Source of the DNA: Methyloprofundus sedimenti
Lineage (GTDB): Bacteria; Pseudomonadota; Gammaproteobacteria; Methylococcales; Methylomonadaceae
Direction: 5' to 3'
Assembly (NCBI RefSeq): GCF_002072955.1
Contig: NZ_LPUF01000001.1
Span: 95,001-159,000, forward strand
Length of the DNA: 64,000 nt
The notes under the pieces are model-generated. The model was not told the DNA's origin and ran no database searches. It saw only the letters and a program-made list of their open reading frames with translations. Position 1 is the stretch's first letter. Each line of letters starts with the position of its first letter. Made by a program: the position numbers and the translations under genes. This document shows, piece by piece, positions 1 to 64,000 of this stretch.

Positions 1-2
1 AC

Positions 3-3000
3 AATAAACCCGCTTTAGTCATCAGCCGCAACACTAAACCTGCCATCAAACTTGATACTGGACATTACCTGATTCAGGGCTCTTTTCTTTGGGATAACAT
101 CCCCGAAAATCTCGCTATACCCGAGCTAACGGGCATTATTTCCATCCGTCTTCTGAATAAAACCATTGATTATCCCAACATTAAAGACCAGCAACTTTGG
201 TTTAAGACAAGTAATTCAGGTAGTGCTCAACCTGAATACCAAACTGATCAATTAAATTTACAAGTTTTTAGAAAAATTGATGACAGTATTCCCTTACTGC
301 TAACAACCTACTTATCTCTGGAAGTTTCTGGCAAACAACGAGAAATAAAATTACCTTATGCTCTATTAAAAGGTTTTATTCCCATTAGTTTAAGCAGCGT
401 TTTACCAGCAAGACTTGAAGCTGATGGCAGCCTTTTAGTTCAAGTACGCCCTGGAAAATGGCATATTGAACTCCAGACCCAACACCCTACTGAACTTCAA
501 GACTTAAGTCTAAATATCAATGACCCTCATTGGCCAGCATCTGAAATATGGAGTTTTGCTTCCCAACCCTATCTACGACTTGTGGAAATTGAACAAGTAT
601 CGACTATAGATCCGAGCCAAAGCAATATTCCTGTGCAATGGAAAGCCCTTCCTGCCTTTCTTGTTAAACAGGGGGATACCATGCAATTTAAAGTTATAAG
701 GCGTGGCGATCCTCAACCTGAGCCGAATAATTTATCCATCTCACGCGAACTATGGTTAGACTTTGCCGGCACTGGCTATACGATACAGGACAGGATAAAT
801 GGCTCACTAACCCATGGCTGGCGGCTTGACAGCTTAACTGAAAACCAGCTTGGACAGGTACAAGTTAATGGACAGACACAGCTAATCACTTTTTCTGAAA
901 ATAAAGAAGCTGAAGGCATAGAACTTAGAAAAGGTCGGCTAGACCTTCGCGCTGATAGCCGAGTTGATAGTAGCATCAATCAACTCAGCGCTACGGGCTG
1001 GCAAGAAAAATTTAATAGTGCTAATGCTATCCTGCATCTCCCCCCAGGCTGGCATTTATTTGCCATCAGTGGTGTCGATAATGTGCCTAATAGCTGGATT
1101 ACTCGCTGGACTCTGTTAGATTTATTTTTAGTGCTTATCGCTGCTCTTGCTGTTAGCCGCCTGTGGAATAACTACTGGGGGCTATTTGCCTTGTTTGCAC
1201 TCGCTTTAATCTGGCATGAAGCCAATGCACCACGTTTTATCTGGCTTAATATTCTTGTTGCCATTTCCTTAATCAAAGTTCTTCCTCAGGGAAACTTATT
1301 ACGCGTCCTTAAGTTTTACCGCGCTGCTTGTTGGTTAGTACTACTTATTATATGTATTCCTTTTTTAGTCGAACAAGTTCGGACCGGCCTTTATCCACAA
1401 CTGGAAAAACCCTGGCAATCTTTAGATACTAAAGGTGCATATCAAGCATCAATGGTCACAACGGCCGATGGGTTGATGCGTGAAGAAGAACAAGCATTGG
1501 CAAGCTCTTCTGTACGTAAAACCAAAATGCTTAACGCCAATAGCCGCTATTATCAAACACCAGAGCAGACACTCAAGCAGATTGACCCTAACGCCAGTTT
1601 ACAAACAGGGCCTGGTTTACCGCAGTGGCAATGGACCAGAATTCCACTGTCATGGAATGGTAGCATCGACAGTCAACAACAAATCAGATATTGGTATATA
1701 GACCCTACAGCCAGCTTGTTACTAAATTTCTTACGCGTTGTTTTGATTATCATTTTAAGCCTGCTTATGTTCGGTATTATTAACCAGCGTTTTACCCTTC
1801 ATTTACCTAAATTTGTTTTCAAGCTAGGTTTGTTTATATTTTTTATTCTACCCATTACGCCTGTTTCTGCTGATTTCCCCAGCCCAGAATTATTAATGGA
1901 CTTAAAGCAACGACTATTAAAAGCGCCAGATTGCCTGCCAAGTTGCGCTCAACTGCAAGCTATGCAAATTGATATTACTGCAGATAGGCTAGCACTTACC
2001 CTGCAAGCGAATGCTCAACAGGCAGTTGCAATACCCTTGCCGGCACAGTTTAAGCAATGGTTACCCCATAGTGTTTTAGTTGACGGCTCTCCGGCGAAGG
2101 CTATTATTCGTGATGAACGGGGCTTTTTATGGCTGACTTTAACGCGCGGCATGCACACCCTGGTATTATCCGGAGCGGCCCCATTGCAATCCAGCTTCAC
2201 ACTTCCGTTACCACTAAAGCCTCATTATATTAGCCATACAAGTCAGCAGTGGGAAATTGAAGGACTGAAAAAAAATGGCACGGCTGAAGATCAATTACAC
2301 TTTACCCGAGTCAAAACTACAGAGCAGAATAAAGATGCTCTACCCTCTCTTGACCCCAGTGTATTACCCGCTTTTCTTAGCATTGAACGCACGCTGAATC
2401 TGGGGCTAGATTGGTATATCACTACCCGAGTAATTCGCGCCTCGAAGGAAGCTACAGCCGTTACATTAGAAGTACCGCTACTTAAAGGAGAATCGATCAG
2501 CACGAGTAATATTCGCAGTGAAAAGGGCGTTGCTCTGGTACAGATGACAGCAAACCAACAAAGCATAGAATGGCACTCTTTATTAGAAAAAAGTGCGCTC
2601 CTGACCTTAACAGCACCGGATACAAATAAATGGTCAGAAATATGGCAGGTTAATATCAGTCCTATCTGGCATATCAAATTCGGCGGCATTCCTGCCGTAC
2701 ATCATCAAGACCAGACAGGTAATTGGCTACCTGAATGGCGGCCCTGGCCCGGAGAGAGCATTACTTTAAGCATCACTCGCCCTGAAGCAGTTCAAGGACA
2801 GACGCTGACGATAGACAAAAGTACATTACAGATCAGCTCAGGAAAACGTAATCTAGAATCTAGCCTAGACCTCGACATACGCAGCTCTAAAGGTACACAG
2901 CATAATATTACCTTACCCGAAAATGCGCTATTACAGTCTGTCAGTATAAATGGCAAAACACAGCCAATCAGACAACAACAGCGAACTGTGACCTTGCCGG

Positions 3001-3728
3001 TTAACCCCGGGTCACAGCATTTTCAGCTTAACTGGCATGAGGCAAAACTACAGTCCAGTTTACTCACTACGCCGACCGTTAGCTTGGGTATTGCCAGTGT
3101 TAATACCCACTTAAAAGTGTTACTTGCAGAGGATCGCTGGGTACTGCTTACTTTTGGTCCTAAAATGGGCCCTGCAGTATTATTTTGGGGAGTACTTATC
3201 GTATTAGCTATTCTTGCCTATGCGCTAGGAAAATCCTGCTTAACGCCACTCAGGCACTGGCAATGGTTTTTGCTATTAATAGGGCTCAGTCAAATTCCAC
3301 TGATAATGGCTTTCGTGGTTGTTGCGTGGCTGATGGCTCTGGGCTTAAGACAAAAGCAAAGCGTTCAGGATGTAAACAGCTTTAATCTTATGCAAATTCT
3401 CTTGATTGCCTTAACCATAGGCTCTTTGGCTATATTATTTATCGCCGTAGAGCAGGGCTTACTGGGTTCACCTGATATGCAAATTGCCGGAAATCAATCG
3501 ACCGCATTTCAGCTTAACTGGTATCAAGACCGAAGTCTGGCAACGCTACCAACAGCCAGCGTTATATCTGTGCCATTAATGAGTTACCGCATTATGATGT
3601 TAATCTGGTCATTATGGCTGGCCATTTCTTTACTGAACTGGTTGAAATGGGGCTGGCAGTGTTTTTCTTATGAGGGTTTATGGAAAAAATCTGTGCCGAA
3701 AACCGGGCAAAACGAACCTCCCTTATAA
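3..3728 (+). CDS. Very large multi-pass membrane protein, 5' end outside the window
   Basis: The frame is open from the first bases, so a GTG at 582 is an internal codon and not the start; 1,241 residues are visible. The N-terminal part (about residues 1-365) is soluble-looking and beta-rich. It is followed by about four hydrophobic helices (residues 370-460) and two more near 570-625. A second large soluble domain (about 625-1055) follows, and then about four C-terminal helices (1055-1225). The alternation suggests two periplasmic domains anchored in the inner membrane. I do not recognise a catalytic motif and assign no function. Similar giant proteins can sit near MoxR/DUF58 genes, and such a pair lies 5.5 kb away, but on the opposite strand and not in the same operon. 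Confidence 0.75.
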   Translation, partial: NKPALVISRNTKPAIKLDTGHYLIQGSFLWDNIPENLAIPELTGIISIRLLNKTIDYPNIKDQQLWFKTSNSGSAQPEYQTDQLNLQVFRKIDDSIPLLLTTYLSLEVSGKQREIKLPYALLKGFIPISLSSVLPARLEADGSLLVQVRPGKWHIELQTQHPTELQDLSLNINDPHWPASEIWSFASQPYLRLVEIEQVSTIDPSQSNIPVQWKALPAFLVKQGDTMQFKVIRRGDPQPEPNNLSISRELWLDFAGTGYTIQDRINGSLTHGWRLDSLTENQLGQVQVNGQTQLITFSENKEAEGIELRKGRLDLRADSRVDSSINQLSATGWQEKFNSANAILHLPPGWHLFAISGVDNVPNSWITRWTLLDLFLVLIAALAVSRLWNNYWGLFALFALALIWHEANAPRFIWLNILVAISLIKVLPQGNLLRVLKFYRAACWLVLLIICIPFLVEQVRTGLYPQLEKPWQSLDTKGAYQASMVTTADGLMREEEQALASSSVRKTKMLNANSRYYQTPEQTLKQIDPNASLQTGPGLPQWQWTRIPLSWNGSIDSQQQIRYWYIDPTASLLLNFLRVVLIIILSLLMFGIINQRFTLHLPKFVFKLGLFIFFILPITPVSADFPSPELLMDLKQRLLKAPDCLPSCAQLQAMQIDITADRLALTLQANAQQAVAIPLPAQFKQWLPHSVLVDGSPAKAIIRDERGFLWLTLTRGMHTLVLSGAAPLQSSFTLPLPLKPHYISHTSQQWEIEGLKKNGTAEDQLHFTRVKTTEQNKDALPSLDPSVLPAFLSIERTLNLGLDWYITTRVIRASKEATAVTLEVPLLKGESISTSNIRSEKGVALVQMTANQQSIEWHSLLEKSALLTLTAPDTNKWSEIWQVNISPIWHIKFGGIPAVHHQDQTGNWLPEWRPWPGESITLSITRPEAVQGQTLTIDKSTLQISSGKRNLESSLDLDIRSSKGTQHNITLPENALLQSVSINGKTQPIRQQQRTVTLPVNPGSQHFQLNWHEAKLQSSLLTTPTVSLGIASVNTHLKVLLAEDRWVLLTFGPKMGPAVLFWGVLIVLAILAYALGKSCLTPLRHWQWFLLLIGLSQIPLIMAFVVVAWLMALGLRQKQSVQDVNSFNLMQILLIALTIGSLAILFIAVEQGLLGSPDMQIAGNQSTAFQLNWYQDRSLATLPTASVISVPLMSYRIMMLIWSLWLAISLLNWLKWGWQCFSYEGLWKKSVPKTGQNEPPL

Positions 3729-3758
3729 GCTTTTTTCAGACATCACTCTAAACTTATA

Positions 3759-3797
3759 AAAAAGACTGATGCAAGATCGCCTTGCATCGGTCTTTAA
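3759..3797 (-). terminator. Rho-independent terminator for the broken acyltransferase gene
   Basis: A 15-bp stem (3761-3775 with 3781-3795, one mismatch or wobble) closes a 5-nt loop. Read leftwards it is followed by a run of T, which fits termination of the minus-strand gene ending at 3808. It may also stop the rightward gene ending at 3728, although the T-run on that side is short. Confidence 0.75.
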
Positions 3798-4233
3798 ACG
3801 ATATTTCTTAAGCAGCCAGCTTTCCTTCTATATAGCGCTGCCTTTTCTTGTCAGTGATACTGTCGAGTTCAATCATCACCAAGCTGTCTATACAATTATT
3901 GAAATCCGGATCAATATTGAAGTCGATAAAATGACAGCCTTTATCAGTACATAATTCCACATATTGTTTATACAAGGTAGGGACTTTTACGCCTAGTTTC
4001 TTCAATTCACTGTTCAATATTTTAAAACTTGTTTTGTAATCACCGGTAAATTCAGTCCGGGCAAACTCCTTGGCAGCTGCAGAAACGGTAAACGGTTTTC
4101 TGGCTTTAGCTAATTGCAAATCAGAAGTAAATTGTTGCTGATAAAAACTTATCAACACATCTTTTGCTACATCTGGATAAGCATTACTGAGACTGACCGG
4201 ACCAAACAGATATTTTATTTCAGGGTTTTCCCT

Positions 4234-4239
4234 TAGATA
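4234..4239. repeat. Left target-site duplication (TAGATA)
   Basis: The hexamer TAGATA directly precedes the left inverted repeat and is repeated directly after the right one (5231-5236). Collapsing the two copies restores the host frame. Confidence 0.85.
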
Positions 4240-4257
4240 ACCTGAGTTCGGGATAAG
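4240..4257. repeat. Left terminal inverted repeat of the IS982 element
   Basis: It is a perfect complement of 5213-5230. Confidence 0.9.
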
Positions 4258-4264
4258 AAAAGGT

Positions 4265-4329
4265 GGGCAGTCTTTTGAAAATCTGAAAAAATAGAAACAA
4301 CCAAGAATTTATTTTTTCTAAGACTGCCC
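4265..4329 (+). promoter_or_regulatory. Long-range hairpin ahead of the transposase start
   Basis: GGGCAGTCTT (4265-4274) is perfectly complementary to AAGACTGCCC (4320-4329), and the latter ends one base before the transposase ATG. In RNA this would place a 10-bp stem directly at the translation start. Hairpins here in insertion sequences can shield the start codon from read-through transcripts. That role is inferred. Confidence 0.45.
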
Positions 4330-4330
4330 A

Positions 4331-5209
4331 ATGCTAAGTTTAACCCGATTATTTTGTGATGTAGATGATTTTTGTAAAACCTTTTTACCCCACTGGGAGA
4401 AAACCCAAATAGAAAACGGTGAAAAGAAAAGACGGAAAAAGCGTTGCATTAGCCCCAGTGAAATAATTACTTTGATTGTTTACTATCATCAGTCAGGGTA
4501 TGACACATTTAAATGGTTTTATTTACGCTACTTGCCCAAAAACTTATCTAAAGCTTTCCCAAAGGTGCCGAGTTATAACCGTTTCATTGAATTATTGCCC
4601 GATATTATCGGTCCTTTAACGGCTTTTATGCAAACACGTTGTGGCCGAAGTGAAGGTATTGCATTTGTTGATTCAACACCCCTTTGCGTTTGTAAAAATA
4701 TTCGTATTCCGCGCCATAAAACTTTCAAAGATGTGGCCCAACGAGGCAAGTCTTCTACGGGCTGGTTCTATGGGTTTAAATTACACATTATTGTGGATGA
4801 TCGAGGGGAAATACTTTCTTTTTCAATCACGAAAGGGAATGTTGATGACCGTAAACCCGTACCAAAATTGGCTAAAAATCTGATTGGAAAGCTTTTTGGC
4901 GATAGAGGATATATTTCTAAAAAACTCACTGAACTTTTAGCAACCGATGATGTTGAGTTAATCACAACTCTCAAGAAAAATATGAAACCACGAGTCATAG
5001 CTGCTTTTGATGCACTTTTATTGAGAAAGCGTAGCATTATTGAAACTATCAATGATCAACTTAAAAATATTTTTCAGCTTGAGCACTCTAGACATCGTTC
5101 GCTTACGAATTATATGATCAATATTGTTGCTTGTTTAGTTGCTTATTCTTACCAGGAAAAAAAGCCTGCACTCAACTTACGTAGAGAAGATTTATTACCT
5201 TTGTTATGA
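4331..5209 (+). CDS. IS982-family transposase
   Basis: This 292-residue DDE transposase has the N-terminal FCDVDDFC signature of the family. The first catalytic Asp is in FVDSTPL, followed by a GWFYGFKLH block; the second Asp is in FGDRGY and the Glu in IIETINDQLKN. The gene fills the element and has no frameshift or stop. It acts on the 18-bp ends at 4240 and 5230. It inserted on the plus strand into a minus-strand host gene. Confidence 0.92.
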   Translation: MLSLTRLFCDVDDFCKTFLPHWEKTQIENGEKKRRKKRCISPSEIITLIVYYHQSGYDTFKWFYLRYLPKNLSKAFPKVPSYNRFIELLPDIIGPLTAFMQTRCGRSEGIAFVDSTPLCVCKNIRIPRHKTFKDVAQRGKSSTGWFYGFKLHIIVDDRGEILSFSITKGNVDDRKPVPKLAKNLIGKLFGDRGYISKKLTELLATDDVELITTLKKNMKPRVIAAFDALLLRKRSIIETINDQLKNIFQLEHSRHRSLTNYMINIVACLVAYSYQEKKPALNLRREDLLPLL

Positions 5210-5212
5210 CGT

Positions 5213-5230
5213 CTTATCCCGAACTCAGGT
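5213..5230. repeat. Right terminal inverted repeat of the IS982 element
   Basis: It is a perfect complement of 4240-4257 and is followed by the second TAGATA copy at 5231-5236. Confidence 0.9.
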
Positions 5231-6590
5231 TAGATAAGCACCGATTCCATACCATAAATAATCCAGACTTCGCTGCCCCCAGTAACGAGGCTGGACAAAG
5301 CTCCGACCAAGCTCAATACTATGTGGCAAATAGCTCTGAAATTCGGCAGTTAAAGCAAACAAGGTATTGGTATAAAAACCTTCTACACCCATTGTTTGCA
5401 TGATCCTGTTACCATCTCCTATACGATAAGAGCCGACAATTTCCAGGTCATGTTCATCCCAGAGCACCAGATGCGAATAATATACATCATATTTATCGAT
5501 GTCCTGGTTTTCTCCTGTACCTTCTTCTACTGTACGAAAAGTCAATTCTCGAAGGCGTGCAATCTCAAGCATCACCGGACAATCACCATGATATTGATAC
5601 AGGAATATCTTTTTACCATCTTTGGTTTCACCCAATAAACGAGATTGGTAAAGTGCTTTTTTTACTGCTTTACTATCCACAGGGTGAGCAACTGTTTCTA
5701 TCGTTGCAAACAGTGGTTTCTTATGCTTTTTACCAAGGTTCAGCACATGCCTGCGAAAACGCTGGCAAAGTTGCTTATTATTTTCCTTTGACTCTGAAAA
5801 AGCCTGGTAGGGAATAGGGGAGCCTACTTTAAATTTAAGCTCTTTGTTCTTTTTATTGAACATCTCTTGTACCAGCAACATCGTTCCCATAGGCTTATAC
5901 AAAGCAGAAGCTGCATAAAATAATGCCGAGTTAGAGGCTTTAATATGTATAGGGAGTACAGGTGCTTTTGCTTTCTTGGCTAATTTCAGAAAACCGCCCT
6001 GCCATTTACCGTCATGTATCCCTTTTGGTGTAATGCGCGATACTTCACCTGCAGGAAATAAAATAACCGCCTCGTCATTTTCCAAAGCCTCTAGCATCGC
6101 TTTATAAGCCTGTTTGTTGGATTTTCCGGATAATACATCGACTGTTAAAAAAACTGATTTTAAAGGCTCCACATAAGAGAGTATCTGATTAGCAACAATT
6201 CGCACATCAGGGCGCACTGCCCGAATCAGCTTTACTAATGCTAGCCCGTCCAGAGTACCAATAGGATGGTTAGCGACAATAACCAGGCGTCCTTCAGAGG
6301 GGATATTATTATAAGAGTCGGGGCTAACCTGATAACTAAATTTGAAATACTTAAAAAATTTATCTAAAAAAGCAAAACCACGCAAATGCTGATTCCGTTC
6401 AATCACTTCATTAAAGTCATCTTCATGCAATAGTGTTTTTAATAGCTTGCGTATTAACTTGTTATTTTTGCCAAGCTTGAGTTCGGGATATGTTTCGCGC
6501 AATACTTTTTCAGCATCAATCATCATAATGTCCTTTTACCGTTAATCTAAACAGTGTAATGAACAAATATGTCAGTAATGTGAAGTTGCC

Positions 6591-7337
6591 TTAATGCTGA
6601 TTAAACCATAGGCTTATTTCAGCGATAAACCATTCTGGTGCATCTAAGGGAAGATCATGCCCGGCAGAATTATGTTGTTTATATTCCTTATGCCAGCTTT
6701 GCTGTAATTTTAAGCTGCAACGATAGTCCACCAAACGATCAGCTGAGCTGCTAATAATTAACACTGGCTGCACAGGTACCGAGCTGATTGAAAATGTTGC
6801 CGAAGCAAGTAACTGATTTTTTGCACTCCTTGTTGAAACAGGATTTTCTTGCTGCCACTGTTGCCATTCACTGATTAATGCAACATCATCTGCATGCTTA
6901 TTAGAAGTCAGTGCCAAAATCAGCTGCTCCCGATCGCGCCTAGCTGTGAACAATAACTTGATAATCCCGGGATAATTCTGCCAGCGCAGGCGCTGATAAA
7001 AAGGAGAAAAATTACGTAGACTGGTATTAATTAATACAGTCGAATTGACCTCGGCAGAATAGCGACTCATCCAGTCTATGGCTATCATGCCGCCCATAGA
7101 AAGGGCTATCAACTGCAATGGATAATCCTTAGGCACTTGTTCACGCAGAGCATCGGTCATACCCTCTATAGTCTCGGGGCTAGTCAGGTGATTCAGTTTT
7201 CCATTCCCTGGGATGTCAGGGGTTAAAATAAGAGCATTGGGATACAGTTTTTGTAACAGTTCAGGGATTTTACCCCAATGCCTTGCTTCACGTAATAAAC
7301 CGCGAATCAGTACAAAACAAAGTTTAGAATCAGTCAT
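6591..7337 (-). CDS. Alpha/beta-hydrolase fold protein
   Basis: The 248-residue protein has an alpha/beta-hydrolase layout: an early oxyanion-side loop near VLIRGLL, the nucleophile elbow ALSMGG (about residue 80), an acid loop SSSADRLVD near residue 200 and the catalytic His in SAGHDLPLD near 227. The elbow begins with Ala instead of the usual Gly of GxSxG, a tolerated variant. No signal peptide is seen, so it is cytoplasmic. It overlaps the end of the upstream carboxypeptidase gene by 8 bp, so the two are probably co-transcribed. The substrate is unknown; small ester or amide hydrolysis is a family-level guess. Confidence 0.8.
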   Translation of the reverse strand: MTDSKLCFVLIRGLLREARHWGKIPELLQKLYPNALILTPDIPGNGKLNHLTSPETIEGMTDALREQVPKDYPLQLIALSMGGMIAIDWMSRYSAEVNSTVLINTSLRNFSPFYQRLRWQNYPGIIKLLFTARRDREQLILALTSNKHADDVALISEWQQWQQENPVSTRSAKNQLLASATFSISSVPVQPVLIISSSADRLVDYRCSLKLQQSWHKEYKQHNSAGHDLPLDAPEWFIAEISLWFNQH

Positions 7338-8358
7338 GATACCAAAGAGCCAAAGCTTCCTTTTCCATCAGCGGGGTGTGACTTGCAATTAACCATTTTT
7401 TATAAGACAAAGTGGCATGCATTAAATACTCCATTAACACCAGATGCCCTCTCAGTACCCTATTAACACGGTGCTGTTTGACTGGATGAAAAAGCCCCAT
7501 AGATTTGCGTAATTGCAGCGGATTCTTGCGCACCCAGCGCCATGAGCCCATTTCCAGAGTCAGCGGTAAAAAAATATTATTATATGCCAGGGACTGCTGG
7601 TACAAATGATCCCATAAATCCCCGTGTGTCAGGTAATGCTGGGACTGCGGTTCAAAACGGTAATTCTGATAGGGATAGGTTTGCATAAACAACTTACGCA
7701 AAAAATACACCTCCCCTAGGTGCTTAATCGGCTCTATACGACTTTTAGCATAGGGAAACCAGATTTGGTTGTGATAACCAAAACCTGAGTGACAATCCAG
7801 TACTACACTAAACGGTGCGGGTAAAACATGCTGTCGAATAAAATCCTCCAGTACTTGCGCCTCCTGCTGCATGGGTTCATCTGGTAGCCCACGATACCAG
7901 GGTAAGGTAGCTGAAATGCGATGGCCACCTGCCAGCCAGACAGTTTTTTCATAACTATCAACGGGGGCATTGCGCATTAAATCAATACCATTACCATTTG
8001 AGCGAGTATGTTTTATCATACCAACCGGGTTAATAAGGGGCAGAAAATTTATGCGTATGCGCTGCAACATGTCGATAAAGCTAAGATCCCAGTGCAAGCG
8101 TTCCAGCAGCGTTTCAAGAAAAGCCAAAACAACCTGGGTACCAATCCGTTCCAGACCGTGAATACCTCCCACAAAAGTAATACTCGGTATATCAGCAGCC
8201 TGATTACCCAGGCTTAAAGCATAAATTGGCAGCGACTCATTTACATAGGAAACATGGCAGAGAGTTTTGCAGGATAAGAACTCTTTATGATCTCTCTTAA
8301 TAATAGCTTCAATTTGCTGCAATTCAGAAAGTTTATTAGAAAAAGGGGAGCAGGACAT
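7330..8358 (-). CDS. M14-type zinc carboxypeptidase (DUF2817-like)
   Basis: The protein has 342 residues. Zinc ligands are visible as the HxxE of GGIHGLERIG (near residue 65) and the distal His of VLDCHSGFG (near residue 190). A candidate general-base Glu lies in LTLEMGSW (near residue 270). A substrate-side Arg-rich stretch (NGNGIDLMRN) lies between. There is no signal peptide, so it is an intracellular member. It is the first gene of a pair with the alpha/beta hydrolase. It probably trims a peptide or an amide-linked metabolite; the exact substrate cannot be read. Confidence 0.8.
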   Translation of the reverse strand: MSCSPFSNKLSELQQIEAIIKRDHKEFLSCKTLCHVSYVNESLPIYALSLGNQAADIPSITFVGGIHGLERIGTQVVLAFLETLLERLHWDLSFIDMLQRIRINFLPLINPVGMIKHTRSNGNGIDLMRNAPVDSYEKTVWLAGGHRISATLPWYRGLPDEPMQQEAQVLEDFIRQHVLPAPFSVVLDCHSGFGYHNQIWFPYAKSRIEPIKHLGEVYFLRKLFMQTYPYQNYRFEPQSQHYLTHGDLWDHLYQQSLAYNNIFLPLTLEMGSWRWVRKNPLQLRKSMGLFHPVKQHRVNRVLRGHLVLMEYLMHATLSYKKWLIASHTPLMEKEALALWYHD

Positions 8359-8669
8359 TTAGGCAGATTTTCAATAAGAGGTATACGACTATTGTAACCA
8401 CTAACCGAGGTGCTTAGGTTACAGTTGCGTGGCAATCAATTTTTTTGCCTCAATATCCCTGACCCGCCTTCTGTTTTCCACATGCAGTCATTCAAACACC
8501 GTGGACGCCATAGTACTTATACCTGTTTTCAAGCTCGCTTTAATATCTGGATAAAACTTAGATGAGTACAGCGTAGGCGCTTAGCGTAGTATCAATATAG
8601 TGGAATGGATTGCTCAACAAAAGCGACATTGTTTCATTTATGGAAACAAACTAACAATAATATCGCATA

Positions 8670-8697
8670 TTGTTTATCTTTAGATCTACTGTATAGT
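8670..8697 (+). promoter_or_regulatory. Sigma-70-like promoter for the 51-residue membrane protein
   Basis: TTGTTT (8670-8675) and TATAGT (8692-8697) are separated by 16 bp and lie 40 bp upstream of the ATG at 8738. The rest of the gap between 8359 and 8737 holds no other recognisable feature. Confidence 0.5.
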
Positions 8698-8737
8698 AAA
8701 CCCACGTTACATTAATTCTTCTTATTGACAGTGCAAG

Positions 8738-8893
8738 ATGATGACAGAATATCAAAAAAATATTTTAGTAGGCGCTTTGTTCATTGCAGGTATTTTAAGC
8801 ATTATTTCAGGTGCCTTTATTATCACGTTAATGCTTGCGGCAGGAATCATATTTTTCAGTACTGCTCGTCGCACTACCCCATTAGAAAATTAA
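8738..8893 (+). CDS. Small single-span membrane protein, 51 residues
   Basis: The frame starts ATG-ATG and encodes a short polar head (MMTEYQKN). A hydrophobic stretch of about 35 residues follows (starting ILVGALFIAGILSIISGAF), and then a basic tail (TARRTTPLEN). It is preceded by a plausible promoter and followed after 50 bp by a strong intrinsic terminator, which supports it as a real monocistronic gene. The Shine-Dalgarno sequence is weak. It resembles no family I know; a membrane-associated modulator is one possibility. An out-of-frame 60-residue reading over the same bases looks non-coding. Confidence 0.65.
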   Translation: MMTEYQKNILVGALFIAGILSIISGAFIITLMLAAGIIFFSTARRTTPLEN

Positions 8894-8941
8894 TTTACTC
8901 CATATAGACTAGTACCTCCTTGTGATATGTTTATCCTTTAT

Positions 8942-8977
8942 AATGCCTGATGCAGAAATGCATCTGGCATTTTTTTT
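8942..8977 (+). terminator. Intrinsic terminator after the small membrane protein
   Basis: A 13-bp stem (8942-8954 with 8959-8971) with one mispair closes a GAAA tetraloop and is followed by a run of T. GAAA loops are very stable. Confidence 0.88.
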
Positions 8978-9038
8978 GCCCTGCGATCAGTCATTACATA
9001 CAACTTTCATTAGTATATGAATTCATATACCGCTATAT

Positions 9039-9197
9039 TTAGTTGCCTAAACTATCCCAGCAATCAATGCTACCAAACGATTTTGTCCGTCCTTTGATAA
9101 TTTCACCGCTTTTTACCTTCCAGGTTTTATTAGCAAAAGAGCCGGTAACTTCAGTCACGACATTTCCAGGGAATCTATGGACTTGCTTTTGCGCGAT
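9039..9197 (-). pseudogene. Possible remnant of a short ORF of unknown family
   Basis: A minus-strand frame without a clear start reads ...VVTEVTGSFANKTWKVKSG and then ends with GSIDCWDSLGN and a stop. A second frame begins with ATG (MFWFRSRKSKSIDSL) and runs into it out of frame, as if a frameshift had split one gene. Composition looks protein-like, but I do not recognise a family. It lies downstream of the DUF58 gene on the same strand. Evidence is weak. Confidence 0.25.
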
Positions 9198-9248
9198 CTA
9201 AACCAAAACATAAAAATCAGGCACGGGCAAAGCCCACGGCCTGCTGAC

Positions 9249-10133
9249 TTACCTTAATATCTCTTCAGGTCTTTCATTACTGGCGCAACGTAACAAGCGG
9301 ATATTGAGTTTTTTTCCCAGCGTTTGCAGGTAAGCACAGTGATGTTGAAATTTTTCCTGATAAGTCAAAACCCTTTGTTTGTCACTCGTATCAACAACTA
9401 TATCTGTTGTACTATCAGTAAATCGATAACGACCTTTGGCGGGTAAATGGCTTTCCAGGGGATCATAAACCAGAATCATAATCACCTCGCAATGCCTTGC
9501 CAATTTAGTCAAATAATTTTCTATTGCATGATTGATGCCGCGAAAATCACTGATAATATAAACCAGGCTGCCGGGTTTTACATGATGGCTTAATCGTCCG
9601 ATAACCTGTTCTAAATTAATCGGAGTTTGCTGGTTTTCTGATTTAACCAAGGCATTAAAAAAATGCAGTACTGCCTGCCTGCCATTTTGAGGTTTTAATT
9701 CGCGGCAGGCTGTATCGGTAAAAATCTGCCCGCCGATCCGGTCACCATGTCGCTCTGCAACCCAGGCCAGTAAACCTGCTAGTTTTGCCGCCTGCACAGA
9801 TTTAAAAACACCCCGCGTAGCAAATTGCATCGAAGCACGATAATCGACTGATATAAATACCGGGCGCTCACGCTCCTCACGAAATAATTTAGTATGGGGT
9901 TTACCAGTACGTGCAGTGACCCGCCAATCGATACTGCGAATATCATCACCAGGCTGATACATCCGCACTTCATCAAATTCCATTCCTCGCCCTTTAGTGC
10001 GCGATAAATAACCGCCACTTTGAAGCGCGCGAATGCGCGAGCGAAAGAGTTTTAATGAAGCTGCTGGTTTGGCAAGCTTGATTAGCATATCCAGGTTCAC
10101 GCTAACCAACTCACTGTTGGATTTTTTTTCCAT
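9249..10133 (-). CDS. DUF58-domain protein, partner of MoxR
   Basis: The 294-residue cytoplasmic protein carries the DUF58 signature around MYQPGDDIRSIDWRVTART (about residues 60-75), followed by a von Willebrand A-like region starting PVFISVDYRASM. It overlaps the upstream moxR gene by one base (ATGA type), so the two form a translationally coupled pair. DUF58 proteins work with MoxR AAA+ ATPases in protein maturation or stress modules. The usual downstream BatA/BatB/BatD-type genes are missing here; the next 350 bp hold only a remnant and the terminator of the small membrane protein. Confidence 0.88.
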   Translation of the reverse strand: MEKKSNSELVSVNLDMLIKLAKPAASLKLFRSRIRALQSGGYLSRTKGRGMEFDEVRMYQPGDDIRSIDWRVTARTGKPHTKLFREERERPVFISVDYRASMQFATRGVFKSVQAAKLAGLLAWVAERHGDRIGGQIFTDTACRELKPQNGRQAVLHFFNALVKSENQQTPINLEQVIGRLSHHVKPGSLVYIISDFRGINHAIENYLTKLARHCEVIMILVYDPLESHLPAKGRYRFTDSTTDIVVDTSDKQRVLTYQEKFQHHCAYLQTLGKKLNIRLLRCASNERPEEILR

Positions 10134-11119
10134 TAAGGCACGGCAACCCTGGCAATTAACTGCTGAATAAAATCATCACTGCTAATCCCTTCAGCCTCGG
10201 CTTCATAAGATAAAATCACGCGATGACGCAATACATCAAATGCCATATCCTGTATGTCTTCAGGAGCAACAAAGTCCTTACCGTTTAACCAGGCTTTAGC
10301 TCGCGCACAACGGTCTAATGCAATACTGGCACGAGGGCTAGCGCCATACTGTACCCAGCTGGCTAGATCTTCTCCATAGGCAGCCGGGTTGCGAGTAGCG
10401 AGAATGATTTGCAATAAATAATCTTCCAGATTATCTGCCATATAGGTATTCAGCACTTCCTGTCGAGCGGCAAAAAGACTTTCCTGACTAATCGCTTTAG
10501 CACCTTGCTTTCTTGATGAATAGCCCTGCATAGCTTCATTGCGTGCCAGATGCAAAATAAGCTTTTCATGTTCCGCTTGTGGATAATCAATTTTTACATG
10601 CAGTAAAAAACGGTCCAATTGGGCTTCTGGCAAAGGATAAGTGCCTTCTTGCTCAATCGGGTTTTGGGTAGCCATAACTAAAAACAAAGGCGGTAGCGGA
10701 TAGGTTGTACCCCCTACCGTAATTTGCCTTTCTGCCATAGCTTCCAATAAAGCGGCCTGAACTTTAGCCGGAGAGCGGTTAATTTCATCGGCCAAGACCA
10801 GATTATGAAATAGAGGACCTTTTTGAAATTCAAAACTCCCCAGTTCAGGACGATAAATTTCGGTGCCCGTTAAATCGGCAGGTAATAAATCAGGCGTAAA
10901 CTGCACACGATGGAAGTCTGCCTGTATTCCTTTGCTTAATGCATTAATCGCACGGGTTTTTGCCAGACCTGGCGCGCCTTCGACTAATATATGCCCATCA
11001 GCAAGCAGGGCAATTAGCATGCGTTCGACTAAAACATCCTGACCAATAATTTGTTCACCGATATAGGTTTTTAAATGTTGTATGGCGATAAGACTATCGC
11101 TAGAACTGATTTCTGACAT
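10133..11119 (-). CDS. MoxR-family AAA+ ATPase
   Basis: This is a 328-residue AAA_3 ATPase. Walker A is EGAPGLAKT (near residue 48), Walker B is LVLADEINRSP (near 110) and sensor 1 lies in VMATQNPIEQEGTYPLPEAQ. The DRF arginine motif follows, and the C-terminal lid (from about 230) includes YGASPRASIAL. MoxR ATPases remodel or insert cofactors into client proteins together with VWA or DUF58 partners. It is the first gene of the pair with the DUF58 protein. The client is unknown. Confidence 0.93.
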   Translation of the reverse strand: MSEISSSDSLIAIQHLKTYIGEQIIGQDVLVERMLIALLADGHILVEGAPGLAKTRAINALSKGIQADFHRVQFTPDLLPADLTGTEIYRPELGSFEFQKGPLFHNLVLADEINRSPAKVQAALLEAMAERQITVGGTTYPLPPLFLVMATQNPIEQEGTYPLPEAQLDRFLLHVKIDYPQAEHEKLILHLARNEAMQGYSSRKQGAKAISQESLFAARQEVLNTYMADNLEDYLLQIILATRNPAAYGEDLASWVQYGASPRASIALDRCARAKAWLNGKDFVAPEDIQDMAFDVLRHRVILSYEAEAEGISSDDFIQQLIARVAVP

Positions 11120-11407
11120 AGCTTGTGCTTATTCCTTAAATGCTATCTGAAAAATAAATAGCTATTTTAGTATAAATTTTCACTTCGCATCTAATTGGAT
11201 GATAAATTGATCTAGTTCCGTCAGTAAGCATGCGAACAAAGCAAAATTATCTTGCTTAAAATACTCATTAATTTTGCCTGAAAGATGAATAATAACACAA
11301 TATTAATAGGTTTTATCAAGTTGAGATAAGGTATAATTCCAGGTTTTTTATAATAACAATAAAACCTGAAGCAATGATTTCAGGAAGTAATAACCAGAGG
11401 TTTAGGT

Positions 11408-12160
11408 ATGTGTTGGAGTGGTGAAGCGTCGGCTGTTTTAGCCGTAGTCGGGCTGGGAACAGCTGCGTATATTGCAGTCAAAGGAGAATCAAAAGAATTA
11501 TGGATTCCACTAACTTATTTTGCATTGATGGAGTTATTGCAAGCTGCAACCTATGTCTATATAGATGAATGTAGTTCGCCAATGAATCAGGTACTCACGC
11601 TGTTTGGCTATCTCCATGTTGCCTTTCAGCCATTTTTCGTCAATATGGTGGCGATGTATTTTATCCCCGAAAGTGTCAAACTAAAAATAAGAACAACTGT
11701 TTATACCTTATGCGCAGTAGCGGCTGTCGCAATAATCGTTAAAATGTTCCCATTTGCATGGGCGGGCCTTTGTATTATTGGCACAGAAGGCTTTTGTGGC
11801 GATCAAATTTGCTCTGTTTCAGGCGCGTGGCATATCGCATGGCAGATGCCTTTAAATGGCCTTATGTCTCCTCCCGTAAGCTGGTTTCCCGGTTATGAAT
11901 GGGGCTTGCATGTGTTTGCCTATATTTTAGCGGCCTTTGTTATGCCGGTTATTTATGGCTCGTGGCGCTTTGTTGCCTTTCATTATGTCGTAGGCCCATG
12001 GATTTCAGATGTAACTACTGATGATCCAAATGAGTTTGCTGCAGTGTGGTGTTTATTCTCGATTGTGTTATGTGTATCAGTTATTAAAACACCGATCAGA
12101 AAATATTTACATGTCAAAACATGGCCTTTTTATAATAGAACAATCAGCGATTCTTTATAA
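11408..12160 (+). CDS. DUF5765-like multi-pass membrane protein
   Basis: The 250-residue protein starts MCWSGEAS and has about six or seven hydrophobic helices. The MCWS start and conserved polar residues inside helices resemble the family annotated DUF5765, whose function is unknown. Cysteines in DECSSP, GLCIIG and DQICS might pair in an outer loop. A Shine-Dalgarno-like AGAGG lies upstream of the ATG. The 5' region also contains a small hairpin (CAGGTTTT with AAAACCTG, about 11342-11369). It stands alone between moxR (divergent) and the TonB operon. Confidence 0.65.
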   Translation: MCWSGEASAVLAVVGLGTAAYIAVKGESKELWIPLTYFALMELLQAATYVYIDECSSPMNQVLTLFGYLHVAFQPFFVNMVAMYFIPESVKLKIRTTVYTLCAVAAVAIIVKMFPFAWAGLCIIGTEGFCGDQICSVSGAWHIAWQMPLNGLMSPPVSWFPGYEWGLHVFAYILAAFVMPVIYGSWRFVAFHYVVGPWISDVTTDDPNEFAAVWCLFSIVLCVSVIKTPIRKYLHVKTWPFYNRTISDSL

Positions 12161-12200
12161 GTTATCATGCTGTTATACACCTTAACAGCATAGCAATTCA

Positions 12201-12230
12201 GCATTGCCAGTCTGCCAAAACTGGCAATGC
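12201..12230 (+). terminator. Hairpin after the DUF5765-like gene
   Basis: GCATTGCCAG (12201-12210) and CTGGCAATGC (12221-12230) form a perfect 10-bp stem with a 10-nt loop, 41 bp after the stop. No T-run follows, so it may be a transcript-end stabiliser rather than a classical terminator. Confidence 0.45.
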
Positions 12231-12255
12231 GCCAGACCTATACCAGCGCAAAAAG

Positions 12256-12271
12256 TAGGTCAAATGACCTA
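12256..12271. promoter_or_regulatory. Palindromic operator candidate upstream of TonB operon 1
   Basis: TAGGTCA-AA-TGACCTA is a near-perfect 16-bp palindrome located 71 bp upstream of the first gene of the TonB operon. A related inverted repeat with AATAGGT and ACCTATT ends occurs at 26539-26582, upstream of the CorA-like gene. This suggests a common regulator, which is inferred. Confidence 0.45.
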
Positions 12272-12341
12272 TTGAATTTTATACAGGCTGTGATAAAGTC
12301 ATTCCTCCATTTTATCTTCATTAGATGTAAATCATATTTAT

Positions 12342-13121
12342 ATGCTTTTTTTATCCCGTGAATGCCAGATGCTACTGGTGTTATCAGTCTTCAGCTTAAG
12401 CACCGTTTCTGTTTTTGCGGATACACTTTCCAGTACAATACAAACTGAAAATGCTATCCAGAAAAATGCCGTACAGTCGCAAAAGACCATTGATGGTCTG
12501 GATGATCGTACGCGGGCAATGCTGGATGAATATCGTTCAGCGACACGTCAAATAAAGACTTTGCAGACTTACAATAAACACTTAAAATCCTTGCTGGAGT
12601 CGCAGGAAATAGAAAAAGCCTCATTTGCAGAACAGTTAGAACAAATTGAAACCACCCAGCAAGAAATTGTGCCGCTTATTTTAGATATGCAAGCAAGCCT
12701 GGCGGAGTTTGTTCAGCTTGATTTACCGTTTTTGCCGCAAGAACGTCAGCAACGCATTAACAGCTTAAAAGAAATGATGAGCCGTGCTGATGTCAGTAAT
12801 GCCGAAAAATTTCGTCGCCTGATTGAAGCCTATCAAATTGAAAATGATTATGGCAATACCATTGAGGCTTACCGTGCCAATATAGAACTAGATGGCGAAA
12901 TCAGCTCGGTTGATTTTTTGCGTCTTGGCCGTATTGCCCTTTATTATCAGCGTTTAGATGGTAGTGAAACAGGCATGTGGAACCACACAGAAAAAAAATG
13001 GGAAAAACTCTCCTCTGACTATCGTAATCCTATACGTCAGGGATTACGTATAGCGCGTAAAGAAGCAGCCCCGGACTTGTTAACCGTACCGGTACCAACC
13101 GCAGAGGAGGCCATGCAATGA
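12342..13121 (+). CDS. DUF3450-like periplasmic coiled-coil protein, TonB operon 1
   Basis: The protein has 259 residues. It has an N-terminal signal peptide ending near SVFA-DT, then a heptad-rich helical region (about residues 35-115) and a mixed C-terminal domain with the stretch RLGRIALYYQRLDGSETGMW. This matches the DUF3450 proteins that head TtpC-type TonB2 operons in Vibrio and relatives. Its stop overlaps the ttpC start by 4 bp. It has a full-length paralogue at 57749-58528 (also 259 residues) sharing the layout. It probably supports assembly or coupling of the TonB motor in the periplasm. Confidence 0.85.
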   Translation: MLFLSRECQMLLVLSVFSLSTVSVFADTLSSTIQTENAIQKNAVQSQKTIDGLDDRTRAMLDEYRSATRQIKTLQTYNKHLKSLLESQEIEKASFAEQLEQIETTQQEIVPLILDMQASLAEFVQLDLPFLPQERQQRINSLKEMMSRADVSNAEKFRRLIEAYQIENDYGNTIEAYRANIELDGEISSVDFLRLGRIALYYQRLDGSETGMWNHTEKKWEKLSSDYRNPIRQGLRIARKEAAPDLLTVPVPTAEEAMQ

Positions 13122-14446
13122 GATTAGCCATCAGTTTTATATTTGCCTTGATACTCGCGCATAACGCATACGCCGGAAGTCAGGATCTGAATCAATTGTT
13201 ACGCGATGTCAAACAAAGACAGGCGCAAGAACGCAAGCTTAACAAAACTCGAGAAGCAGAGTTTCTGGCAGAAAAACAAAACCAGCAGCAATTATTACAA
13301 ACAGCTAAAGCAGAGTTGGCAAAACAGGAAAAATTAAGAGCCCAACTAAGTACACAGCTGGAAAGTAATGAGACATTACTAGCTGAAATGGAGACGCAGT
13401 TAAAAGAACGTAGTGGTGAACTAGGCGAATTATTTGGTGTTGCCAAACAAGCCGCAGGTGATTTACAAGCAAATTTACAAGGATCTATCATTTCTGCCCA
13501 ATATCCAGACCGCATTGAAGCATTAACCCGGATGACCGAGAGCAAGGCCTTGCCCATGATAAGTCAGCTGGAAAACTTATGGTTTACCTTGCAACAGGAA
13601 ATGACTGAATCGGGCAAAATTGTGCGTTTTACTCAGCAAATTCAGATACCAGGCGGCGAAAGACAAGAAGCTGAAATTACGCGTATTGGGGCCTTTAATG
13701 CGCTTGCCAATGGCGGCTACCTGAATTACGATGCCGATGCCAAAATACTGACCAGTCTGGCGCGTCAGCCTGAAGGCAAATATCTTGATTTGATAGATTC
13801 TTACAGAACTTCTGATGCCAAAAAAGCACCGCTTGGTATAGATCCAACACGCGGTGTTATGCTAAATATGTTGATTCAGACGCCAGATGCTCAAGAACGC
13901 ATCCAGCAAGGTGGAGTAGTTGGCTATATTATTTTGCTGATAGGTGCACTGGGTTTTTTATATGCGCTATTAAGGCTGAGTATATTGGTAGCCACCGGGC
14001 ATAAAATGAAGCAGCAAATGCATAATGATACGGCGATGGATAATAATCCTTTAGGGCGCGTATTAATTGCTACCGAACAAAGCCCTTCGCAAGAGGTGGC
14101 GGCGCTAGAGCTCATTCTTGACGAAGCTATTACCCGTGAAGTCCCAAATCTGGAGAAAGGACTATCCATGATTAAGTTGTTTGCCGCCGTTGCACCTTTA
14201 TTAGGATTACTAGGAACGGTAACCGGAATGATTGCGACCTTTCAGTCTATTAGTTTATTTGGTACCGGTGATCCCAAGCTTATGGCCGATGGTATTTCTC
14301 AAGCGCTAGTGACAACTATGCTCGGGTTGAGTGTGGCGATTCCGTTATTATTTTTGCATAATTTACTTGCTTCGCGCAGTAAAATGCTAGTGCAAATTCT
14401 GGATGAGCAAAGTGCTGGCTTAATGAGCCGACGTGCGGGAAAGTAA
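13118..14446 (+). CDS. ttpC: TtpC-type MotA/TolQ/ExbB proton-channel protein, TonB operon 1
   Basis: The protein has 442 residues. It has a signal peptide (cleavage near NAYA-GS), a periplasmic coiled coil (about 20-105) and a periplasmic domain to about 270. A transmembrane helix (VGYIILLIGALGFLYALL) and a C-terminal TolQ/ExbB domain follow; the latter includes FAAVAPLLGLLGTVTGMI and LFGTGDPKLMADGIS. This matches TtpC of Vibrio TonB2 systems, an extra motor component. It overlaps the genes on both sides (4 bp with the DUF3450-like gene, 1 bp with exbB). The paralogue is at 56391-57752. Confidence 0.9.
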   Translation: MRLAISFIFALILAHNAYAGSQDLNQLLRDVKQRQAQERKLNKTREAEFLAEKQNQQQLLQTAKAELAKQEKLRAQLSTQLESNETLLAEMETQLKERSGELGELFGVAKQAAGDLQANLQGSIISAQYPDRIEALTRMTESKALPMISQLENLWFTLQQEMTESGKIVRFTQQIQIPGGERQEAEITRIGAFNALANGGYLNYDADAKILTSLARQPEGKYLDLIDSYRTSDAKKAPLGIDPTRGVMLNMLIQTPDAQERIQQGGVVGYIILLIGALGFLYALLRLSILVATGHKMKQQMHNDTAMDNNPLGRVLIATEQSPSQEVAALELILDEAITREVPNLEKGLSMIKLFAAVAPLLGLLGTVTGMIATFQSISLFGTGDPKLMADGISQALVTTMLGLSVAIPLLFLHNLLASRSKMLVQILDEQSAGLMSRRAGK

Positions 14447-14970
14447 TGATTGAGTCTGTGGCATTTATAGACGATATTCGTAACTTCCTCTATGCAGGGG
14501 GTGATGTCTTATGGGTTATTTTAGGGGTTACCATCTGTTTATGGTGCCTGATTATCGAGCGTTTGCTATTTATTAAACAAAATTATCCATTTTTACGTGA
14601 TAGCTGCCTGGCGCTCTGGAATCAACGGACTGATAAAAATTCGGCCTACGCTTTATTTATCCGTCAGGAGCTGATTTCCGAGGTATTAATCAAGTTGAAC
14701 CGTGGCGTTGCAATTATAAAAGTGCTGATCGCCTTATGCCCTTTACTTGGATTATTAGGTACAGTAACAGGCATGATCCATGTATTTGATGTCATGGCCG
14801 TTACTGGTACAGGCAACGCGCGAGCTATGGCTGCTGGTATCTCTAAAGCGACCATTACGACCATGGCGGGTATGGTTATTGCTATTTCTGGCCTGTATTT
14901 CAGTAAACTTATAGAAGAGCGTGTCAGTGATGAATCGCATCACCTGGCAGATTTATTAAAATATCATTAA
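14446..14970 (+). CDS. exbB: ExbB proton channel, TonB operon 1
   Basis: The protein has 174 residues. The first helix is in GGDVLWVILGVTICLWCLII, and a cytoplasmic loop follows. Helices two and three are in LCPLLGLLGTVTGMIHVFD and TTMAGMVIAISGLYFS, with the family TGTGNARAMAAGIS motif between them. It starts on the A of the ttpC stop (TAATG). ExbB forms the inner-membrane proton channel with ExbD. A 254-bp stretch with palindromic repeats separates it from exbD, which is unusual in an otherwise overlapping operon. Confidence 0.92.
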   Translation: MIESVAFIDDIRNFLYAGGDVLWVILGVTICLWCLIIERLLFIKQNYPFLRDSCLALWNQRTDKNSAYALFIRQELISEVLIKLNRGVAIIKVLIALCPLLGLLGTVTGMIHVFDVMAVTGTGNARAMAAGISKATITTMAGMVIAISGLYFSKLIEERVSDESHHLADLLKYH

Positions 14971-15011
14971 GTAAGGAACGAGAATTTAATAATGCCCGAG
15001 TCTGACTTGTC

Positions 15012-15069
15012 TTTTGGCTTCACAGGCGCGTTATGCGCCCGCTTTCCAAACACGCCTGTGAAGCCAAAA
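15012..15069. repeat. 17-bp perfect inverted repeat between exbB and exbD
   Basis: TTTTGGCTTCACAGGCG (15012-15028) pairs with its complement at 15053-15069 around a 24-nt loop. It could act as a transcript-processing or attenuating structure that sets the exbB to exbD ratio, or be an inserted palindromic element. Confidence 0.7.
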
Positions 15070-15121
15070 TCCTGCGCCATACTTTCGGGTATTATTACTC
15101 CTGTTTTCGTGAAAGTATGTT

Positions 15122-15152
15122 GTTGGGGTTCGTTCCTCACCCACAACCTACG
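15122..15152. repeat. Partial copy of a dispersed GTAGGTTG-type palindromic repeat
   Basis: The segment reads as the reverse complement of half of the palindrome at 39425-39504, with a few changes. It supports the view that the exbB-exbD spacer was colonised by REP-like elements. Confidence 0.5.
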
Positions 15153-15224
15153 CCTTCGCGCTTTATAAATAGCGGACTAAGATCCGCTCTACAATTGATA
15201 CATACTTGAGAGATACAAAACACT

Positions 15225-15638
15225 ATGCGCCGTAGAGCCAATCGTTCCTCAGCAGAACAAAACGCAGATATAGATATGACTCCGATGCTGGATATCGTAT
15301 TTATCATGCTGATTTTTTTTATTGTGACAACTTCTTTCGTCAAAGAATCGGGTATTGATGTCAACCGTCCCAGTGCTAAAACCGGAGAAACCAAAGCGCA
15401 AGGCAATATTATTGTCGGTATAAAAGCAAATGGCGAAATCTGGATCGACAAACGCCAGGTCGATATACGCGCCGTTCGTGCCAATGTTTCGCGTTTACAC
15501 GCGGAAAACCCACTTGGCTCGGTGATTATTGCTGCCGACCGAGAAACTAAAACATATGTTTTAGTCGCTGTCATGGATCAGATTCGGTTGGCTGGTATTA
15601 TGAATGCCTCTATTGCAACGGAGTCCGAATCACAGTGA
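15225..15638 (+). CDS. exbD: ExbD/TolR-family protein, TonB operon 1
   Basis: The protein has 137 residues with a short cytoplasmic N-terminus (RRRANRSSAEQNADIDMTPM) and one transmembrane helix around LDIVFIMLIFFIVTTSFV. The helix carries the proton-path Asp in MLDIVF. A periplasmic domain ending in SIATESESQ follows. Its stop overlaps the tonB start by 4 bp. It is the stator partner of ExbB. The paralogue is at 55354-55758. Confidence 0.93.
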   Translation: MRRRANRSSAEQNADIDMTPMLDIVFIMLIFFIVTTSFVKESGIDVNRPSAKTGETKAQGNIIVGIKANGEIWIDKRQVDIRAVRANVSRLHAENPLGSVIIAADRETKTYVLVAVMDQIRLAGIMNASIATESESQ

Positions 15639-16270
15639 TGCGTATTGCATTCTCACTCTTTTCTGGAATCGCTATTGCGTTAGCCCTGTTCTGGGCGATG
15701 CAATATATGATTACTAATAATCAGCAAGGCTTTAAAAAAACCGATAGCATACGCATGACCGAATTTGTGCGCTTAAAACGTGAGTCTCAAATTCAAAGTA
15801 AAGAGCGTGTCGTTCCCGAAAAACCCAAGTCTAAAGAGCGTCCTGAACAACCCAAAATACAAATGCAATCCACTCAGGTAGCAAAAACAGTGACACCTGA
15901 TATGGATATGCCAAATCTGGATATTCCGCTACAAACCAATAGTTTTAATGGTTCGGTTTTAACCGGCTTACAAGTACAATCAGGCCCGGGAGAAATCAAC
16001 GCGAATGTCATTCCGCTGGTAAGAATTCCACCAACTTATCCTATGCGCGCAGCCAGCAGGCGTATAGAAGGCTGGGTAAAAGTAGAATTCACCATTACCA
16101 AAGAAGGTACGGTAACAGATGCTACTGTGGTTGCATCACAACCCAGCTCTATTTTTAATCGCGCCGCACTAAGAGCGATAAAACGCTGGAAATTCAAGCC
16201 GTATATTATCGCCGGTGAAGCCTATGAACAGCGAGCGATACAAACTATGGAATTTACACTCTCAAAATGA
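15635..16270 (+). CDS. tonB: TonB energy transducer, operon 1
   Basis: The protein has 211 residues. It has an N-terminal anchor helix (residues 5-27, including ALALFWAMQYMI), a Lys/Pro-rich periplasmic linker (RVVPEKPKSKERPEQPK) and a C-terminal TonB domain. The domain contains IPPTYPMRAASRRIEGWVKV and AALRAIKRWKFKPYI. This is the short TonB2-like form. It delivers proton-motive energy to TonB-dependent receptors; the two copper-type receptors 4-13 kb downstream are likely clients. It overlaps the TPR gene by 4 bp. Confidence 0.93.
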   Translation: MMRIAFSLFSGIAIALALFWAMQYMITNNQQGFKKTDSIRMTEFVRLKRESQIQSKERVVPEKPKSKERPEQPKIQMQSTQVAKTVTPDMDMPNLDIPLQTNSFNGSVLTGLQVQSGPGEINANVIPLVRIPPTYPMRAASRRIEGWVKVEFTITKEGTVTDATVVASQPSSIFNRAALRAIKRWKFKPYIIAGEAYEQRAIQTMEFTLSK

Positions 16271-17493
16271 ACAAAATAATGAGGAATAGCCTAAAAACCG
16301 GGCTAATCAGTCTTAGCCTGTTTATGCTAAACGTACCGCTGTATGCGGAAGATAACCCTCCCCCCATTGCGCCTGGTTTATACAAACAACTCAGCAAAGC
16401 AGAGACATTGATTGGCAAAAAAAAATATTCAGAAGCGCGTCAGAGATTAAATAAAATATTAGCTGACGTACAGGACAACAGCTATGAGCAGGCCATAATT
16501 TTGCGCAGTCTGGCCTCAATTTATACTTTTGAAAATCAATATAAACAATCAGCACAACTTCTAGAGCAATCTCTGGCGACAAATGCACTCACAGATACAC
16601 AGCAGCAGGAATCGATACTGAATTTAGGCCAGTTATATATGGCCACTGAACAATATAAAAAAGCGGTTGATACCTTAGCCCCCTGGTTAAACAAACACCC
16701 GAATACAACAAACACACAAGTCTGGATTCTGTTAGCCAACGGCTATGCGCAATTAAAGCAGTACCGTAAAGCCCTTCCTTATATTGAACATGTCATCAAA
16801 AACGCTAAAAAGCCGCAAACTAGCTGGCTAGAACTAAACCTGGCACTGTATTATGAAATACAAGACTACTCTTCTGCCGCCGGTATTTTAAAAAGATTAA
16901 TCACCCTGGAACCAGATAAACAAAATTATTGGCAACAACTCGCATCGATTTATCAGCAATTACAACAATATGACAACGCTCTAACGATTCAAAACCTTGC
17001 TTATAAAAAGGGGTTTCTTAATTCAGAATCCAAAAAATTAGCATTATTCAATTTATTTCTTTATAACAAACAGCCTTATCAGGCAGCCGTATTATTAGAA
17101 AAGGAACTTAACGCCAAAGGAATAAAGCAAACATCGGCAAACTGGGAACTACTTGCCAATGCCTGGACTAGTGCCAGGGAGTATAAAAATGCAATTAAAG
17201 CCTTGGATAAAGCCTCCACATTAAACGCATCGGGCCAACTATATTTACAACTCGGGCGAATTCATATCGAACAGGAATCATGGCAGGATGCGATATCGGC
17301 GATTAACAAAGCACTTAAAAAAGGCGGATTAAAACAATCTGGAGAAGCCTATATTCTGCTTGGAATTAGCTACTATGAAGCTGGACAATTACAAGCTGCA
17401 AATAAAGCATTTACTAATGCGCAAGACTACAGTAAAACCAGAAAATCGGCAGAACAATGGCTGGGCTATATTACAATGGATGCGCGAGGTTAA
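16267..17493 (+). CDS. TPR-repeat periplasmic protein, TonB operon 1
   Basis: The 408-residue protein has a signal peptide (ending near PLYA-ED) and about eight tandem helical pairs of TPR type, for example YKKAVDTLAPWLNKHPN and YRKALPYIEHVIKNAK. TPR proteins close TtpC-type TonB2 operons, where they are thought to support the periplasmic side of the complex. A full-length paralogue (415 residues) is at 53484-54731. The operon ends here without an obvious intrinsic terminator. Confidence 0.85.
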   Translation: MNKIMRNSLKTGLISLSLFMLNVPLYAEDNPPPIAPGLYKQLSKAETLIGKKKYSEARQRLNKILADVQDNSYEQAIILRSLASIYTFENQYKQSAQLLEQSLATNALTDTQQQESILNLGQLYMATEQYKKAVDTLAPWLNKHPNTTNTQVWILLANGYAQLKQYRKALPYIEHVIKNAKKPQTSWLELNLALYYEIQDYSSAAGILKRLITLEPDKQNYWQQLASIYQQLQQYDNALTIQNLAYKKGFLNSESKKLALFNLFLYNKQPYQAAVLLEKELNAKGIKQTSANWELLANAWTSAREYKNAIKALDKASTLNASGQLYLQLGRIHIEQESWQDAISAINKALKKGGLKQSGEAYILLGISYYEAGQLQAANKAFTNAQDYSKTRKSAEQWLGYITMDARG

Positions 17494-17847
17494 AAAACAC
17501 AGTATATTTAATGTAGTTTAGAAAACGGAATCTAGCTGGCTGACCGGCTGACCCCTTGAACGTCCCTGCTAATATCTGAATATGCCTGGTAATCAATTTC
17601 CATGCTTTGATTTTAATTCTTCTAGCGATATAAAATTAGCATTACTATTTTCTCTTTTCTATCAGAAAGTATTTCTTCATACCATTCAGGCGATTTAATT
17701 CCAGTGGGTTCGCAAGTGAGTGAACCCCATAATTGCCTCCATTATTTGAAATCGCTCAAGTACACTCATTTTTGAAATTTCAGCAATAGTTATTTATATT
17801 TTCTCTGTCACTATAGAAATCATTTTAACAGAAGCAATAAAATGTGC
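17494..17847. other. Intergenic, no gene recognised
   Basis: It contains a small GGGTTC...GAACCC hairpin around 17706-17728 and AT-rich sequence. No ORF or RNA gene is supported. Confidence 0.4.
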
Positions 17848-17897
17848 GCTTCTGACAAAATATCGCGCTTAATATACAGAGCAGTTTTAGGGCTAGT
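17848..17897 (+). repeat. 50-bp direct repeat, copy A, left of the copper region
   Basis: It matches 26837-26886 at 47 of 50 positions in the same orientation (core CTTAATATACAGAGCAGTT). The two copies bracket the five genes from 18188 to 25868. Confidence 0.8.
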
Positions 17898-17917
17898 GTT
17901 AGGCGACGCATCTGCTA

Positions 17918-18028
17918 GATCAAATTAGAGCAGTTGATAAATCACAACTAATAAAAGATCCTGGTGTAAAACTCAAGAAGAGTTATGCGGGTGTTTACAA
18001 GAAATGCCTGAATGCTAAATTGCAGTAA
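17918..18028 (+). pseudogene. Possible C-terminal scrap of a MazF/PemK-type toxin
   Basis: A 36-codon open stretch reads DQIRAVDKSQLIKDPGVKL and then ends in ...CLNAKLQ. DQIR...DKS-L is typical of the C-terminal part of MazF-family RNases. The N-terminal part is missing; the sequence joins directly to repeat A. It is too short for a firm call. Confidence 0.35.
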
Positions 18029-18187
18029 ATCGGGGATTTAAAGACCAAATAAAGACAGTTATAAATACAAACTTTCAGGTGTTTTCAATAGCAGCAACTC
18101 TGGCCGCGTGATATAGACTGTATTATCCTAGAAAACCTGTTATATAGATTCTGTAATTTAAGTTACATGCCGGAAGGGAAGAGTTTT

Positions 18188-19150
18188 TTAATAGGCGGAA
18201 AATTCTATAAGCCCCGTGTTACCTCCTGTACTGGAAACGACCTCAAGGCGAAGACTGGAAGTACTTTTGTTTAGTGCAAATGTATAGGCTTGCTGCGTAT
18301 CGGGAAGTTCAAATGGTCCTAAAACTGCATCATTATCCAGAATCAAATTAAAACTCAGTATTTTTGCACTGCCATCCGCCATGGATCGTGACCAGACCTG
18401 CACTGAATTAATCCAGGTACTTTTTGCTAATGCCACCTCAATAAATGCTTGATCTCCATCTCCAGCAGAGGACCAGGCGGTTGCAGATGAATCATCAAGT
18501 GCACTATTTGCTCCCCAATTCGCTTGATTACTTCCTCCACCATAATTACTACTGACCGATGCGACATAAGCCCCGTTATTTAACGACAAAAGATTTGCAT
18601 CAGCTGCGGCGCTTGCGCTTAACGTATTAAAACTAGCCACAGGGCTCCAGTAAAGTCGTCCTTGTGCATCACTTCCCTGAACACGGTAAAAATACGTACT
18701 ATCCGGATTTAAACCACTGAGTATCGGATTGTGCTCGGTTATGGCACCCCCATTCATGCTGCTATCGGTTGCAATACTACCAAACTCAAGACTGGTGCCA
18801 TACATTACCGAGCATGCCAGCGGAACCGTTGAGACAAAATGTAAGCGCGCATTAGTTGCTGTGATATCAGTTATCACAGGCCCATCACCTTCAGTCACAT
18901 TAGCAAGTTGGTATAAATTGGGCGGCACCGACTCAGGCTGTAACTCACCATAAGTAGTCACAGTAAAGGTCAGCGGATTATTTGCCTGTTTTTGCTGCTC
19001 AAGATTGGCCCAGTAATAATGAGTGTCTGCGCCCGATCCAAATTCAATAAGCGGTATTTGTAAAGCGAACTCGGCATCTAAACTGGCCGGTTGAGCAAAC
19101 ACAAGCGTTGAAACACAATATAGACTGATAACATTAATTTTTTTCAACAT
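18188..19150 (-). CDS. Secreted FN3 + discoidin-like domain protein
   Basis: The 320-residue protein has a signal peptide (ending near TLVFA-QP). A fibronectin-III/purple-phosphatase N-like domain (about 90-175) has ILSGLNPDSTYFYRVQGSD. A C-terminal jelly-roll part (about 185-320) includes WGANSALDDSSATAWSSAG and resembles F5/8 type C (discoidin) or galactose-binding-like folds. It is predicted to be periplasmic or extracellular. It is the last gene of the minus-strand series after the copper-type receptor. Binding of a surface glycan or cell-envelope ligand is possible; function is not established. Confidence 0.65.
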   Translation of the reverse strand: MLKKINVISLYCVSTLVFAQPASLDAEFALQIPLIEFGSGADTHYYWANLEQQKQANNPLTFTVTTYGELQPESVPPNLYQLANVTEGDGPVITDITATNARLHFVSTVPLACSVMYGTSLEFGSIATDSSMNGGAITEHNPILSGLNPDSTYFYRVQGSDAQGRLYWSPVASFNTLSASAAADANLLSLNNGAYVASVSSNYGGGSNQANWGANSALDDSSATAWSSAGDGDQAFIEVALAKSTWINSVQVWSRSMADGSAKILSFNLILDNDAVLGPFELPDTQQAYTFALNKSTSSLRLEVVSSTGGNTGLIEFSAY

Positions 19151-19298
19151 AATAGCCTGAGGAGGTTAACTGCGACTGAAAACCCGGTCATTGACCGGGC
19201 CAAAGTGAATTGGAGAGACTAAACCAGTCACAAAAAAATATTTTGGCTGAGCTATTGATAACTCAATAGCTCATTCTGGCAATTGCATTACTTTAGGC

Positions 19299-20075
19299 TT
19301 AATTGCACCCAGCCTGTTCTAACCAATCGTAAGCATGTCCAACATCCATTATTTCGCCGCTTGCTGGTAAATAATAGATATGGTTATCCATGGAAGAAAT
19401 ACCTACGTAGGCATTGGTACCTGAATAATAACGAAAATAGTAGGGTGGAAAAGTTTGGGAATTTGCAACGCCCTGCACAGGTGAAAATAAACCCGCAAAG
19501 TTATTTTCCGCCCAGTCAAATAAACAATCCGAATGTGTCATGTCGCCTTCGGCAACCCGAATTGTTTCTGATAAAATTAAATTCTCACCTCCCATGGGAA
19601 AATATACCGGATCATGCCAGGATAAATGATACATGCAGTGTCTTATACCCTTATTGTCTTGCATTAAAGCAAGAGAATTACAGTCCATATATCCCAATTG
19701 CTCTGTATCGGTTGGACCTAACGTGGGATCTTGCGCATCAAAATTAATGGCAACATAAATATTATTATTTATATTGGGAGAAGTCGCTATTTCGGTGGTA
19801 TTCATGTTGTAAGCAACCGCGGTGATCCCGCCTTTATTATCCAACATAGTTTCGAGTTGATAACGAACCGGCTCTATAGTCCCCATCAACGTATCGTCTA
19901 ATAGACCTTGAAGATTGCTTATCTGTTGAGTAGCGATATCATAATCAAATGTGCCATAGAAAATGGAATTATCAAAAAAAACCAGCTCTACCTGATAACG
20001 AATTGGCGCCGCCTGCACGGGTTTTAAGAAAAAAAATAGTGGAAATAACAAGATGATAGCTTTTAGTATTTTCAT
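19299..20075 (-). CDS. Secreted protein with C-terminal YYFRYY module, next to copper receptor 1
   Basis: The start at 20075 is chosen because a signal peptide (MKILKAIILLFPLFFFLKPV) and a GAGG Shine-Dalgarno sequence lie there; an upstream in-frame start (20150) adds an unlikely 25-residue leader. The mature protein is about 235 residues. The C-terminal 75 residues run from a Cys (DCLFDWAEN) through YYFRYYSGTNAYVGISSMDN to a final AGCN. They share the pattern Cys...YYFRYY...Y-GISS-D-H-Y-L...G...D-G...AGC with the CorA-like protein at 24873. The N-terminal part is beta-rich and unassigned. It sits directly downstream of the receptor gene and is probably co-expressed with it. Confidence 0.65.
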   Translation of the reverse strand: MKILKAIILLFPLFFFLKPVQAAPIRYQVELVFFDNSIFYGTFDYDIATQQISNLQGLLDDTLMGTIEPVRYQLETMLDNKGGITAVAYNMNTTEIATSPNINNNIYVAINFDAQDPTLGPTDTEQLGYMDCNSLALMQDNKGIRHCMYHLSWHDPVYFPMGGENLILSETIRVAEGDMTHSDCLFDWAENNFAGLFSPVQGVANSQTFPPYYFRYYSGTNAYVGISSMDNHIYYLPASGEIMDVGHAYDWLEQAGCN

Positions 20076-20124
20076 TTGAACCTCATAAAATAAAAAATTA
20101 AATCTGAGACTATAATCAGATCTT

Positions 20125-22311
20125 TTAATACTCAAGGGTAACCCCGACATAAACAGACCGCCCTTGACCTGGCAAGTTTTGTGTTTTTGGCTCGGATGAA
20201 CTCAAGGTCATCGCGTTCTGGTCGCCAATATAAACGCCCGACAACGGGTAGTAATATTGATGGTTCAGAATATTATCCACGCCAAAATCAACAGTCACAA
20301 ATTCCCACTGAAAACTGGTTTTGAAATTTAACAGAATATAAGAAGATGTTTCTAACTCATTTCTTACTTCTTGCACTTCATTTTTTGTATCAACAAATTG
20401 CATGTTAAACGTACTTTGCCAGCCTCCCAGTTTATGGTTTACCCCCCATGTAAAATTAAATGGCATCATATTATAAAGATTATCACCATCTGAACGTTTA
20501 CCACGTACATAACTCATAATGGTATTCGTTGAGAATTCGCCATAAGTTGGGCTTTCAAATAAGTTCATTTCGCCCGTTATATCCACACCCCAGAGGTAGG
20601 CATCATAATTTTCAAATGTCAGGTAGTAATAACCATTTCCCGGCTGTTTTCTACACTCCTGACAAAGATCGGCATCAATATAGTTTTCCACGTAGCTGAA
20701 AAACGGGGAAATTTCAAGATTCCACACTTGCTCATCACCAGAGTCAGAAAAATTAGCGGTAAAGCCAATATTATGTGCAGTCTCCATCTTTAAATCTATG
20801 TTACCTACATAACCATTACCATCACCAAACCAGCCTATCATGGTCATCGGCATTGGACTGATACTCCATGGATATAACTCCTGCACTGAAGGTGCACGAT
20901 TTTTTCGTGCGTAACCCAGGGTGTAATAACTCCAGTCATTGGGTGTATATTGAACAAGCATACTGATATCAAACGCATTAAAGTTACGTTCGTGATCCAA
21001 GGCATTAAATGCCAGTGCCTGTTCATAGTCAGTCAAAAGATAATTCGAGGTAATATTGTTATATCCCTGCACGTCGCCAGTATTCATCCACGTGCGATCG
21101 TAACGGAAACCCAGCATCGTTTTCCATGTATCTGTCCAGTATTTTTCCCATTCTGCATAAACACCAAAACGATTCCGGGTCGCATCATTCAGGTTGATAA
21201 AATCGTTGGGTCCCATCATGCTCGGAACCGTTGACGTTGCCGGCCAATAATCGTTGATGACACTGCCATGGAATTCACTGCCAAAGCGAAAGATATTGTC
21301 ATCTTCATCTGATGGCAATTCGAATTCCAGTTTATAGCCATAATTTTTGCCTCGCGTTTCCATAGGCATAAATATGGTCGCATCTCTATCTGGCAAATAA
21401 TCCATGGTATGACTGGTATGTTCCAAAAATAATATAGTGTCTACATTCCCCCAATCAAATAAACCGTTGTAGTGAATATTACCAAAGAGACTATCATTAT
21501 TGGTTAAATCCATTCTTGCCGTTGGAAAACCCTGGTATGGAATATGTTGCTGTCCACCTTTAATTTCTAGCAATTGGTCTTCGTAATTAAATGATAATGC
21601 GAATGCTTGATTGATGTTTTCATAATTCGTAGATTTAATCACAGTACCGTTGCCATCCTGATAATTCTTACTTTGAGTATCCGAGCCTGTGTAGTCAAGG
21701 CGAGCATATTCATTGGCAATGCCTAGTCCGACACTGCCACCAAAAGCATCACCATTACTGCGATAAAATGATGACAGTTTTCCATTTAATAAGAAATCTT
21801 CACCAGCTTCGGCAAACTTAGGCTTCGCAGATTTTACAGATATTGTTCCTGCAATACTGTCACCTCCCATTCTTACCGGCGTAATTCCTTTTAAAATGGC
21901 AATGCTACCGATATTACTGCGGTCAATGCTCGCTAAGGCAGGATTCATATGATTTGGACAAATTGAGTTGACAGTCATCCCATTAACCTCAATTTTGACA
22001 CGCGTGTCATTCAAACCACGAATAATAGGTATTGAAGAAACCCCACCCCCTGCTTGAAAGCTCATGCCAGCCGTGTCTTCGAGTAATTTTGCAGTATCAG
22101 AAACCTGGCTTTGCTTTTTTGCAATATCGTCTTCGTTAATGCTGTTTTGAGGGGAAACAGTAAGATTTTCGGTGTCAGCCTCAATAACCATATTATCAAG
22201 ATAAATTGCCTCTTCAGTAGGACTTGAATCCTCAATACTCTCATCTGCATAAACTACGTTAAAACACAGCAATATTGCTGTATTAAACAAAATTATTACT
22301 TCTTTTTTCAT
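20125..22311 (-). CDS. TonB-dependent receptor 1, OprC/NosA-like copper type
   Basis: This is a 728-residue outer-membrane receptor with a signal peptide, a plug domain (RGLNDTRVKIEVNGM, GGDSIAGTISVKS) and a 22-strand barrel ending in SVYVGVTLEY. Copper-ligand positions are visible: C118-PNH-M122 (SICPNHMNP) in the plug and H301-T-M303 (SHTMDY) in the barrel. OprC of Pseudomonas binds copper through Cys143, Met147, His323 and Met325, with almost the same spacing. It lies downstream of a di-heme peroxidase gene and upstream of a secreted protein gene on the same strand. Copper import energised by the nearby TonB operon is inferred. Confidence 0.88.
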   Translation of the reverse strand: MKKEVIILFNTAILLCFNVVYADESIEDSSPTEEAIYLDNMVIEADTENLTVSPQNSINEDDIAKKQSQVSDTAKLLEDTAGMSFQAGGGVSSIPIIRGLNDTRVKIEVNGMTVNSICPNHMNPALASIDRSNIGSIAILKGITPVRMGGDSIAGTISVKSAKPKFAEAGEDFLLNGKLSSFYRSNGDAFGGSVGLGIANEYARLDYTGSDTQSKNYQDGNGTVIKSTNYENINQAFALSFNYEDQLLEIKGGQQHIPYQGFPTARMDLTNNDSLFGNIHYNGLFDWGNVDTILFLEHTSHTMDYLPDRDATIFMPMETRGKNYGYKLEFELPSDEDDNIFRFGSEFHGSVINDYWPATSTVPSMMGPNDFINLNDATRNRFGVYAEWEKYWTDTWKTMLGFRYDRTWMNTGDVQGYNNITSNYLLTDYEQALAFNALDHERNFNAFDISMLVQYTPNDWSYYTLGYARKNRAPSVQELYPWSISPMPMTMIGWFGDGNGYVGNIDLKMETAHNIGFTANFSDSGDEQVWNLEISPFFSYVENYIDADLCQECRKQPGNGYYYLTFENYDAYLWGVDITGEMNLFESPTYGEFSTNTIMSYVRGKRSDGDNLYNMMPFNFTWGVNHKLGGWQSTFNMQFVDTKNEVQEVRNELETSSYILLNFKTSFQWEFVTVDFGVDNILNHQYYYPLSGVYIGDQNAMTLSSSEPKTQNLPGQGRSVYVGVTLEY

Positions 22312-22371
22312 TTGTTTGTTTCAGTGCTTAATTAAAGTTATATCGAAATCATATTTGCGATGGCTTTTAAT

Positions 22372-24549
22372 TTAGATTTTTCTTAAATAAGCGTCAAAAG
22401 GCTGTAATTCAGACTCTATTCCGGATGCGCCAGTCGCCGGCACAACTAGGAAGTCGTCTTTTGCCATGGGTAAATTAAAATGCTTAGGCGTTACACGTAA
22501 ATGATCACCATCGTGACCCTGCGGAATGATGAGCTCAGGATGATCAAACGGTGCACGTTGATAACGCACACGGTCATCAGTTAAGGTTTTTAAAAAGGCA
22601 ATCAGATCATGGCGATTTTTTTCAGAAAATTTGAGTCTAGGTAATGGAAACACCAAAGTGGTTTCTTTGGCATCGTTCATAAAATTTCCCCCTCTGGAAT
22701 AAAATTCAATCACCTGCTCCAGGTTTGCCATGCTTCCATTGTGCATATAGGGACCGGTCAATTCGATATTACGTAATGAAGGAATTTTAAAACTGGCATT
22801 TACTTCTGCGAGCATTTTATTGGTATCAGGTTTTTTCAGTTCCGCCTGCGCCGCTTGTATTGTCGGTAAAAAGGCATTTTTATCAGCGCTTAAAAAGCAG
22901 TTTTTGCTATCTTGCTGTTGCGGCTGAACGCCATCTTCAATGTTAAATACGCTCAGTGCTTTATAAGTTGGCTTAAAATTAACTGCAAACGGTATTTGAA
23001 AGTCACACGGGCGCACATGACGTACTGCATCATCCTTAACATCCTCATTCATACCGGCTAAAAATTGTAAATATTGTTTGCTAAATGACAATGGATTACC
23101 AAACTCATCTATACCGCCCAGCCCAATATCTGCCTCCTCTCTCGCGACACCGGTTGATGCAAAGCCAATATCGGAAAAAACGGTTAAGGCTTTGTTATGC
23201 ACAAAAAGTGGAATGCGGTTAACCACATTGGTGGTCGTGCTGATTTCGTCAAATACACTCGGATTACTCTTTGCCAGTGTCGCGTTGGCATCAATAGCTG
23301 CTGCAGTAAAATTAGGCCCTAAATGACAATGCGAACACAGATTAATGCGAAATTGTTCGAAACCATTTAATTCCTCTGCGCTTAAGTCAATGGGTAGATT
23401 ATCTTTATCGCGCCGACTTTGATCAAAAGGCGCGTTATCAGAAATCAGGGTACTTTCATAAAGCTGAATGGACAAACCAAAAAATAGCGCAAAATTTGCT
23501 TCCATTTGCTGATAAGGTTCGCCGCTTAATGGACTGCCAAATTTATTGGGCCCCTGATACGACCAATATTTGCTATTAAAAGCTTTTTTAATCAATGCAG
23601 CGTAAGTGGTATTAAGTCCGGGTTTTAAAGCTTGCTCATTGCTCAAGCTAAAAGGTGCAAGCACACTGTCATTCCAATGTACTCTCTGATTTTCTAGCGG
23701 CTGACGTGGCAAAAGCTTTCTGCCTATATCTTGCAGAGTACGCTGACTGCAACTCATTTCAGTGGTATTTAACGGTGGTGCAGTGGCAAGTGAAGCCAGG
23801 GACGCGTTAGTTAGATGCAGGCGTTCTTTGGTAACTGTGTTGGAATCATGCGCAACCCAAATTCCCGCGTCAGGATCGCGATCACCCCATGAATTACTGC
23901 CATTAAAAACATTATTCGCACGACCATCCCAAAAATTGCGATAATTAAAGACAGCGTTAATGACTGTGGGTGCATTTCTTGGTGTCACGCGTCGTGTCGC
24001 GAGCTTGCCAACATGAAAAACCTCTCCCGCTGATCGTGCACAATCTTCAAATACGCGCTTTTGAGAACTCACGCCTTTATATTCACCGCCAAATGTTCCT
24101 GCAGAACCGGTAACAAAATGGCTGTCATTGCTAACTGAACTGCTTTCTTGTAGTGGGTTTTGCAACTGGTAAAAAGGGAATTGTGCCGCTGAAAGAGATT
24201 GATTCACGGAAAATTTCGCTAACTGCTCTTTGCTTAAAGTCGTGGACTGTCCGCCAGGTGCCAACTGATTTTTTACCCTGCTATCCGCACCCGCATGGAA
24301 ATGACACGAAGCACACGCCATACCATCACTGCCGATATTAGCATCCCAAAACAAGGCTTTTCCTAAAACAATGGCAGTATCTTTATCAGCTATAATGGGA
24401 TCGGAGCCGTTTAATAACCCCGGAACAGTAGGGACTGGCAAATATTTTAAACTGATGGGCATAGGCCCAAATGACAAGGTATTTTCTGCATGAACTTGCA
24501 GAGAAAAAAGCAGAAGGGAAAGCAAAAACCAGCGCCATAAATAAAGCAT
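22372..24549 (-). CDS. Secreted di-heme cytochrome c peroxidase/MauG-family protein, CorB-like
   Basis: The 725-residue protein has a signal peptide (ending near LQVHA-EN). Two c-type heme sites are CASCH (residues 79-83) and CSHCH (near residue 400). The family block FKIPSLRNIELTGPYMHNGSM is near 600. It is longer than classical bacterial cytochrome c peroxidases (about 350 residues), as in surface-associated CCP/CorB proteins of methanotrophs. It follows the CorA-like gene on the same strand, as corB follows corA in Methylomicrobium album. Peroxidase activity or oxidative modification (for example Trp to kynurenine) of a surface copper protein is a family-based suggestion. Confidence 0.85.
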   Translation of the reverse strand: MLYLWRWFLLSLLLFSLQVHAENTLSFGPMPISLKYLPVPTVPGLLNGSDPIIADKDTAIVLGKALFWDANIGSDGMACASCHFHAGADSRVKNQLAPGGQSTTLSKEQLAKFSVNQSLSAAQFPFYQLQNPLQESSSVSNDSHFVTGSAGTFGGEYKGVSSQKRVFEDCARSAGEVFHVGKLATRRVTPRNAPTVINAVFNYRNFWDGRANNVFNGSNSWGDRDPDAGIWVAHDSNTVTKERLHLTNASLASLATAPPLNTTEMSCSQRTLQDIGRKLLPRQPLENQRVHWNDSVLAPFSLSNEQALKPGLNTTYAALIKKAFNSKYWSYQGPNKFGSPLSGEPYQQMEANFALFFGLSIQLYESTLISDNAPFDQSRRDKDNLPIDLSAEELNGFEQFRINLCSHCHLGPNFTAAAIDANATLAKSNPSVFDEISTTTNVVNRIPLFVHNKALTVFSDIGFASTGVAREEADIGLGGIDEFGNPLSFSKQYLQFLAGMNEDVKDDAVRHVRPCDFQIPFAVNFKPTYKALSVFNIEDGVQPQQQDSKNCFLSADKNAFLPTIQAAQAELKKPDTNKMLAEVNASFKIPSLRNIELTGPYMHNGSMANLEQVIEFYSRGGNFMNDAKETTLVFPLPRLKFSEKNRHDLIAFLKTLTDDRVRYQRAPFDHPELIIPQGHDGDHLRVTPKHFNLPMAKDDFLVVPATGASGIESELQPFDAYLRKI

Positions 24550-24801
24550 ATAAACTCCAACAGTATTGATTAAGTGCTGTTTGGTCTGTTAAAAATCAAT
24601 CAGATGCATGCGTTTCTGATTTTTTATTAAACCATGCTTTACGAGTAGATTAATGCCCAATATAACTTTAATGGATAATTCGCAAACAGCCGCGGATAAA
24701 TCTAAAATATAAGCAAAAATCAATCAATCTTCAAACAAAATTTCGACTCAGAAGAATCTACCTTGCAAATAAGCAACGCAAGAATGAGGGAACCACTGAA
24801 A

Positions 24802-24860
24802 AAGCATAGCCAAGGCCATAGGCGATGGCTATGGCTATGGCTATGGCTATGGCTATGCTT
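24802..24860 (-). terminator. Intrinsic terminator built partly from a hexamer repeat
   Basis: AAGCATAGCCA (24802-24812) and TGGCTATGCTT (24850-24860) form an 11-bp stem. On the minus strand a short T-run follows, 12 bp after the CorA-like stop. The right arm is part of a (ATGGCT)5 tract, so the stem can slip in register. Confidence 0.7.
24825..24857 (+). repeat. (ATGGCT)n microsatellite, five units plus a partial one
   Basis: Five perfect ATGGCT units (24825-24854) are followed by ATG. It is a candidate length-variable site inside the terminator between the CorA-like gene and the CCP gene. Confidence 0.85.
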
Positions 24861-24872
24861 AAGCGTAGTAGT

Positions 24873-25868
24873 TTATTTACATCCTGCTGCTGTTGTCATA
24901 GCAGCTACATCACCTAAATCACTCATTTCACCACCAACCTGAGACAGCGAGTACATATGACTATCTTCGGAAGAAATACCTAAATAATGACCTGTTTCTG
25001 CATAATAACGGAAGTAATATTGCATAAAATTTTGAGAAGTTAATCCAGCATGTGGGTAATCAGCAGGCTCTTGCTGTTCAGTATAATTCAATAAACAATC
25101 CGCTACCGATAGCGGTATCGCAGTGACTTTAACATCAATCGGTGTATCTTCACCCTCCGTGTTGGTACCGCCTAGAAAGATGGTATAAAAACCTGGCTGC
25201 AAATTAACCAAAGTTAGATTAGAGTAGTTAGTATTACCATCAGGGCCAGCATGATGCTGCACACTACCAAAAACGCCATTTTCATATTTGTTATCAATAC
25301 TGACATCATGCGCACCGGAATCAACATTGTCGTTCCAGAAATTGACATAGTCCGTCATTGAGCCATTCACATAACCTAATGTTTCAACAAGACCATTTTC
25401 TAATGTATTTCCTTCTAGTGAATCAACGACATCATTGTCGGTCGCCCAAACAAGTCCTGGCTTTCCTGGTTGTCCAACCTGGTTGAAAGCATGAATTGCA
25501 CCTTCAGCTCCATCTTTATCAGCCTTTCCAGATGCTTTTGAATCTGCTACAAAATTATTATCAGCTCTATACACCGTAAATCCGGGTGCATTAGTCGCTG
25601 CTGAAGAAAGAGATACCAATACGTCAGAAGACTGCATGACTTCAAAATTAAGCCAGGCCCCTTGCATACCCCAGGCGCGATTAGTTAACGCTGGGTTACT
25701 TGTATAGCCATTTTTACTGGCATTCGCGTTTATTGTTTGAATAGTCTTTCCTGGCTCAAGCATGTTATCGCCATTAAGCCATGTGCCTGCAGCATAAGAA
25801 GCAGAACTCAATACCAGGGAAGAAGCTATTAATCCAAGCTTTGCCGATAAATCAAAAGTTATTTTCAT
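24873..25868 (-). CDS. Secreted CorA/MopE-like candidate copper protein with C-terminal YYFRYY module
   Basis: The 331-residue protein has a signal peptide (ending near ASYA-AG). A beta-rich domain (about 27-250) contains several Trp (GTWLNGDNMLEPG, AWGMQGAWLNF) and a HH pair in SVQHHAGPDGN. A C-terminal module (about 255-331) with YYFRYYAETGHYLGISSEDS ends in AAGCK. The position upstream of a di-heme peroxidase matches corA-corB and mopE-SACCP pairs of methanotrophs, where the first protein is a surface copper(I) binder with a modified Trp. The CorA-like assignment rests on context and Trp/His content, not a confirmed match. It has its own downstream terminator. Confidence 0.5.
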   Translation of the reverse strand: MKITFDLSAKLGLIASSLVLSSASYAAGTWLNGDNMLEPGKTIQTINANASKNGYTSNPALTNRAWGMQGAWLNFEVMQSSDVLVSLSSAATNAPGFTVYRADNNFVADSKASGKADKDGAEGAIHAFNQVGQPGKPGLVWATDNDVVDSLEGNTLENGLVETLGYVNGSMTDYVNFWNDNVDSGAHDVSIDNKYENGVFGSVQHHAGPDGNTNYSNLTLVNLQPGFYTIFLGGTNTEGEDTPIDVKVTAIPLSVADCLLNYTEQQEPADYPHAGLTSQNFMQYYFRYYAETGHYLGISSEDSHMYSLSQVGGEMSDLGDVAAMTTAAGCK

Positions 25869-26538
25869 TTAAATTAATCTCCAAAAAGAATAAATGTTAA
25901 GTTATTAACCTCATTGAGGCGTGATCAAAAATTTATTGAACTATGTTATATAACTCTGGCTCCTGGATCATTGTCCATAAAGAGCTATAAAGCTCAAAAT
26001 GAGTCACCGTCAATTATTTACTGAAAACCAGAGGCGTCAGAGAATAAGACTTTTACCCAAAAAAGTGTTTACCATTTTTCCACCCTATCGCTGAGATAGC
26101 TAATACCGGCGTACCTTGCAAGTACATTTAGCAGAGAAAAATCAAAGCTACAGTAAACATCACCAGCAAACGTGTAGTGATGAACACCTCTTACGCGTAC
26201 AGATGAATGCTTTAAAGTCGTAACCTTGTTGCTAATCAACTGAAAATCTTGCATAAATTTAATCAAAACACGGGGCTATTATGCGTAACCGTCGTTAAAT
26301 TGACACTTATCGTGGGGGAATCCATTTACCCAGGTTCAAAACGTTTGCTATTTTCTACATTCCGCTTTTTTCTTCCCTGAATCAAACGAACTTAGTCGCG
26401 TATATAAAAGCAATTTATATGCCAAATTTTTATACTTCACCATTCTTTTTATTATCTAACTGTAAGTTAAGTACTTTATCTTATTCTTATTTACTGATAG
26501 CTTTTTAACCATTCATTGACTGACGTATATGCAACGTA
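25869..26538. other. Upstream region of the CorA-like gene, probably partly decayed coding
   Basis: A minus-strand frame at 26069-26266 reads VRGVHHYTFAGDVYCSFDFS without a recognisable start context or family. It may be a scrap of a lost gene. The remaining bases are AT-rich and probably include the promoter of the CorA-like gene. Confidence 0.3.
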
Positions 26539-26582
26539 AAATAGGTTATATGCCTTATATAAATATGGCAAATGACCTATTT
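26539..26582. promoter_or_regulatory. Inverted-repeat operator candidate upstream of the copper genes
   Basis: AAATAGGTTATATGCC (26539-26554) and GGCAAATGACCTATTT (26567-26582) match as inverted arms at 14 of 16 positions. The right arm shares CAAATGACCTATT with the palindrome at 12256, upstream of TonB operon 1. It lies about 670 bp from the CorA-like start, far for direct control, so the link is tentative. Confidence 0.4.
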
Positions 26583-26660
26583 ATGCGAATCACCGTATTA
26601 AATAGACCGAACAACCTGATTACTTTATGTCTATGGAATAAGACTCGATTGATCATTGAC

Positions 26661-26813
26661 TTAGGAACGCGCATGAAATAACATAAACAAGTTAAAAATC
26701 TGTATGATGGGCAAAGCAATAGCGCGCCCTTCAAGCTACTATATAAAGATGGGCACGTAAAAAACCTTTGCCCATCCTACAAGTTGCTCATATTATTTCG
26801 TGCATGTTCCTTA
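26661..26813. mobile_element. MITE-like palindromic element, about 150 bp
   Basis: The outer arms TTAGGAACGCGCATGAAATAA (26661-26681) and its near complement ending GTTCCTTA are continuous with an inner GATGGGCAAAG / CTTTGCCCATC palindrome. A partial relative lies at 48543-48652. No ORF is present. Confidence 0.6.
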
Positions 26814-26836
26814 CCTTCATTGATTCCCTGATCTGT

Positions 26837-26886
26837 GCTTCTGACAACATATCGTGCTTAATATACAGAGCAGTTCTAGGGCTAGT
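26837..26886 (+). repeat. 50-bp direct repeat, copy B, right of the copper region
   Basis: It matches 17848-17897 at 47 of 50 positions in the same orientation. It abuts the truncated end of an exbB pseudogene (26893-27060). Confidence 0.8.
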
Positions 26887-26892
26887 AGTAAT

Positions 26893-27060
26893 AACTACGG
26901 CATTGCTCAAGATATTTTTTTGTAATTCAGGATAGACGAATTAATAAGAAAGTAGTCGTTCACGGATAAGGCTTCATAAATAAATCGACACAAACAGGAT
27001 AATCCATAAGATGTCTCCACCACTTTTTAAAAACTCAGATAAAGTATCCAATAGTCCCAT
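26893..27060 (-). pseudogene. exbB: Truncated exbB with two internal stops
   Basis: Starting at an ATG (27060), the frame reads MGLLDTLSEFLKSGGDILWI and so on. It then reads SIYL-stop-SLIRERLLSY-stop-FVYPELQKNIL. This aligns with intact ExbB of operon 1 (GGDVLWVILGVTICLWCLIIERL); the first stop (TGA) falls where a Trp (TGG) is expected. The copy breaks off near direct repeat B. It lies directly downstream of receptor 2 on the same strand, which suggests that a TonB operon once followed this receptor. Confidence 0.75.
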
Positions 27061-27148
27061 TTTTGGATTTTCAGTTTTTGATGCATACTGCGCCTTATAT
27101 TTTAGCCAGACGTCCCTGTCGAACAGGCTAAATAAAACAGGTAACTTG

Positions 27149-29254
27149 TTACCAATCGTAACTCAAAGTGGCATAAAAGTTCCTTCCTTGTCCAGGCAAA
27201 TGCTGACCAATTGCTGTGCCATCATTGATAGGATTTCGATTCAAGCCATTAAGGTGAATCCGGTATCCCTTATCAAGCAGGTTTTCAATACCAAAACCTA
27301 CTTGCAAACCTTGCAAATACTTATATTGAGGGCGATATTGCATACGTAAGTTCCAAAGGATATAGCCGGCTGTCGGAGGCTCATCATTATATGCAGCTGT
27401 TTTTGTCTGTTTTCCGTAACCGACCAATTCAGTCCCCGCTAGCCATTCTGGTGTATCATAAAAAAAGCTGATTTTCCCATTGACTGGCGCTATTCGATAT
27501 AAATTATCTTTAGCATCTGTTCGCTCACCACGGACATAGCTGAGCAAGAAATCAATACGCCAATCTTCCAGAAACCGATAACCTGCCTCCATGTCTACTC
27601 CATACAATTGGGCATTAATATTGCTAAATTCCAGAGTCGTAGGGTCAATAGCCAGAGCGGCCTGATTTTGTGTTGGCGTTCCCTGAATATAATTATCTAC
27701 ATAGCGATAAAAAGCTCTAGGGGTTAAATACATCTCTTTTCCTTGCCAATCAAAACCTAATTCAACTTGATAAGATGTTTCAGGTGTTAGATCTACATTA
27801 CCAATATAATTGCGTCCATCGGCCAGACCACCTGTCGCATTCAGTGGCAGCCATCCGTAACGTTCCTGATAAGAAGGAGATCGAGTTTTTCTGCCAAACC
27901 CTAATTCAATAGCCATATCAGAACTTAAGTAATGGGTCAATGCAGCGACCACATCCAGATTGACATCATTTTTGAGCCGGTCACTTGCATTAAAATCAGC
28001 TGCCAGCTGTGTACCTGGTTTTCCAGGTGCAAAGATTGGGGCACCTGTTCCACTGACAGTACCTGCATTCATCCTAACCCAGTTTAACCGGGTACCTATT
28101 TCAAGAGCCCAATCCTGAACTAAATCTCCTTTCCATTCTGTAAAAAAACCATAGCGGTCACGTGTTACATCATTAAAGTTATTTATCTTAAATGGTTGAT
28201 TAAACGGGTTCGTAATCACCGCATTATGTTCAATATTATCGCCATCAACGCCGAGTAATAAATTGCCCTCAAAGAGCGGGATATCAAAAGTTGCTTTATA
28301 GCCAAAACCTTCAGCAGTATTATCTGACTGACGGCGCGCGGGTTGAGCAACATTACCTCGCAGGGTATAGTTATTCATTTGGTGCTCAACATCCTGATAG
28401 CTAAATTCAGTGGTCAATTTATATTTATCCGCTATCAAGCCATTGTAATTCAAGTTGGTAACACCACCATTGGAATAAACAATATCCATCGGCAAAGAGG
28501 GCGTTCCCGATAGATGGGTATCATTATAATTATATCCAATATCAAACTGATGATTCTCGTCGTCCGTTTGAAAACCATAGCCAACTGTGCCTACATTACG
28601 TTCATAACTGCTATCCCTGTTAACGCCTTCAGACCAGGCAAAACTGTCACCCGCTTCACGACTACCTCCCCCGTGAATCTTATGATTCTGGTTGGCAATA
28701 TTGGCAAATAAGCTCACATAATAGCCAGTATTAACTGAGCTATAGCCATTTGACGTTCTACCGGAAAATAAAATATCGTCATCTACAGCGAATTCACCAC
28801 TCCGCGTCTTCTGAACTATATTTCCACCTAACGTTTCTATACCACTACTCACTGAGGCAATGCCGCGCTTGACACTTAATACTTCAGTCAACACTGCAGG
28901 GACATGACTTAAAGGCGCATCCATGGCATTTGAACAGGCCGATTTATAGCTCGTTCCATCAGTAATAACATTTACACGATCGCCAAAAAGTCCACGGTAC
29001 TGTGCAATTCCAGTTAAAGGACCATTTGAGTTTACATTGGCGCCCGGCACTTTATGCAATAAAACGGCTGCATCTCCTGCTCCGCCCATATCGGGTTTCA
29101 CTCCAACCGTTCCAGGGGTCAAAATTTCTCCCTCAATAAACATGGTTGGTAAAATTTCTTTATCAGCATCGGCTAAATCTTGCGCATAGACAGGCATTGT
29201 GCCACCAGCTATCATCAGACCAGCAGATAGATATTTAATTTTTCGTTGTTTCAT
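27149..29254 (-). CDS. TonB-dependent receptor 2, OprC-like copper type
   Basis: The 701-residue receptor has a signal peptide (ending near VYAQD), a plug with GLFGDRVNVITDGTSYKSAC and a barrel ending in FYATLSYDW. The copper-ligand pattern is again present: C107-SNA-M111 (SACSNAMDA) and H291-Q-M293 (VEHQMNN), 180 residues apart as in OprC (176). The sequence is otherwise divergent from receptor 1. The gene is followed by an exbB relic and preceded divergently by an FNR/CRP-type regulator. Copper is the likely cargo; another soft metal or a metallophore is possible. Confidence 0.85.
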   Translation of the reverse strand: MKQRKIKYLSAGLMIAGGTMPVYAQDLADADKEILPTMFIEGEILTPGTVGVKPDMGGAGDAAVLLHKVPGANVNSNGPLTGIAQYRGLFGDRVNVITDGTSYKSACSNAMDAPLSHVPAVLTEVLSVKRGIASVSSGIETLGGNIVQKTRSGEFAVDDDILFSGRTSNGYSSVNTGYYVSLFANIANQNHKIHGGGSREAGDSFAWSEGVNRDSSYERNVGTVGYGFQTDDENHQFDIGYNYNDTHLSGTPSLPMDIVYSNGGVTNLNYNGLIADKYKLTTEFSYQDVEHQMNNYTLRGNVAQPARRQSDNTAEGFGYKATFDIPLFEGNLLLGVDGDNIEHNAVITNPFNQPFKINNFNDVTRDRYGFFTEWKGDLVQDWALEIGTRLNWVRMNAGTVSGTGAPIFAPGKPGTQLAADFNASDRLKNDVNLDVVAALTHYLSSDMAIELGFGRKTRSPSYQERYGWLPLNATGGLADGRNYIGNVDLTPETSYQVELGFDWQGKEMYLTPRAFYRYVDNYIQGTPTQNQAALAIDPTTLEFSNINAQLYGVDMEAGYRFLEDWRIDFLLSYVRGERTDAKDNLYRIAPVNGKISFFYDTPEWLAGTELVGYGKQTKTAAYNDEPPTAGYILWNLRMQYRPQYKYLQGLQVGFGIENLLDKGYRIHLNGLNRNPINDGTAIGQHLPGQGRNFYATLSYDW

Positions 29255-29485
29255 AGTAACGATTCCTTGTGATGTAATAAACAGTCTGATATAAATATCT
29301 GAAGTTTCCCAATAATCGAGAAGTCAACACTAGCAATATGGGGCTGCATGATTTTCAATAGAAATTGAGCCCAGTGCGGCAAACCCACTACAAAACACCC
29401 TTATCTGTTGTTATATCCCACTAAAAACCGGTAAACTTCAGTTGCTAATTTCTTGATACTTTAAAGGAATATTACCCTAAGTAAA

Positions 29486-29499
29486 ATGATAAATATCAA
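29486..29499. promoter_or_regulatory. FNR/CRP-type box between receptor 2 and its divergent regulator
   Basis: ATGATAAATATCAA fits TTGAT-N4-ATCAA at nine of ten positions. It lies 232 bp upstream of receptor 2 and 240 bp upstream of the regulator gene. It could mediate autoregulation or receptor control. The rest of 29255-29738 is AT-rich with no gene. Confidence 0.45.
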
Positions 29500-29738
29500 T
29501 TTACAATAGGCAATCCAACCCTCTTTAAATATTGAAAATAATGGCTTATTTTTTGCTTGTTGCTGATTTTAGTCCAAAATATCATGTTTATTTCAAGTTA
29601 ATTCGTTATATAGCCTAATGAAAAATGTTAAATAACAATGTTTTATTAATCCCGGAAAATTTCATCTCTGGAATAAAGTTAAATAATTTTCCAAATTAAT
29701 CTTGCAATGTCGCTAACAACGGCAATGATGGCCTATTA

Positions 29739-30434
29739 ATGAAACTCTCCTCAATCAAACAGGCCTGGAATGGTGCAGAAAAATGTAGACAGTGCCATAT
29801 TCGAGAATTAGCTCTGTTCGCAGACATACAGGAAGATGACTTTAAGCAATTGCACTTTCCTATTTCTGATTTAGAGTTACAAACCGGGGATAGCCTGTTT
29901 AAGCAAAGTGAAACACCTAAATTTGTCTATACGATTCGAACTGGTCTGATAAAACTGGTACATTTTTTACCTAATGGTAACTATCGAATCGTGCGCTTGT
30001 TAGGCCCAGGTGATCTTGTTGGTATCGAGGCATTACACGGCATTCCATATTTGCATTATGCCTTTACCTTGCAAAATACCACAGCTTGCCAAATACCTGT
30101 AGAAACTATTGAACAGTTAAATCGCAAGTCTCCGCATCTCTATAAACAATTGATCGCGCACTGGCAAAGAGTACAAAGCGATGCCGATGTATGGCTTACC
30201 AAGTTAACTGTGGGGAATTCAAAAAAACGGGTTGCAAATTTGCTACTCTATCTAGATCAACAGAGCTCCAATGACTTTTTTTATTTACCTGGCCGCGAAG
30301 ATATGGGCGCTCTTTTAGCCATCGCTACTGAAACTACCAGCAGAATCATTGCCGAATTCAAACGCCTTGAATATTTACAAACTGGGCACTTAGGTGCCTA
30401 TATTAATAAAGACCAGCTTAAACAAATTTCTTAA
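29739..30434 (+). CDS. CRP/FNR-family transcription regulator
   Basis: The 231-residue protein has an N-terminal CRQCHIRELALF segment with two Cys of the FNR/ANR spacing type. A cyclic-nucleotide-binding-like beta-roll (about 40-140, GPGDLVGIEAL) and a C-terminal winged helix follow, with recognition helix ATETTSRIIAEFKR. The E--SR pattern is the one that reads TTGAT/TGTGA half sites. It lacks the full four-Cys cluster of E. coli FNR, so oxygen sensing is uncertain. It is divergent from copper-type receptor 2, and a matching box lies between them. Confidence 0.85.
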   Translation: MKLSSIKQAWNGAEKCRQCHIRELALFADIQEDDFKQLHFPISDLELQTGDSLFKQSETPKFVYTIRTGLIKLVHFLPNGNYRIVRLLGPGDLVGIEALHGIPYLHYAFTLQNTTACQIPVETIEQLNRKSPHLYKQLIAHWQRVQSDADVWLTKLTVGNSKKRVANLLLYLDQQSSNDFFYLPGREDMGALLAIATETTSRIIAEFKRLEYLQTGHLGAYINKDQLKQIS

Positions 30435-30490
30435 ACTATGAGCCACCTCAACTATTAGATGGCAACAACGTCGACATAGACTTTTGCTGA

Positions 30491-30691
30491 TCAATTAAAA
30501 ACCAATCTGGAACGCCGGTACAAAGTTAAGGGGCGAATTAATTTTACCTTTTCAGATATTTGACGCATCATTGCCGAAGTTTTTTTAGATTCGAATTTTA
30601 ATAGGGTTAGCCCCAAATATAGCAATTCATCAGTAAATTTGATGGTAACCGTTTTATAACGAATGGTCGCCTGACAAATTAATACAAAACT
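30491..30691 (-). pseudogene. Decayed ORF of unknown family
   Basis: A 66-codon frame without a start reads ...RYKTVTIKFTDELLYLGLTL and then LLKFESKKTSAMMRQIS. The composition is protein-like and helix-rich. I do not recognise it; it may be the tail of a mobile-element gene. Confidence 0.3.
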
Positions 30692-30978
30692 TCAGTTTTT
30701 TAAGTTCTTCATGCTGAAAATACCATGTCTAAAAAAGTGTTATATCACACAGTTTTTGGTTAATTGCCTCATTGTATTTTTTGATTAGGCTAACCATAGA
30801 ATAAAGTGTTCGATATTTTGCTGCGAATTAACTCGTATCCGCTGCCATGGTTTAATTACATAACTCAATGATCTTTTATATCTATTTATCACCTCATTAA
30901 TAATGTTCAGATACGATTTAACGTACATAAAAGAGAGATAGTTTACAAAAGGTATAAAAATTGCTTATCTAAAAAATT

Positions 30979-31488
30979 ATGCACAAGCTAAATCCCGTCA
31001 GTATTGCAGAATTATTAACCGAGCATCATCATGCGTTAAATCGTTTTGCCACCCATAAACTTGGTTCACCCGATGCGGCCTCTGATGTTTTGCAAGATGC
31101 CTATCTGCGTTTGGCCAATAGCCAGCAGACAGAAAAAATCAACAATCCGCGAGCCTTTGTTTTTCGCATCGTTTCTAATTTAATTATTGATTATCAGCGT
31201 AAAAGTGTTAACCGCATTCTACATGAGACGGATGATCAGATTTTACACTCCATCCCCGATCCGCAGGCTTTAGAAATAAGTATAGAAGGTCAACAACGGC
31301 TTGCTCTTATTAATGAGGCATTGGCACAATTACCTGAAAAATGTCGCCAGGCGTTTTATCTTAATCGGGTAGAAGGCTATACACATAAAGAAGTTGCAGA
31401 AAAACTGCAATTATCCGAAAGCATGATTGCCAAGCATTTGGTTAGAGCCATGCGTCATTGCCGAGAACACCTCAAACAAAATTTATAG
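30979..31488 (+). CDS. fecI: FecI-type ECF sigma factor
   Basis: The 169-residue protein has sigma-70 region 2 (FATHKLGSPDAASDVLQDAYLRL, NPRAFVFRIVSNLIIDYQRK) and region 4 (LPEKCRQAFYLNRVEGYTHKEVAEKLQLSES). Length and motifs match iron-starvation FecI-type factors. It is followed by fecR and a receptor with an STN domain, the usual cell-surface signalling trio. Here a transposase relic separates it from fecR. It would direct transcription of the receptor when the anti-sigma FecR is relieved. Confidence 0.9.
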   Translation: MHKLNPVSIAELLTEHHHALNRFATHKLGSPDAASDVLQDAYLRLANSQQTEKINNPRAFVFRIVSNLIIDYQRKSVNRILHETDDQILHSIPDPQALEISIEGQQRLALINEALAQLPEKCRQAFYLNRVEGYTHKEVAEKLQLSESMIAKHLVRAMRHCREHLKQNL

Positions 31489-31576
31489 GTGCGGATTTAT
31501 CCATCAATTATCATTATGACTTTATCCCTATCTAGTTTCTAATTTGGAAAGGCTGAAATCTTGGTTTTCCGATGTA

Positions 31577-31925
31577 TTAAACCAGCGTTTCCAACATGGA
31601 AGTGAGTAGGTGTTCCCAACTATCAAAGCAAAAACAGGGCGTAAGCGCCTTCATATCATCGAATAGACATCTGCGAAAAGGCATTTTCTGGCGCAGTAGA
31701 TAAAAGCCGTCATTCATAAAGTCTAACAACATGTGTAGTAAATAAGCCAATAAAATCCATGTTGCCAATAAAAAAGATAAATTATGCTAACCGTGATCGA
31801 AATAGTGCTTAAAGTGCTAGCCTTTGGTTTTCAACATATTGTTATTTTCATTTTCTAGTACACTGATTGGGAAAATTTTCACAAACCGTCGATAGTTGCT
31901 TAACTACATCGCTAAAAGTTAATGC
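31577..31925 (-). pseudogene. ISNCY-type transposase remnant (C-terminal part)
   Basis: The longest open part reads ATWILLAYLLHMLLDFMNDG and then MPFRRCLFDDMKALTPCFCFDSW. Upstream the same region continues with a stop (LKTKG-stop-HFKHYFDHG) and a further frameshift or stop before HNLSFLL. The order of conserved pieces fits the C-terminal end of ISNCY-type DDE transposases. No ends could be defined. It separates fecI from fecR; the remaining bases to 32108 hold no gene. Confidence 0.6.
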
Positions 31926-32108
31926 ATTTTTTCCAAAAGGAGCACTTATAAACTGTTTTTAGGTGGTCATTAAAATGCCATTTTAGGGGATTAGCGCCAT
32001 AATATGAATTATTGGGATTTATCCGTATAAATTCGCACCTACGTTATAATACAAATTTTTCTTTCTAAATCGTCTTATATAATAGACAGGTTTCTTTCAG
32101 ATACATAA

Positions 32109-33098
32109 ATGGCAAAAAATACCGTACCAGAAATAACTTCAATGTCAGATCAGGCAATAAACTGGGTGATTTTGTTGCATTCTGGGCAATCAACTAATGA
32201 CGATAGCATTAACGCACTGCAGTGGCGCAGTCGTAGCCCTGCACATGAAAGGGCCTATGTAGAAGCATTAGTTTTATGGCAGGAAATGGGCTATGTAATG
32301 ATGCCTCAGCCTGAGCAGACTCATGAGTCTTTAGATTTTAAAGAACAAAAAAGCCCTTCCCAATCTAAAATAAAATATGGTTATCTAGCCAGCTTTGCGG
32401 CGGCAGCTATGTTGTTAATTCTGATATTGCCAATCTCACGCTACGCAGACCAATGGCAGAGTGATTATTACACTCAGGTGGGCACTCAACAAAGTATAAC
32501 TTTAGCAGATGGCAGTATCATCCAGCTAAACACCGACTCTGCTTTATCTATTCAGTATGAAAAAAATCGCCGCGTGATTCAACTACATCGAGGACAGGCA
32601 CTCTTTACCGTAGCAGCCGATCCACAACGACCTTTTGAGGTGATAACAGAAGATATCGTTATCAGAGCGTTAGGCACTATTTTTGAGGTCTGGAATAATC
32701 AAGATGAAACACGGGTAACGGTATTGGAACATGCAGTTCAATTAAGTTCTCTGGGTAAAAATACCCATACACAAATAGCGCGTATAGAAAGCGGCTATCA
32801 AACCCAATACAACAATACAACGGGAGTGATGCACACCGAAGCCATTGATATTATAAAAAATGGTGCATGGCAACGAGGTAAGCTGATTTTTAAAAACCAG
32901 CCATTGGCGGATGTAATTGTAGAACTAGAGCGTTATTTGCCAGGGCGCATTATGATTACCGATGAAAAACTTCGCAAACTTCAAGTCAGTGGCGTATTCC
33001 CCGTACAACAGCCCGATCAGATTTTAGCAATGATAAAACAAACTCTGGCTATAAAAGTAACCCATCTTTCCCCCTATTTAACCCTATTACACAAGTAG
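32109..33098 (+). CDS. fecR: FecR-type anti-sigma factor
   Basis: The 329-residue protein has an N-terminal DUF4880-like region (QAINWVILLHSGQST, ALQWRSRSPAHERAY) and one transmembrane helix (about 95-112, LASFAAAAMLLILILPIS). The periplasmic FecR domain (from about 125, GTQQSITLADGSIIQLNTDS) and a DUF4974-like C-terminal domain (LADVIVELERYLPGRI) follow. It binds the ECF sigma factor in the cytoplasm and senses the ligand-loaded STN domain of the receptor at 34131. The vapBC pair between fecR and the receptor is an unusual interruption. Confidence 0.92.
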   Translation: MAKNTVPEITSMSDQAINWVILLHSGQSTNDDSINALQWRSRSPAHERAYVEALVLWQEMGYVMMPQPEQTHESLDFKEQKSPSQSKIKYGYLASFAAAAMLLILILPISRYADQWQSDYYTQVGTQQSITLADGSIIQLNTDSALSIQYEKNRRVIQLHRGQALFTVAADPQRPFEVITEDIVIRALGTIFEVWNNQDETRVTVLEHAVQLSSLGKNTHTQIARIESGYQTQYNNTTGVMHTEAIDIIKNGAWQRGKLIFKNQPLADVIVELERYLPGRIMITDEKLRKLQVSGVFPVQQPDQILAMIKQTLAIKVTHLSPYLTLLHK

Positions 33099-33216
33099 GT
33101 ACGACACTACGAACAATGACGAAGATATGTAGAATAAGGCATTACTCACAAATCCAATACAACAAAGTAAATTGTTTACTCTGTAATAAATAAAGCTGAC
33201 TCTTTTTACTTATTTT

Positions 33217-33250
33217 TTGACACTATTTTCGTGCAGCACTATAATCGTGC
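33217..33250 (+). promoter_or_regulatory. Consensus sigma-70 promoter with GTGC repeats, leaderless vapB start
   Basis: TTGACA (33217-33222), a 17-bp spacer and TATAAT (33240-33245) match consensus perfectly. The vapB ATG begins at 33252, about where transcription should start, so the mRNA is likely leaderless. GTGC-A-GCAC (33231-33239) and a downstream GTGC (33247-33250) overlap the -10 box and could be the VapBC operator. Confidence 0.7.
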
Positions 33251-33251
33251 C

Positions 33252-33479
33252 ATGAAAAATATTACTATAAAACTCGATAATGATGTGGCTCAGTGGTCAA
33301 AAGTATGGGCTGCTGAAAATAACACCAGCGTTTCACAAATTCTTGGTGATTTGTTGAAACAAATGAAAAAAGAAAAAACAGGCTATGCAAAAGCGATGCA
33401 ACAGTTTCTTGATGTCGAAGCATTGCCATTAAAAACATCAAAGCATTATCCTCTGCGAGATGACTTGTATGAGCGTTAA
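33252..33479 (+). CDS. vapB: VapB-type antitoxin
   Basis: The 75-residue protein starts MKNITIKLDNDVAQWSKVWA, a ribbon-helix-helix DNA-binding fold. A toxin-binding tail follows, ending in LKTSKHYPLRDDLYER. The ATG at 33252 is preferred over a GTG at 33231 because the latter lies upstream of the -10 box. It overlaps vapC by 11 bp. It should neutralise the PIN toxin and repress its own promoter. Confidence 0.8.
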   Translation: MKNITIKLDNDVAQWSKVWAAENNTSVSQILGDLLKQMKKEKTGYAKAMQQFLDVEALPLKTSKHYPLRDDLYER

Positions 33480-33909
33480 ATACTTTGTTGATACTCATAT
33501 TTTAGTTTATGCCCGTGACAGTACAGAACCTGAAAAACAGCCTATAGCAAAACAATGGTTAGCTCATCTATGGGAACAGGAATGCGGCAGAATAAGTGCT
33601 CAGGTTTTGAACGAATATTATGTGACAGTCACTCAAAAACTCAAGCAAGGACTTTCTAAAGAGCAAGCAAGGTCTGCTATACGGGCACTTGCAGTCTGGC
33701 AACCACTGGAAATTTCATCAACGCTGATCGAATCTTCATGGGACATTCAGGATCAGTATGGTTATTCATGGTGGGATACTCTGATCATTACTTCAGCACT
33801 ATTTCTTGACTGTCGTTATTTGCTAAGTGAAGACATGCAGCATCAACAAAAAATCAGTAACCTGACGATTATTAATCCATTTCTTGTTACATGGAACGAA
33901 TTGGAATAA
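33469..33909 (+). CDS. vapC: VapC-type PIN-domain toxin
   Basis: The 146-residue protein starts MSVKYFVDTHILVYARDSTE. PIN acidic residues are visible: the first Asp in FVDTHIL, a Glu in VLNEYYVT and the Asp in SWWDTLIITSAL, with a later acidic SEDMQH. PIN toxins are Mg-dependent RNases that cleave tRNA or rRNA. An upstream in-frame ATG at 33460 is less likely because the typical VapC start is MxxxYFVDT. The pair sits inside an iron-uptake cluster. Confidence 0.88.
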   Translation: MSVKYFVDTHILVYARDSTEPEKQPIAKQWLAHLWEQECGRISAQVLNEYYVTVTQKLKQGLSKEQARSAIRALAVWQPLEISSTLIESSWDIQDQYGYSWWDTLIITSALFLDCRYLLSEDMQHQQKISNLTIINPFLVTWNELE

Positions 33910-33938
33910 ATAAGAAAACTATTTTTACAGCCTTCTTA

Positions 33939-34019
33939 GACACAGAGAGAGAGCATCGAGAACACAGAGATTGTTGAATATTTTCTCAGTGTCCTCTGTG
34001 CGCTCTGTGTCCATTTTTT
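33939..34019 (+). terminator. Imperfect palindrome after vapC with T-run
   Basis: GACACAGAG (from 33939) pairs with CTCTGTGTC (34003-34011) around further AGAGAG/CTCTGT repeats and is followed by ATTTTTTA. It can act as a terminator. It also looks like a dispersed repeat of the CACAGAGAG type. Confidence 0.5.
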
Positions 34020-34130
34020 ACCGATTCAAAACAACATAGATGCATTAATTTATAGGCATATTACAAGATTTTTCTCCTAAGCCGTCTTTAAAGATAACTC
34101 TTTAAAAAAATCGCATCATCAGGAGAATCC

Positions 34131-36689
34131 ATGCATTCAAAAACGAGCAACAGCCGATTACAGTACAGGCATGTAACAGCAGGTTTATTATCAGTCGCCA
34201 TTAGTACCGTAGTCAATCAACCGCTGTATGCCGAACAGCAAAGTAATCTGACAACTCGATATTACAATATCCCCTCCCAATCATTAGATGGCGCATTAAC
34301 CGAGCTGGCGGATCAAGCTGGGTTAAAGTTATTGTATCCTGCAGAGGTTGTGAGCAATAAACAATCCCAACCTTTGTCGGGTAACTATTCGCCTAAAACA
34401 GCATTGGAAACCTTATTGCGTGATAGCAGTCTGGATTATCGCTTTACCGATGATCAATCGGTAACCGTGCAAAAGCATCAAAAGTCGATGGATGATTTGT
34501 TAAAGATTGCTGCCAGTGATGAATATCGTGTGGATGCAACGGGTGGTGGGGAGGAAGATTATACTGGGCCGGTTGAACAAGAAGACTTGACGGTGAGTGG
34601 GCGGGAGTTGAGTGGGTATAATGTAATTAATGCGAATTCGGCGACTAAAACTGACACGCCGATTTTAGAAACACCAGTATCGATACAGGTGGTACCACGG
34701 GCCGTGATGAACGATCAAAAAACCACCACCATTAAAGGCGCGCTGGAAAACGTCAGCAGCGTGCGTCCGCAATCATCTTTAGGTCTAGGTAACGGCTTTA
34801 TTATCAGGGGCTTTCATAGTGACCGGGTTTATCGTAATGGTCTTGTCGCCAACGGTTTGAGTACCGGGCGAGCTGCTCAGTTTGATTCCGCCAATCTGGA
34901 ACGCGTCGAGGTGCTTAAAGGCCCGGCAGCGGTTTTATTTGGCCGTATCGAGCCGGGCGGCTTAATCAACCTGGTCACCAAAAAGCCTCAGGATGAGTCC
35001 TATTATTCGCTGGAACAGCGTTTCGGCTCTTACGATTTCTATCGAACCGAATGGGATGCGACCGGTGCTATTACGGATGATAATTCGTTAAGCTATCGTT
35101 TTAATGGTTCTTATCAAAACAATAAATCATTTCGAGATTTCAATTTTAATGATCGGGTTCAGGTGAATCCGTCTGTGACCTGGCGACCCAGCGATGCCAC
35201 TGAAATGTCCCTGGATGTAGAAGTTCTGCATGAGAATTATCAGGTGGACAGAGGCTTATTCGCTATCGGAGACCGCCCCGCACCAATTCCCATTACTCGC
35301 TCTTTCATTGACCCCAACGATCCTGTCGATACGAACTCCAAGGTATATCTCGGCTTCAATTTTACTCATGCCTTCAATGCAGATTGGACTATACGGAACC
35401 GCTTTCTGGCTTCTTTTGTTGACAGTAACGATATTTCTGTTAAACCCGCTAATGCCTTTACGGTAGCGGAGTTTTTAGATCCGAGTTCTGGCAATCGTAC
35501 CTATTTACGTAATATATTTTCTCAAATTGTAACTTCTCAAACTTATACCACTAATCTTGATTTAACGGGGAATCTGGAGCTTTGGGGAACAAACCATCAA
35601 ACTTTGATCGGTATCGATTATTTAAGATCAACCGGTACCTACCTGACCCGTGGAAACTTTCGGGAGCCAGTACCGGGCTTGGGAATCGACATTTACAATC
35701 CGGTGTACGGCATTGATCCTTCATTTTACGCCAATGCGCTGGCAACTCCTTTTCCCCCTGGGAGTAATCATTCCTATTTTAGGGATGAGTGGTATGGCGT
35801 GTATTTCCAGGATCACATCACGCTTTGGGACAAGCTTCATATACTGGGCGGTGGCCGCTATGATTGGGCGACTACCGGTCGAGGCAAGGGCGATTCGTTT
35901 AGCGCTGCTGAAGCAGATTTGCCTTCACGCAAAGATGAAGGCTTTAGTCCACGAGTGGGGATTCTCTATCAGCCCTGGGCATGGGCCAGTGTCTATGGCA
36001 ACTGGACAACCTCGTTCGGTGCAAACAATGGAATAACAGCTACTGGCGCTACTATCAATCCGGAAGTCGGGGAACAATTTGAAGTTGGTTTGAAAACCGA
36101 ACTTTTCGATCAGCGGCTGACAACAACGTTGGCATATTACCATTTGACCAAAGAGAATATTATGACCAGCGATTTCAACAGCCCCGATCCTCTCGCAAAG
36201 GCGGCTATTGGGGAAGCGCGCAGCCAGGGCATTGAGCTGGACATGAGCGGTCAAATCACCGATGAACTCAGTGTCATCGGCAACTATGCCTATACCGATG
36301 CACGCATTACTAAAGATTTTTCTGGGCTACAGGGCAATCGCTTGAGCAACGTTCCCGAGCATTCCGGTAGTTTGTGGCTCAAATACGATATTCATCATTA
36401 TGAACCGCTGAATGGCTTGAGTTTTGGCATGGGTGTATTCGCCGCCTCACAACGGGAAGGGGATGACGCCAATACCTTCGTTTTACCAGGGTATGTCCGA
36501 CTGGATGCCTTTGCCAGCTATGCCTATCAACTCGGAGATTCGCGTTTAATCGCACAATTCAATATACGCAATCTGTTGGATAAAACCTATTACGAGTCCA
36601 CCGATCCTTTTCAAAACGCACCGCCGCGTGTCGGCATTTATCCTGGTGCGCCGCTGACAGCGATAGGATCGATTCGCTTGGAATATTAA
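34131..36689 (+). CDS. TonB-dependent siderophore receptor with STN signalling domain
   Basis: The 852-residue protein has a long signal sequence and an STN domain (about 40-115, IPSQSLDGALTELADQAGL). The TonB-box region is near EDLTVSGREL. A plug domain (GNGFIIRGFHSDRVYRNGLV, LKGPAAVLFGRIEPGGLIN) and a barrel ending in LTAIGSIRLEY follow. The STN domain ties it to the upstream fecIR pair. It lacks the CxxxM copper motif of the other two receptors. A ferric siderophore (xenosiderophore) is the likely cargo. The PepSY protein downstream supports iron release. Confidence 0.92.
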   Translation: MHSKTSNSRLQYRHVTAGLLSVAISTVVNQPLYAEQQSNLTTRYYNIPSQSLDGALTELADQAGLKLLYPAEVVSNKQSQPLSGNYSPKTALETLLRDSSLDYRFTDDQSVTVQKHQKSMDDLLKIAASDEYRVDATGGGEEDYTGPVEQEDLTVSGRELSGYNVINANSATKTDTPILETPVSIQVVPRAVMNDQKTTTIKGALENVSSVRPQSSLGLGNGFIIRGFHSDRVYRNGLVANGLSTGRAAQFDSANLERVEVLKGPAAVLFGRIEPGGLINLVTKKPQDESYYSLEQRFGSYDFYRTEWDATGAITDDNSLSYRFNGSYQNNKSFRDFNFNDRVQVNPSVTWRPSDATEMSLDVEVLHENYQVDRGLFAIGDRPAPIPITRSFIDPNDPVDTNSKVYLGFNFTHAFNADWTIRNRFLASFVDSNDISVKPANAFTVAEFLDPSSGNRTYLRNIFSQIVTSQTYTTNLDLTGNLELWGTNHQTLIGIDYLRSTGTYLTRGNFREPVPGLGIDIYNPVYGIDPSFYANALATPFPPGSNHSYFRDEWYGVYFQDHITLWDKLHILGGGRYDWATTGRGKGDSFSAAEADLPSRKDEGFSPRVGILYQPWAWASVYGNWTTSFGANNGITATGATINPEVGEQFEVGLKTELFDQRLTTTLAYYHLTKENIMTSDFNSPDPLAKAAIGEARSQGIELDMSGQITDELSVIGNYAYTDARITKDFSGLQGNRLSNVPEHSGSLWLKYDIHHYEPLNGLSFGMGVFAASQREGDDANTFVLPGYVRLDAFASYAYQLGDSRLIAQFNIRNLLDKTYYESTDPFQNAPPRVGIYPGAPLTAIGSIRLEY

Positions 36690-36699
36690 CTGTCATGTC

Positions 36700-36719
36700 G
36701 GGCATAAAAATACATGCCC
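36700..36719 (+). repeat. Small GGGCAT/ATGCCC hairpin between receptor and PepSY gene
   Basis: A 6-bp stem around an AT-rich loop resembles half of the GTCGGGCA repeats at 38028 onward. Confidence 0.35.
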
Positions 36720-36765
36720 AGTCTACGAAACTAACCACGACTATACGTGAAGGGGTTGATAAAAG

Positions 36766-38031
36766 ATGAGCGAGCATGAGAATATGGCTTTACAAAGAAT
36801 ATTGCCACAGACGATGAATGAAAACCGCTATAAAGCTTTGCAATGGCGGCGACGGTTTCGCAACTTTTGGCTAACGGTGCATTTGTATATTGCCCTGTCG
36901 ATAGGCTTTTTCTTTGTCATTCTTGGACTGACAGGTTCTTTAAATGTTTTCAATTACGAACTGGAGGAGCTGGGTTTGCCGCAAGTGCAACATGAAGCCT
37001 ATGCGCAACTGCGTACACCGGATGAACTAATGCAAACTGTTAAAGCAGCTCACCCGAAAAAAAATGGCAAATGGTCATTGCTGATGCCGGGTTACGGCAA
37101 CGATTATGTATGGGCGGAATATCCAAAACCTGTAGAAACAGCTGACGAGCTTTATGCGCCGTTCCGTGTTTTGGTCGATCCATACAGCGGAAAAATAATC
37201 TCGGAAAGTTATTGGGGACGTACCTTATGGTCTTCAATTTACCAAATCCATGCCAGTTTGCTGACGGCTAGATTAGGTGTAAAGATCGGGCGATTTGGCT
37301 TTAATACGGTCTGTTTTCTCGGCTTATTTATGTTTATTTCCACGTTGACAGGGCTTTATCTGTGGTGGCCGCGCTGGGAAAAATTTAAAAAATCAGTAAC
37401 CATTAAACGGGACGCAAGCCCGGAACGACTTTACTTTGATTTGCATAAAGCCACGGGCTTTTACAGTTCAATCATTCTACTGATTTTGTCGTTTACCGGG
37501 TTTTCGTTTAGTTATGCTGATTATATCAAGCCGTTGATACGCGGTTTTTCAGCCGTCAAGGAAAAGCATTTAGAAGAACCGGATGTAAAGTCACAGGTTG
37601 TAAAAAATGCGCCGACTCTTTCGATAGCGCGCGCTGTTTCCATTGCAGACAAGATTTTCCCCGGGGCGGAATTGCGTGGAGTAACAACACCGGATGGTAT
37701 AACAGGCGTTTATAGTGTCTCCAAAAGGCAATCAGATGAGGCTAATCACCGATGGGCGCGCAGTAAGGTATGGATCGATCAATACAACGGCAAAGTATTA
37801 GCCGTGCAAGACCCAAATCAATTTACCGCTGGTGAAACGTTCTTGAATGTGTTGTGGCCGCTACACAGCGGCGAAGCGTTTGGTTTTGCAGGTCGCATTT
37901 TGTGGTGTATTACTGGATTTGTCCCTTTAATTTTATATGTCACAGGTATGAGCCGCTGGCTACAAAAACGCAAAGCAAAAAAAATAAAGAAAAATAAAAC
38001 AAAGCAAAATTACACTATCGTAGCCAGGTAG
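36766..38031 (+). CDS. PepSY-associated inner-membrane protein (siderophore iron reductase type)
   Basis: The 421-residue protein has four clear membrane helices: about 40-65 (ALSIGFFFVILGLTGSLN), 180-205, 235-260 and 370-395. The PepSY_TM family motifs LTVHLYIALSIGF, IYQIHASLL, LYLWWPRW, FDLHKATGFYSS and LWPLHSGEAFG are present, with conserved His positions for heme. The tail is strongly basic. Such proteins next to siderophore receptors are thought to reduce or handle ferric siderophores. It lies 77 bp after the receptor and is probably co-transcribed. Confidence 0.85.
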   Translation: MSEHENMALQRILPQTMNENRYKALQWRRRFRNFWLTVHLYIALSIGFFFVILGLTGSLNVFNYELEELGLPQVQHEAYAQLRTPDELMQTVKAAHPKKNGKWSLLMPGYGNDYVWAEYPKPVETADELYAPFRVLVDPYSGKIISESYWGRTLWSSIYQIHASLLTARLGVKIGRFGFNTVCFLGLFMFISTLTGLYLWWPRWEKFKKSVTIKRDASPERLYFDLHKATGFYSSIILLILSFTGFSFSYADYIKPLIRGFSAVKEKHLEEPDVKSQVVKNAPTLSIARAVSIADKIFPGAELRGVTTPDGITGVYSVSKRQSDEANHRWARSKVWIDQYNGKVLAVQDPNQFTAGETFLNVLWPLHSGEAFGFAGRILWCITGFVPLILYVTGMSRWLQKRKAKKIKKNKTKQNYTIVAR

Positions 38032-38433
38032 GTCGGACAAGCTTTTCTGCCCGACATTACGATGCTCCAATGTGTTGAACAATGTGGTATTGTTGCCATG
38101 GCTTTATCATCGGGCGCGGCAATGTCGGGCAACGATAAAACTGTTGCCCGACCTACGATGAATTATCCGAAACAGCCGGGTAGGTCGGGCATGCTGTTTA
38201 TGCCCGACGTTTCGATGCTCCAATGTGTTAAACATTGTGGTATTGTTGCCATGGCTTTATCATCGGGCGCGGCAATGTCGGGCAACGATAAAACTGTTGC
38301 CCGACCTACGATGAATTATCCGAAACAGCCAGGTAGGTCGGGCAAGCTTTTCTGCCCGACGTTTCGATGCTCCAATGTGATAAACATTGTGGAATTGTTG
38401 CCATGGCTTTATCATCGGGCGCTGCTATAAGTA
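38028..38433. repeat. About 152-bp tandem repeat, 2.6 copies
   Basis: Copies start at 38028, 38180 and 38333, each with GTAGGTCGGGCA...TGCCCGAC followed by GATGCTCCAATGTG and ATCGGGCG blocks. Identity between copies is very high. Internal GTCGGGCA palindromes are REP-like. An ORF across it (38062-38430) is an artefact of the repeat. Confidence 0.9.
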
Positions 38434-38492
38434 TATACAAGATTTAATAATATCTTCCAATGCAGCCCTACAAATAGGATTAATGTATCAGG

Positions 38493-38978
38493 TTAATCAG
38501 GTCTGCGAGTGCTACGACTTATAGTATAGGGCAAAATAAAGGTTCCAACAGTATTAAGCACCTCTAATAACTGAGCCGCTAATTCGTAAGCTTTATTAAT
38601 AGTTGCAGCTTGTAACTCTGGATCATCAGGATAATCATACGAAAAGCTATTTCTTATTTCGCGCATCAATAACCAGTTATCGGCCGAAGGAATTGCGCCA
38701 ATTTTTTCTAAGCGATAAAGCTTGTCGATAAAGGCTTTTAAATCACCTGGCTCTTTTGTTAGCTCTAGCACAGCAGGAAATAATTTTGCCCCCATTAAAT
38801 CCTGTAATTTACCAAACCGTGTGGAAAATTGATCAAGTATAGCCAATTCCATATCGGTTAACTGCTCTAAAGTCTTTGCTGAAAAAGGGACGTGCGTGCG
38901 TAACGCAGCCATCGCCCATTTGAGGCGATCGGCGTGACGCTGGCAGACTTTTAATGTTTCATCAAGAGTTTCAATCAT
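38493..38978 (-). CDS. HEPN-domain (HepT-like) protein with altered active site
   Basis: The 161-residue all-helical protein resembles HepT-type HEPN toxins paired with MNT nucleotidyltransferases. The expected RX4HXY RNase motif reads RNSFSYDY, with Tyr (TAT) in place of the catalytic His. If the alignment is right, RNase activity is probably lost. Its start overlaps the stop of the nucleotidyltransferase gene by 4 bp. The C-terminus (SRSTRRPD) is basic. Confidence 0.7.
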   Translation of the reverse strand: MIETLDETLKVCQRHADRLKWAMAALRTHVPFSAKTLEQLTDMELAILDQFSTRFGKLQDLMGAKLFPAVLELTKEPGDLKAFIDKLYRLEKIGAIPSADNWLLMREIRNSFSYDYPDDPELQAATINKAYELAAQLLEVLNTVGTFILPYTISRSTRRPD

Positions 38979-39310
38979 TGCAATAATATCCCTGTTTGTT
39001 TAGCAATACGGTAGATGGGTATATCAATTGAATGATTACTTCTGCGCAGTACAACATCAATTTTTTGCTCGCCCAGCACTTTATGCAGCTCTCGTAAAAA
39101 CTGCAATTTAGCCGTTATTAAGTCGGCAGCATTTTGTCGTGTGGCTTCTATATATAAATCTATATCACCGCCCTTAGACTGATCTTTCACTCTTGAGCCA
39201 AATAACCATACCTGAGCATCGCTACCAAAGTATTTTGTCGTATTTTCGCAAATAACGTTTTTCTGTAAGGGTGTTAAGCGCATAATATTATCAATTCGTT
39301 GTGTCTGCAT
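38975..39310 (-). CDS. MntA-like nucleotidyltransferase (HEPN partner)
   Basis: The 111-residue minimal nucleotidyltransferase has the motif VWLFGSRVKDQSKGGDIDLY (GS...DxD) and a third acidic position in QKIDVVLRR. MntA-type enzymes silence HepT by AMPylation of its active-site Tyr. The start at 39310 is not certain; an ATG at 39283 (MRLTPLQKN) is equally good. It is co-transcribed with the HEPN gene. Confidence 0.8.
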   Translation of the reverse strand: MQTQRIDNIMRLTPLQKNVICENTTKYFGSDAQVWLFGSRVKDQSKGGDIDLYIEATRQNAADLITAKLQFLRELHKVLGEQKIDVVLRRSNHSIDIPIYRIAKQTGILLQ

Positions 39311-39424
39311 GTAGATACTATATTATTAATATAATGATTTATTAACGAGTGGAGGTCAACAATGCAACAGAACATCAGACAACCTGATCTCACGGAAAAT
39401 AAATTGATACCCTGTAAACCTAAT

Positions 39425-39504
39425 GTAGGTTGGCGCTGAGGAACGAAGCCCAACAAATTCGGCGAAATATCCTGTTGGGCTTCGCAAGCTCAGCACCAAC
39501 CTAC
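39425..39504. repeat. 80-bp palindromic repeat (GTAGGTTG type)
   Basis: GTAGGTTGGCGCTGAG...GAAGCCCAACA is mirrored by TGTTGGGCTTC...CTCAGCACCAACCTAC. A degenerate half copy lies at 15122-15152. Confidence 0.85.
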
Positions 39505-39726
39505 GCATCTAAGTCTCACCTTTTTATCTTGAAAAATCAGTAAGCTTTTGATTTTATTGGACTGGCTTGTCATTCCGTAGACCAACTGATATTGCTCACG
39601 ATACATCAGAGTTTTTTTATATCGTCCTGCACATAATGTAACTGTCTGGCGATATTGATAATTGAAGTATTTAACATTACCTGATGACCCACAAGCTCCA
39701 GCTATCTTTAAAAAATGCGTATACAT
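39490..39726 (-). pseudogene. RayT (REP-associated tyrosine transposase) scrap
   Basis: The central part reads VKYFNYQYRQTVTLCAGRYK and then KTLMYREQYQL. This matches the (FNYRY..TGTLWEGRYKS...EQYLL) block of Y1 transposases. The HxH N-terminal part and the C-terminus are missing. It lies between two palindromic repeats. Confidence 0.6.
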
Positions 39727-39730
39727 CTAA

Positions 39731-39817
39731 TGTAGCCCGTATGAAATTTACGGAATGCGGGTATTATATTAGGTGCCATGAATATCCCGTATTCCGCTAA
39801 CGCCATAACGGGCTACA
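39731..39817. repeat. Palindromic repeat with TGTAGCCCGT / ACGGGCTACA ends
   Basis: The 10-bp ends are perfect inverted copies and the inside carries CGGAATGCGGG / CCCGTATTCCG. It is followed by a short open stretch (39818-39910) reading SDRLKVIRNLVNKKEVEAVM that may be the tail of a lost gene. Confidence 0.75.
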
Positions 39818-39935
39818 AAGTGGTTAGTGATAGGCTGAAAGTTATACGTAATCTGGTAAACAAAAAGGAAGTCGAAGCTGTCATGAATAAGCTCAACCAA
39901 CGACCTTGAGAAACATTAAACTATGACACAACACC

Positions 39936-39971
39936 CCTCACGCTGTATTTTTAATAATACTGAGCGTGAGG
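39936..39971. terminator. Hairpin downstream of the DUF1134-like gene
   Basis: CCTCACGCT (39936-39944) and AGCGTGAGG (39963-39971) form a 9-bp stem extended by an inner GTATT/AATAC. It lies 32 bp past the stop of the minus-strand gene but lacks a T-run, so it may protect the 3' end. Confidence 0.5.
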
Positions 39972-40002
39972 TAGCATGATTACTGAAGTTGAATTCGCCT
40001 GC

Positions 40003-40953
40003 TTATTGAGGCATGATGTTTTTAATTTTTAATCCGTCTGTAGCTATAGTCAGCCTAATACCCTTTTCTTTAGCAGTTAGCTTCAAAATAACACCTTTAT
40101 CATTTCTCATAACCAGCGCAGATATACCAGAATTTTCTGTATTACCTAACACCGCGCCTGCTTCAGCTGCAACAAAAACGCCTTCAAGATCTTTTGCTTC
40201 AACCATATTATAGATGTTCCCTGTCGCGTTAACAGATGCAATCCCTAGGTCTAATACTGAGAAACCTTCTATATCAAAGGTATAAATAGAACCGTTATGC
40301 ATAGTCATCGTCCCTTTGCCCCATTCTACCCCAAAACCCAGTGCAATAGCGGTGCTACTGATATCAACGGTTCCTGATACTTTAGGCGCTGGTAATACAG
40401 ACACTGCATAGGACTGGACATAGACCGCTTCGACTTCATCGCCTACTTTAACCTCGGATAGATCTACATACTCCGAAACATTAAGTTCTACAGTTTTCTC
40501 TTCACCTTTAATAGTGACCAAACGTTTTTTTTCATCTACAGCAGACACAGTTCCTACAGCAGCGATAGTATGGGTTATTCTAAATCCAGGTTTTTCACCC
40601 AGCTTTGCGCGCTGTAAATCAACCGAATCCATACGTTCCTTTAGTCCACCATCCTTAGGTGCAAGGGCAATTGCAAAACCTTCAAAGTATTGGGTGATAA
40701 CCTGATCGCCACGCTTAAGTTGATCAAAATTTCGGACTTCAGGTCCCACAATAAAAGCTTGCTCCTGTCCATTTTCATCTTTAAGGGTAACCATTCGATT
40801 TTCCTTATCAATATTTACCACTGTTGCTATAGAAACGGCCGTGCCATTTATAGCTGCCCCCTCAATAGCCGCAGGCTCTTCTACAGCAAAAGCCTGATAA
40901 ACGGGCATAAATATTGTGGCAATTAAAACACCTATGTGTATTTTTTTAAGCAT
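40003..40953 (-). CDS. Secreted protein with two OB-like repeats and a DUF1134/EipA-like domain
   Basis: The 316-residue protein has a signal peptide (ending near QAFA-VE). Two tandem units of about 50 residues follow: ATVVNIDKENRMVTLKD and GTVSAVDEKKRLVTIKG, each ending in a KRGDQVITQY / KVGDEVEAVY strand. A C-terminal domain (about 195-316) with GKGTMTMHNGSIYTFDIEG and SVNATGNIYNMVEAKDLEG resembles DUF1134/EipA cell-envelope proteins. It is probably periplasmic. The DUF assignment is by pattern only. Confidence 0.55.
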   Translation of the reverse strand: MLKKIHIGVLIATIFMPVYQAFAVEEPAAIEGAAINGTAVSIATVVNIDKENRMVTLKDENGQEQAFIVGPEVRNFDQLKRGDQVITQYFEGFAIALAPKDGGLKERMDSVDLQRAKLGEKPGFRITHTIAAVGTVSAVDEKKRLVTIKGEEKTVELNVSEYVDLSEVKVGDEVEAVYVQSYAVSVLPAPKVSGTVDISSTAIALGFGVEWGKGTMTMHNGSIYTFDIEGFSVLDLGIASVNATGNIYNMVEAKDLEGVFVAAEAGAVLGNTENSGISALVMRNDKGVILKLTAKEKGIRLTIATDGLKIKNIMPQ

Positions 40954-41209
40954 AATGATTTCTCCATTTTAATAAAAAATTTACGTATTTTTATAGTTTA
41001 AGTTATACAAATCTGGGCAATTATCAACCAGTTTTAATCTCCCTAATAGTCATCCATTACTTCCATTCATCCCTCTGTTTAATAGTAACTCAATGCCTGG
41101 AAAATTGTCACGTCATTTTATGAGAGTAAAGATAAATTACATTTTTATTCTGGCAATATAGTAATTTTGTATTATTTAACGCCTGGGACGCACAAAGAAA
41201 TCAGCAGAG

Positions 41210-41323
41210 TTAGACTCGCTCGATATTCAAATTATCCTTATAATTTGTTGCTTTCCTATTGCCATCTTTTGATTTTAGACTGACTTGCCGCCCCGTTAAT
41301 TTTTCGATCCGTTCGCTGAATTT
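41210..41323 (-). pseudogene. RayT C-terminal scrap
   Basis: The stretch reads KFSERIEKLTGRQVSLKSKD and ends in NLNIERV. It is similar, on DNA and protein level, to the RayT scrap at 59415-59605 and to the C-terminus encoded at 46685. The rest of 40954-41446 holds no gene. Confidence 0.6.
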
Positions 41324-41446
41324 AATTCAATAAATCGACTACAGACCAGTCGCAATTTAAGTCTAGATTTCTGTCGATAATTACTCCGATGCAATTCAAG
41401 TTCAACCAAGATAGAAATTTCAAATCACATCAGCGACCGTTTGATT

Positions 41447-42808
41447 TTATTTAATCCAGACTTGCTTGCTGTTTACAAACTCGCGAATCCCGTGTGGCCC
41501 TAGTTCTCGACCGTATCCAGAACGTTTAATACCGCCACTGGGCAAACGCGAATCGGTTTTCACTATACCGTTAATAACGACCTGTCCCGCATCGATTTTC
41601 ATCGCAGTCTGTTCGGCGAGCTTAACATCCGCCATCCAGATACTTGCAGCCAAACCGTATTCGGTGTCGTTGGCAAGTTTCACCGCATGGTCCAGATCAT
41701 CAACCCGGGTGACCACCATGACCGGACCAAAAGTCTCTTCGCGGAAAGCACACATAGACGGCGTCACCTCCGTAAGCAAGGTGGGTGGGTAAAAATAGCC
41801 AGGCCCTTTCGGCAATACTCCCCCTAATAGACAATGCGCACCGGCTGCCACCGTTTCTTGCACCTGACGGTGCAAGTTTTGCTGTAAATCCTGCCGGGCG
41901 ATCGGGCCGATATCAGTGCTACTCTCCAGCGGATCCCCCATCCTTAATTTTGCCAGACGTATTTTGAGCATGGCAACAAAATGATCGTAAATTGCGTCTT
42001 CTACCAAAATCCTTTTAGCAGCGATACAGGACTGCCCCGCGTTGATAATACGTGACAAAGTGATAGCGTTTGCTGCTGATTCAAGATCCGCATCGGCCAT
42101 CACGATACTAGGGTCTGAGCCACCCAACTCCAACACCGAGGGTTTGATTTCTGACGCAGCAATCGCAGCGACTTTTGCGCCGGCTCCCGCCGAACCAGTA
42201 AATGATATTGCCGCAATCAACGGGTCGCGGATTGCACGCTCAACATCCGCAGTAATAACCGGTAAATTCACCATAATATTTGCCGGAGCACCAGCGGTCT
42301 TGAAAACCTTAGCGATCGCGGCGGCGCAACCAGGTACATTCGAGTCATGTTTCAACACACAGGTATTGCCCGCCATCAATGCCGGGGCCAAATAACGAAA
42401 TGCCAACCACAAAGGGGCATTCCAAGGCAAAATCCCAAGTAAGGTCCCCAGTGGTGGATAACAAACGTAACTGCTTGACGCATCGGACTGCAGCGTCTCA
42501 TTTTTCAAAAAGCTTGCGGCATGTTCGGCATAAAATTCGGCACAACCAGCGGCTTTCTCGACTTCCGGCCCACCTTCTTTAATCGGCTTACCCATTTCGA
42601 TGGCCATTAACTCTGCCAGCGATTTCTTTTGCCTGCGCAACTCCGCCGCTACCGCTCGCATCACCTCAGCCCGTCCTGAATAACCTATTGAATTCCATGA
42701 CGCAAATGCCATATGTGCGGTAAGGACAGCCTGATGTATTTGCTCATTCTTGAGCGCGGGATATTCGCTGATAACGGTTTCATTGAATGGATTTTTTGCT
42801 ACTAGCAT
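41447..42808 (-). CDS. doeC: NAD(P)-dependent aldehyde dehydrogenase, DoeC (aspartate-semialdehyde) type
   Basis: The start MLVAKNPFNETVISEYP at 42808 is chosen because an AGAGG Shine-Dalgarno sequence lies just upstream; a longer reading from 42889 would overlap doeA by 71 bp. The 453-residue protein has the ALDH motifs GILPWNAPLW, SFTGSAGAGAKVA, catalytic Glu in VLELGGSDPSIV, nucleophile Cys in NAGQSCIAAKR and EETFGPVM. The family includes succinate-semialdehyde and aspartate-semialdehyde dehydrogenases. In this operon it should oxidise aspartate semialdehyde to aspartate, the last step of ectoine breakdown. Confidence 0.85.
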   Translation of the reverse strand: MLVAKNPFNETVISEYPALKNEQIHQAVLTAHMAFASWNSIGYSGRAEVMRAVAAELRRQKKSLAELMAIEMGKPIKEGGPEVEKAAGCAEFYAEHAASFLKNETLQSDASSSYVCYPPLGTLLGILPWNAPLWLAFRYLAPALMAGNTCVLKHDSNVPGCAAAIAKVFKTAGAPANIMVNLPVITADVERAIRDPLIAAISFTGSAGAGAKVAAIAASEIKPSVLELGGSDPSIVMADADLESAANAITLSRIINAGQSCIAAKRILVEDAIYDHFVAMLKIRLAKLRMGDPLESSTDIGPIARQDLQQNLHRQVQETVAAGAHCLLGGVLPKGPGYFYPPTLLTEVTPSMCAFREETFGPVMVVTRVDDLDHAVKLANDTEYGLAASIWMADVKLAEQTAMKIDAGQVVINGIVKTDSRLPSGGIKRSGYGRELGPHGIREFVNSKQVWIK

Positions 42809-42818
42809 CTTAACCTCT

Positions 42819-44087
42819 CTATTTAGGTGACTTGGTTTCAGGTTTACTGGAAGTTGCTGTGTTAGCTTTGCTGCGTTCAGGTGGATCAATTCCAGCGGGT
42901 TTACTTGGCGCTTTCTTGCCTTGTTCTGGCTTCACCACAAAATCACGATCCAAAGTAAAGAATGATTTGCAACCATCTTCAGTAATGTAAATAGTATCTG
43001 AGATACCACAGGTTTTATCGCCGTCAATACCCCACATCCAGGGAATAATATGAAATGTCATGCCTGGTTCAAGAATCCGTGATTCGCCTTGTTTCAAACT
43101 AATGATATAGCCTTCGTCCCAACTGGGAGGAAACGCAATCCCAATCGAATAGCCAGAACGAGTGATCAACTGTGCACCGACGGTGTTGTCGGTAATAATG
43201 TTACGAATCATGTTATCAGCATCCGAAACTGTCATCCCTGGTTGAATAGATTCGTGCAGTGTATTCAGTGCATTTTTCATTTTCTCCTGCGCTTCATACA
43301 TTGAACTGGACAACTTACCCAGCACGACTGTACGCATCATCGCGGTATGATAACGACGATAACATCCCCCCACTTCTAAAAACACATGTTCTCCTGGCTG
43401 CACCATCCGGCCCTCCCACGTTGCATGGCCAATCATGGTGCGCGGCCCTGAGGTAATGTAAGGCATAACAGCCGGCGGCTCACCACCTGCGCGAAACATT
43501 GCAGCACTAACGGCCGCACCAATGTCATTTTCACTGACGCCCGCGACGCTGGCTTCCAGTCCGGCCTTCATGCCTGCTTCCGTTGCCGCCGCAGCTCGAT
43601 GCATTAGTTCAATTTCAACCGCTGATTTACGCACCCGACCTTGCTCGACAATCCCAAAGCAATCCAAAAGCTTGGCCTTTTTCAACGTAGTATGAATAAA
43701 GTCTTGCTGATAAGCCGGAAAAAAGTAACTATTACGTTCGTAGCCAATGCGTTTCTCGGACAAGCCGAATTCTCGCAATGCATCGACCAGCATTTGAATG
43801 GCATCGCCGGTGTCAGGATAGGGTCGCGTTATTTCTACCCAGGTACGAGCATACACATTTGATGCCTCCAGGGAACGGGTGATCATAAACGGCTCTTGAT
43901 CAAGGGGAACCACTAAAGCTTGAAAGAAGGAGTAACCCGTTGTCTGATAATCCGTAAGATACATAATGTTTTCAGGATCGGTAAGGACAACCGCATCCAG
44001 ACAACGTTGTTCAATGCGTTGCCGCAACTCCAGCATACGCCGCTCATACTCAGCGAACGGAAAGGTCATATCTTCTCTTGGCTTCAT
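42819..44087 (-). CDS. doeA: Ectoine hydrolase DoeA
   Basis: This 422-residue M24-fold (creatinase-like) protein has an N-terminal creatinase domain and a C-terminal pita-bread domain. The usual metal-binding Asp positions are replaced (HVFLEVGGCYRRYHTAMMRT), as in the metal-independent ectoine hydrolases. A His is seen in MIGHATWEG, and GIAFPPSWDEG is typical. It opens the ectoine ring to N-acetyl-diaminobutyrate. The last 35 residues (from about KPEQGKKAPSKPAG) form a Lys/Pro/Ser-rich tail not usual in the family. It overlaps doeD by 4 bp. Confidence 0.88.
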   Translation of the reverse strand: MKPREDMTFPFAEYERRMLELRQRIEQRCLDAVVLTDPENIMYLTDYQTTGYSFFQALVVPLDQEPFMITRSLEASNVYARTWVEITRPYPDTGDAIQMLVDALREFGLSEKRIGYERNSYFFPAYQQDFIHTTLKKAKLLDCFGIVEQGRVRKSAVEIELMHRAAAATEAGMKAGLEASVAGVSENDIGAAVSAAMFRAGGEPPAVMPYITSGPRTMIGHATWEGRMVQPGEHVFLEVGGCYRRYHTAMMRTVVLGKLSSSMYEAQEKMKNALNTLHESIQPGMTVSDADNMIRNIITDNTVGAQLITRSGYSIGIAFPPSWDEGYIISLKQGESRILEPGMTFHIIPWMWGIDGDKTCGISDTIYITEDGCKSFFTLDRDFVVKPEQGKKAPSKPAGIDPPERSKANTATSSKPETKSPK

Positions 44088-45358
44088 GCCGCTCCTCCAA
44101 TAACCTGAGTGGTCTTCTCAAGCAATATCGCTAAACCTTCCTGCAAATCCTGTTCCGGTATGGTCAATGGCGGTATCAGCTTGATTACGCGACCACCCGT
44201 GCCACATGCAGACACCAACAAACCTGCGTTAAAACACTCACTGACAATTTCTTTAGCATGCTCACCAGACGCAACATCGATACCATATATCATACCTGTG
44301 CCACGAATCTGTATATGCGGAAATTGTAATTCCAGCGGTGCAATTGCATTTAACATGGTAATACCATTTTTATGCACCTGACTCATGAGTTCATCATCTT
44401 CGAAATAACTCATTGCCTCAGCCCCTGCCACGAATGACAAACCTTGTCCCCGAAACGTGCCGGTATGCTCTCCGGGCTTCCAATACTTATCAATCTCTGG
44501 TTTGACCAGATTCAACGCCAGCGGAGTACCCATACCTCCAACGCCTTTTGCCAAACAAATAATATCGGGATCCAAATCCATACCATCAAAACTGAAGTAA
44601 CTTCCTGTACGACCACAACCCACCTGAATATCATCGATAATAAACAGCGCTCCCAATTCCCGCGCTAATGCCTGAAGCTCTTGCAACCAGGTTATATCTG
44701 CGATTTTGACGCCGCCCTCAGCTTGAATGACTTCAACCATAAAGGCAGCGGGTGGCCGGATACCGCTAGAACTGTCTAAAAAGCTCGCCCGCAGCTGCTT
44801 TAAACTTGCCAAACCGCAGCCTAGTTCGCAACCCTTACAAGGCGTTTCACAGCCGAAAGGATAATGCGCAACGTGATTTAAAGGAACCCCCGCGGCGCCA
44901 CGAAAGGCCTCGTTGGAAGTACACGCTAACGCCCCCAGAGTCATCCCGTGAAAACCATGGCTAAACGCCACTATCTGTTGTCGGCCAGTCGCACGCCGAG
45001 CAAGCTTAAGTGCCGCCTCAACCGCGTTGGTACCTGTCGGCCCCATAAACTGCATCTTATGAGGCATATTGCGCGGTTCAAGTATGGTTTTAACAAAACG
45101 CTGCATAAAATCCTGCTTGGCAACACTGTGCATATCGAGACTATGAGTGACACCATTGCGCTCAAGATATTGAATCATCGCCTGCTTCATGCGCTCATTA
45201 TTATGACCAAAATTCAAGACTCCCGCACCGGCAAAAAAATCGATATATTGGTTCCCTTCAACATCTGTCTGGCGGGCATTAAATGCCGTGTCAAAGATCG
45301 CAGGATAAACTCGGCAATAGCCTCGGATTTCCGATTCTCGTTGTTGAAAAATATTCAT
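44084..45358 (-). CDS. doeD: Diaminobutyrate aminotransferase DoeD (EctB-like, PLP-dependent)
   Basis: The 424-residue class-III aminotransferase has the PLP-binding region MGPTGTNAVEAALKLARRA, the Asp loop FIIDDIQVGCGRTG and the Schiff-base Lys in IICLAKGVGGMGTP. A GCETPCKGCELGC Cys-rich stretch at about 170 is typical of EctB/DoeD-type enzymes. Within this operon it should convert 2,4-diaminobutyrate to aspartate semialdehyde, i.e. the breakdown direction; no ectA or ectC is in the window. A good GGAGAGGG Shine-Dalgarno sequence precedes the ATG. Confidence 0.88.
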   Translation of the reverse strand: MNIFQQRESEIRGYCRVYPAIFDTAFNARQTDVEGNQYIDFFAGAGVLNFGHNNERMKQAMIQYLERNGVTHSLDMHSVAKQDFMQRFVKTILEPRNMPHKMQFMGPTGTNAVEAALKLARRATGRQQIVAFSHGFHGMTLGALACTSNEAFRGAAGVPLNHVAHYPFGCETPCKGCELGCGLASLKQLRASFLDSSSGIRPPAAFMVEVIQAEGGVKIADITWLQELQALARELGALFIIDDIQVGCGRTGSYFSFDGMDLDPDIICLAKGVGGMGTPLALNLVKPEIDKYWKPGEHTGTFRGQGLSFVAGAEAMSYFEDDELMSQVHKNGITMLNAIAPLELQFPHIQIRGTGMIYGIDVASGEHAKEIVSECFNAGLLVSACGTGGRVIKLIPPLTIPEQDLQEGLAILLEKTTQVIGGAA

Positions 45359-45424
45359 ATACCCTCTCCAAAAAAATTAGTTTATATTTCATAAAAATTA
45401 ACCAGTGCATTCCGCCAGGTTCGG

Positions 45425-46585
45425 CTATGGCAAAGATGCACTAACTAGACGAGTGAATAGCTTGGTGACTGGCTCAATTAGATGATCATTGAAATCATAA
45501 ATTGGGCTATGACAGGGATGATCATGCCCCGGCCCGTCATTTGCGCCAATTAACGCAAATGCACCGGGAATTTCCTGCAGATAATAACTAAAATCCTCAG
45601 AAGCCATAATCGGTGGCAACTGTTCTGTTTCCAGGGCATCAAGCCCATTAAGTTGTTGCCAGCATTTACGGATCTCCGCCGCCGGTTCATCATGGTTAAT
45701 CGTGGCCTGATAACGAGGCTGGAGATCGACCTGACATTGAACGCCATAACTCGCAGCTGTATGTTCGCTAATACTGGTTAGCAAGTTGCCGATCTCCTGA
45801 CGCGCACTTTCTGTGACAATCCGGATACTGCCGCCAATAACCGCTGTTTCAGGAATAACTGTCGGAGCGCTAGGTGCTTCAATGGACGTAATACTGATGA
45901 CATTCGCTTGCTGTGGTGGCATGCGACGACTGATAATTTGCTGCACTGCGAGGATAATAGCACTGGCCGCCAATACCGGATCCCGACACAATTCTGGCTG
46001 ACTGGCATGACCTCCAACTCCCGTCACGGTAATAGTAAAGGTGCCATTGCCACACATGACGATACCATTCGGACAGAGTAATTTACCAAATTCAAGCGCC
46101 GGCCAATTGTGCCAGCCGTAAATACAATCAATTCCCTCAAGAGCACCATCATCAATCATTTTTTTTGCGCCATGACCTCCCTCTTCTGCGGGCTGAAAAA
46201 GCAAGGTAACCGGACCCGGCAAAGACGCTTCAACTCGCTTCAACCATTGCGCTGTCGCCAGCAAAGTAGCGGTATGACCATCATGACCGCAAGCATGCAT
46301 GCGCCCATTATGCACAGAACACCACTCTTTACCGCTACGCTCAGTCATGGGTAAAGCGTCAATGTCACCTCGCAAAGCAATATGCGGATGCCCCCTGGCC
46401 TGGGGATTTAATATCGCGACTGTACCGGTATCAGCACACACTCGCCAGGGAATATCAAGCCTGGAAAGTTCTTCACGAATGCGTTTTGCGGTGCGCAGCT
46501 CTTGCCATCCCAATTCAGGATTAGCATGTAACTCACGACGCCAGCGATGCGCGGCAGTCATTGTTTCGCTCCAATAATTCTGCAT
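45425..46585 (-). CDS. doeB2: M20-family amidohydrolase, N-acetyl-diaminobutyrate deacetylase (DoeB2 type)
   Basis: The 386-residue M20D peptidase fold has HACGHDGHTATLL (metal Cys/His), LFQPAEEGGHGAK (catalytic Glu), GWHNWP and a C-terminal HSPIYDFND with the last His ligand. A lid domain lies between about 185 and 300. It resembles hippurate/indole-acetyl-amino acid hydrolases and the DoeB2 deacetylases of ectoine clusters. It should remove acetate from N-acetyl-diaminobutyrate made by DoeA. It is the first gene of the minus-strand operon, with GGAGA before the ATG. Confidence 0.82.
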   Translation of the reverse strand: MQNYWSETMTAAHRWRRELHANPELGWQELRTAKRIREELSRLDIPWRVCADTGTVAILNPQARGHPHIALRGDIDALPMTERSGKEWCSVHNGRMHACGHDGHTATLLATAQWLKRVEASLPGPVTLLFQPAEEGGHGAKKMIDDGALEGIDCIYGWHNWPALEFGKLLCPNGIVMCGNGTFTITVTGVGGHASQPELCRDPVLAASAIILAVQQIISRRMPPQQANVISITSIEAPSAPTVIPETAVIGGSIRIVTESARQEIGNLLTSISEHTAASYGVQCQVDLQPRYQATINHDEPAAEIRKCWQQLNGLDALETEQLPPIMASEDFSYYLQEIPGAFALIGANDGPGHDHPCHSPIYDFNDHLIEPVTKLFTRLVSASLP

Positions 46586-46684
46586 AAATCTCCGTCTAAG
46601 TTGATACGAGATTGCTCATTAAATGGCAATAAATGAGAGAGGTTAACATTATTTTTAAAAGGTTAAGCCCATAAGTGTATTGAG

Positions 46685-47371
46685 TTAATCTTCTGTTTTT
46701 CTCCAGCCAAGTGAACGCCCCCTTTTCCTTCCATTCATTTGTCGTCCCGTTAATATCTCGATTGGGTGCTTAAACAAATCACGTCCAACGGCCATTCCTT
46801 TGTTCACGCTCTGCCGAATGTTAACTATCAGCTTACCATCAATCTGGTACTTAAAAATAGGGCCCGATAAATTTCCTGCCGATCTGTTGTATTTTTTGCT
46901 AAAGATAAATACAATCCATGAGACGTGCAAAGATCAGTTTTTTCCCCTAATGCATTAATTTGATAACTCGATCAGGAGTATTGTGAAGCATCTCCTGCCA
47001 TTCCAGCACGCACCGGACTAAGCTCGATATACCAATATAATTCCAATAAGTAGGTCTCCGCTTCAAGCAATCAAGATTTGTAACGGACTTCCCATAAGGT
47101 TCCTGTATGGCGATATTGATAATTGAATTTAATAACGCCCTAATGACTGCATCACTTTGCTGATGCTGTTTTCTGCATGCAGCGTAAATAACAAATGAAT
47201 ATGGTTTGTCATCATCACATAGGCATCTAAATCAAACGGGTATTTTTGGCAAGCTGCTTTCAGGATGCTCAGATAATAGTGATAATCTTCATCTGCAACA
47301 AACACAACAACTCGATTATTGCCGCGCTGAATACATACTGAGGCTAGCCTCTTTGATTGCACAGCAGGCAC
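46685..47371 (-). pseudogene. RayT (REP-associated tyrosine transposase), several frameshifts
   Basis: The N-terminal part (47371-47129) reads SVCIQRGNNRVVVFVADEDY and has the HxH of MTNHIHLLFT. After a frameshift it continues (about 47125-46975) as FNYQYRHTGTLWEVRYKS-stop, then YWYIELSPVRAGMAGDASQY. A second shift leads to the C-terminal piece (46930-46685) with DGKLIVNIRQSVNKGMAVGR. Order and motifs are those of a Y1 transposase, but at least two shifts and stops make it dead. Confidence 0.85.
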
Positions 47372-47589
47372 TTGCCATCAGGTGGCTACGAAACAACGTT
47401 AAAAAAACGAATTCGGCGAATTTTTCTTATAGAACAGATTGGTATAGTTCAATCTAACACCCCGCTATTTTCTTCTACTTTTTCTGTTGGACGGTTAGTG
47501 AGAATTTACATTAATGTTCTATGATGCCATTTTCCCGAATAATTGATTTTAAATAGCTATTTATAAGACCCCATATCGAGTTGTGTATT

Positions 47590-48261
47590 TTATTTTTCCT
47601 CCGCCTGCTCACAAATAAAAGTAAATTTTTCAACTTCACCTCCTGCAGAAAGACTAAAAATAACCGTGTTACCAACCTCAAGGTCATTTTCAAAGCCGAT
47701 TTTGAGAACCCCTGAATAAAGCTCTCCGGGCTCAATCGTTTGTTGACGCAAATAATTTTGATTTAATTGTGTAAAGGTTAACTTATCTATACGCTCTTCA
47801 TATGATTCTGAACTTTGACTTCCAACAGAATAAAACAACCGCCCAACTGAATAAATAATACCACCAAAAGGGATGAAGCCAACTCCGACACCTGCGGCTG
47901 TATTACCCGCCTGGGCTGCCGTATCATATCCTCTATCAGCTGCTTCCTTTGCTAACTGCTCAAAAGTATAAACAGTACCTGCTTGTAATTCACCTGAAGC
48001 CAACAATTCAACTGTTAAATTACTTTCCGAAAACAAAATGGGTTCAGAAGTTGTATTTGTCACAGTAAGGCTAATGAGCATTTCATCCAAAGAATATTCA
48101 ATGATAGTCAACTCTGGCTTCAAAACTGATTGAGAATTTAATTTACTATTACCTCTTACATAGGTAATAGTTTGATCATTAATTAACCGAGGCTGTAGCT
48201 GAACTCTTGTAGCTGAGCATCCTGTTATTAAAATAGCGGTCAGTATAAAAAATAATTTCAT
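47590..48261 (-). CDS. Lipoprotein of unknown function
   Basis: The 223-residue protein has a lipobox signal (ILITGCS, Cys at 15), so it is lipidated. The mature part is beta-rich (LTIIEYSLDEMLISLTVTNT) with a central helical insertion and a Gly-rich hydrophobic hairpin (AGVGVGFIPFGGIIYSVG). No family is recognised. It stands alone between a RayT relic and repeat sequence. The hydrophobic hairpin might contact the membrane. Confidence 0.65.
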   Translation of the reverse strand: MKLFFILTAILITGCSATRVQLQPRLINDQTITYVRGNSKLNSQSVLKPELTIIEYSLDEMLISLTVTNTTSEPILFSESNLTVELLASGELQAGTVYTFEQLAKEAADRGYDTAAQAGNTAAGVGVGFIPFGGIIYSVGRLFYSVGSQSSESYEERIDKLTFTQLNQNYLRQQTIEPGELYSGVLKIGFENDLEVGNTVIFSLSAGGEVEKFTFICEQAEEK

Positions 48262-48542
48262 TCAATTATCCAAAAGTTTGACTCAGATTTTCTTTGGTTC
48301 ACACCAATGAGATTAAAACTGATCTTAACAGAAGACAGACAATTTTTTCTAGTGCTGCTAATATTCCGTTGGCATAGATGAGTTCTGCGACAAATAGGGT
48401 TTAGCTAGACGCTTGATAGCGCGAGGTTGATTTTACATATGCGTTGTCCAATCGCTGTAGCCGCAATCATTACCAGCATTTTATCCAGAATATCTTTCAT
48501 TAGCGTACCGGACAGTTGAACAAATTGTAGAAAGGGGGTTTT

Positions 48543-48652
48543 CGTGCCCATCTTTATATAATACAGCCATCAGGTAGCTTGATGGGCACGCTATTGCTTT
48601 GCCCATCCTACAGATTTTTAATTTGTTTAAATTATTTCATGCACGTTCCTAA
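48543..48652. mobile_element. Partial copy of the MITE-like element
   Basis: It shares TTTGCCCATCCTACA, GATGGGCACG and TTATTTCATGCACGTTCCTAA with 26661-26813, in a related order. The outer left arm is missing. Confidence 0.6.
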
Positions 48653-48743
48653 GCTCTTTTTCACTCAATATCTTCGCCAAAAAGCAGGCCGTATTAGCAT
48701 GAATTTTACCAATCTCTGCGGCTTGAAAAACCTTATCTGTCAT
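48627..48743 (-). CDS. Short ORF whose tail is made by the MITE copy
   Basis: The 38-codon frame reads MTDKVFQAAEIGKIHANTAC and then FLAKILSEKELRNVHEII. An AGAGGGG Shine-Dalgarno sequence precedes the ATG. The last codons lie in the MITE arm, so this is probably the N-terminal part of a gene cut by the insertion. Unknown family. Confidence 0.35.
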   Translation of the reverse strand: MTDKVFQAAEIGKIHANTACFLAKILSEKELRNVHEII

Positions 48744-49123
48744 TAAAAACCCCTCTGCATTTAAGCTGAGCGACACATAATCCGACATGTGAACTTACGT
48801 GCCCTGAACCTGGTAAAGCCTGGTTTTGGATCGATGAGAAAAATCACCCTAAACCGTGCGGTCACTCCCGCCTTTTTCAGTCCACCGAGAAATACTCAAC
48901 ATCGTGACACATCCTGTCATTGATAACACTGACTCATCTATTAAGCTCAAGTGATTTAAGGATTTTGTGGATAGTTTTGGACTTAATACTTCAAGTATTG
49001 CTATGATTTCAGTCATGGTCATATTTTGCTGGGTACTGTGGTGTCGTAATCCAGTAATTTACCGACTTCTGACCTTCTTACGTGTATTTAAAGTTCTCGT
49101 CAATTTGGCGAAGGTATTAGTCT
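48744..49123. other. Upstream region of the nitrate reductase genes
   Basis: A hydrophobic plus-strand frame (48967-49152: SSIAMISVMVIFCWVLWCRN) overlaps the start of the reductase gene. It is not supported as a gene. The promoter must lie here; no clear sites were identified. Confidence 0.35.
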
Positions 49124-50362
49124 ATGAAAAATCGTCTTGTTGTTATTGGTAATGGTATGGCAGGCATTAGAACGGTTGAAGAGCTTTTATCAGCCTCTCC
49201 TGAAAAGTATGACATCACCGTTTTTGGTGCTGAACCTCATGGAAACTATAACCGCATCATGTTGTCTTCGGTGCTCAGTGGTGAGAAAAATATAGAAGAT
49301 ATCATTACTCATAACCGCCAATGGTATACCGATCATAATATTTTGCTGCATGCCGGGGAAGATAAAGCGGTTGTAGAAATTAATCGTAGTCGTAAATGTG
49401 TTATAGCAAAAGATGGCACTCAGGCAGAATATGATCGATTACTGATAGCCACCGGTTCCAAACCCGTTATTCCAGAGATTCCAGGAAAAGATTTACAGGG
49501 TGTAATTAGTTTTCGCGATATATTAGATGTGAATACCATGCTGGAATACAGCCGAAGCCACAAAAGAGCCGTTGTACTGGGTGGTGGTTTACTGGGGCTT
49601 GAAGCAGCCAATGGCCTGGTATTAAGAGGCATGCATGTGACAGTCATTCATACTAACCCGGTGTTACTAAATCGACAAATGGATGAACAGGCCGGTGGCA
49701 TGTTACAACAGGCACTGGAAGCACGCGGCCTACATTTTAAAATGCCGGCAAGAACCCAGGAGTTGATTGCGGATAATAAGGGGCATGTTAAATCCGTCCG
49801 TTTTGAGGATGGCAGTGAACTGGAGTGTGACTTATTTATTACTGCCATAGGCGTAAGGCCGAATATGCAATTAGCTCAAACAGCGAAACTTTATTGTGAA
49901 CGGGGCATCGTCGTTAATGATAATTTACAATCATATGACCCCAGTATTTACGCAGTCGGTGAATGCATACAACATCGAGGTGCCACCTTTGGCTTAGTTG
50001 CCCCTTTGTTTGAACAGGCTAAAGTTTGTGCCAATCATTTAAGTGAGCATGGCATGGCTGATTACAAAACCCTACCTACTTCTACCAAGCTTAAGGTAAC
50101 AGGTATTAATTTATTTTCAGTGGGTAACTTTTTAGGTGATGAAAATAGTGAAATCATTACTTTTACTGACCCGGCATTCGGACTATACAAAAAGCTGGTG
50201 ATAAAAAATAACAAATTAATTGGCACCGTCCTATATGGAGACACCGTTGATGGTAGTTGGTATCATGAATTACTGGAAGCAGAGCAGGATATTACCGACA
50301 TCAGGGAGAATTTAATATTTGGCCAACGTTATCTACCTACAACAGAGTCAACACATGAGTGA
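49124..50362 (+). CDS. NirB/NasB-type FAD-dependent NAD(P)H oxidoreductase
   Basis: The 412-residue protein has an N-terminal FAD site (VIGNGMAGIRTVEELL), the NAD site (VLGGGLLGLEAANGL near 145) and the second FAD stretch IYAVGECIQHRG. This is the N-terminal reductase part of NirB as a stand-alone protein; siroheme and Fe-S domains of nitrite reductase are absent. It overlaps the nitrate reductase gene by 8 bp, so it probably passes electrons from NAD(P)H to it. A GAAGG lies upstream of the ATG. Confidence 0.88.
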   Translation: MKNRLVVIGNGMAGIRTVEELLSASPEKYDITVFGAEPHGNYNRIMLSSVLSGEKNIEDIITHNRQWYTDHNILLHAGEDKAVVEINRSRKCVIAKDGTQAEYDRLLIATGSKPVIPEIPGKDLQGVISFRDILDVNTMLEYSRSHKRAVVLGGGLLGLEAANGLVLRGMHVTVIHTNPVLLNRQMDEQAGGMLQQALEARGLHFKMPARTQELIADNKGHVKSVRFEDGSELECDLFITAIGVRPNMQLAQTAKLYCERGIVVNDNLQSYDPSIYAVGECIQHRGATFGLVAPLFEQAKVCANHLSEHGMADYKTLPTSTKLKVTGINLFSVGNFLGDENSEIITFTDPAFGLYKKLVIKNNKLIGTVLYGDTVDGSWYHELLEAEQDITDIRENLIFGQRYLPTTESTHE

Positions 50363-53033
50363 TGAACAAACCGAATTAAAATCCATCAATACCACCTGTC
50401 CCTACTGTGGTGTGGGATGTGGCATTACTGCCAGTATTGACCAGGCAAAACACCAGATAGTAATTCAAGGCGATGAGAGCCACCCATCAAATTTTGGGCG
50501 TCTCTGCTCCAAAGGCTCTACTCTGGCTGATACGATTGAGTTAAAAAGTCGTCTATTGGAACCCTCTGTTTATGGTCATGACTGTAGTTGGTCAGAGGCT
50601 TTGGATATGGTCGCTGACTCTTTTATGAGTATTATCAAAAAACATGGCCCAGATGCCGTGGCGATTTACGGTTCAGGTCAATTATTAACAGAAGACTATT
50701 ATGTCGCCAATAAACTGATGAAGGGATTTATTGGGAGTGGCAATATGGATACTAATAGTCGTTTATGCATGTCCTCTGCGGTCGCAGGGCACAAGCGGGC
50801 TTTTGGTTCAGACACGGTGCCGGGTTGCTATGAGGATTTTGAACAGGCCGAGATGATTGTGCTGGTCGGTTCTAATGCCGCCTGGTGTCACCCAGTCAGC
50901 TTTCAACGTATCCGTGCAGCCAAAGAGTCAAACCCTGACTTAAAAATAGTCGTCATTGATCCTCGACTCACTTCGAGTTGTGATATTGCCGATTTACACT
51001 TGCCGATAGCCATAGGCAACGATACGATTCTGTTTAATGGTTTACTAAATTACCTGAATCAACACAATGCGCTAGATCAAAACTATATCCAGCAGCACAC
51101 TGAAGGCTGGTCTGACGCATTAAAATCAGCTCAGGATAGTAGCTCCAGTACTGAACGGCTGGCAGAACAATGTAAACTGGACAAACAAGATGTAGAACTA
51201 TTCTTTAAATGGTTTGCTGGTCATAAAAAAGTCATGACTTTGTTTAGTCAGGGCGTTAACCAGTCTTCTTCTGGTACCGATAAAGTCAATAGCATCATAA
51301 ATTGCCACCTGGCTATGGGCAGTATCGGTAAGCCTGGCATGGGGCCTTTTTCATTAACAGGGCAACCCAATGCGATGGGGGGACGTGAAGTCGGAGGACT
51401 GGCCCACCAACTCGCTGCGCATATGGATTTTAGCAACCCTGATGACATCGACCGGGTTGCACGTTTCTGGAACACGGATCATATCGCTCAAAAACCCGGG
51501 TATTTTGCAGTTGATCTATTTGATGCTATTTACGATGGTAAAGTAAAAGCGGTATGGATTATGGGCACTAATCCAGTCGTCAGTATGCCCAATGCGGATA
51601 AAGTGAAACAAGCTCTACAAAGATGTGATTTTGTAGTGGTCTCTGATTGCATTGCCGCAACCGATACTACAGCTTTAGCGCATGTAAAGTTACCTGCCGT
51701 GGGCTGGAGTGAAAAAGACGGCACGGTGACCAATTCTGAACGACGTATTTCTCGGCAACGCGCCTTATTTAAACCGGCTGGCAGTGCAAAGCCAGACTGG
51801 TGGATCGTGACACAGGTAGCTCGACGCATGGGTTATGAAGAGGCTTTTCACTATAGCAGTAATGTGGAAATTTTCCGTGAACATGCCGCGCTTTCGGGTT
51901 TCGAAAATAATCCACAACAACATAGCCGGGATTTTGATATTTCTGGTTTTGCAGAGCTAAATCAGGATGAATATGATCAACTGCAACCTACACAATGGCC
52001 TGTTAACAAGGCACATCCACAAGGTTTGCAACGGATTTTTGCCGATTATAAATTTTCCTCTCCCTCTGGAAAAGCACAATTTATTAGTATAAAACCAAGA
52101 TCAGCTGGCAATTTGCCTAATAAAGATTACCCCTTGATATTAAATACTGGTCGTCTGCGAGACCAGTGGCATACCATGACCAGAACGGCGTTGGCAGCAA
52201 AACTTAACCAGCATAAACCCGAGCCTTTTGTAGAAATTCATCCTGTAGATGCAAGTCACTATAAGATGGTGAAAGACACTCTTGCAGTCATTGAAAGCCC
52301 TTGGGGGAAAATGATAGCCCGCGTGCAAATTACCGATACCCAGCAGCAAGGTACGTTGTTTGTCCCAATGCACTGGACCGCACAATATTCCAGTCTGGGT
52401 CGCATGGGTGCACTCGTCAACCCAGTGGTTGATCCCATTTCCAGTCAACCGGAAAGCAAGCATACTCCAGTGCGAATAAAAGCGTATCAACCGGCTTGGA
52501 ATGGCTTTATTTTATCTCGCCATCCACTAGAGTTCAGCCATCCAGATTATCTAGTCAAAGTAAAAGGCAATCAATTCTATCGTTATGAATTAGCAGGTGA
52601 AACAATGCCTGTGTCGTGGCGAGCATGGACAAAAAACATTCTCTGCAGCGCCAGCAATGAAACGCCTCAATGGCAGGAATATACCGACCCTGCTGTAAAT
52701 AAATATAGAGCTGCACGCATACTGGATAATCAATTACAAAGTGTTATTTTTGTCGCACCTGACATTAACTTACCTGAACGCAGTTGGTTGACCAGTTTAT
52801 TTGAAAAACCAGAATTTGAAAAAGAAGATCGATTAGCTGTATTGACTGGCAAACCACCGTTGGGAACTCCCGATGTTGGAACTATCGTTTGCGCCTGCTT
52901 TAATGTCGGAGAAAAAACTATCCAGAGCGCCATCAAAGAAAAAAGCTTAAAAACGCATCAAGATGTAGGGCAATGTTTAAAAGCGGGAACTAATTGTGGT
53001 TCGTGTATTCCGGAAATTAAAGCGCTGTTGTAA
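50355..53033 (+). CDS. nasA: Assimilatory nitrate reductase, catalytic subunit, with C-terminal BFD-like domain
   Basis: The start MSDEQTELK at 50355 is preferred; the longer reading from 50319 lies inside the upstream gene. The 892-residue molybdopterin enzyme has the [4Fe-4S] Cys set (NTTCPYCGVGCG, RLCSKGSTL), bis-MGD binding regions (GTNPVVSMPNADKVKQAL) and the C-terminal molydop-binding domain (LNTGRLRDQWHTMTR). The last 55 residues (IVCACFNVGEKT...GTNCGSC) form a BFD-like [2Fe-2S] domain that should accept electrons from the partner reductase. It reduces nitrate to nitrite in the cytoplasm. Confidence 0.93.
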   Translation: MSDEQTELKSINTTCPYCGVGCGITASIDQAKHQIVIQGDESHPSNFGRLCSKGSTLADTIELKSRLLEPSVYGHDCSWSEALDMVADSFMSIIKKHGPDAVAIYGSGQLLTEDYYVANKLMKGFIGSGNMDTNSRLCMSSAVAGHKRAFGSDTVPGCYEDFEQAEMIVLVGSNAAWCHPVSFQRIRAAKESNPDLKIVVIDPRLTSSCDIADLHLPIAIGNDTILFNGLLNYLNQHNALDQNYIQQHTEGWSDALKSAQDSSSSTERLAEQCKLDKQDVELFFKWFAGHKKVMTLFSQGVNQSSSGTDKVNSIINCHLAMGSIGKPGMGPFSLTGQPNAMGGREVGGLAHQLAAHMDFSNPDDIDRVARFWNTDHIAQKPGYFAVDLFDAIYDGKVKAVWIMGTNPVVSMPNADKVKQALQRCDFVVVSDCIAATDTTALAHVKLPAVGWSEKDGTVTNSERRISRQRALFKPAGSAKPDWWIVTQVARRMGYEEAFHYSSNVEIFREHAALSGFENNPQQHSRDFDISGFAELNQDEYDQLQPTQWPVNKAHPQGLQRIFADYKFSSPSGKAQFISIKPRSAGNLPNKDYPLILNTGRLRDQWHTMTRTALAAKLNQHKPEPFVEIHPVDASHYKMVKDTLAVIESPWGKMIARVQITDTQQQGTLFVPMHWTAQYSSLGRMGALVNPVVDPISSQPESKHTPVRIKAYQPAWNGFILSRHPLEFSHPDYLVKVKGNQFYRYELAGETMPVSWRAWTKNILCSASNETPQWQEYTDPAVNKYRAARILDNQLQSVIFVAPDINLPERSWLTSLFEKPEFEKEDRLAVLTGKPPLGTPDVGTIVCACFNVGEKTIQSAIKEKSLKTHQDVGQCLKAGTNCGSCIPEIKALL

Positions 53034-53483
53034 ATCTTAGTGTTTCCTGATTACGTACAACTCACAGCCATATTAATAAAAATTTAAATATCAGTATGTT
53101 AATAGTCTCGTTATTCCCGAAGTCTACCCAGTCAAGCGAGGGCACAAGCTTTATCGGGAATCTATGCTTACCCCACGAGATTCCAGCTAAAAGCGTGCAG
53201 GCATGACGAATATAGCTGAGAGTTATGGGTAATCAGGTAGTGTTTAACCGGCGGCTATTTTGGCTTAGCAGTCAGATCGTCCTGGAACTCCTGAAGCAAA
53301 GGCAATCAAAATAGCGGTCAACTGCAGTTTCTAAGGTTATTGCCGCGCTGAATCACGTGCTGCGGCCATCCGGGGTATAACAAAACGAGGTAGACGAGCC
53401 ATAATTTAAGACCTAAGTTTCAATAATTTGGTGAATTATAGCCTATCAATCTATCCCGCCCCTTTTGATTCTTAAAGATAGAA
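53034..53483. other. Intergenic between nasA and TonB operon 2
   Basis: It carries palindrome-like scraps (TCCCGA...TCGGGA at 53114-53160) and no ORF that I can support. No terminator with a T-run was seen. Confidence 0.4.
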
Positions 53484-54731
53484 CTAGCTGATTTTTAGTT
53501 CATTCATTTTCTGATTAACCTGCTGTAACCAATTCTCTGCTGTTTTTTTAGTCTTCTTATACTTGCCTGCTTGAGTAAAAGCCCAAGTTGCTGTTTTGAA
53601 ATTATTTGCATTGTATGCTGCGATACCAATTAGCAAATAACTCTGCTGAGGTTGTTTTATATCACCCTTGGCAAGTCCTTTTTTTAGCATAACAATGGCT
53701 TCATTCCATCGTTCCATTTGTAGCAATATTTGTCCACAACGCTTATACAGCCGACCATCATCTTTCATGGTGGCGGCTTGTTGTAAATACTTTAACTCCT
53801 TTTTATGTTCTCTGGCCATGGCCCAGCTATTGGCTAATAACTCCAAATTAGCGGCGTTACTTTTTATATTCTTATTTTGCATATTTGTTGATAAAACCTC
53901 AGCAGCCGTAAGAGGTATAGCGTTATGCAAATAAAGTTGCGCTAAACGGAGAATATCTTTTTCTTCTAAAGACACACTTGTGTAGGCTAGCTTTAAAGTA
54001 GCTAGTGCTTTTGCGTAGTCTTTTAGCATCAAATACACATCGGTCAAATGTAACCAGTATTTCTTTTTGCCTGGATATAAATCTAACAGGTGATTTAGTA
54101 CAACTGCAGCTTTGCGATAATGCTTTTGTTCCAGATGAATACTCAGCAATAAGACAGACCAATCTTCATGAGGCGATAATGCTATCGCTTTTTTAAGTGG
54201 CGCAACAGCAGATGAAAACTGGTTTAACTTGTAATAGGCCAGTCCTTTTAAATAGTAGGCATCTGCAGTTGGCTTTTTTTCCTGCTTAAACCATTGATTT
54301 ATAATTGGTAAAGCTTTACCGTATTGCTCCGTTTGCATAAAGACCTGCGCCAAGTTGTACCGCAGGCTCTGAATACTATCTGGGGGTAAGGTATCACTAC
54401 CTTTTAAGGTTGCTTCTAACTCGGCAACCGCTTTGCTGTAATTTTTCTGCTCTAGGTATATATAGGCTAAGTGCTGATGGATTAAAGCCGTTTCATATTG
54501 ATTTTGTAGTATTGTTGGAAGCTGTTTTTTTAATATATTAATCGCTTCTGAATAACGGCTCTCATCGCTCAGTTTTCGCGATGTTGTTAATACTTTATAA
54601 GTACCTGGTGATACGCTGTAGTTCTTTTTCTTTTCAGCGTTAACTGTTTGAGGAAATGTCATGATGACGACAACCAACACAGCAAACAAATAAGTAATTG
54701 TTAGCCCAGATCGATCCAAATAAATTCTCAT
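53484..54731 (-). CDS. TPR-repeat periplasmic protein, TonB operon 2
   Basis: The 415-residue protein has a signal peptide (ending near TVNA-EK) and tandem TPR units such as YSEAINILKKQLPTI, YSKAVAELEATLKGS and WNEAIVMLKKGLAKG. It is the paralogue of 16267-17493, with the same length, order and last position in the operon. Overlap with tonB is 4 bp. It is likely to be a periplasmic scaffold for the TtpC-type TonB complex. Confidence 0.85.
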   Translation of the reverse strand: MRIYLDRSGLTITYLFAVLVVVIMTFPQTVNAEKKKNYSVSPGTYKVLTTSRKLSDESRYSEAINILKKQLPTILQNQYETALIHQHLAYIYLEQKNYSKAVAELEATLKGSDTLPPDSIQSLRYNLAQVFMQTEQYGKALPIINQWFKQEKKPTADAYYLKGLAYYKLNQFSSAVAPLKKAIALSPHEDWSVLLLSIHLEQKHYRKAAVVLNHLLDLYPGKKKYWLHLTDVYLMLKDYAKALATLKLAYTSVSLEEKDILRLAQLYLHNAIPLTAAEVLSTNMQNKNIKSNAANLELLANSWAMAREHKKELKYLQQAATMKDDGRLYKRCGQILLQMERWNEAIVMLKKGLAKGDIKQPQQSYLLIGIAAYNANNFKTATWAFTQAGKYKKTKKTAENWLQQVNQKMNELKIS

Positions 54732-55357
54732 GATTTATCCATTTGAAATATAATCGTCTGCACTGATTGCCATTGTACAGCTTTCCCATCTATCATCCGT
54801 TTGTTGAACTTCCATCTTCGTATTGCCCGTAAAGCAGCTCGGTTAAAAATGCCTTGAGGTTTAGCCGCTACCACAACCGGGTTTATCACTTTGCCTTCTT
54901 CTGAAACGGTAAACTCAATTTTTACCCGCCCCTCTATTCGTCGAGATAATGCACTCGGTGGATATAAAGGAGGAATACGTACGAGAGGAATTGCTTCACG
55001 CAATCCACCCATGTCTCCTGCACCCATTTCTCCCTCAAAAGGCACGCCAGATATATTCATTGCTATATCCATTCGTGGTGCCTCCATAGTTAACTGTTTA
55101 ACTCGCACTGGCTTTGGACTGGGTATATCCATTTTTGGTGTTAATAACTGTTCTTGCTTTTCGGGTGGTTTAACGCGTTGTTTAACTTGAGGTGGCGGCG
55201 GTGTACGTTTTAATCTTACAAAATCGACAGAGAGCACTTCGTTTGCTGATGACAACATTATTGGTTGCTGTGCTGACATTCGTTCCATAATAATAAACAG
55301 CACTAAATTTATAGTTAGCGCGCCTAAAATAATGGTCGTAATGCGTTTATTTTTCAT
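54728..55357 (-). CDS. tonB: TonB energy transducer, operon 2
   Basis: The 209-residue protein has an anchor helix (TTIILGALTINLVLFIIM), a Pro/Lys-rich linker (KRTPPPPQVKQRVKPPEKQ) and the C-terminal TonB domain. The domain contains IPPLYPPSALSRRIEGRVKI and AALRAIRRWKFNKRMI. It is a close paralogue of the operon 1 TonB. It overlaps exbD and the TPR gene by 4 bp each. Confidence 0.93.
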   Translation of the reverse strand: MKNKRITTIILGALTINLVLFIIMERMSAQQPIMLSSANEVLSVDFVRLKRTPPPPQVKQRVKPPEKQEQLLTPKMDIPSPKPVRVKQLTMEAPRMDIAMNISGVPFEGEMGAGDMGGLREAIPLVRIPPLYPPSALSRRIEGRVKIEFTVSEEGKVINPVVVAAKPQGIFNRAALRAIRRWKFNKRMIDGKAVQWQSVQTIIFQMDKS

Positions 55358-55758
55358 TCTGAAAAAGCCGCAATAGAAACATTACTTACGCCTGCTAATC
55401 GCGCCTGATCCAGAGCCTGCACCAATGTACCTGTAAGCGCTTCTTTATCTGCAGCAATAATCACCGAACCCTCAGGATTTTCTGCATGCAATCGTTCCAC
55501 ATTGGCTCGCAAGGCATTTATAGCAACTTTACGCCTATCTATCCATATTTCACCCGATTTACTCACCGAAATAATTATATTGCCACGCTCCTGGCGCTCA
55601 GCACTCTTGGCAGTAGGTCTATTAACCTCAATGCCTGACTCTTTCACAAACGATGAGGTAACTACAAAAAAAATCAACAAAATAAATACCATATCTATCA
55701 GGGGAGTTAGATTAAGCTCTGTTGTAGTTAATTCGTCTTCTTCACTATGTATTTTCAT
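55354..55758 (-). CDS. exbD: ExbD/TolR-family protein, TonB operon 2
   Basis: The 134-residue protein has one transmembrane helix (LIDMVFILLIFFVVTSSFV) with the channel Asp in LIDMVF. A periplasmic domain with SGEIWIDRRKVAINALRANV follows. It is highly similar to operon 1 ExbD in the core. It is preceded by a 130-bp gap to exbB, again the only gap in the operon. Confidence 0.93.
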   Translation of the reverse strand: MKIHSEEDELTTTELNLTPLIDMVFILLIFFVVTSSFVKESGIEVNRPTAKSAERQERGNIIISVSKSGEIWIDRRKVAINALRANVERLHAENPEGSVIIAADKEALTGTLVQALDQARLAGVSNVSIAAFSE

Positions 55759-55888
55759 ATCTTATTGGTTGAGTGGGGACTGCCCACCAAAACTTGTGTC
55801 TAAAAAACATTTAAGTAGGTTCGAACTTATTCGAACTATGTGCTAAAAAATATGTTTTTTTCAGTGTAAATTTGTCGCACCTACTGAT
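55759..55888. other. Spacer between exbB and exbD of operon 2
   Basis: The 130-bp stretch contains TTCGAACTTATTCGAA (inverted repeat near 55819-55834) and AT-rich runs. It has no ORF and no similarity to the operon 1 spacer that I can see. It may hold a processing or attenuation site. Confidence 0.45.
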
Positions 55889-56407
55889 CTAATCCAGTTC
55901 GCTTTCTGCATCATCAAGTAGTAACCGTACACGTTCATTTAAGTTTGCACTGAAATAAAGCCCTGATAATGCGGTGACCAATCCAGACATGGTAGTTAAT
56001 AGCGCAACGAATATTCCTCCGGCTAGGCCACGAGCATTACCATTGCCAAATACGGTAATGACATCAAAAGTCTGAATCATGCCGATCACTGTTCCCAGCA
56101 ACCCTAATAAAGGAAGTGCTTGTGACAATGCCTTAATACTTAATAAATGATTGCCCGCTGACATACCTAATTGTTTTAACAGATAAACACGTTTACGATG
56201 TGAACGTGCAGTGTGCTCATTTTTATAGGGTAACCAGGTCGTTGTTATCTGCTTAATTATTTGCGGATAGGTAAAATACAAGTACCAGTAACGTTCAATA
56301 ATTAACATCCACATAACAAAAGAGACCAGTAAAATAACCCATAAAGCGGTGCCGCCTTTATCTAAAAAAGCCAGGGCCACATCACTTAATTCAGCTACTG
56401 ATAACAT
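55889..56407 (-). CDS. exbB: ExbB proton channel, TonB operon 2
   Basis: The 172-residue protein has helix one in GGTALWVILLVSFVMWMLII. The helix two and three regions are ALPLLGLLGTVIGMIQTFD and TTMSGLVTALSGLYFS, with GNGNARGLAGGI between them. It overlaps ttpC by 17 bp. It is the paralogue of 14446-14970. Confidence 0.92.
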   Translation of the reverse strand: MLSVAELSDVALAFLDKGGTALWVILLVSFVMWMLIIERYWYLYFTYPQIIKQITTTWLPYKNEHTARSHRKRVYLLKQLGMSAGNHLLSIKALSQALPLLGLLGTVIGMIQTFDVITVFGNGNARGLAGGIFVALLTTMSGLVTALSGLYFSANLNERVRLLLDDAESELD

Positions 56408-57752
56408 GAGATTTCTCTTCGCGACTGGCTATTAAAGCGGCACTTTCTTCGTCCAGTATAAAAATGACTTTTTTTGCACTACCTGACAACCAGCTATGTA
56501 ATAGCGTGAGTGGAATAGCGACTATTAATCCTAATTCAGTGGTGACTAATGCAACAGAAATACCGCCTGACATCAGCTTGGGATCGCCTGTACCAAACAG
56601 TGTAATGGATTGAAACGTTTCAATCATTCCTGAAACGGTACCTAACAAGCCTAACAAAGGCGAAATTGCAGCAAAAATAGCAATCGTGGGTAAAAATCGT
56701 CGAATCATTGGACGCTCTTTTAATATCGCTTGATCTAATTTTAAGCCCAAAGTTTCCGAATCAACCCTTGGATTATCCTCTGCCACCTGGCGAATTCGAC
56801 TTAAAGGCGTTGATGTTGTTACCACACCGCCAGTTTGTTGTTGTTGCATTTTTCGATGCGACAGGGTTAATGCCACCATCCGTTCAACAACTAAAGCCAA
56901 ACCAATGAGTCCTATAATAATAATCAGGTAACCAATAACGCCGCCTTGATTAACACGCTCTATAATACTTGGTGTCTGAACCATTAATGAAAGAATCGCA
57001 CCTCGAGATGGATCCAATGCAACAGCCGCTACACCTGATTCGGTTTGTTGCAAAGTTCTGGCTAGCGATACAAAACGAGATGCAGGCTGTCTGCCAAGTT
57101 CAACCAAACGACCTGTTTCAGGCAGGTACCTTAAATATAAACCATCTGAAAGAATATTAAAAGCGCCTAAACGCACAACTTCCTTACGTACTTCTTCACC
57201 ATTATGTGTGATAACAGGAGTTTCAAAACGTACAACTTTCCCTGACTGTACCATTTCATCTAGCACTAACCGCCAGAATTCTTCCATTTCTTTAATAGTC
57301 GGATTTGATTTATTAGTTGCTAATCGTTTAATTGATTCATTACGCCCCTGTAGTTGTGCTGAAATGATTGAGCCATTAAACATAGTCATCATATCTTTTG
57401 CATTTTGTCGCACGACGCCAAACAGCTCGCCTAAAGAACCCATTTGTTCATTTAGGCGCTCAGACTCAACTGTAATGAAATTCTCATTTTCTTCAAAAAG
57501 TTTTTTCAACTCAAATCCGCGATTTCTCTCCGCAGCAAGTTTAGCTTTTAATGTGCTTAACATGCTTGCCTGTTTATCTCGTTGCTGACGAAATAATTTT
57601 TCTCTTTCTGCAAGTTCGCGGCTTTCCAAAACACTATTTTTTCGTACTTGTGCAATTAGCTCATCAAGCGAATTTAAAGAGGGAGCAGCAACTGCTAATC
57701 CAGAGCCAAGTATCAAGAATATGGATACGAGTACTATTTTATATATCGTCAT
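56391..57752 (-). CDS. ttpC: TtpC-type MotA/TolQ/ExbB protein, TonB operon 2
   Basis: The 453-residue protein has a signal peptide (ending near GLAVA-AP), a coiled coil (about 35-110), a periplasmic domain and a membrane helix (GVIGYLIIIIGLIGLALVVE). The C-terminal TolQ/ExbB domain has FAAISPLLGLLGTVSGMIE and LFGTGDPKLMSGGISVALV. It is the paralogue of 13118-14446 along its whole length. Its start overlaps the DUF3450-like gene by 4 bp. Confidence 0.9.
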   Translation of the reverse strand: MTIYKIVLVSIFLILGSGLAVAAPSLNSLDELIAQVRKNSVLESRELAEREKLFRQQRDKQASMLSTLKAKLAAERNRGFELKKLFEENENFITVESERLNEQMGSLGELFGVVRQNAKDMMTMFNGSIISAQLQGRNESIKRLATNKSNPTIKEMEEFWRLVLDEMVQSGKVVRFETPVITHNGEEVRKEVVRLGAFNILSDGLYLRYLPETGRLVELGRQPASRFVSLARTLQQTESGVAAVALDPSRGAILSLMVQTPSIIERVNQGGVIGYLIIIIGLIGLALVVERMVALTLSHRKMQQQQTGGVVTTSTPLSRIRQVAEDNPRVDSETLGLKLDQAILKERPMIRRFLPTIAIFAAISPLLGLLGTVSGMIETFQSITLFGTGDPKLMSGGISVALVTTELGLIVAIPLTLLHSWLSGSAKKVIFILDEESAALIASREEKSHVISS

Positions 57753-58528
57753 TGCACAGCCTCCGGTGCTGAAACTGGCAATTTAAGCAAATCAGGAGCA
57801 GTCTGTTTTTTAGCAATTCTCAAGCCTTGTAAAATAGAGCTACGATAACTATCTGATAAAGTTTCCCAGCGCTTTTCCTTACGCATCCAGTATCCGGCCT
57901 GACTACCATCTAAGGTTAAATAATAAAGCCCCAACCGTCCAAAACGTAAAAAATCAACCGTATTTTTCTTACCATCTAGCTCCAGGTTTCCCGTATAGCT
58001 TTCGATTGTGCGTCCATAATCCGTTTCAATCATATAAGCTTCAATCAGACGACGATATTTTTCAGCCAAATCAATATCAGACCGATCCATCATTTGTTGC
58101 AGGCTGGTAATTCGCAATTTACGTTCTTGTTGCAAAAAAGGCGCATCCAGCTCTACAAACTGTTCCAGCACTTTTTGCATGCGTAACATTAAAGGTATGA
58201 TATTGCGTTGAGTAATCTCAATTTCCAGCATCTGCTCATTCAAATCTATTTTTTCTTGCTCTTGGCTACTCACAATTTTTTCTAGTTGATCGTGATAAAC
58301 CTCTAAATTCTTCAACTCCAGACTGGCTTCTCGAAATTCAGCCAGCATAGATTGAGTCTGGTCATCAAGTTTTTCAACTTTATGTTGAGATTGACTGGCT
58401 TTATTATGAATTTGTTGCTGTACCTGAGTGGCAGAATCTAAATGAGTTGCATAGACCGGCTGAACTAAAGTAGCAAGCAACGGCAAGGTAACAAATTGTC
58501 GAGGTATTCCTCGCCAAAGATGAATCAT
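57749..58528 (-). CDS. DUF3450-like periplasmic coiled-coil protein, TonB operon 2
   Basis: The 259-residue protein has a signal peptide (ending near VYA-TH), a long coiled coil (about 40-115) and RFGRLGLYYLTLDGSQAGYW matching the operon 1 paralogue. It is the first gene of the minus-strand operon. Upstream lies a long non-coding region with a 260-bp tandem duplication. Confidence 0.85.
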   Translation of the reverse strand: MIHLWRGIPRQFVTLPLLATLVQPVYATHLDSATQVQQQIHNKASQSQHKVEKLDDQTQSMLAEFREASLELKNLEVYHDQLEKIVSSQEQEKIDLNEQMLEIEITQRNIIPLMLRMQKVLEQFVELDAPFLQQERKLRITSLQQMMDRSDIDLAEKYRRLIEAYMIETDYGRTIESYTGNLELDGKKNTVDFLRFGRLGLYYLTLDGSQAGYWMRKEKRWETLSDSYRSSILQGLRIAKKQTAPDLLKLPVSAPEAVQ

Positions 58529-58759
58529 GGGTTTATAACCTCTTATAAATTTAATTTACGTTAGTTGAAAATGAATTTTAAATAATTTAGACAGAGTGGA
58601 AAAAAGCTAAAAAACATCTTCTATATATTCATACGCTGACATTCTTCGAAGAATATTTCGGATTATTTTTTACTACCTTTAACCTACCCACATTACTCCT
58701 GTGTATTTTCTTGGTTTTTAATATTAACAAATACCTGACTAAAACTTACCTTCGCTATC

Positions 58760-59283
58760 TTACGATATAAAGGTATTTAATTTGCTTCCCATCTTATAAG
58801 ACGAAATACAAGTCTGAAGACCTCACATAAAAAGCTAAAAAATTTATCCAATAGCCCAAACGGAATGAATACACGCCGTTATTATCAAGAACAAGTTCAT
58901 AATGCAAACACTCTGTATACGACAAAAACCAATAAAATTTAAGCTATCGATTTTTTAAACAAATATACCGTAAGTAGTGAATTTTGTGCACAGAGGTGCA
59001 AATGACTATTTTTCCACCCTTACGATATTAAGATATTTATTTTGCTAATCCTAAGTAAGACGAAATACAAGCCTGAAAACCTCACATGAAAAGGTAAAAA
59101 ATTTTCCAATAGCCCTAACGAAATAAATACACGCCTTTATTATCAAGAACAAGCTCATAATGCAAATCCTCTGTATACGACAAAAAGCAATAAAATATAA
59201 GCTTAAGCTATAGATTTTTTAAACAAATGTACCGTAAGTAATGAATTTTGTGCACAGAAGTGCAAATGACTATTTTGTCACCC
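58760..59283. repeat. Tandem duplication of about 260 bp upstream of TonB operon 2
   Basis: Copy 1 (58760-59019) and copy 2 (59020-59283) share long identical stretches (AAGACGAAATACAAG, TTATTATCAAGAACAAG, CTCTGTATACGACAAAAA, GAATTTTGTGCACAGA). They differ by scattered changes and a small insertion. Both end in GCAAATGACTATTTT. No ORF is seen. Confidence 0.88.
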
Positions 59284-59414
59284 GTATATTACAAAATTCA
59301 GCAAAAAACTGTGTAATATTGTGCTCTGAAAAGAGTTGAAATATTACTTGTAATTCAAGCATTGGTGAACAGCAATGTGAAGCCGAAAACTATATTCTGC
59401 ACTAGAGTCCATAA

Positions 59415-59605
59415 CTAGGGGCAGCTTCGATTGATATTTAAACTTTCCTTATAAATTGTTGATTTCCTATCGCCACCCTTTGATTTTGGAATGGCTTGCC
59501 GCTTCGTTAATTTTTCTATCTGTTCTCTGAATTTATCATTACCAGGCACCCATGCTTTATACCCTCCTTTTCATAAGCTTCCTGTACGATGATATTGATA
59601 TAAGT
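59415..59605 (-). pseudogene. RayT scrap with internal deletion
   Basis: It reads YQYHRTGSL-stop-KGGYKAWVPGNDKF and then REQIEKLTKRQAIPKSKG. The first part is the RayT block YQYRHTGTLWEGRYKS with a stop at the Trp; the second part is the C-terminal end, joined after a deletion. It is similar to 41210-41323. Confidence 0.7.
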
Positions 59606-59788
59606 CACTGGGCTCAACCGCATGTCCGGTGGTGAGGGAGAGCTGACGGGCGCAATCCCGATGCCTCCAACCAATCAATTTATCAACTGTCAGACAAGGC
59701 ATGTAGCTCCGCAGAGTCTCACGATAGTGGGCAACGTGTTACTGACTTTTTACCCTTGAGCACACCCTTGTCATCATCAGAACACTGG
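59606..59788. other. Boundary segment of the G+C-rich block
   Basis: It contains CTCAACCGCATGTCCGGTGG and GGCGCAATCCCGATGCC, which resemble sequence seen near the 3' ends of some group II introns. No intron ORF or domain V could be identified. Composition changes here from AT-rich to G+C-rich. Confidence 0.25.
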
Positions 59789-61111
59789 TTACATGGCGTC
59801 AGCCTGAAGCGCCTGGATCGCGCCCTTGGGGCCGGCCCAGACTAGCGTGGCCGCACCTTCACGCGCGGCAATATCAGGCGAGTGGCCGAGCCAGGATCGG
59901 GGCTGCGATAGAAGCCCTTGAACATCAATCCGGACCATCACCACTCGCTCGCCATGTTCATTACGGTGATCTTCGAAAGCAATCCAGGCGGCGTCGCTTC
60001 CGTCCACGGCAAGTTTGACATCCGCGTAGGGCACCCAAGCAGCGGTGAGCAAGGCCAGTGGCTTGGAGAAGTGCCGCCCTTGGTCTGCGGACACTGCGTA
60101 GTAGACGCCAGGCCTTACACTGGTGCCCGTGTACCAGGCGACATGCAGCCGCCCCTTGGAATCGACACCAATTCCCAAGGTTATCTCCGGGCAATCACCT
60201 GCCTTGAAGCGGTCATCGTGAACCTTGACAGGAGAAGACCAGGTGGCGCCGCCATCGCTGGAAGCCGAAACCAACACATCCCGCACGGCATCGTATGAGC
60301 CCTTGAACTGGTCAAGCTTCGCACGCCAGGCGCTATACAGGACGCCGTCAGGCCCGACCGCCAGGGCAACACGACTGCGTTCGGAAGCACTTGCCGCGAT
60401 CATTATACTGGGCCCGAAGCTTAATCCGCCGTCGGTGGAGCGAGCGAGACGCAGCTGCACCTTGGGGTCGTCCGAATTTAGATAACGCTTATCTTCCGGT
60501 CGTTGATCCTCGGGTAGCTTGGCGCGGGCAAAGGCATCCCGGTAGTCCAGCCAAGCGACGATCACCGTCCCGTCAGGAGTAATAACCAAGTGAGTCGCCT
60601 CGGCACTGGTTTCAACCCCGTCTGCCGCTGCTACATCCACCGGTGCTGAAAAACTCCGGCCACCGTCGGTGGAGCGTACCAACCGAGGAATGGTGCGGCC
60701 GCGCTCGTCATACTGCGAAGGTACACGCCGCCCGTAGAGGACATACACCTCACCCTTGGGACCTACGGACACTTGAGCCGGATTTACGGTGGCGGAAACG
60801 ATGTCGGTGTCGTCCAGGCTGGCTACGACGGGATCGGCATAGCCCCGTTCGCCATTGGAACGAACAACGACCACCTCCGGAGAATTTTTGCCCTGCCGGA
60901 TCCAGGCCACGTAACGGATGCCGGTGCTAACGTCGAGAGCCACGGTCGGATTGGCTCCATCAGTGGCGAGAACGATTGGTTTAGAAGCGTCCGATATCTT
61001 GGCGCTGGGTACTTTCCGTGCGGCAACAGGTGTTGCTGGCGTCGACTCGACAACAACGGCGAGCGCGAAAACACAGAACGCCACCGTAAGTATGGTTTGC
61101 TTATTGTACAT
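59789..61111 (-). CDS. BNR/sialidase-like beta-propeller protein, paralogue lacking the Cys motif
   Basis: The ATG at 61111 (MYNKQTILTVAFCVFALAVV) is chosen, with AGGTGG upstream; a GTG at 61120 is less likely. The 440-residue secreted protein has Asp-box (BNR) repeats: RSTDGGRSFSAPV, RSTDGGLSFGPSI, SSDGGATWSSPV and SADQGRHFSKPL. The Asp boxes mark a sialidase-type propeller, but catalytic sialidase residues cannot be confirmed. It is a paralogue of the protein at 61987 but lacks its CVCC motif. It is the last gene of a three-gene operon. Confidence 0.8.
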   Translation of the reverse strand: MYNKQTILTVAFCVFALAVVVESTPATPVAARKVPSAKISDASKPIVLATDGANPTVALDVSTGIRYVAWIRQGKNSPEVVVVRSNGERGYADPVVASLDDTDIVSATVNPAQVSVGPKGEVYVLYGRRVPSQYDERGRTIPRLVRSTDGGRSFSAPVDVAAADGVETSAEATHLVITPDGTVIVAWLDYRDAFARAKLPEDQRPEDKRYLNSDDPKVQLRLARSTDGGLSFGPSIMIAASASERSRVALAVGPDGVLYSAWRAKLDQFKGSYDAVRDVLVSASSDGGATWSSPVKVHDDRFKAGDCPEITLGIGVDSKGRLHVAWYTGTSVRPGVYYAVSADQGRHFSKPLALLTAAWVPYADVKLAVDGSDAAWIAFEDHRNEHGERVVMVRIDVQGLLSQPRSWLGHSPDIAAREGAATLVWAGPKGAIQALQADAM

Positions 61112-61120
61112 TCTGCCCAC

Positions 61121-61990
61121 CTATTGAGATAAGGATTCTAAATAACGAACCAGCGTTTCAACCTCGATCTTCGACAAGCGTTTACCCGGCATCGCCCCGG
61201 CCATCATTCCCTCGGAGTAGCCTGTGACGATCTCAACATCGGGATCCACAATGGCGCGGGTGAGGTAGGCGCGATCGCGCAGTACACTGCGACCATCAGT
61301 GAGTTGGGCTGTTGAACCGGCCAAGCCCTTCCAGCTTGGCCCCATACCCTGCGTACCGTCGCTGGAGTGGCAAGTCAGGCAGCCGCGCTGATCCGCTAGT
61401 CGTCGGCCACGCCGGACCGCCGCCAACTCGCCGTCTTGCGCTTGCGGATTAGCCGCAATCGAGGCTGGGGCAGATCCCAAGGCTGCTTTGATGGTCTTAA
61501 GATTGTCGGCAGCACCGGGATCCATCGGACCCTGCCAGCGGCGTACGATCATCCCTTCCCGGTTGATGAGCAGGGTTGCGGGAACACCCAGCACGCGGAA
61601 ACGCTTACCAAAGCGGTTGTTCGGGTCGCGCCAAATCGAGAAGCCAATCTTCATGCCTTGCACGTAGCGTATCACCTCGTCGTCGGCCTCGCCTTCGTCG
61701 ATGTTCACACCCACCACCGCAAGGCCTTGTTCCTTATAACTAGTATAGATGGCTTCGAAGTCCGGCATTTCCTCGCGGCAAGGGGGACACCAGGTGGCCC
61801 AGGCATTGAGCAAGACGACCTGGCCACGCAGACTGGCGAGAGTCGCTTCCTGCTCGCTGCCGAGCACGCGCGCACTATACTCCGGCGCGAGTTGCGGTTC
61901 CGCACCACAAGCCGATGCGGCGAATCCGTTGACCATAATCAGTGCTATCATCCAAATATGAGTATTTTTCATGCGCTTCGCCATGTTCAC
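61121..61990 (-). CDS. TlpA-like thioredoxin fused to a C-terminal cytochrome c
   Basis: The protein has about 289 residues and a signal sequence (MKNTHIWMIALIMVNGF, with a weak lipobox ASAC). A TlpA/ResA thioredoxin domain with WATWCPPCREEMP (CxxC) spans about 35-165. A cytochrome c domain (from about 195) has GCLTCHSSDG (CxxCH) and the distal Met region MMAGAMPGKRLS. Fusion of the two is uncommon and suggests a periplasmic thiol or copper redox protein linked to electron transfer. The start could be GTG 61990, ATG 61984 or ATG 61972. The gene abuts both BNR genes. Confidence 0.82.
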   Translation of the reverse strand: MNMAKRMKNTHIWMIALIMVNGFAASACGAEPQLAPEYSARVLGSEQEATLASLRGQVVLLNAWATWCPPCREEMPDFEAIYTSYKEQGLAVVGVNIDEGEADDEVIRYVQGMKIGFSIWRDPNNRFGKRFRVLGVPATLLINREGMIVRRWQGPMDPGAADNLKTIKAALGSAPASIAANPQAQDGELAAVRRGRRLADQRGCLTCHSSDGTQGMGPSWKGLAGSTAQLTDGRSVLRDRAYLTRAIVDPDVEIVTGYSEGMMAGAMPGKRLSKIEVETLVRYLESLSQ

Positions 61991-63402
61991 GGTTCCATTT
62001 TTGGACTGGCGATCAGGGTTTGAATTCCTCCGCCCTGTTCCTCACCCTCGGGTACGAGGCCTCCCCAGGCCACTACAACCGAGTCGCCAAGTCCCGCGAC
62101 ATCAGGAATGGTGCCCGGCCAAGGTTGGGCGCGGATAACCTGACCATCCGTAGCCACCCGCACCAGATGAATCAAATCGGTATCGCCGCGCCGATCTTCG
62201 AAGGCCACCCAGGCGTTATCGTGGGCGTCGAGAGCGAGCTTGACATCACCGTAGGGCACCCATTCATCCGTGAGCAGCGCGATCGGCTCGGAAAAACTTT
62301 TCCCGCCATTGCTGGATACGGCGTAAAAAACGCCAGGATGTAGTTCAGTACCGGTGTACCAGGCGGCATGCAAGCGTCCCTTGGAATCTACCGAAAGTCC
62401 GGGAGTTATGTCCGGGCAGCCGCTAATCTTAAAGCGGTCGTCGTGAACCTTGACGGCCTTGGACCACGTTGCCCCATGATCGCGCGAGGCGGCGACGATA
62501 ATGTCACGCACAGCATCCACCGAGCCTTTCAACTCGGAGAAAGCCGAACCTCGTGTGCTGGCATAGAGTGGCCCGTCCACTCCTTGCGCCACTTTGGTTC
62601 CGCAACAAACGCAGACGGGCTTGGTAACCAGGGTGCTCTTGGCAAAACTGCGCCCGGCATCGATCGATCGCGTCACACGCAATTGTGACGCATACACGCC
62701 CCGAGGCGGGTGTTTCTTATGCTTCAGGACGTAAGTGATCGATTCACGAGAATCTAGCCAAGAGACGTAGAGTGAGCCGTCCGGAGCTACGAACAAATTC
62801 GCCATACCCAGCGATGTGACCAGACCTTCGATGGCCTCACTTCCGATCTCAATCGGCGCGGCAAAGCTCCGTCCACCATCTTCGGAGCGTGCCAATCGCA
62901 AGGTCTGGCGTCCGAGGTAGCTGCCCTCCAAGGTGAAATCCGGATCTTTGCTGCCATAAAGCACATAGACCTCGCCCTTCGGCCCCACGCCCACCTGGGT
63001 AGGATTGACAGAATGAGATATCACCCGATCCTTGGGCGAATTTACCACCACCGGGATACCGAAATGGCGGCCACCGTCATCCGAACGGGCCAGCAGAACC
63101 TCGAGTTTGGGATCAGCCTTCTTGCCCGTCTTCTGCACAGGTTCGGATGACGGCGCCTCTTGCGCCCAGGCCATATACACGGCCCCGGATTTCTGATCAA
63201 CCGCCACGGTAGGGTTGCGCCCGCCCGTCTGTTTGAGTATCAGCGTTTCGGAAAGAGCCAGCGATGGTGTAACAGCGGCTGATGCGTGAGGCGATTGCGC
63301 CGTGTCGCCGAGAGGGGCTGCGATGACCGGCGTAAGTCCGCCGCCGGATGCCATTAAAAGTGCGCCGAGCATTGTAGCGAGTCGTCGGGTATTGGGTGAC
63401 AT
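61987..63402 (-). CDS. BNR/sialidase-like beta-propeller protein with CVCC motif
   Basis: MSPNTRRLATMLGALLMA at 63402 is chosen as start because a signal peptide and an AGAGGA Shine-Dalgarno sequence lie there. The 471-residue secreted protein has Asp boxes RSDDGGRHFGIPV, RSEDGGRSFAAPI, RSIDAGRSFAKST, SRDHGATWSKAV and SNGGKSFSEPI. Between boxes three and four it has KPVCVCCGTKV. CxCC motifs recur in sialidase-family proteins near redox or copper proteins and might bind a metal. It is the first gene of the G+C-rich operon. Confidence 0.8.
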   Translation of the reverse strand: MSPNTRRLATMLGALLMASGGGLTPVIAAPLGDTAQSPHASAAVTPSLALSETLILKQTGGRNPTVAVDQKSGAVYMAWAQEAPSSEPVQKTGKKADPKLEVLLARSDDGGRHFGIPVVVNSPKDRVISHSVNPTQVGVGPKGEVYVLYGSKDPDFTLEGSYLGRQTLRLARSEDGGRSFAAPIEIGSEAIEGLVTSLGMANLFVAPDGSLYVSWLDSRESITYVLKHKKHPPRGVYASQLRVTRSIDAGRSFAKSTLVTKPVCVCCGTKVAQGVDGPLYASTRGSAFSELKGSVDAVRDIIVAASRDHGATWSKAVKVHDDRFKISGCPDITPGLSVDSKGRLHAAWYTGTELHPGVFYAVSSNGGKSFSEPIALLTDEWVPYGDVKLALDAHDNAWVAFEDRRGDTDLIHLVRVATDGQVIRAQPWPGTIPDVAGLGDSVVVAWGGLVPEGEEQGGGIQTLIASPKMEP

Positions 63403-63462
63403 TATTGTTTTCCTCTTTGTCTCAAGACGTTGCGTATGAATAGTCACGGCGATGCATGGCAA

Positions 63463-63791
63463 CCCTGTTTTCTCCTCCGCAACAAATGTAACTTTTCATT
63501 AGCTGCTGACCGTATAGGTCTACATTTATAAGACGTTTGAAAATGCATTTTCCCCACCTGAAAATTATAACTTTTTTCAAATGCTTACCATTTGCTATTA
63601 TTTCAACCCTATAATCACTTTAAAATATTATATTTTTCAATGAATTGCTTCTATTGAGCGGATGATAAAAATATTTATAGCCGCCCAGAAATTAAAAATA
63701 GCCCCCTCGCTAGCTAATTATTTTTTTGAAAATTATGGTGTGGGTAATATTGGCAGTACATTTCACCGTATGTGTTGAATTAGCTAAAAAT
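63463..63791. other. Intergenic, AT-rich
   Basis: No gene is supported. It should contain the promoter of the BNR operon. Composition returns from G+C-rich to AT-rich at about 63480. Confidence 0.45.
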
Positions 63792-63812
63792 GTCGGGTTA
63801 CGCTACGCCGAC
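63792..63812. repeat. REP-like hairpin beside RayT
   Basis: GTCGG (63792-63796) and CCGAC (63808-63812) flank GTTACGCTACG. The GTCGGGTTACGC type is commonly found next to RayT genes. Confidence 0.5.
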
Positions 63813-63830
63813 TTGCCTGGCTACCCAAGA

Positions 63831-64000
63831 TCATTCTCCATAACCCTCATCCTTAACACTCCCAAGATACCCAGACCAATCAGGGGGATAAATTCCAAGC
63901 TTAACAAAGCGGTGAAAGCTTGAATACGACCAGTTGCCAGGATGAGGCGCTAAGTCGTGTTTCACGGGATTCCAATGAATGTAATCACAATGCTTTTCGA
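63831..64000 (-). CDS. RayT C-terminal part, truncated by the window edge
   Basis: The last 55 codons read CDYIHWNPVKHDLAPHPGNW and SYSSFHRFVKLGIYPPDWSG before a stop at 63831. This is the (YIHYNPVKHG...DWPYSSFHRYV..G.YP.DW) C-terminus of DUF1568-type Y1 transposases. No frameshift is visible in this part, so it may be intact, unlike the other RayT copies. Confidence 0.8.
   Translation of the reverse strand, partial: EKHCDYIHWNPVKHDLAPHPGNWSYSSFHRFVKLGIYPPDWSGYLGSVKDEGYGE

Follow-up and report, generated by a model that had tools for sequence, protein, structure and literature searches.

A candidate copper-acquisition gene set on the CorA/CorB plan, with an OprC-type receptor, in Methyloprofundus sedimenti

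An island of genes was analyzed in a 64,000-nucleotide stretch of Methyloprofundus sedimenti DNA, the whole of which is hereafter called the window. An ORF check found all the island genes of the original prediction, every one of them on the minus strand (Table 1). The core is a four-gene set running from 25868 to 19299 that encodes a CorA-like secreted protein, a CorB-type di-heme peroxidase, an OprC-type TonB-dependent receptor and a second secreted protein. The first two genes are separated by a gap of 323 bases, so that their co-transcription is uncertain; promoter-like and terminator-like sites were about as frequent as in shuffled sequence. The second secreted protein most likely starts at 20075 and not at 20150, because methionine 26 was invariant in 9 of 9 rows and a ribosome-site-like GAGG lies upstream. 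This start leaves 49 bases between its gene and that of the receptor. Another receptor had been predicted 1.3 kb further on, and it was indeed found 1280 bases beyond the CorA-like gene and is of the OprC type, but it is no constant member of the set: the loci mapped showed no orthologue of it next to the set. Similarly, the predicted FN3/discoidin gene is present according to Pfam but forms no constant part of the island: in L119 it adjoined the set, in G114 the receptor and second protein, and it was seen in none of the other loci mapped. The genome itself carries a pMMO subunit gene and gave no match to the CorA model PF18252 at E ≤ 0.01.

Table 1. Features of the island and its neighbor, in window coordinates.
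Feature	Position	Strand	Evidence or remark
TtpC-type TonB operon, convergent neighbor	12342..17493	+	442-aa ExbB-like protein
FN3-like + discoidin (F5/8 type C) secreted protein, accessory	18188..19150	-	Pfam; F5_F8_type_C slightly below its cut-off
Second module-bearing secreted protein, 258 aa from corrected start	19299..20075	-	N-domain with DC...M...CM, plus C-terminal module
C-terminal module of second protein	19302..19538	-	Module profile, E 2.0e-35
OprC-type TonB-dependent receptor, 728 aa	20125..22311	-	OprC in PDB, E 6.6e-16
CorB-type di-heme cytochrome c peroxidase, 725 aa	22372..24549	-	CCP_MauG, 3.7e-17; two CxxCH
CorA-like secreted protein, 331 aa	24873..25868	-	Foldseek, hhalign, site alignment
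C-terminal module of CorA-like protein	24876..25109	-	Module profile, E 7.1e-30; runs to stop codon
Second OprC-type receptor	27149..29254	-	OprC in PDB, E 1.4e-22

The CorA-like protein consists of a signal-peptide-like N-terminus, a beta-rich domain and a C-terminal module from about residue 254. A CorA-like protein is also carried by the strain Candidatus Methylobacter oryzae KRF1 (L122). It had no Pfam match, PF18252 included, and that model matched weakly in 2 of 17 members of the family (best 0.007). A sequence search of the PDB returned chance cytochrome matches only. With the structure model as Foldseek query, the three leading hits among 624 were chains of CorA (4bz4), the best of them at E 7.5e-4 with a probability of 1.00, the same match giving a TM of 0.31 by query and an rmsd of 9.6 over the full-length model. 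Comparison with the CorA profile by hhalign gave an E of 4e-5 and a probability of 70, and a relative, L250, reached 3.5e-6 in a search over the ORFs of its locus alone. The secreted CorA/MopE-like protein of the original prediction was thus borne out as a CorA homologue by both fold and profile.

In the N-terminal domain of the second secreted protein, the motif residues C157, M163, C172 and M173 (numbered from 20150) were invariant in 9 of 9 rows; the structure model had a pLDDT of 56. Its gene adjoined a receptor gene in all 12 loci with visible surroundings, the window included, a count that omits the second-protein contig of G099 with its masked stretch. The PEP-tailed homologue in L207 lacks the motif cysteines.

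The end module of the two secreted proteins is undescribed. It spans about 78 residues as a folded domain, has two conserved cysteines and in some cases occurs in tandem. That the two proteins share it, as had been noticed from the sequence, goes beyond chance: with a profile of 23 copies, five copies were detected in the genome at E ≤ 1e-4, and the two with the best scores are both in this island, separated by 5.3 kb. Of 151 genomes from the order, 22 matched the same profile at E ≤ 1e-4, the maximum being 22 matches in a genome. In a further 397 genomes sampled across the phylum, a single one matched at E ≤ 1e-8. The module was also present on enzymes, among them amidohydrolases, a trypsin-like protease, a phosphoesterase and a CCP.

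A PEP-CTERM-like tail takes the place of the module in the CorA-like proteins of 25 other loci, and the features of such tails (a short PEP-like motif, a hydrophobic stretch and a basic end) are absent from both module proteins of the window. Among seven CorA-like relatives scanned, two reached the cut-off of TIGR03370 or TIGR02595, four matched more weakly and one did not match. Since divergent homologues of the second protein (G126, G103 and G052, read by eye) also have PEP-CTERM-like tails, it is probable that the module stands in for a tag used in sorting or anchoring; in some carriers it is N-terminal. All 11 module-tailed members of the CorA-like family formed one clade. The Methylomonas STC_4 MAG contains one module-tailed (L121) and one PEP-tailed locus (L135), from which it follows that the split runs by locus and not by genome. 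Exosortase presence was rejected as the cause of tail type because exosortase occurs in both groups, with a match in 5 of 6 module-tailed genomes (G074 being the one without) and in 11 of 11 PEP-tailed genomes of the sample, weak in G103.

We propose tentatively, as possible though less than likely, that the module is a Methylococcales-restricted surface-sorting or anchoring domain which took the place of PEP-CTERM tails in two families, unrelated to each other, of a single copper-uptake operon, and which goes with a CorA variant holding copper by kynurenine, methionine and histidine. It is also conceivable, if somewhat doubtful, that the module serves for docking or for binding carbohydrate and involves no sorting replacement, the PEP-CTERM exchange being incidental to fusion events. 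Its folded, two-cysteine, at times tandem build would suit such a domain, as would weak matches to choline-binding repeats in 4 of 23 copies (best E 0.0043) and an N-terminal position in at least three proteins, namely before a lipase-like domain in 2 of 45 and, at weak score, near the N-terminus of L173 in the M. sedimenti genome. However, the module ended within five residues of the stop codon in 41 of the 45 proteins examined, which are those in the loci fetched and not all profile matches, and the same exchange took place in two unrelated domain families of one locus, both of which count against this reading.

A synteny search in Methylococcales had been set as a test that could refute the original prediction, and the four core genes passed it: peroxidase, receptor and second protein were present at all eight module-tailed loci whose contig continues. 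In the stretches fetched for PEP-tailed loci, a receptor or module-bearing second protein was found in 0 of 25, several of these stretches being short and two (L132 and L136) coming from one MAG; the count omits L127 (probably a binning error, since its CorA-like protein is the same as in G103), L258 (with a truncated tail) and repeated entries for a single genome record. The stretch of L132 also held no di-heme peroxidase. All six module-tailed genomes among the 151 lie within the nine with a strong second-protein match (hypergeometric 5.6e-9, uncorrected for relatedness). Here, strong means an E of 6e-57 or better and excludes G126 and G103 (E about 1e-11); with these two included the match occurred in 11 of 151 genomes, and G103 is PEP-tailed. 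A wider sample of the order comprised 311 genomes, 33 of them with a CorA-like gene. As an out-of-sample test it is only partly independent, the further module-tailed genes in it having all been seen previously, and its six truly new PEP-tailed loci (L250, L252, L253, L254, L256 and L257) showed neither receptor nor second protein. Two G641 matches (C307, and C71 near 16136) were left outside the locus examination.

The peroxidase combines the characters of a CorB/SACCP protein, that is, two CxxCH motifs (CASCH and CSHCH), a CCP_MauG domain and a gene beside a CorA homologue. It shared 43% and 46% identity with the peroxidases that adjoin true CorA at the two such loci mapped, and its best-scoring relatives in the order adjoin CorA-like genes, which agrees with the CorB-like di-heme CCP that had been predicted. 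Peroxidases of the same family also adjoin other PEP-CTERM-tailed families unlike CorA. An MbnH identity was rejected at 104 bits, far under the TIGR04039 cut-off of 362.85 bits, and membership of the MbnP/MbnH group was rejected on this score together with the lack of any MbnP model match.

Site alignment of the CorA-like protein gave W66, M68 and H126 as predicted copper-site residues. W66 and H126 align with the kynurenine-precursor tryptophan and the second histidine of CorA (W62 and H114 in the accessible part of PMC3912023), and Met68 takes the position of its first histidine ligand, H64. In a set of 43 family proteins that includes near copies, W66 was conserved in 41 and H126 in 42; position 68 was Met in 26, His in 15 and another residue in 2, and the WxH motif was present in 14. 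True CorA rows had His in this column in 17 of 17, these rows having been chosen from a WxH listing; WxH stood at the site in 29 of 30 CorA loci listed. With Met in the place of His, copper binding might be weaker or lost. We consider it unlikely that the CorA-like protein has lost copper binding and acts instead as a substrate for the peroxidase or in a redox or adhesive role, with copper passing only via receptor and second protein. The replacement of His68 in 28 of the 43 proteins and of W66 in two would be in line with such a loss, as would the neighbors unlike CorA of same-family peroxidases, but W66 and H126 are near invariant although relatives diverge to 31% identity, and methionine is a usual ligand of Cu(I).

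Both receptors were of the OprC type and possessed the copper motifs CxxxM and HxM, so that their earlier description as copper-type receptors held. In receptor 20125 these are CPNHM from residue 118, aligned to OprC directly, and HTM from residue 301, aligned only via receptor 27149 and orthologues. In 27149 they are CSNAM and HQM, both aligned to OprC in a match spanning residues 58-699. The TIGR01778 cut-off of 472.45 bits was reached by neither (117.6 bits for 20125 and 175.3 bits for 27149). Import of a copper chelate or another metal complex instead of ionic copper is decidedly improbable: two haem-type receptor models scored 151 and 145 bits with receptor 20125 versus 118 for the copper model, all below cut-off, but OprC accounted for the best six of the 7 PDB sequences matched, and CxxxM and HxM were both kept in 10 of 10 aligned orthologues, the window included.

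Collectively, homology, site residues, gene order, the exchange of tails and the grouping of all module-tailed proteins in one clade make it rather likely that the locus is a cell-surface copper-acquisition operon of methanotrophs on the CorA/CorB plan, working as follows. By analogy with CorA and MopE, the CorB-type enzyme would oxidize W66 of the CorA-like protein to kynurenine, and the latter would bind a copper ion near kynurenine 66 via Met68 and His126, in a Met-for-His variant of the CorA site. The second secreted protein, to judge from the constant adjacency of its gene, may hand copper by its Cys/Met motif to the adjoining receptor, which on the example of OprC would import it through the CxxxM-HxM site with TonB energy. 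The shared module may hold both secreted proteins at the cell surface, as the same-position exchange with the PEP-CTERM tail of relatives suggests.

Two known systems akin to the locus are MopE/SACCP of Methylococcus capsulatus and CorA/CorB of Methylomicrobium album BG8, the latter as far as described in the accessible text of PMC3912023. The locus shares with both systems a secreted beta-rich protein with a kynurenine-forming tryptophan and a histidine ligand, encoded beside a CorB-type di-heme peroxidase, and differs from both in the methionine for the first histidine, the C-terminal module and the linked receptor and second protein; the Pfam CorA model does not detect the CorA-like protein of the window. 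OprC/NosA (PMC8610252, in part) are likewise TonB-dependent receptors whose plug bears CxxxM and whose barrel bears HxM, whereas the window receptors score below the TIGR01778 cut-off and 20125 comes paired with a secreted protein that bears the module. MbnP/MbnH with MbnT in methanobactin loci, in the available sections of PMC3621798, also pair a partner protein with a di-heme enzyme, often near a TonB-dependent receptor; the MbnP and MbnH model results set the locus apart from them. The zinc exoprotein ZepA, as presented in the available portion of PMC10957091, is another exported metal-handling protein, with a PEP-CTERM and, in some zepA neighborhoods, receptor genes; it is likened here by description, handles zinc, and no tail exchange is described for it in that portion. 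The module resembles PEP-CTERM/exosortase sorting (PMC1569441, in part) in lying at the C-terminus of many secreted proteins in a single genome, but is a folded two-cysteine domain with no sortase partner identified. In the open-access literature we found no paper linking CorA-type proteins to an outer-membrane copper receptor. The present genes form a definite set that ties the two together, bear on how methanotrophs without classical CorA obtain copper for pMMO, and predict a copper site of unusual composition and, possibly, a new tag for the cell surface.

The TtpC-type TonB operon lies where it had been placed, about 0.7 kb to the left (694 bases from 18188), in convergent and not co-directional orientation. 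Its reading as a motor dedicated to the island was rejected: it belongs to the genus core, its ExbB-like protein occurring in 18 of 18 genomes of the genus, and in G114 some 2.6 Mb of the contig separate the operon from the receptor pair. A different TonB-ExbB-ExbD set lies inside the full set in one relative and beside the receptor in two, and one 2026 paper states, in its accessible part, that CorA/CorB work with a TonB-ExbB-ExbD system.

The ORF check of the window bore out every reading frame named in the original prediction, and the start of the second module protein lies most likely at 20075. The intergenic gaps are 323 bases (CorA-like gene to peroxidase gene), 60 bases (peroxidase to receptor), 49 bases (receptor to second module protein) and 148 bases (second module protein to FN3/discoidin gene). 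Since the 4.29-Mb genome carries a pMMO-type subunit B gene and the closest named relatives of the CorA-like protein are Methylococcaceae MAGs, the host was taken as a methanotroph.

Features of the putative copper-acquisition gene set and its surroundings, and further loci mentioned in the text
Feature	Location	Strand	Remark
CorA-like protein	24873-25868	-	predicted copper site W66, M68, H126
Di-heme peroxidase	22372-24549	-	
Receptor	20125-22311	-	
Second module protein	19299-20075	-	
FN3/discoidin gene	18188-19150	-	
Second receptor	27149-29254	-	
TtpC-type TonB operon	12342-17493	+	
Second TtpC-type protein	56418-57680		41% identical to 13118-14446
Decayed-looking locus (G026)	L040:8323-15668		
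Four CorA-like paralogues	L136:783-5426		
Longer ORF with second-protein N-domain (G103)	L206:656-2065		

Pfam, NCBIfam and PDB sequence searches left the CorA-like protein without a name. Its proposed likeness to CorA was nonetheless supported by structure and profile comparisons: the first three Foldseek matches of its AlphaFold model (mean pLDDT 74) were CorA (4bz4; best E 7.5e-4, but TM 0.31 by query and rmsd 9.6), a family profile (17 members) set against a CorA profile (17 proteins) gave an E of 4e-5 with a probability of 70, and the kynurenine tryptophan fell in a single column in 34/34 rows of the joint alignment. A further relative, in locus L250, matched a CorA profile with an E of 3.5e-6 in a search of the ORFs of that locus only. 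Two residues past this tryptophan, His was present in 17/17 CorA rows, which had been chosen from a WxH listing, whereas the CorA-like family had Met in 12 and His in 5 of its 17 rows; WxH occurs at the site in 29 of the 30 listed CorA loci, the remaining one being a partial contig. His126 aligns to the second CorA His (numbering of CorA as in PMC3912023), which is kept by 16/17 CorA rows. Among 43 family proteins, near copies counted, W66 is conserved in 41 and H126 in 42; at position 68, 26 of them have Met, 15 have His, one has Pro and one has Val. The W-M-H site is common to all 11 module-tailed rows. In L136, a run of four CorA-like paralogues precedes one peroxidase, with site residues changed in some.

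The peroxidase, predicted to be a CorB-like di-heme CCP, proved to have a CCP_MauG domain and two CxxCH motifs. It is CorB-type, because its best-scoring relatives in the 151 genomes of the order adjoin CorA-like genes and other members adjoin true CorA (43% and 46% in loci L184 and L183, both such loci mapped). True CorA was above cut-off in 37/151 genomes and not in that of M. sedimenti; of the 17 sampled genomes that carry a CorA-like gene, G103 alone has true CorA as well. In other Methylococcales (L177-L182, L185), CorB-type peroxidases adjoin at least two other PEP-CTERM-tailed families unlike CorA, which are possible further substrates of these enzymes.

Both receptors matched OprC in the PDB and carry motifs of the CxxxM/HxM type (site definition in PMC8610252), in agreement with their assignment as copper-type: CPNHM and HxM in 10/10 aligned orthologues of the first receptor, window counted, and CSNAM and HQM in the second. 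The idea that the adjacent TtpC-type operon is dedicated to the set did not hold. This operon is present in 18/18 genomes of the genus. In G114, some 2.6 Mb of the contig separate it from the receptor and second protein pair, and in G098 the two are on different contigs; the operon's position in the window is therefore probably due to chance. Relatives do have a dedicated motor: in L120, a TonB-ExbB-ExbD set other than the TtpC-type one is inserted in the full set, after the peroxidase and before the receptor, and in G082 and G126, which lack a CorA-like gene, such a set adjoins the receptor and the second protein or homologues of the latter.

The predicted synteny in Methylococcales was found for the core genes. 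Eleven module-tailed CorA-like genes were detected, and in all 8 whose contig continues (window, G026, G074, G052, L119, L120, L121, whose contig stops within the second protein, and L125) the CorA-like gene is followed by peroxidase, receptor and second protein in constant order. The contig of L118 stops just past the CorA-like gene, and on different contigs lie the remaining set genes of G093 and at least the second protein of G099. The peroxidase of the G026 locus is broken and the locus may be decaying; there, a 452-aa ORF splits the peroxidase and stop codons precede the mature part of the CorA-like gene. Receptor and second protein occur without a CorA-like gene in G114, G098 and G082.

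This set is a variant of the CorA/CorB plan, coupled with an OprC-type receptor. It fits surface copper capture, in which a CorB-type enzyme would mature a kynurenine protein, this protein would bind copper at the surface and import would proceed via the OprC-type receptor. In cultured strains, expression of CorA and CorB is reported to track copper, and in two of the three strains in which corA mutants were tested they grew poorly or not at all on methane (PMC3912023, PMC11784148). According to a 2026 paper (PMC13274458), both proteins work together with a TonB-ExbB-ExbD system. The open-access literature searched yielded neither this operon nor the Met-site variant nor the module.

The module (about 78 residues, helix-strands-helix, two conserved cysteines) gave only weak, scattered matches in Pfam and NCBIfam. 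It was found in 22/151 genomes of the order, with up to 22 matches in one genome, and in 1/397 other genomes sampled from the phylum (E<=1e-8). Among 45 distinct proteins examined, its end is at most 5 residues from the stop codon in 41, and it is N-terminal to a lipase-like domain in 2; a 685-aa protein of M. sedimenti (L173) has a weak double match near its N-terminus. In our reading the module serves for surface sorting or anchoring, the main rival being a docking domain. That such a Methylococcales sorting or anchoring domain replaced PEP-CTERM tails in two families and accompanies the Met-site CorA variant is a tentative proposal, somewhat short of an even chance and set slightly lower after the N-terminal cases were recounted.

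At the place of the module, 25 distinct loci, Nitrosomonas marina among them, have a PEP-CTERM-like tail; of seven tails scanned with NCBIfam, two reached cut-off, four matched more weakly and one had no match, and the others were judged by eye. Neither receptor nor module-bearing second protein was present in these 25 loci within the stretch fetched. One Methylomonas MAG (STC_4) has both a module-tailed (L121) and a PEP-tailed locus (L135). Divergent second-protein homologues in G126, G103 and G052 also carry PEP-CTERM-like tails, by eye, those of G126 on both sides of a 55% receptor orthologue. In L206 of G103, the second-protein N-domain lies inside a longer ORF that also includes unassigned parts; a CorB-type peroxidase and a fragment of true CorA are close by, which ties this domain to the CorA/CorB system.

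In a tree of 36 CorA-like members and 6 CorA rows, a single clade (support 100/99) holds all 11 module-tailed proteins and is nested in a 25-member clade (98/99) in which the Met site prevails, so that His at the site and a PEP-like tail look ancestral, with a root that depends on the distant CorA rows. In two strains of the ammonia oxidiser N. marina (L139, L140), a CorB-type peroxidase is preceded by two CorA-like copies whose PEP-CTERM tails are canonical. One contig assigned to Desulfuromonas (L127) and one from a Methylococcaceae MAG with a similar isolate name (L128) share an identical CorA-like protein and neighbours, and the Desulfuromonas assignment is probably a binning error.
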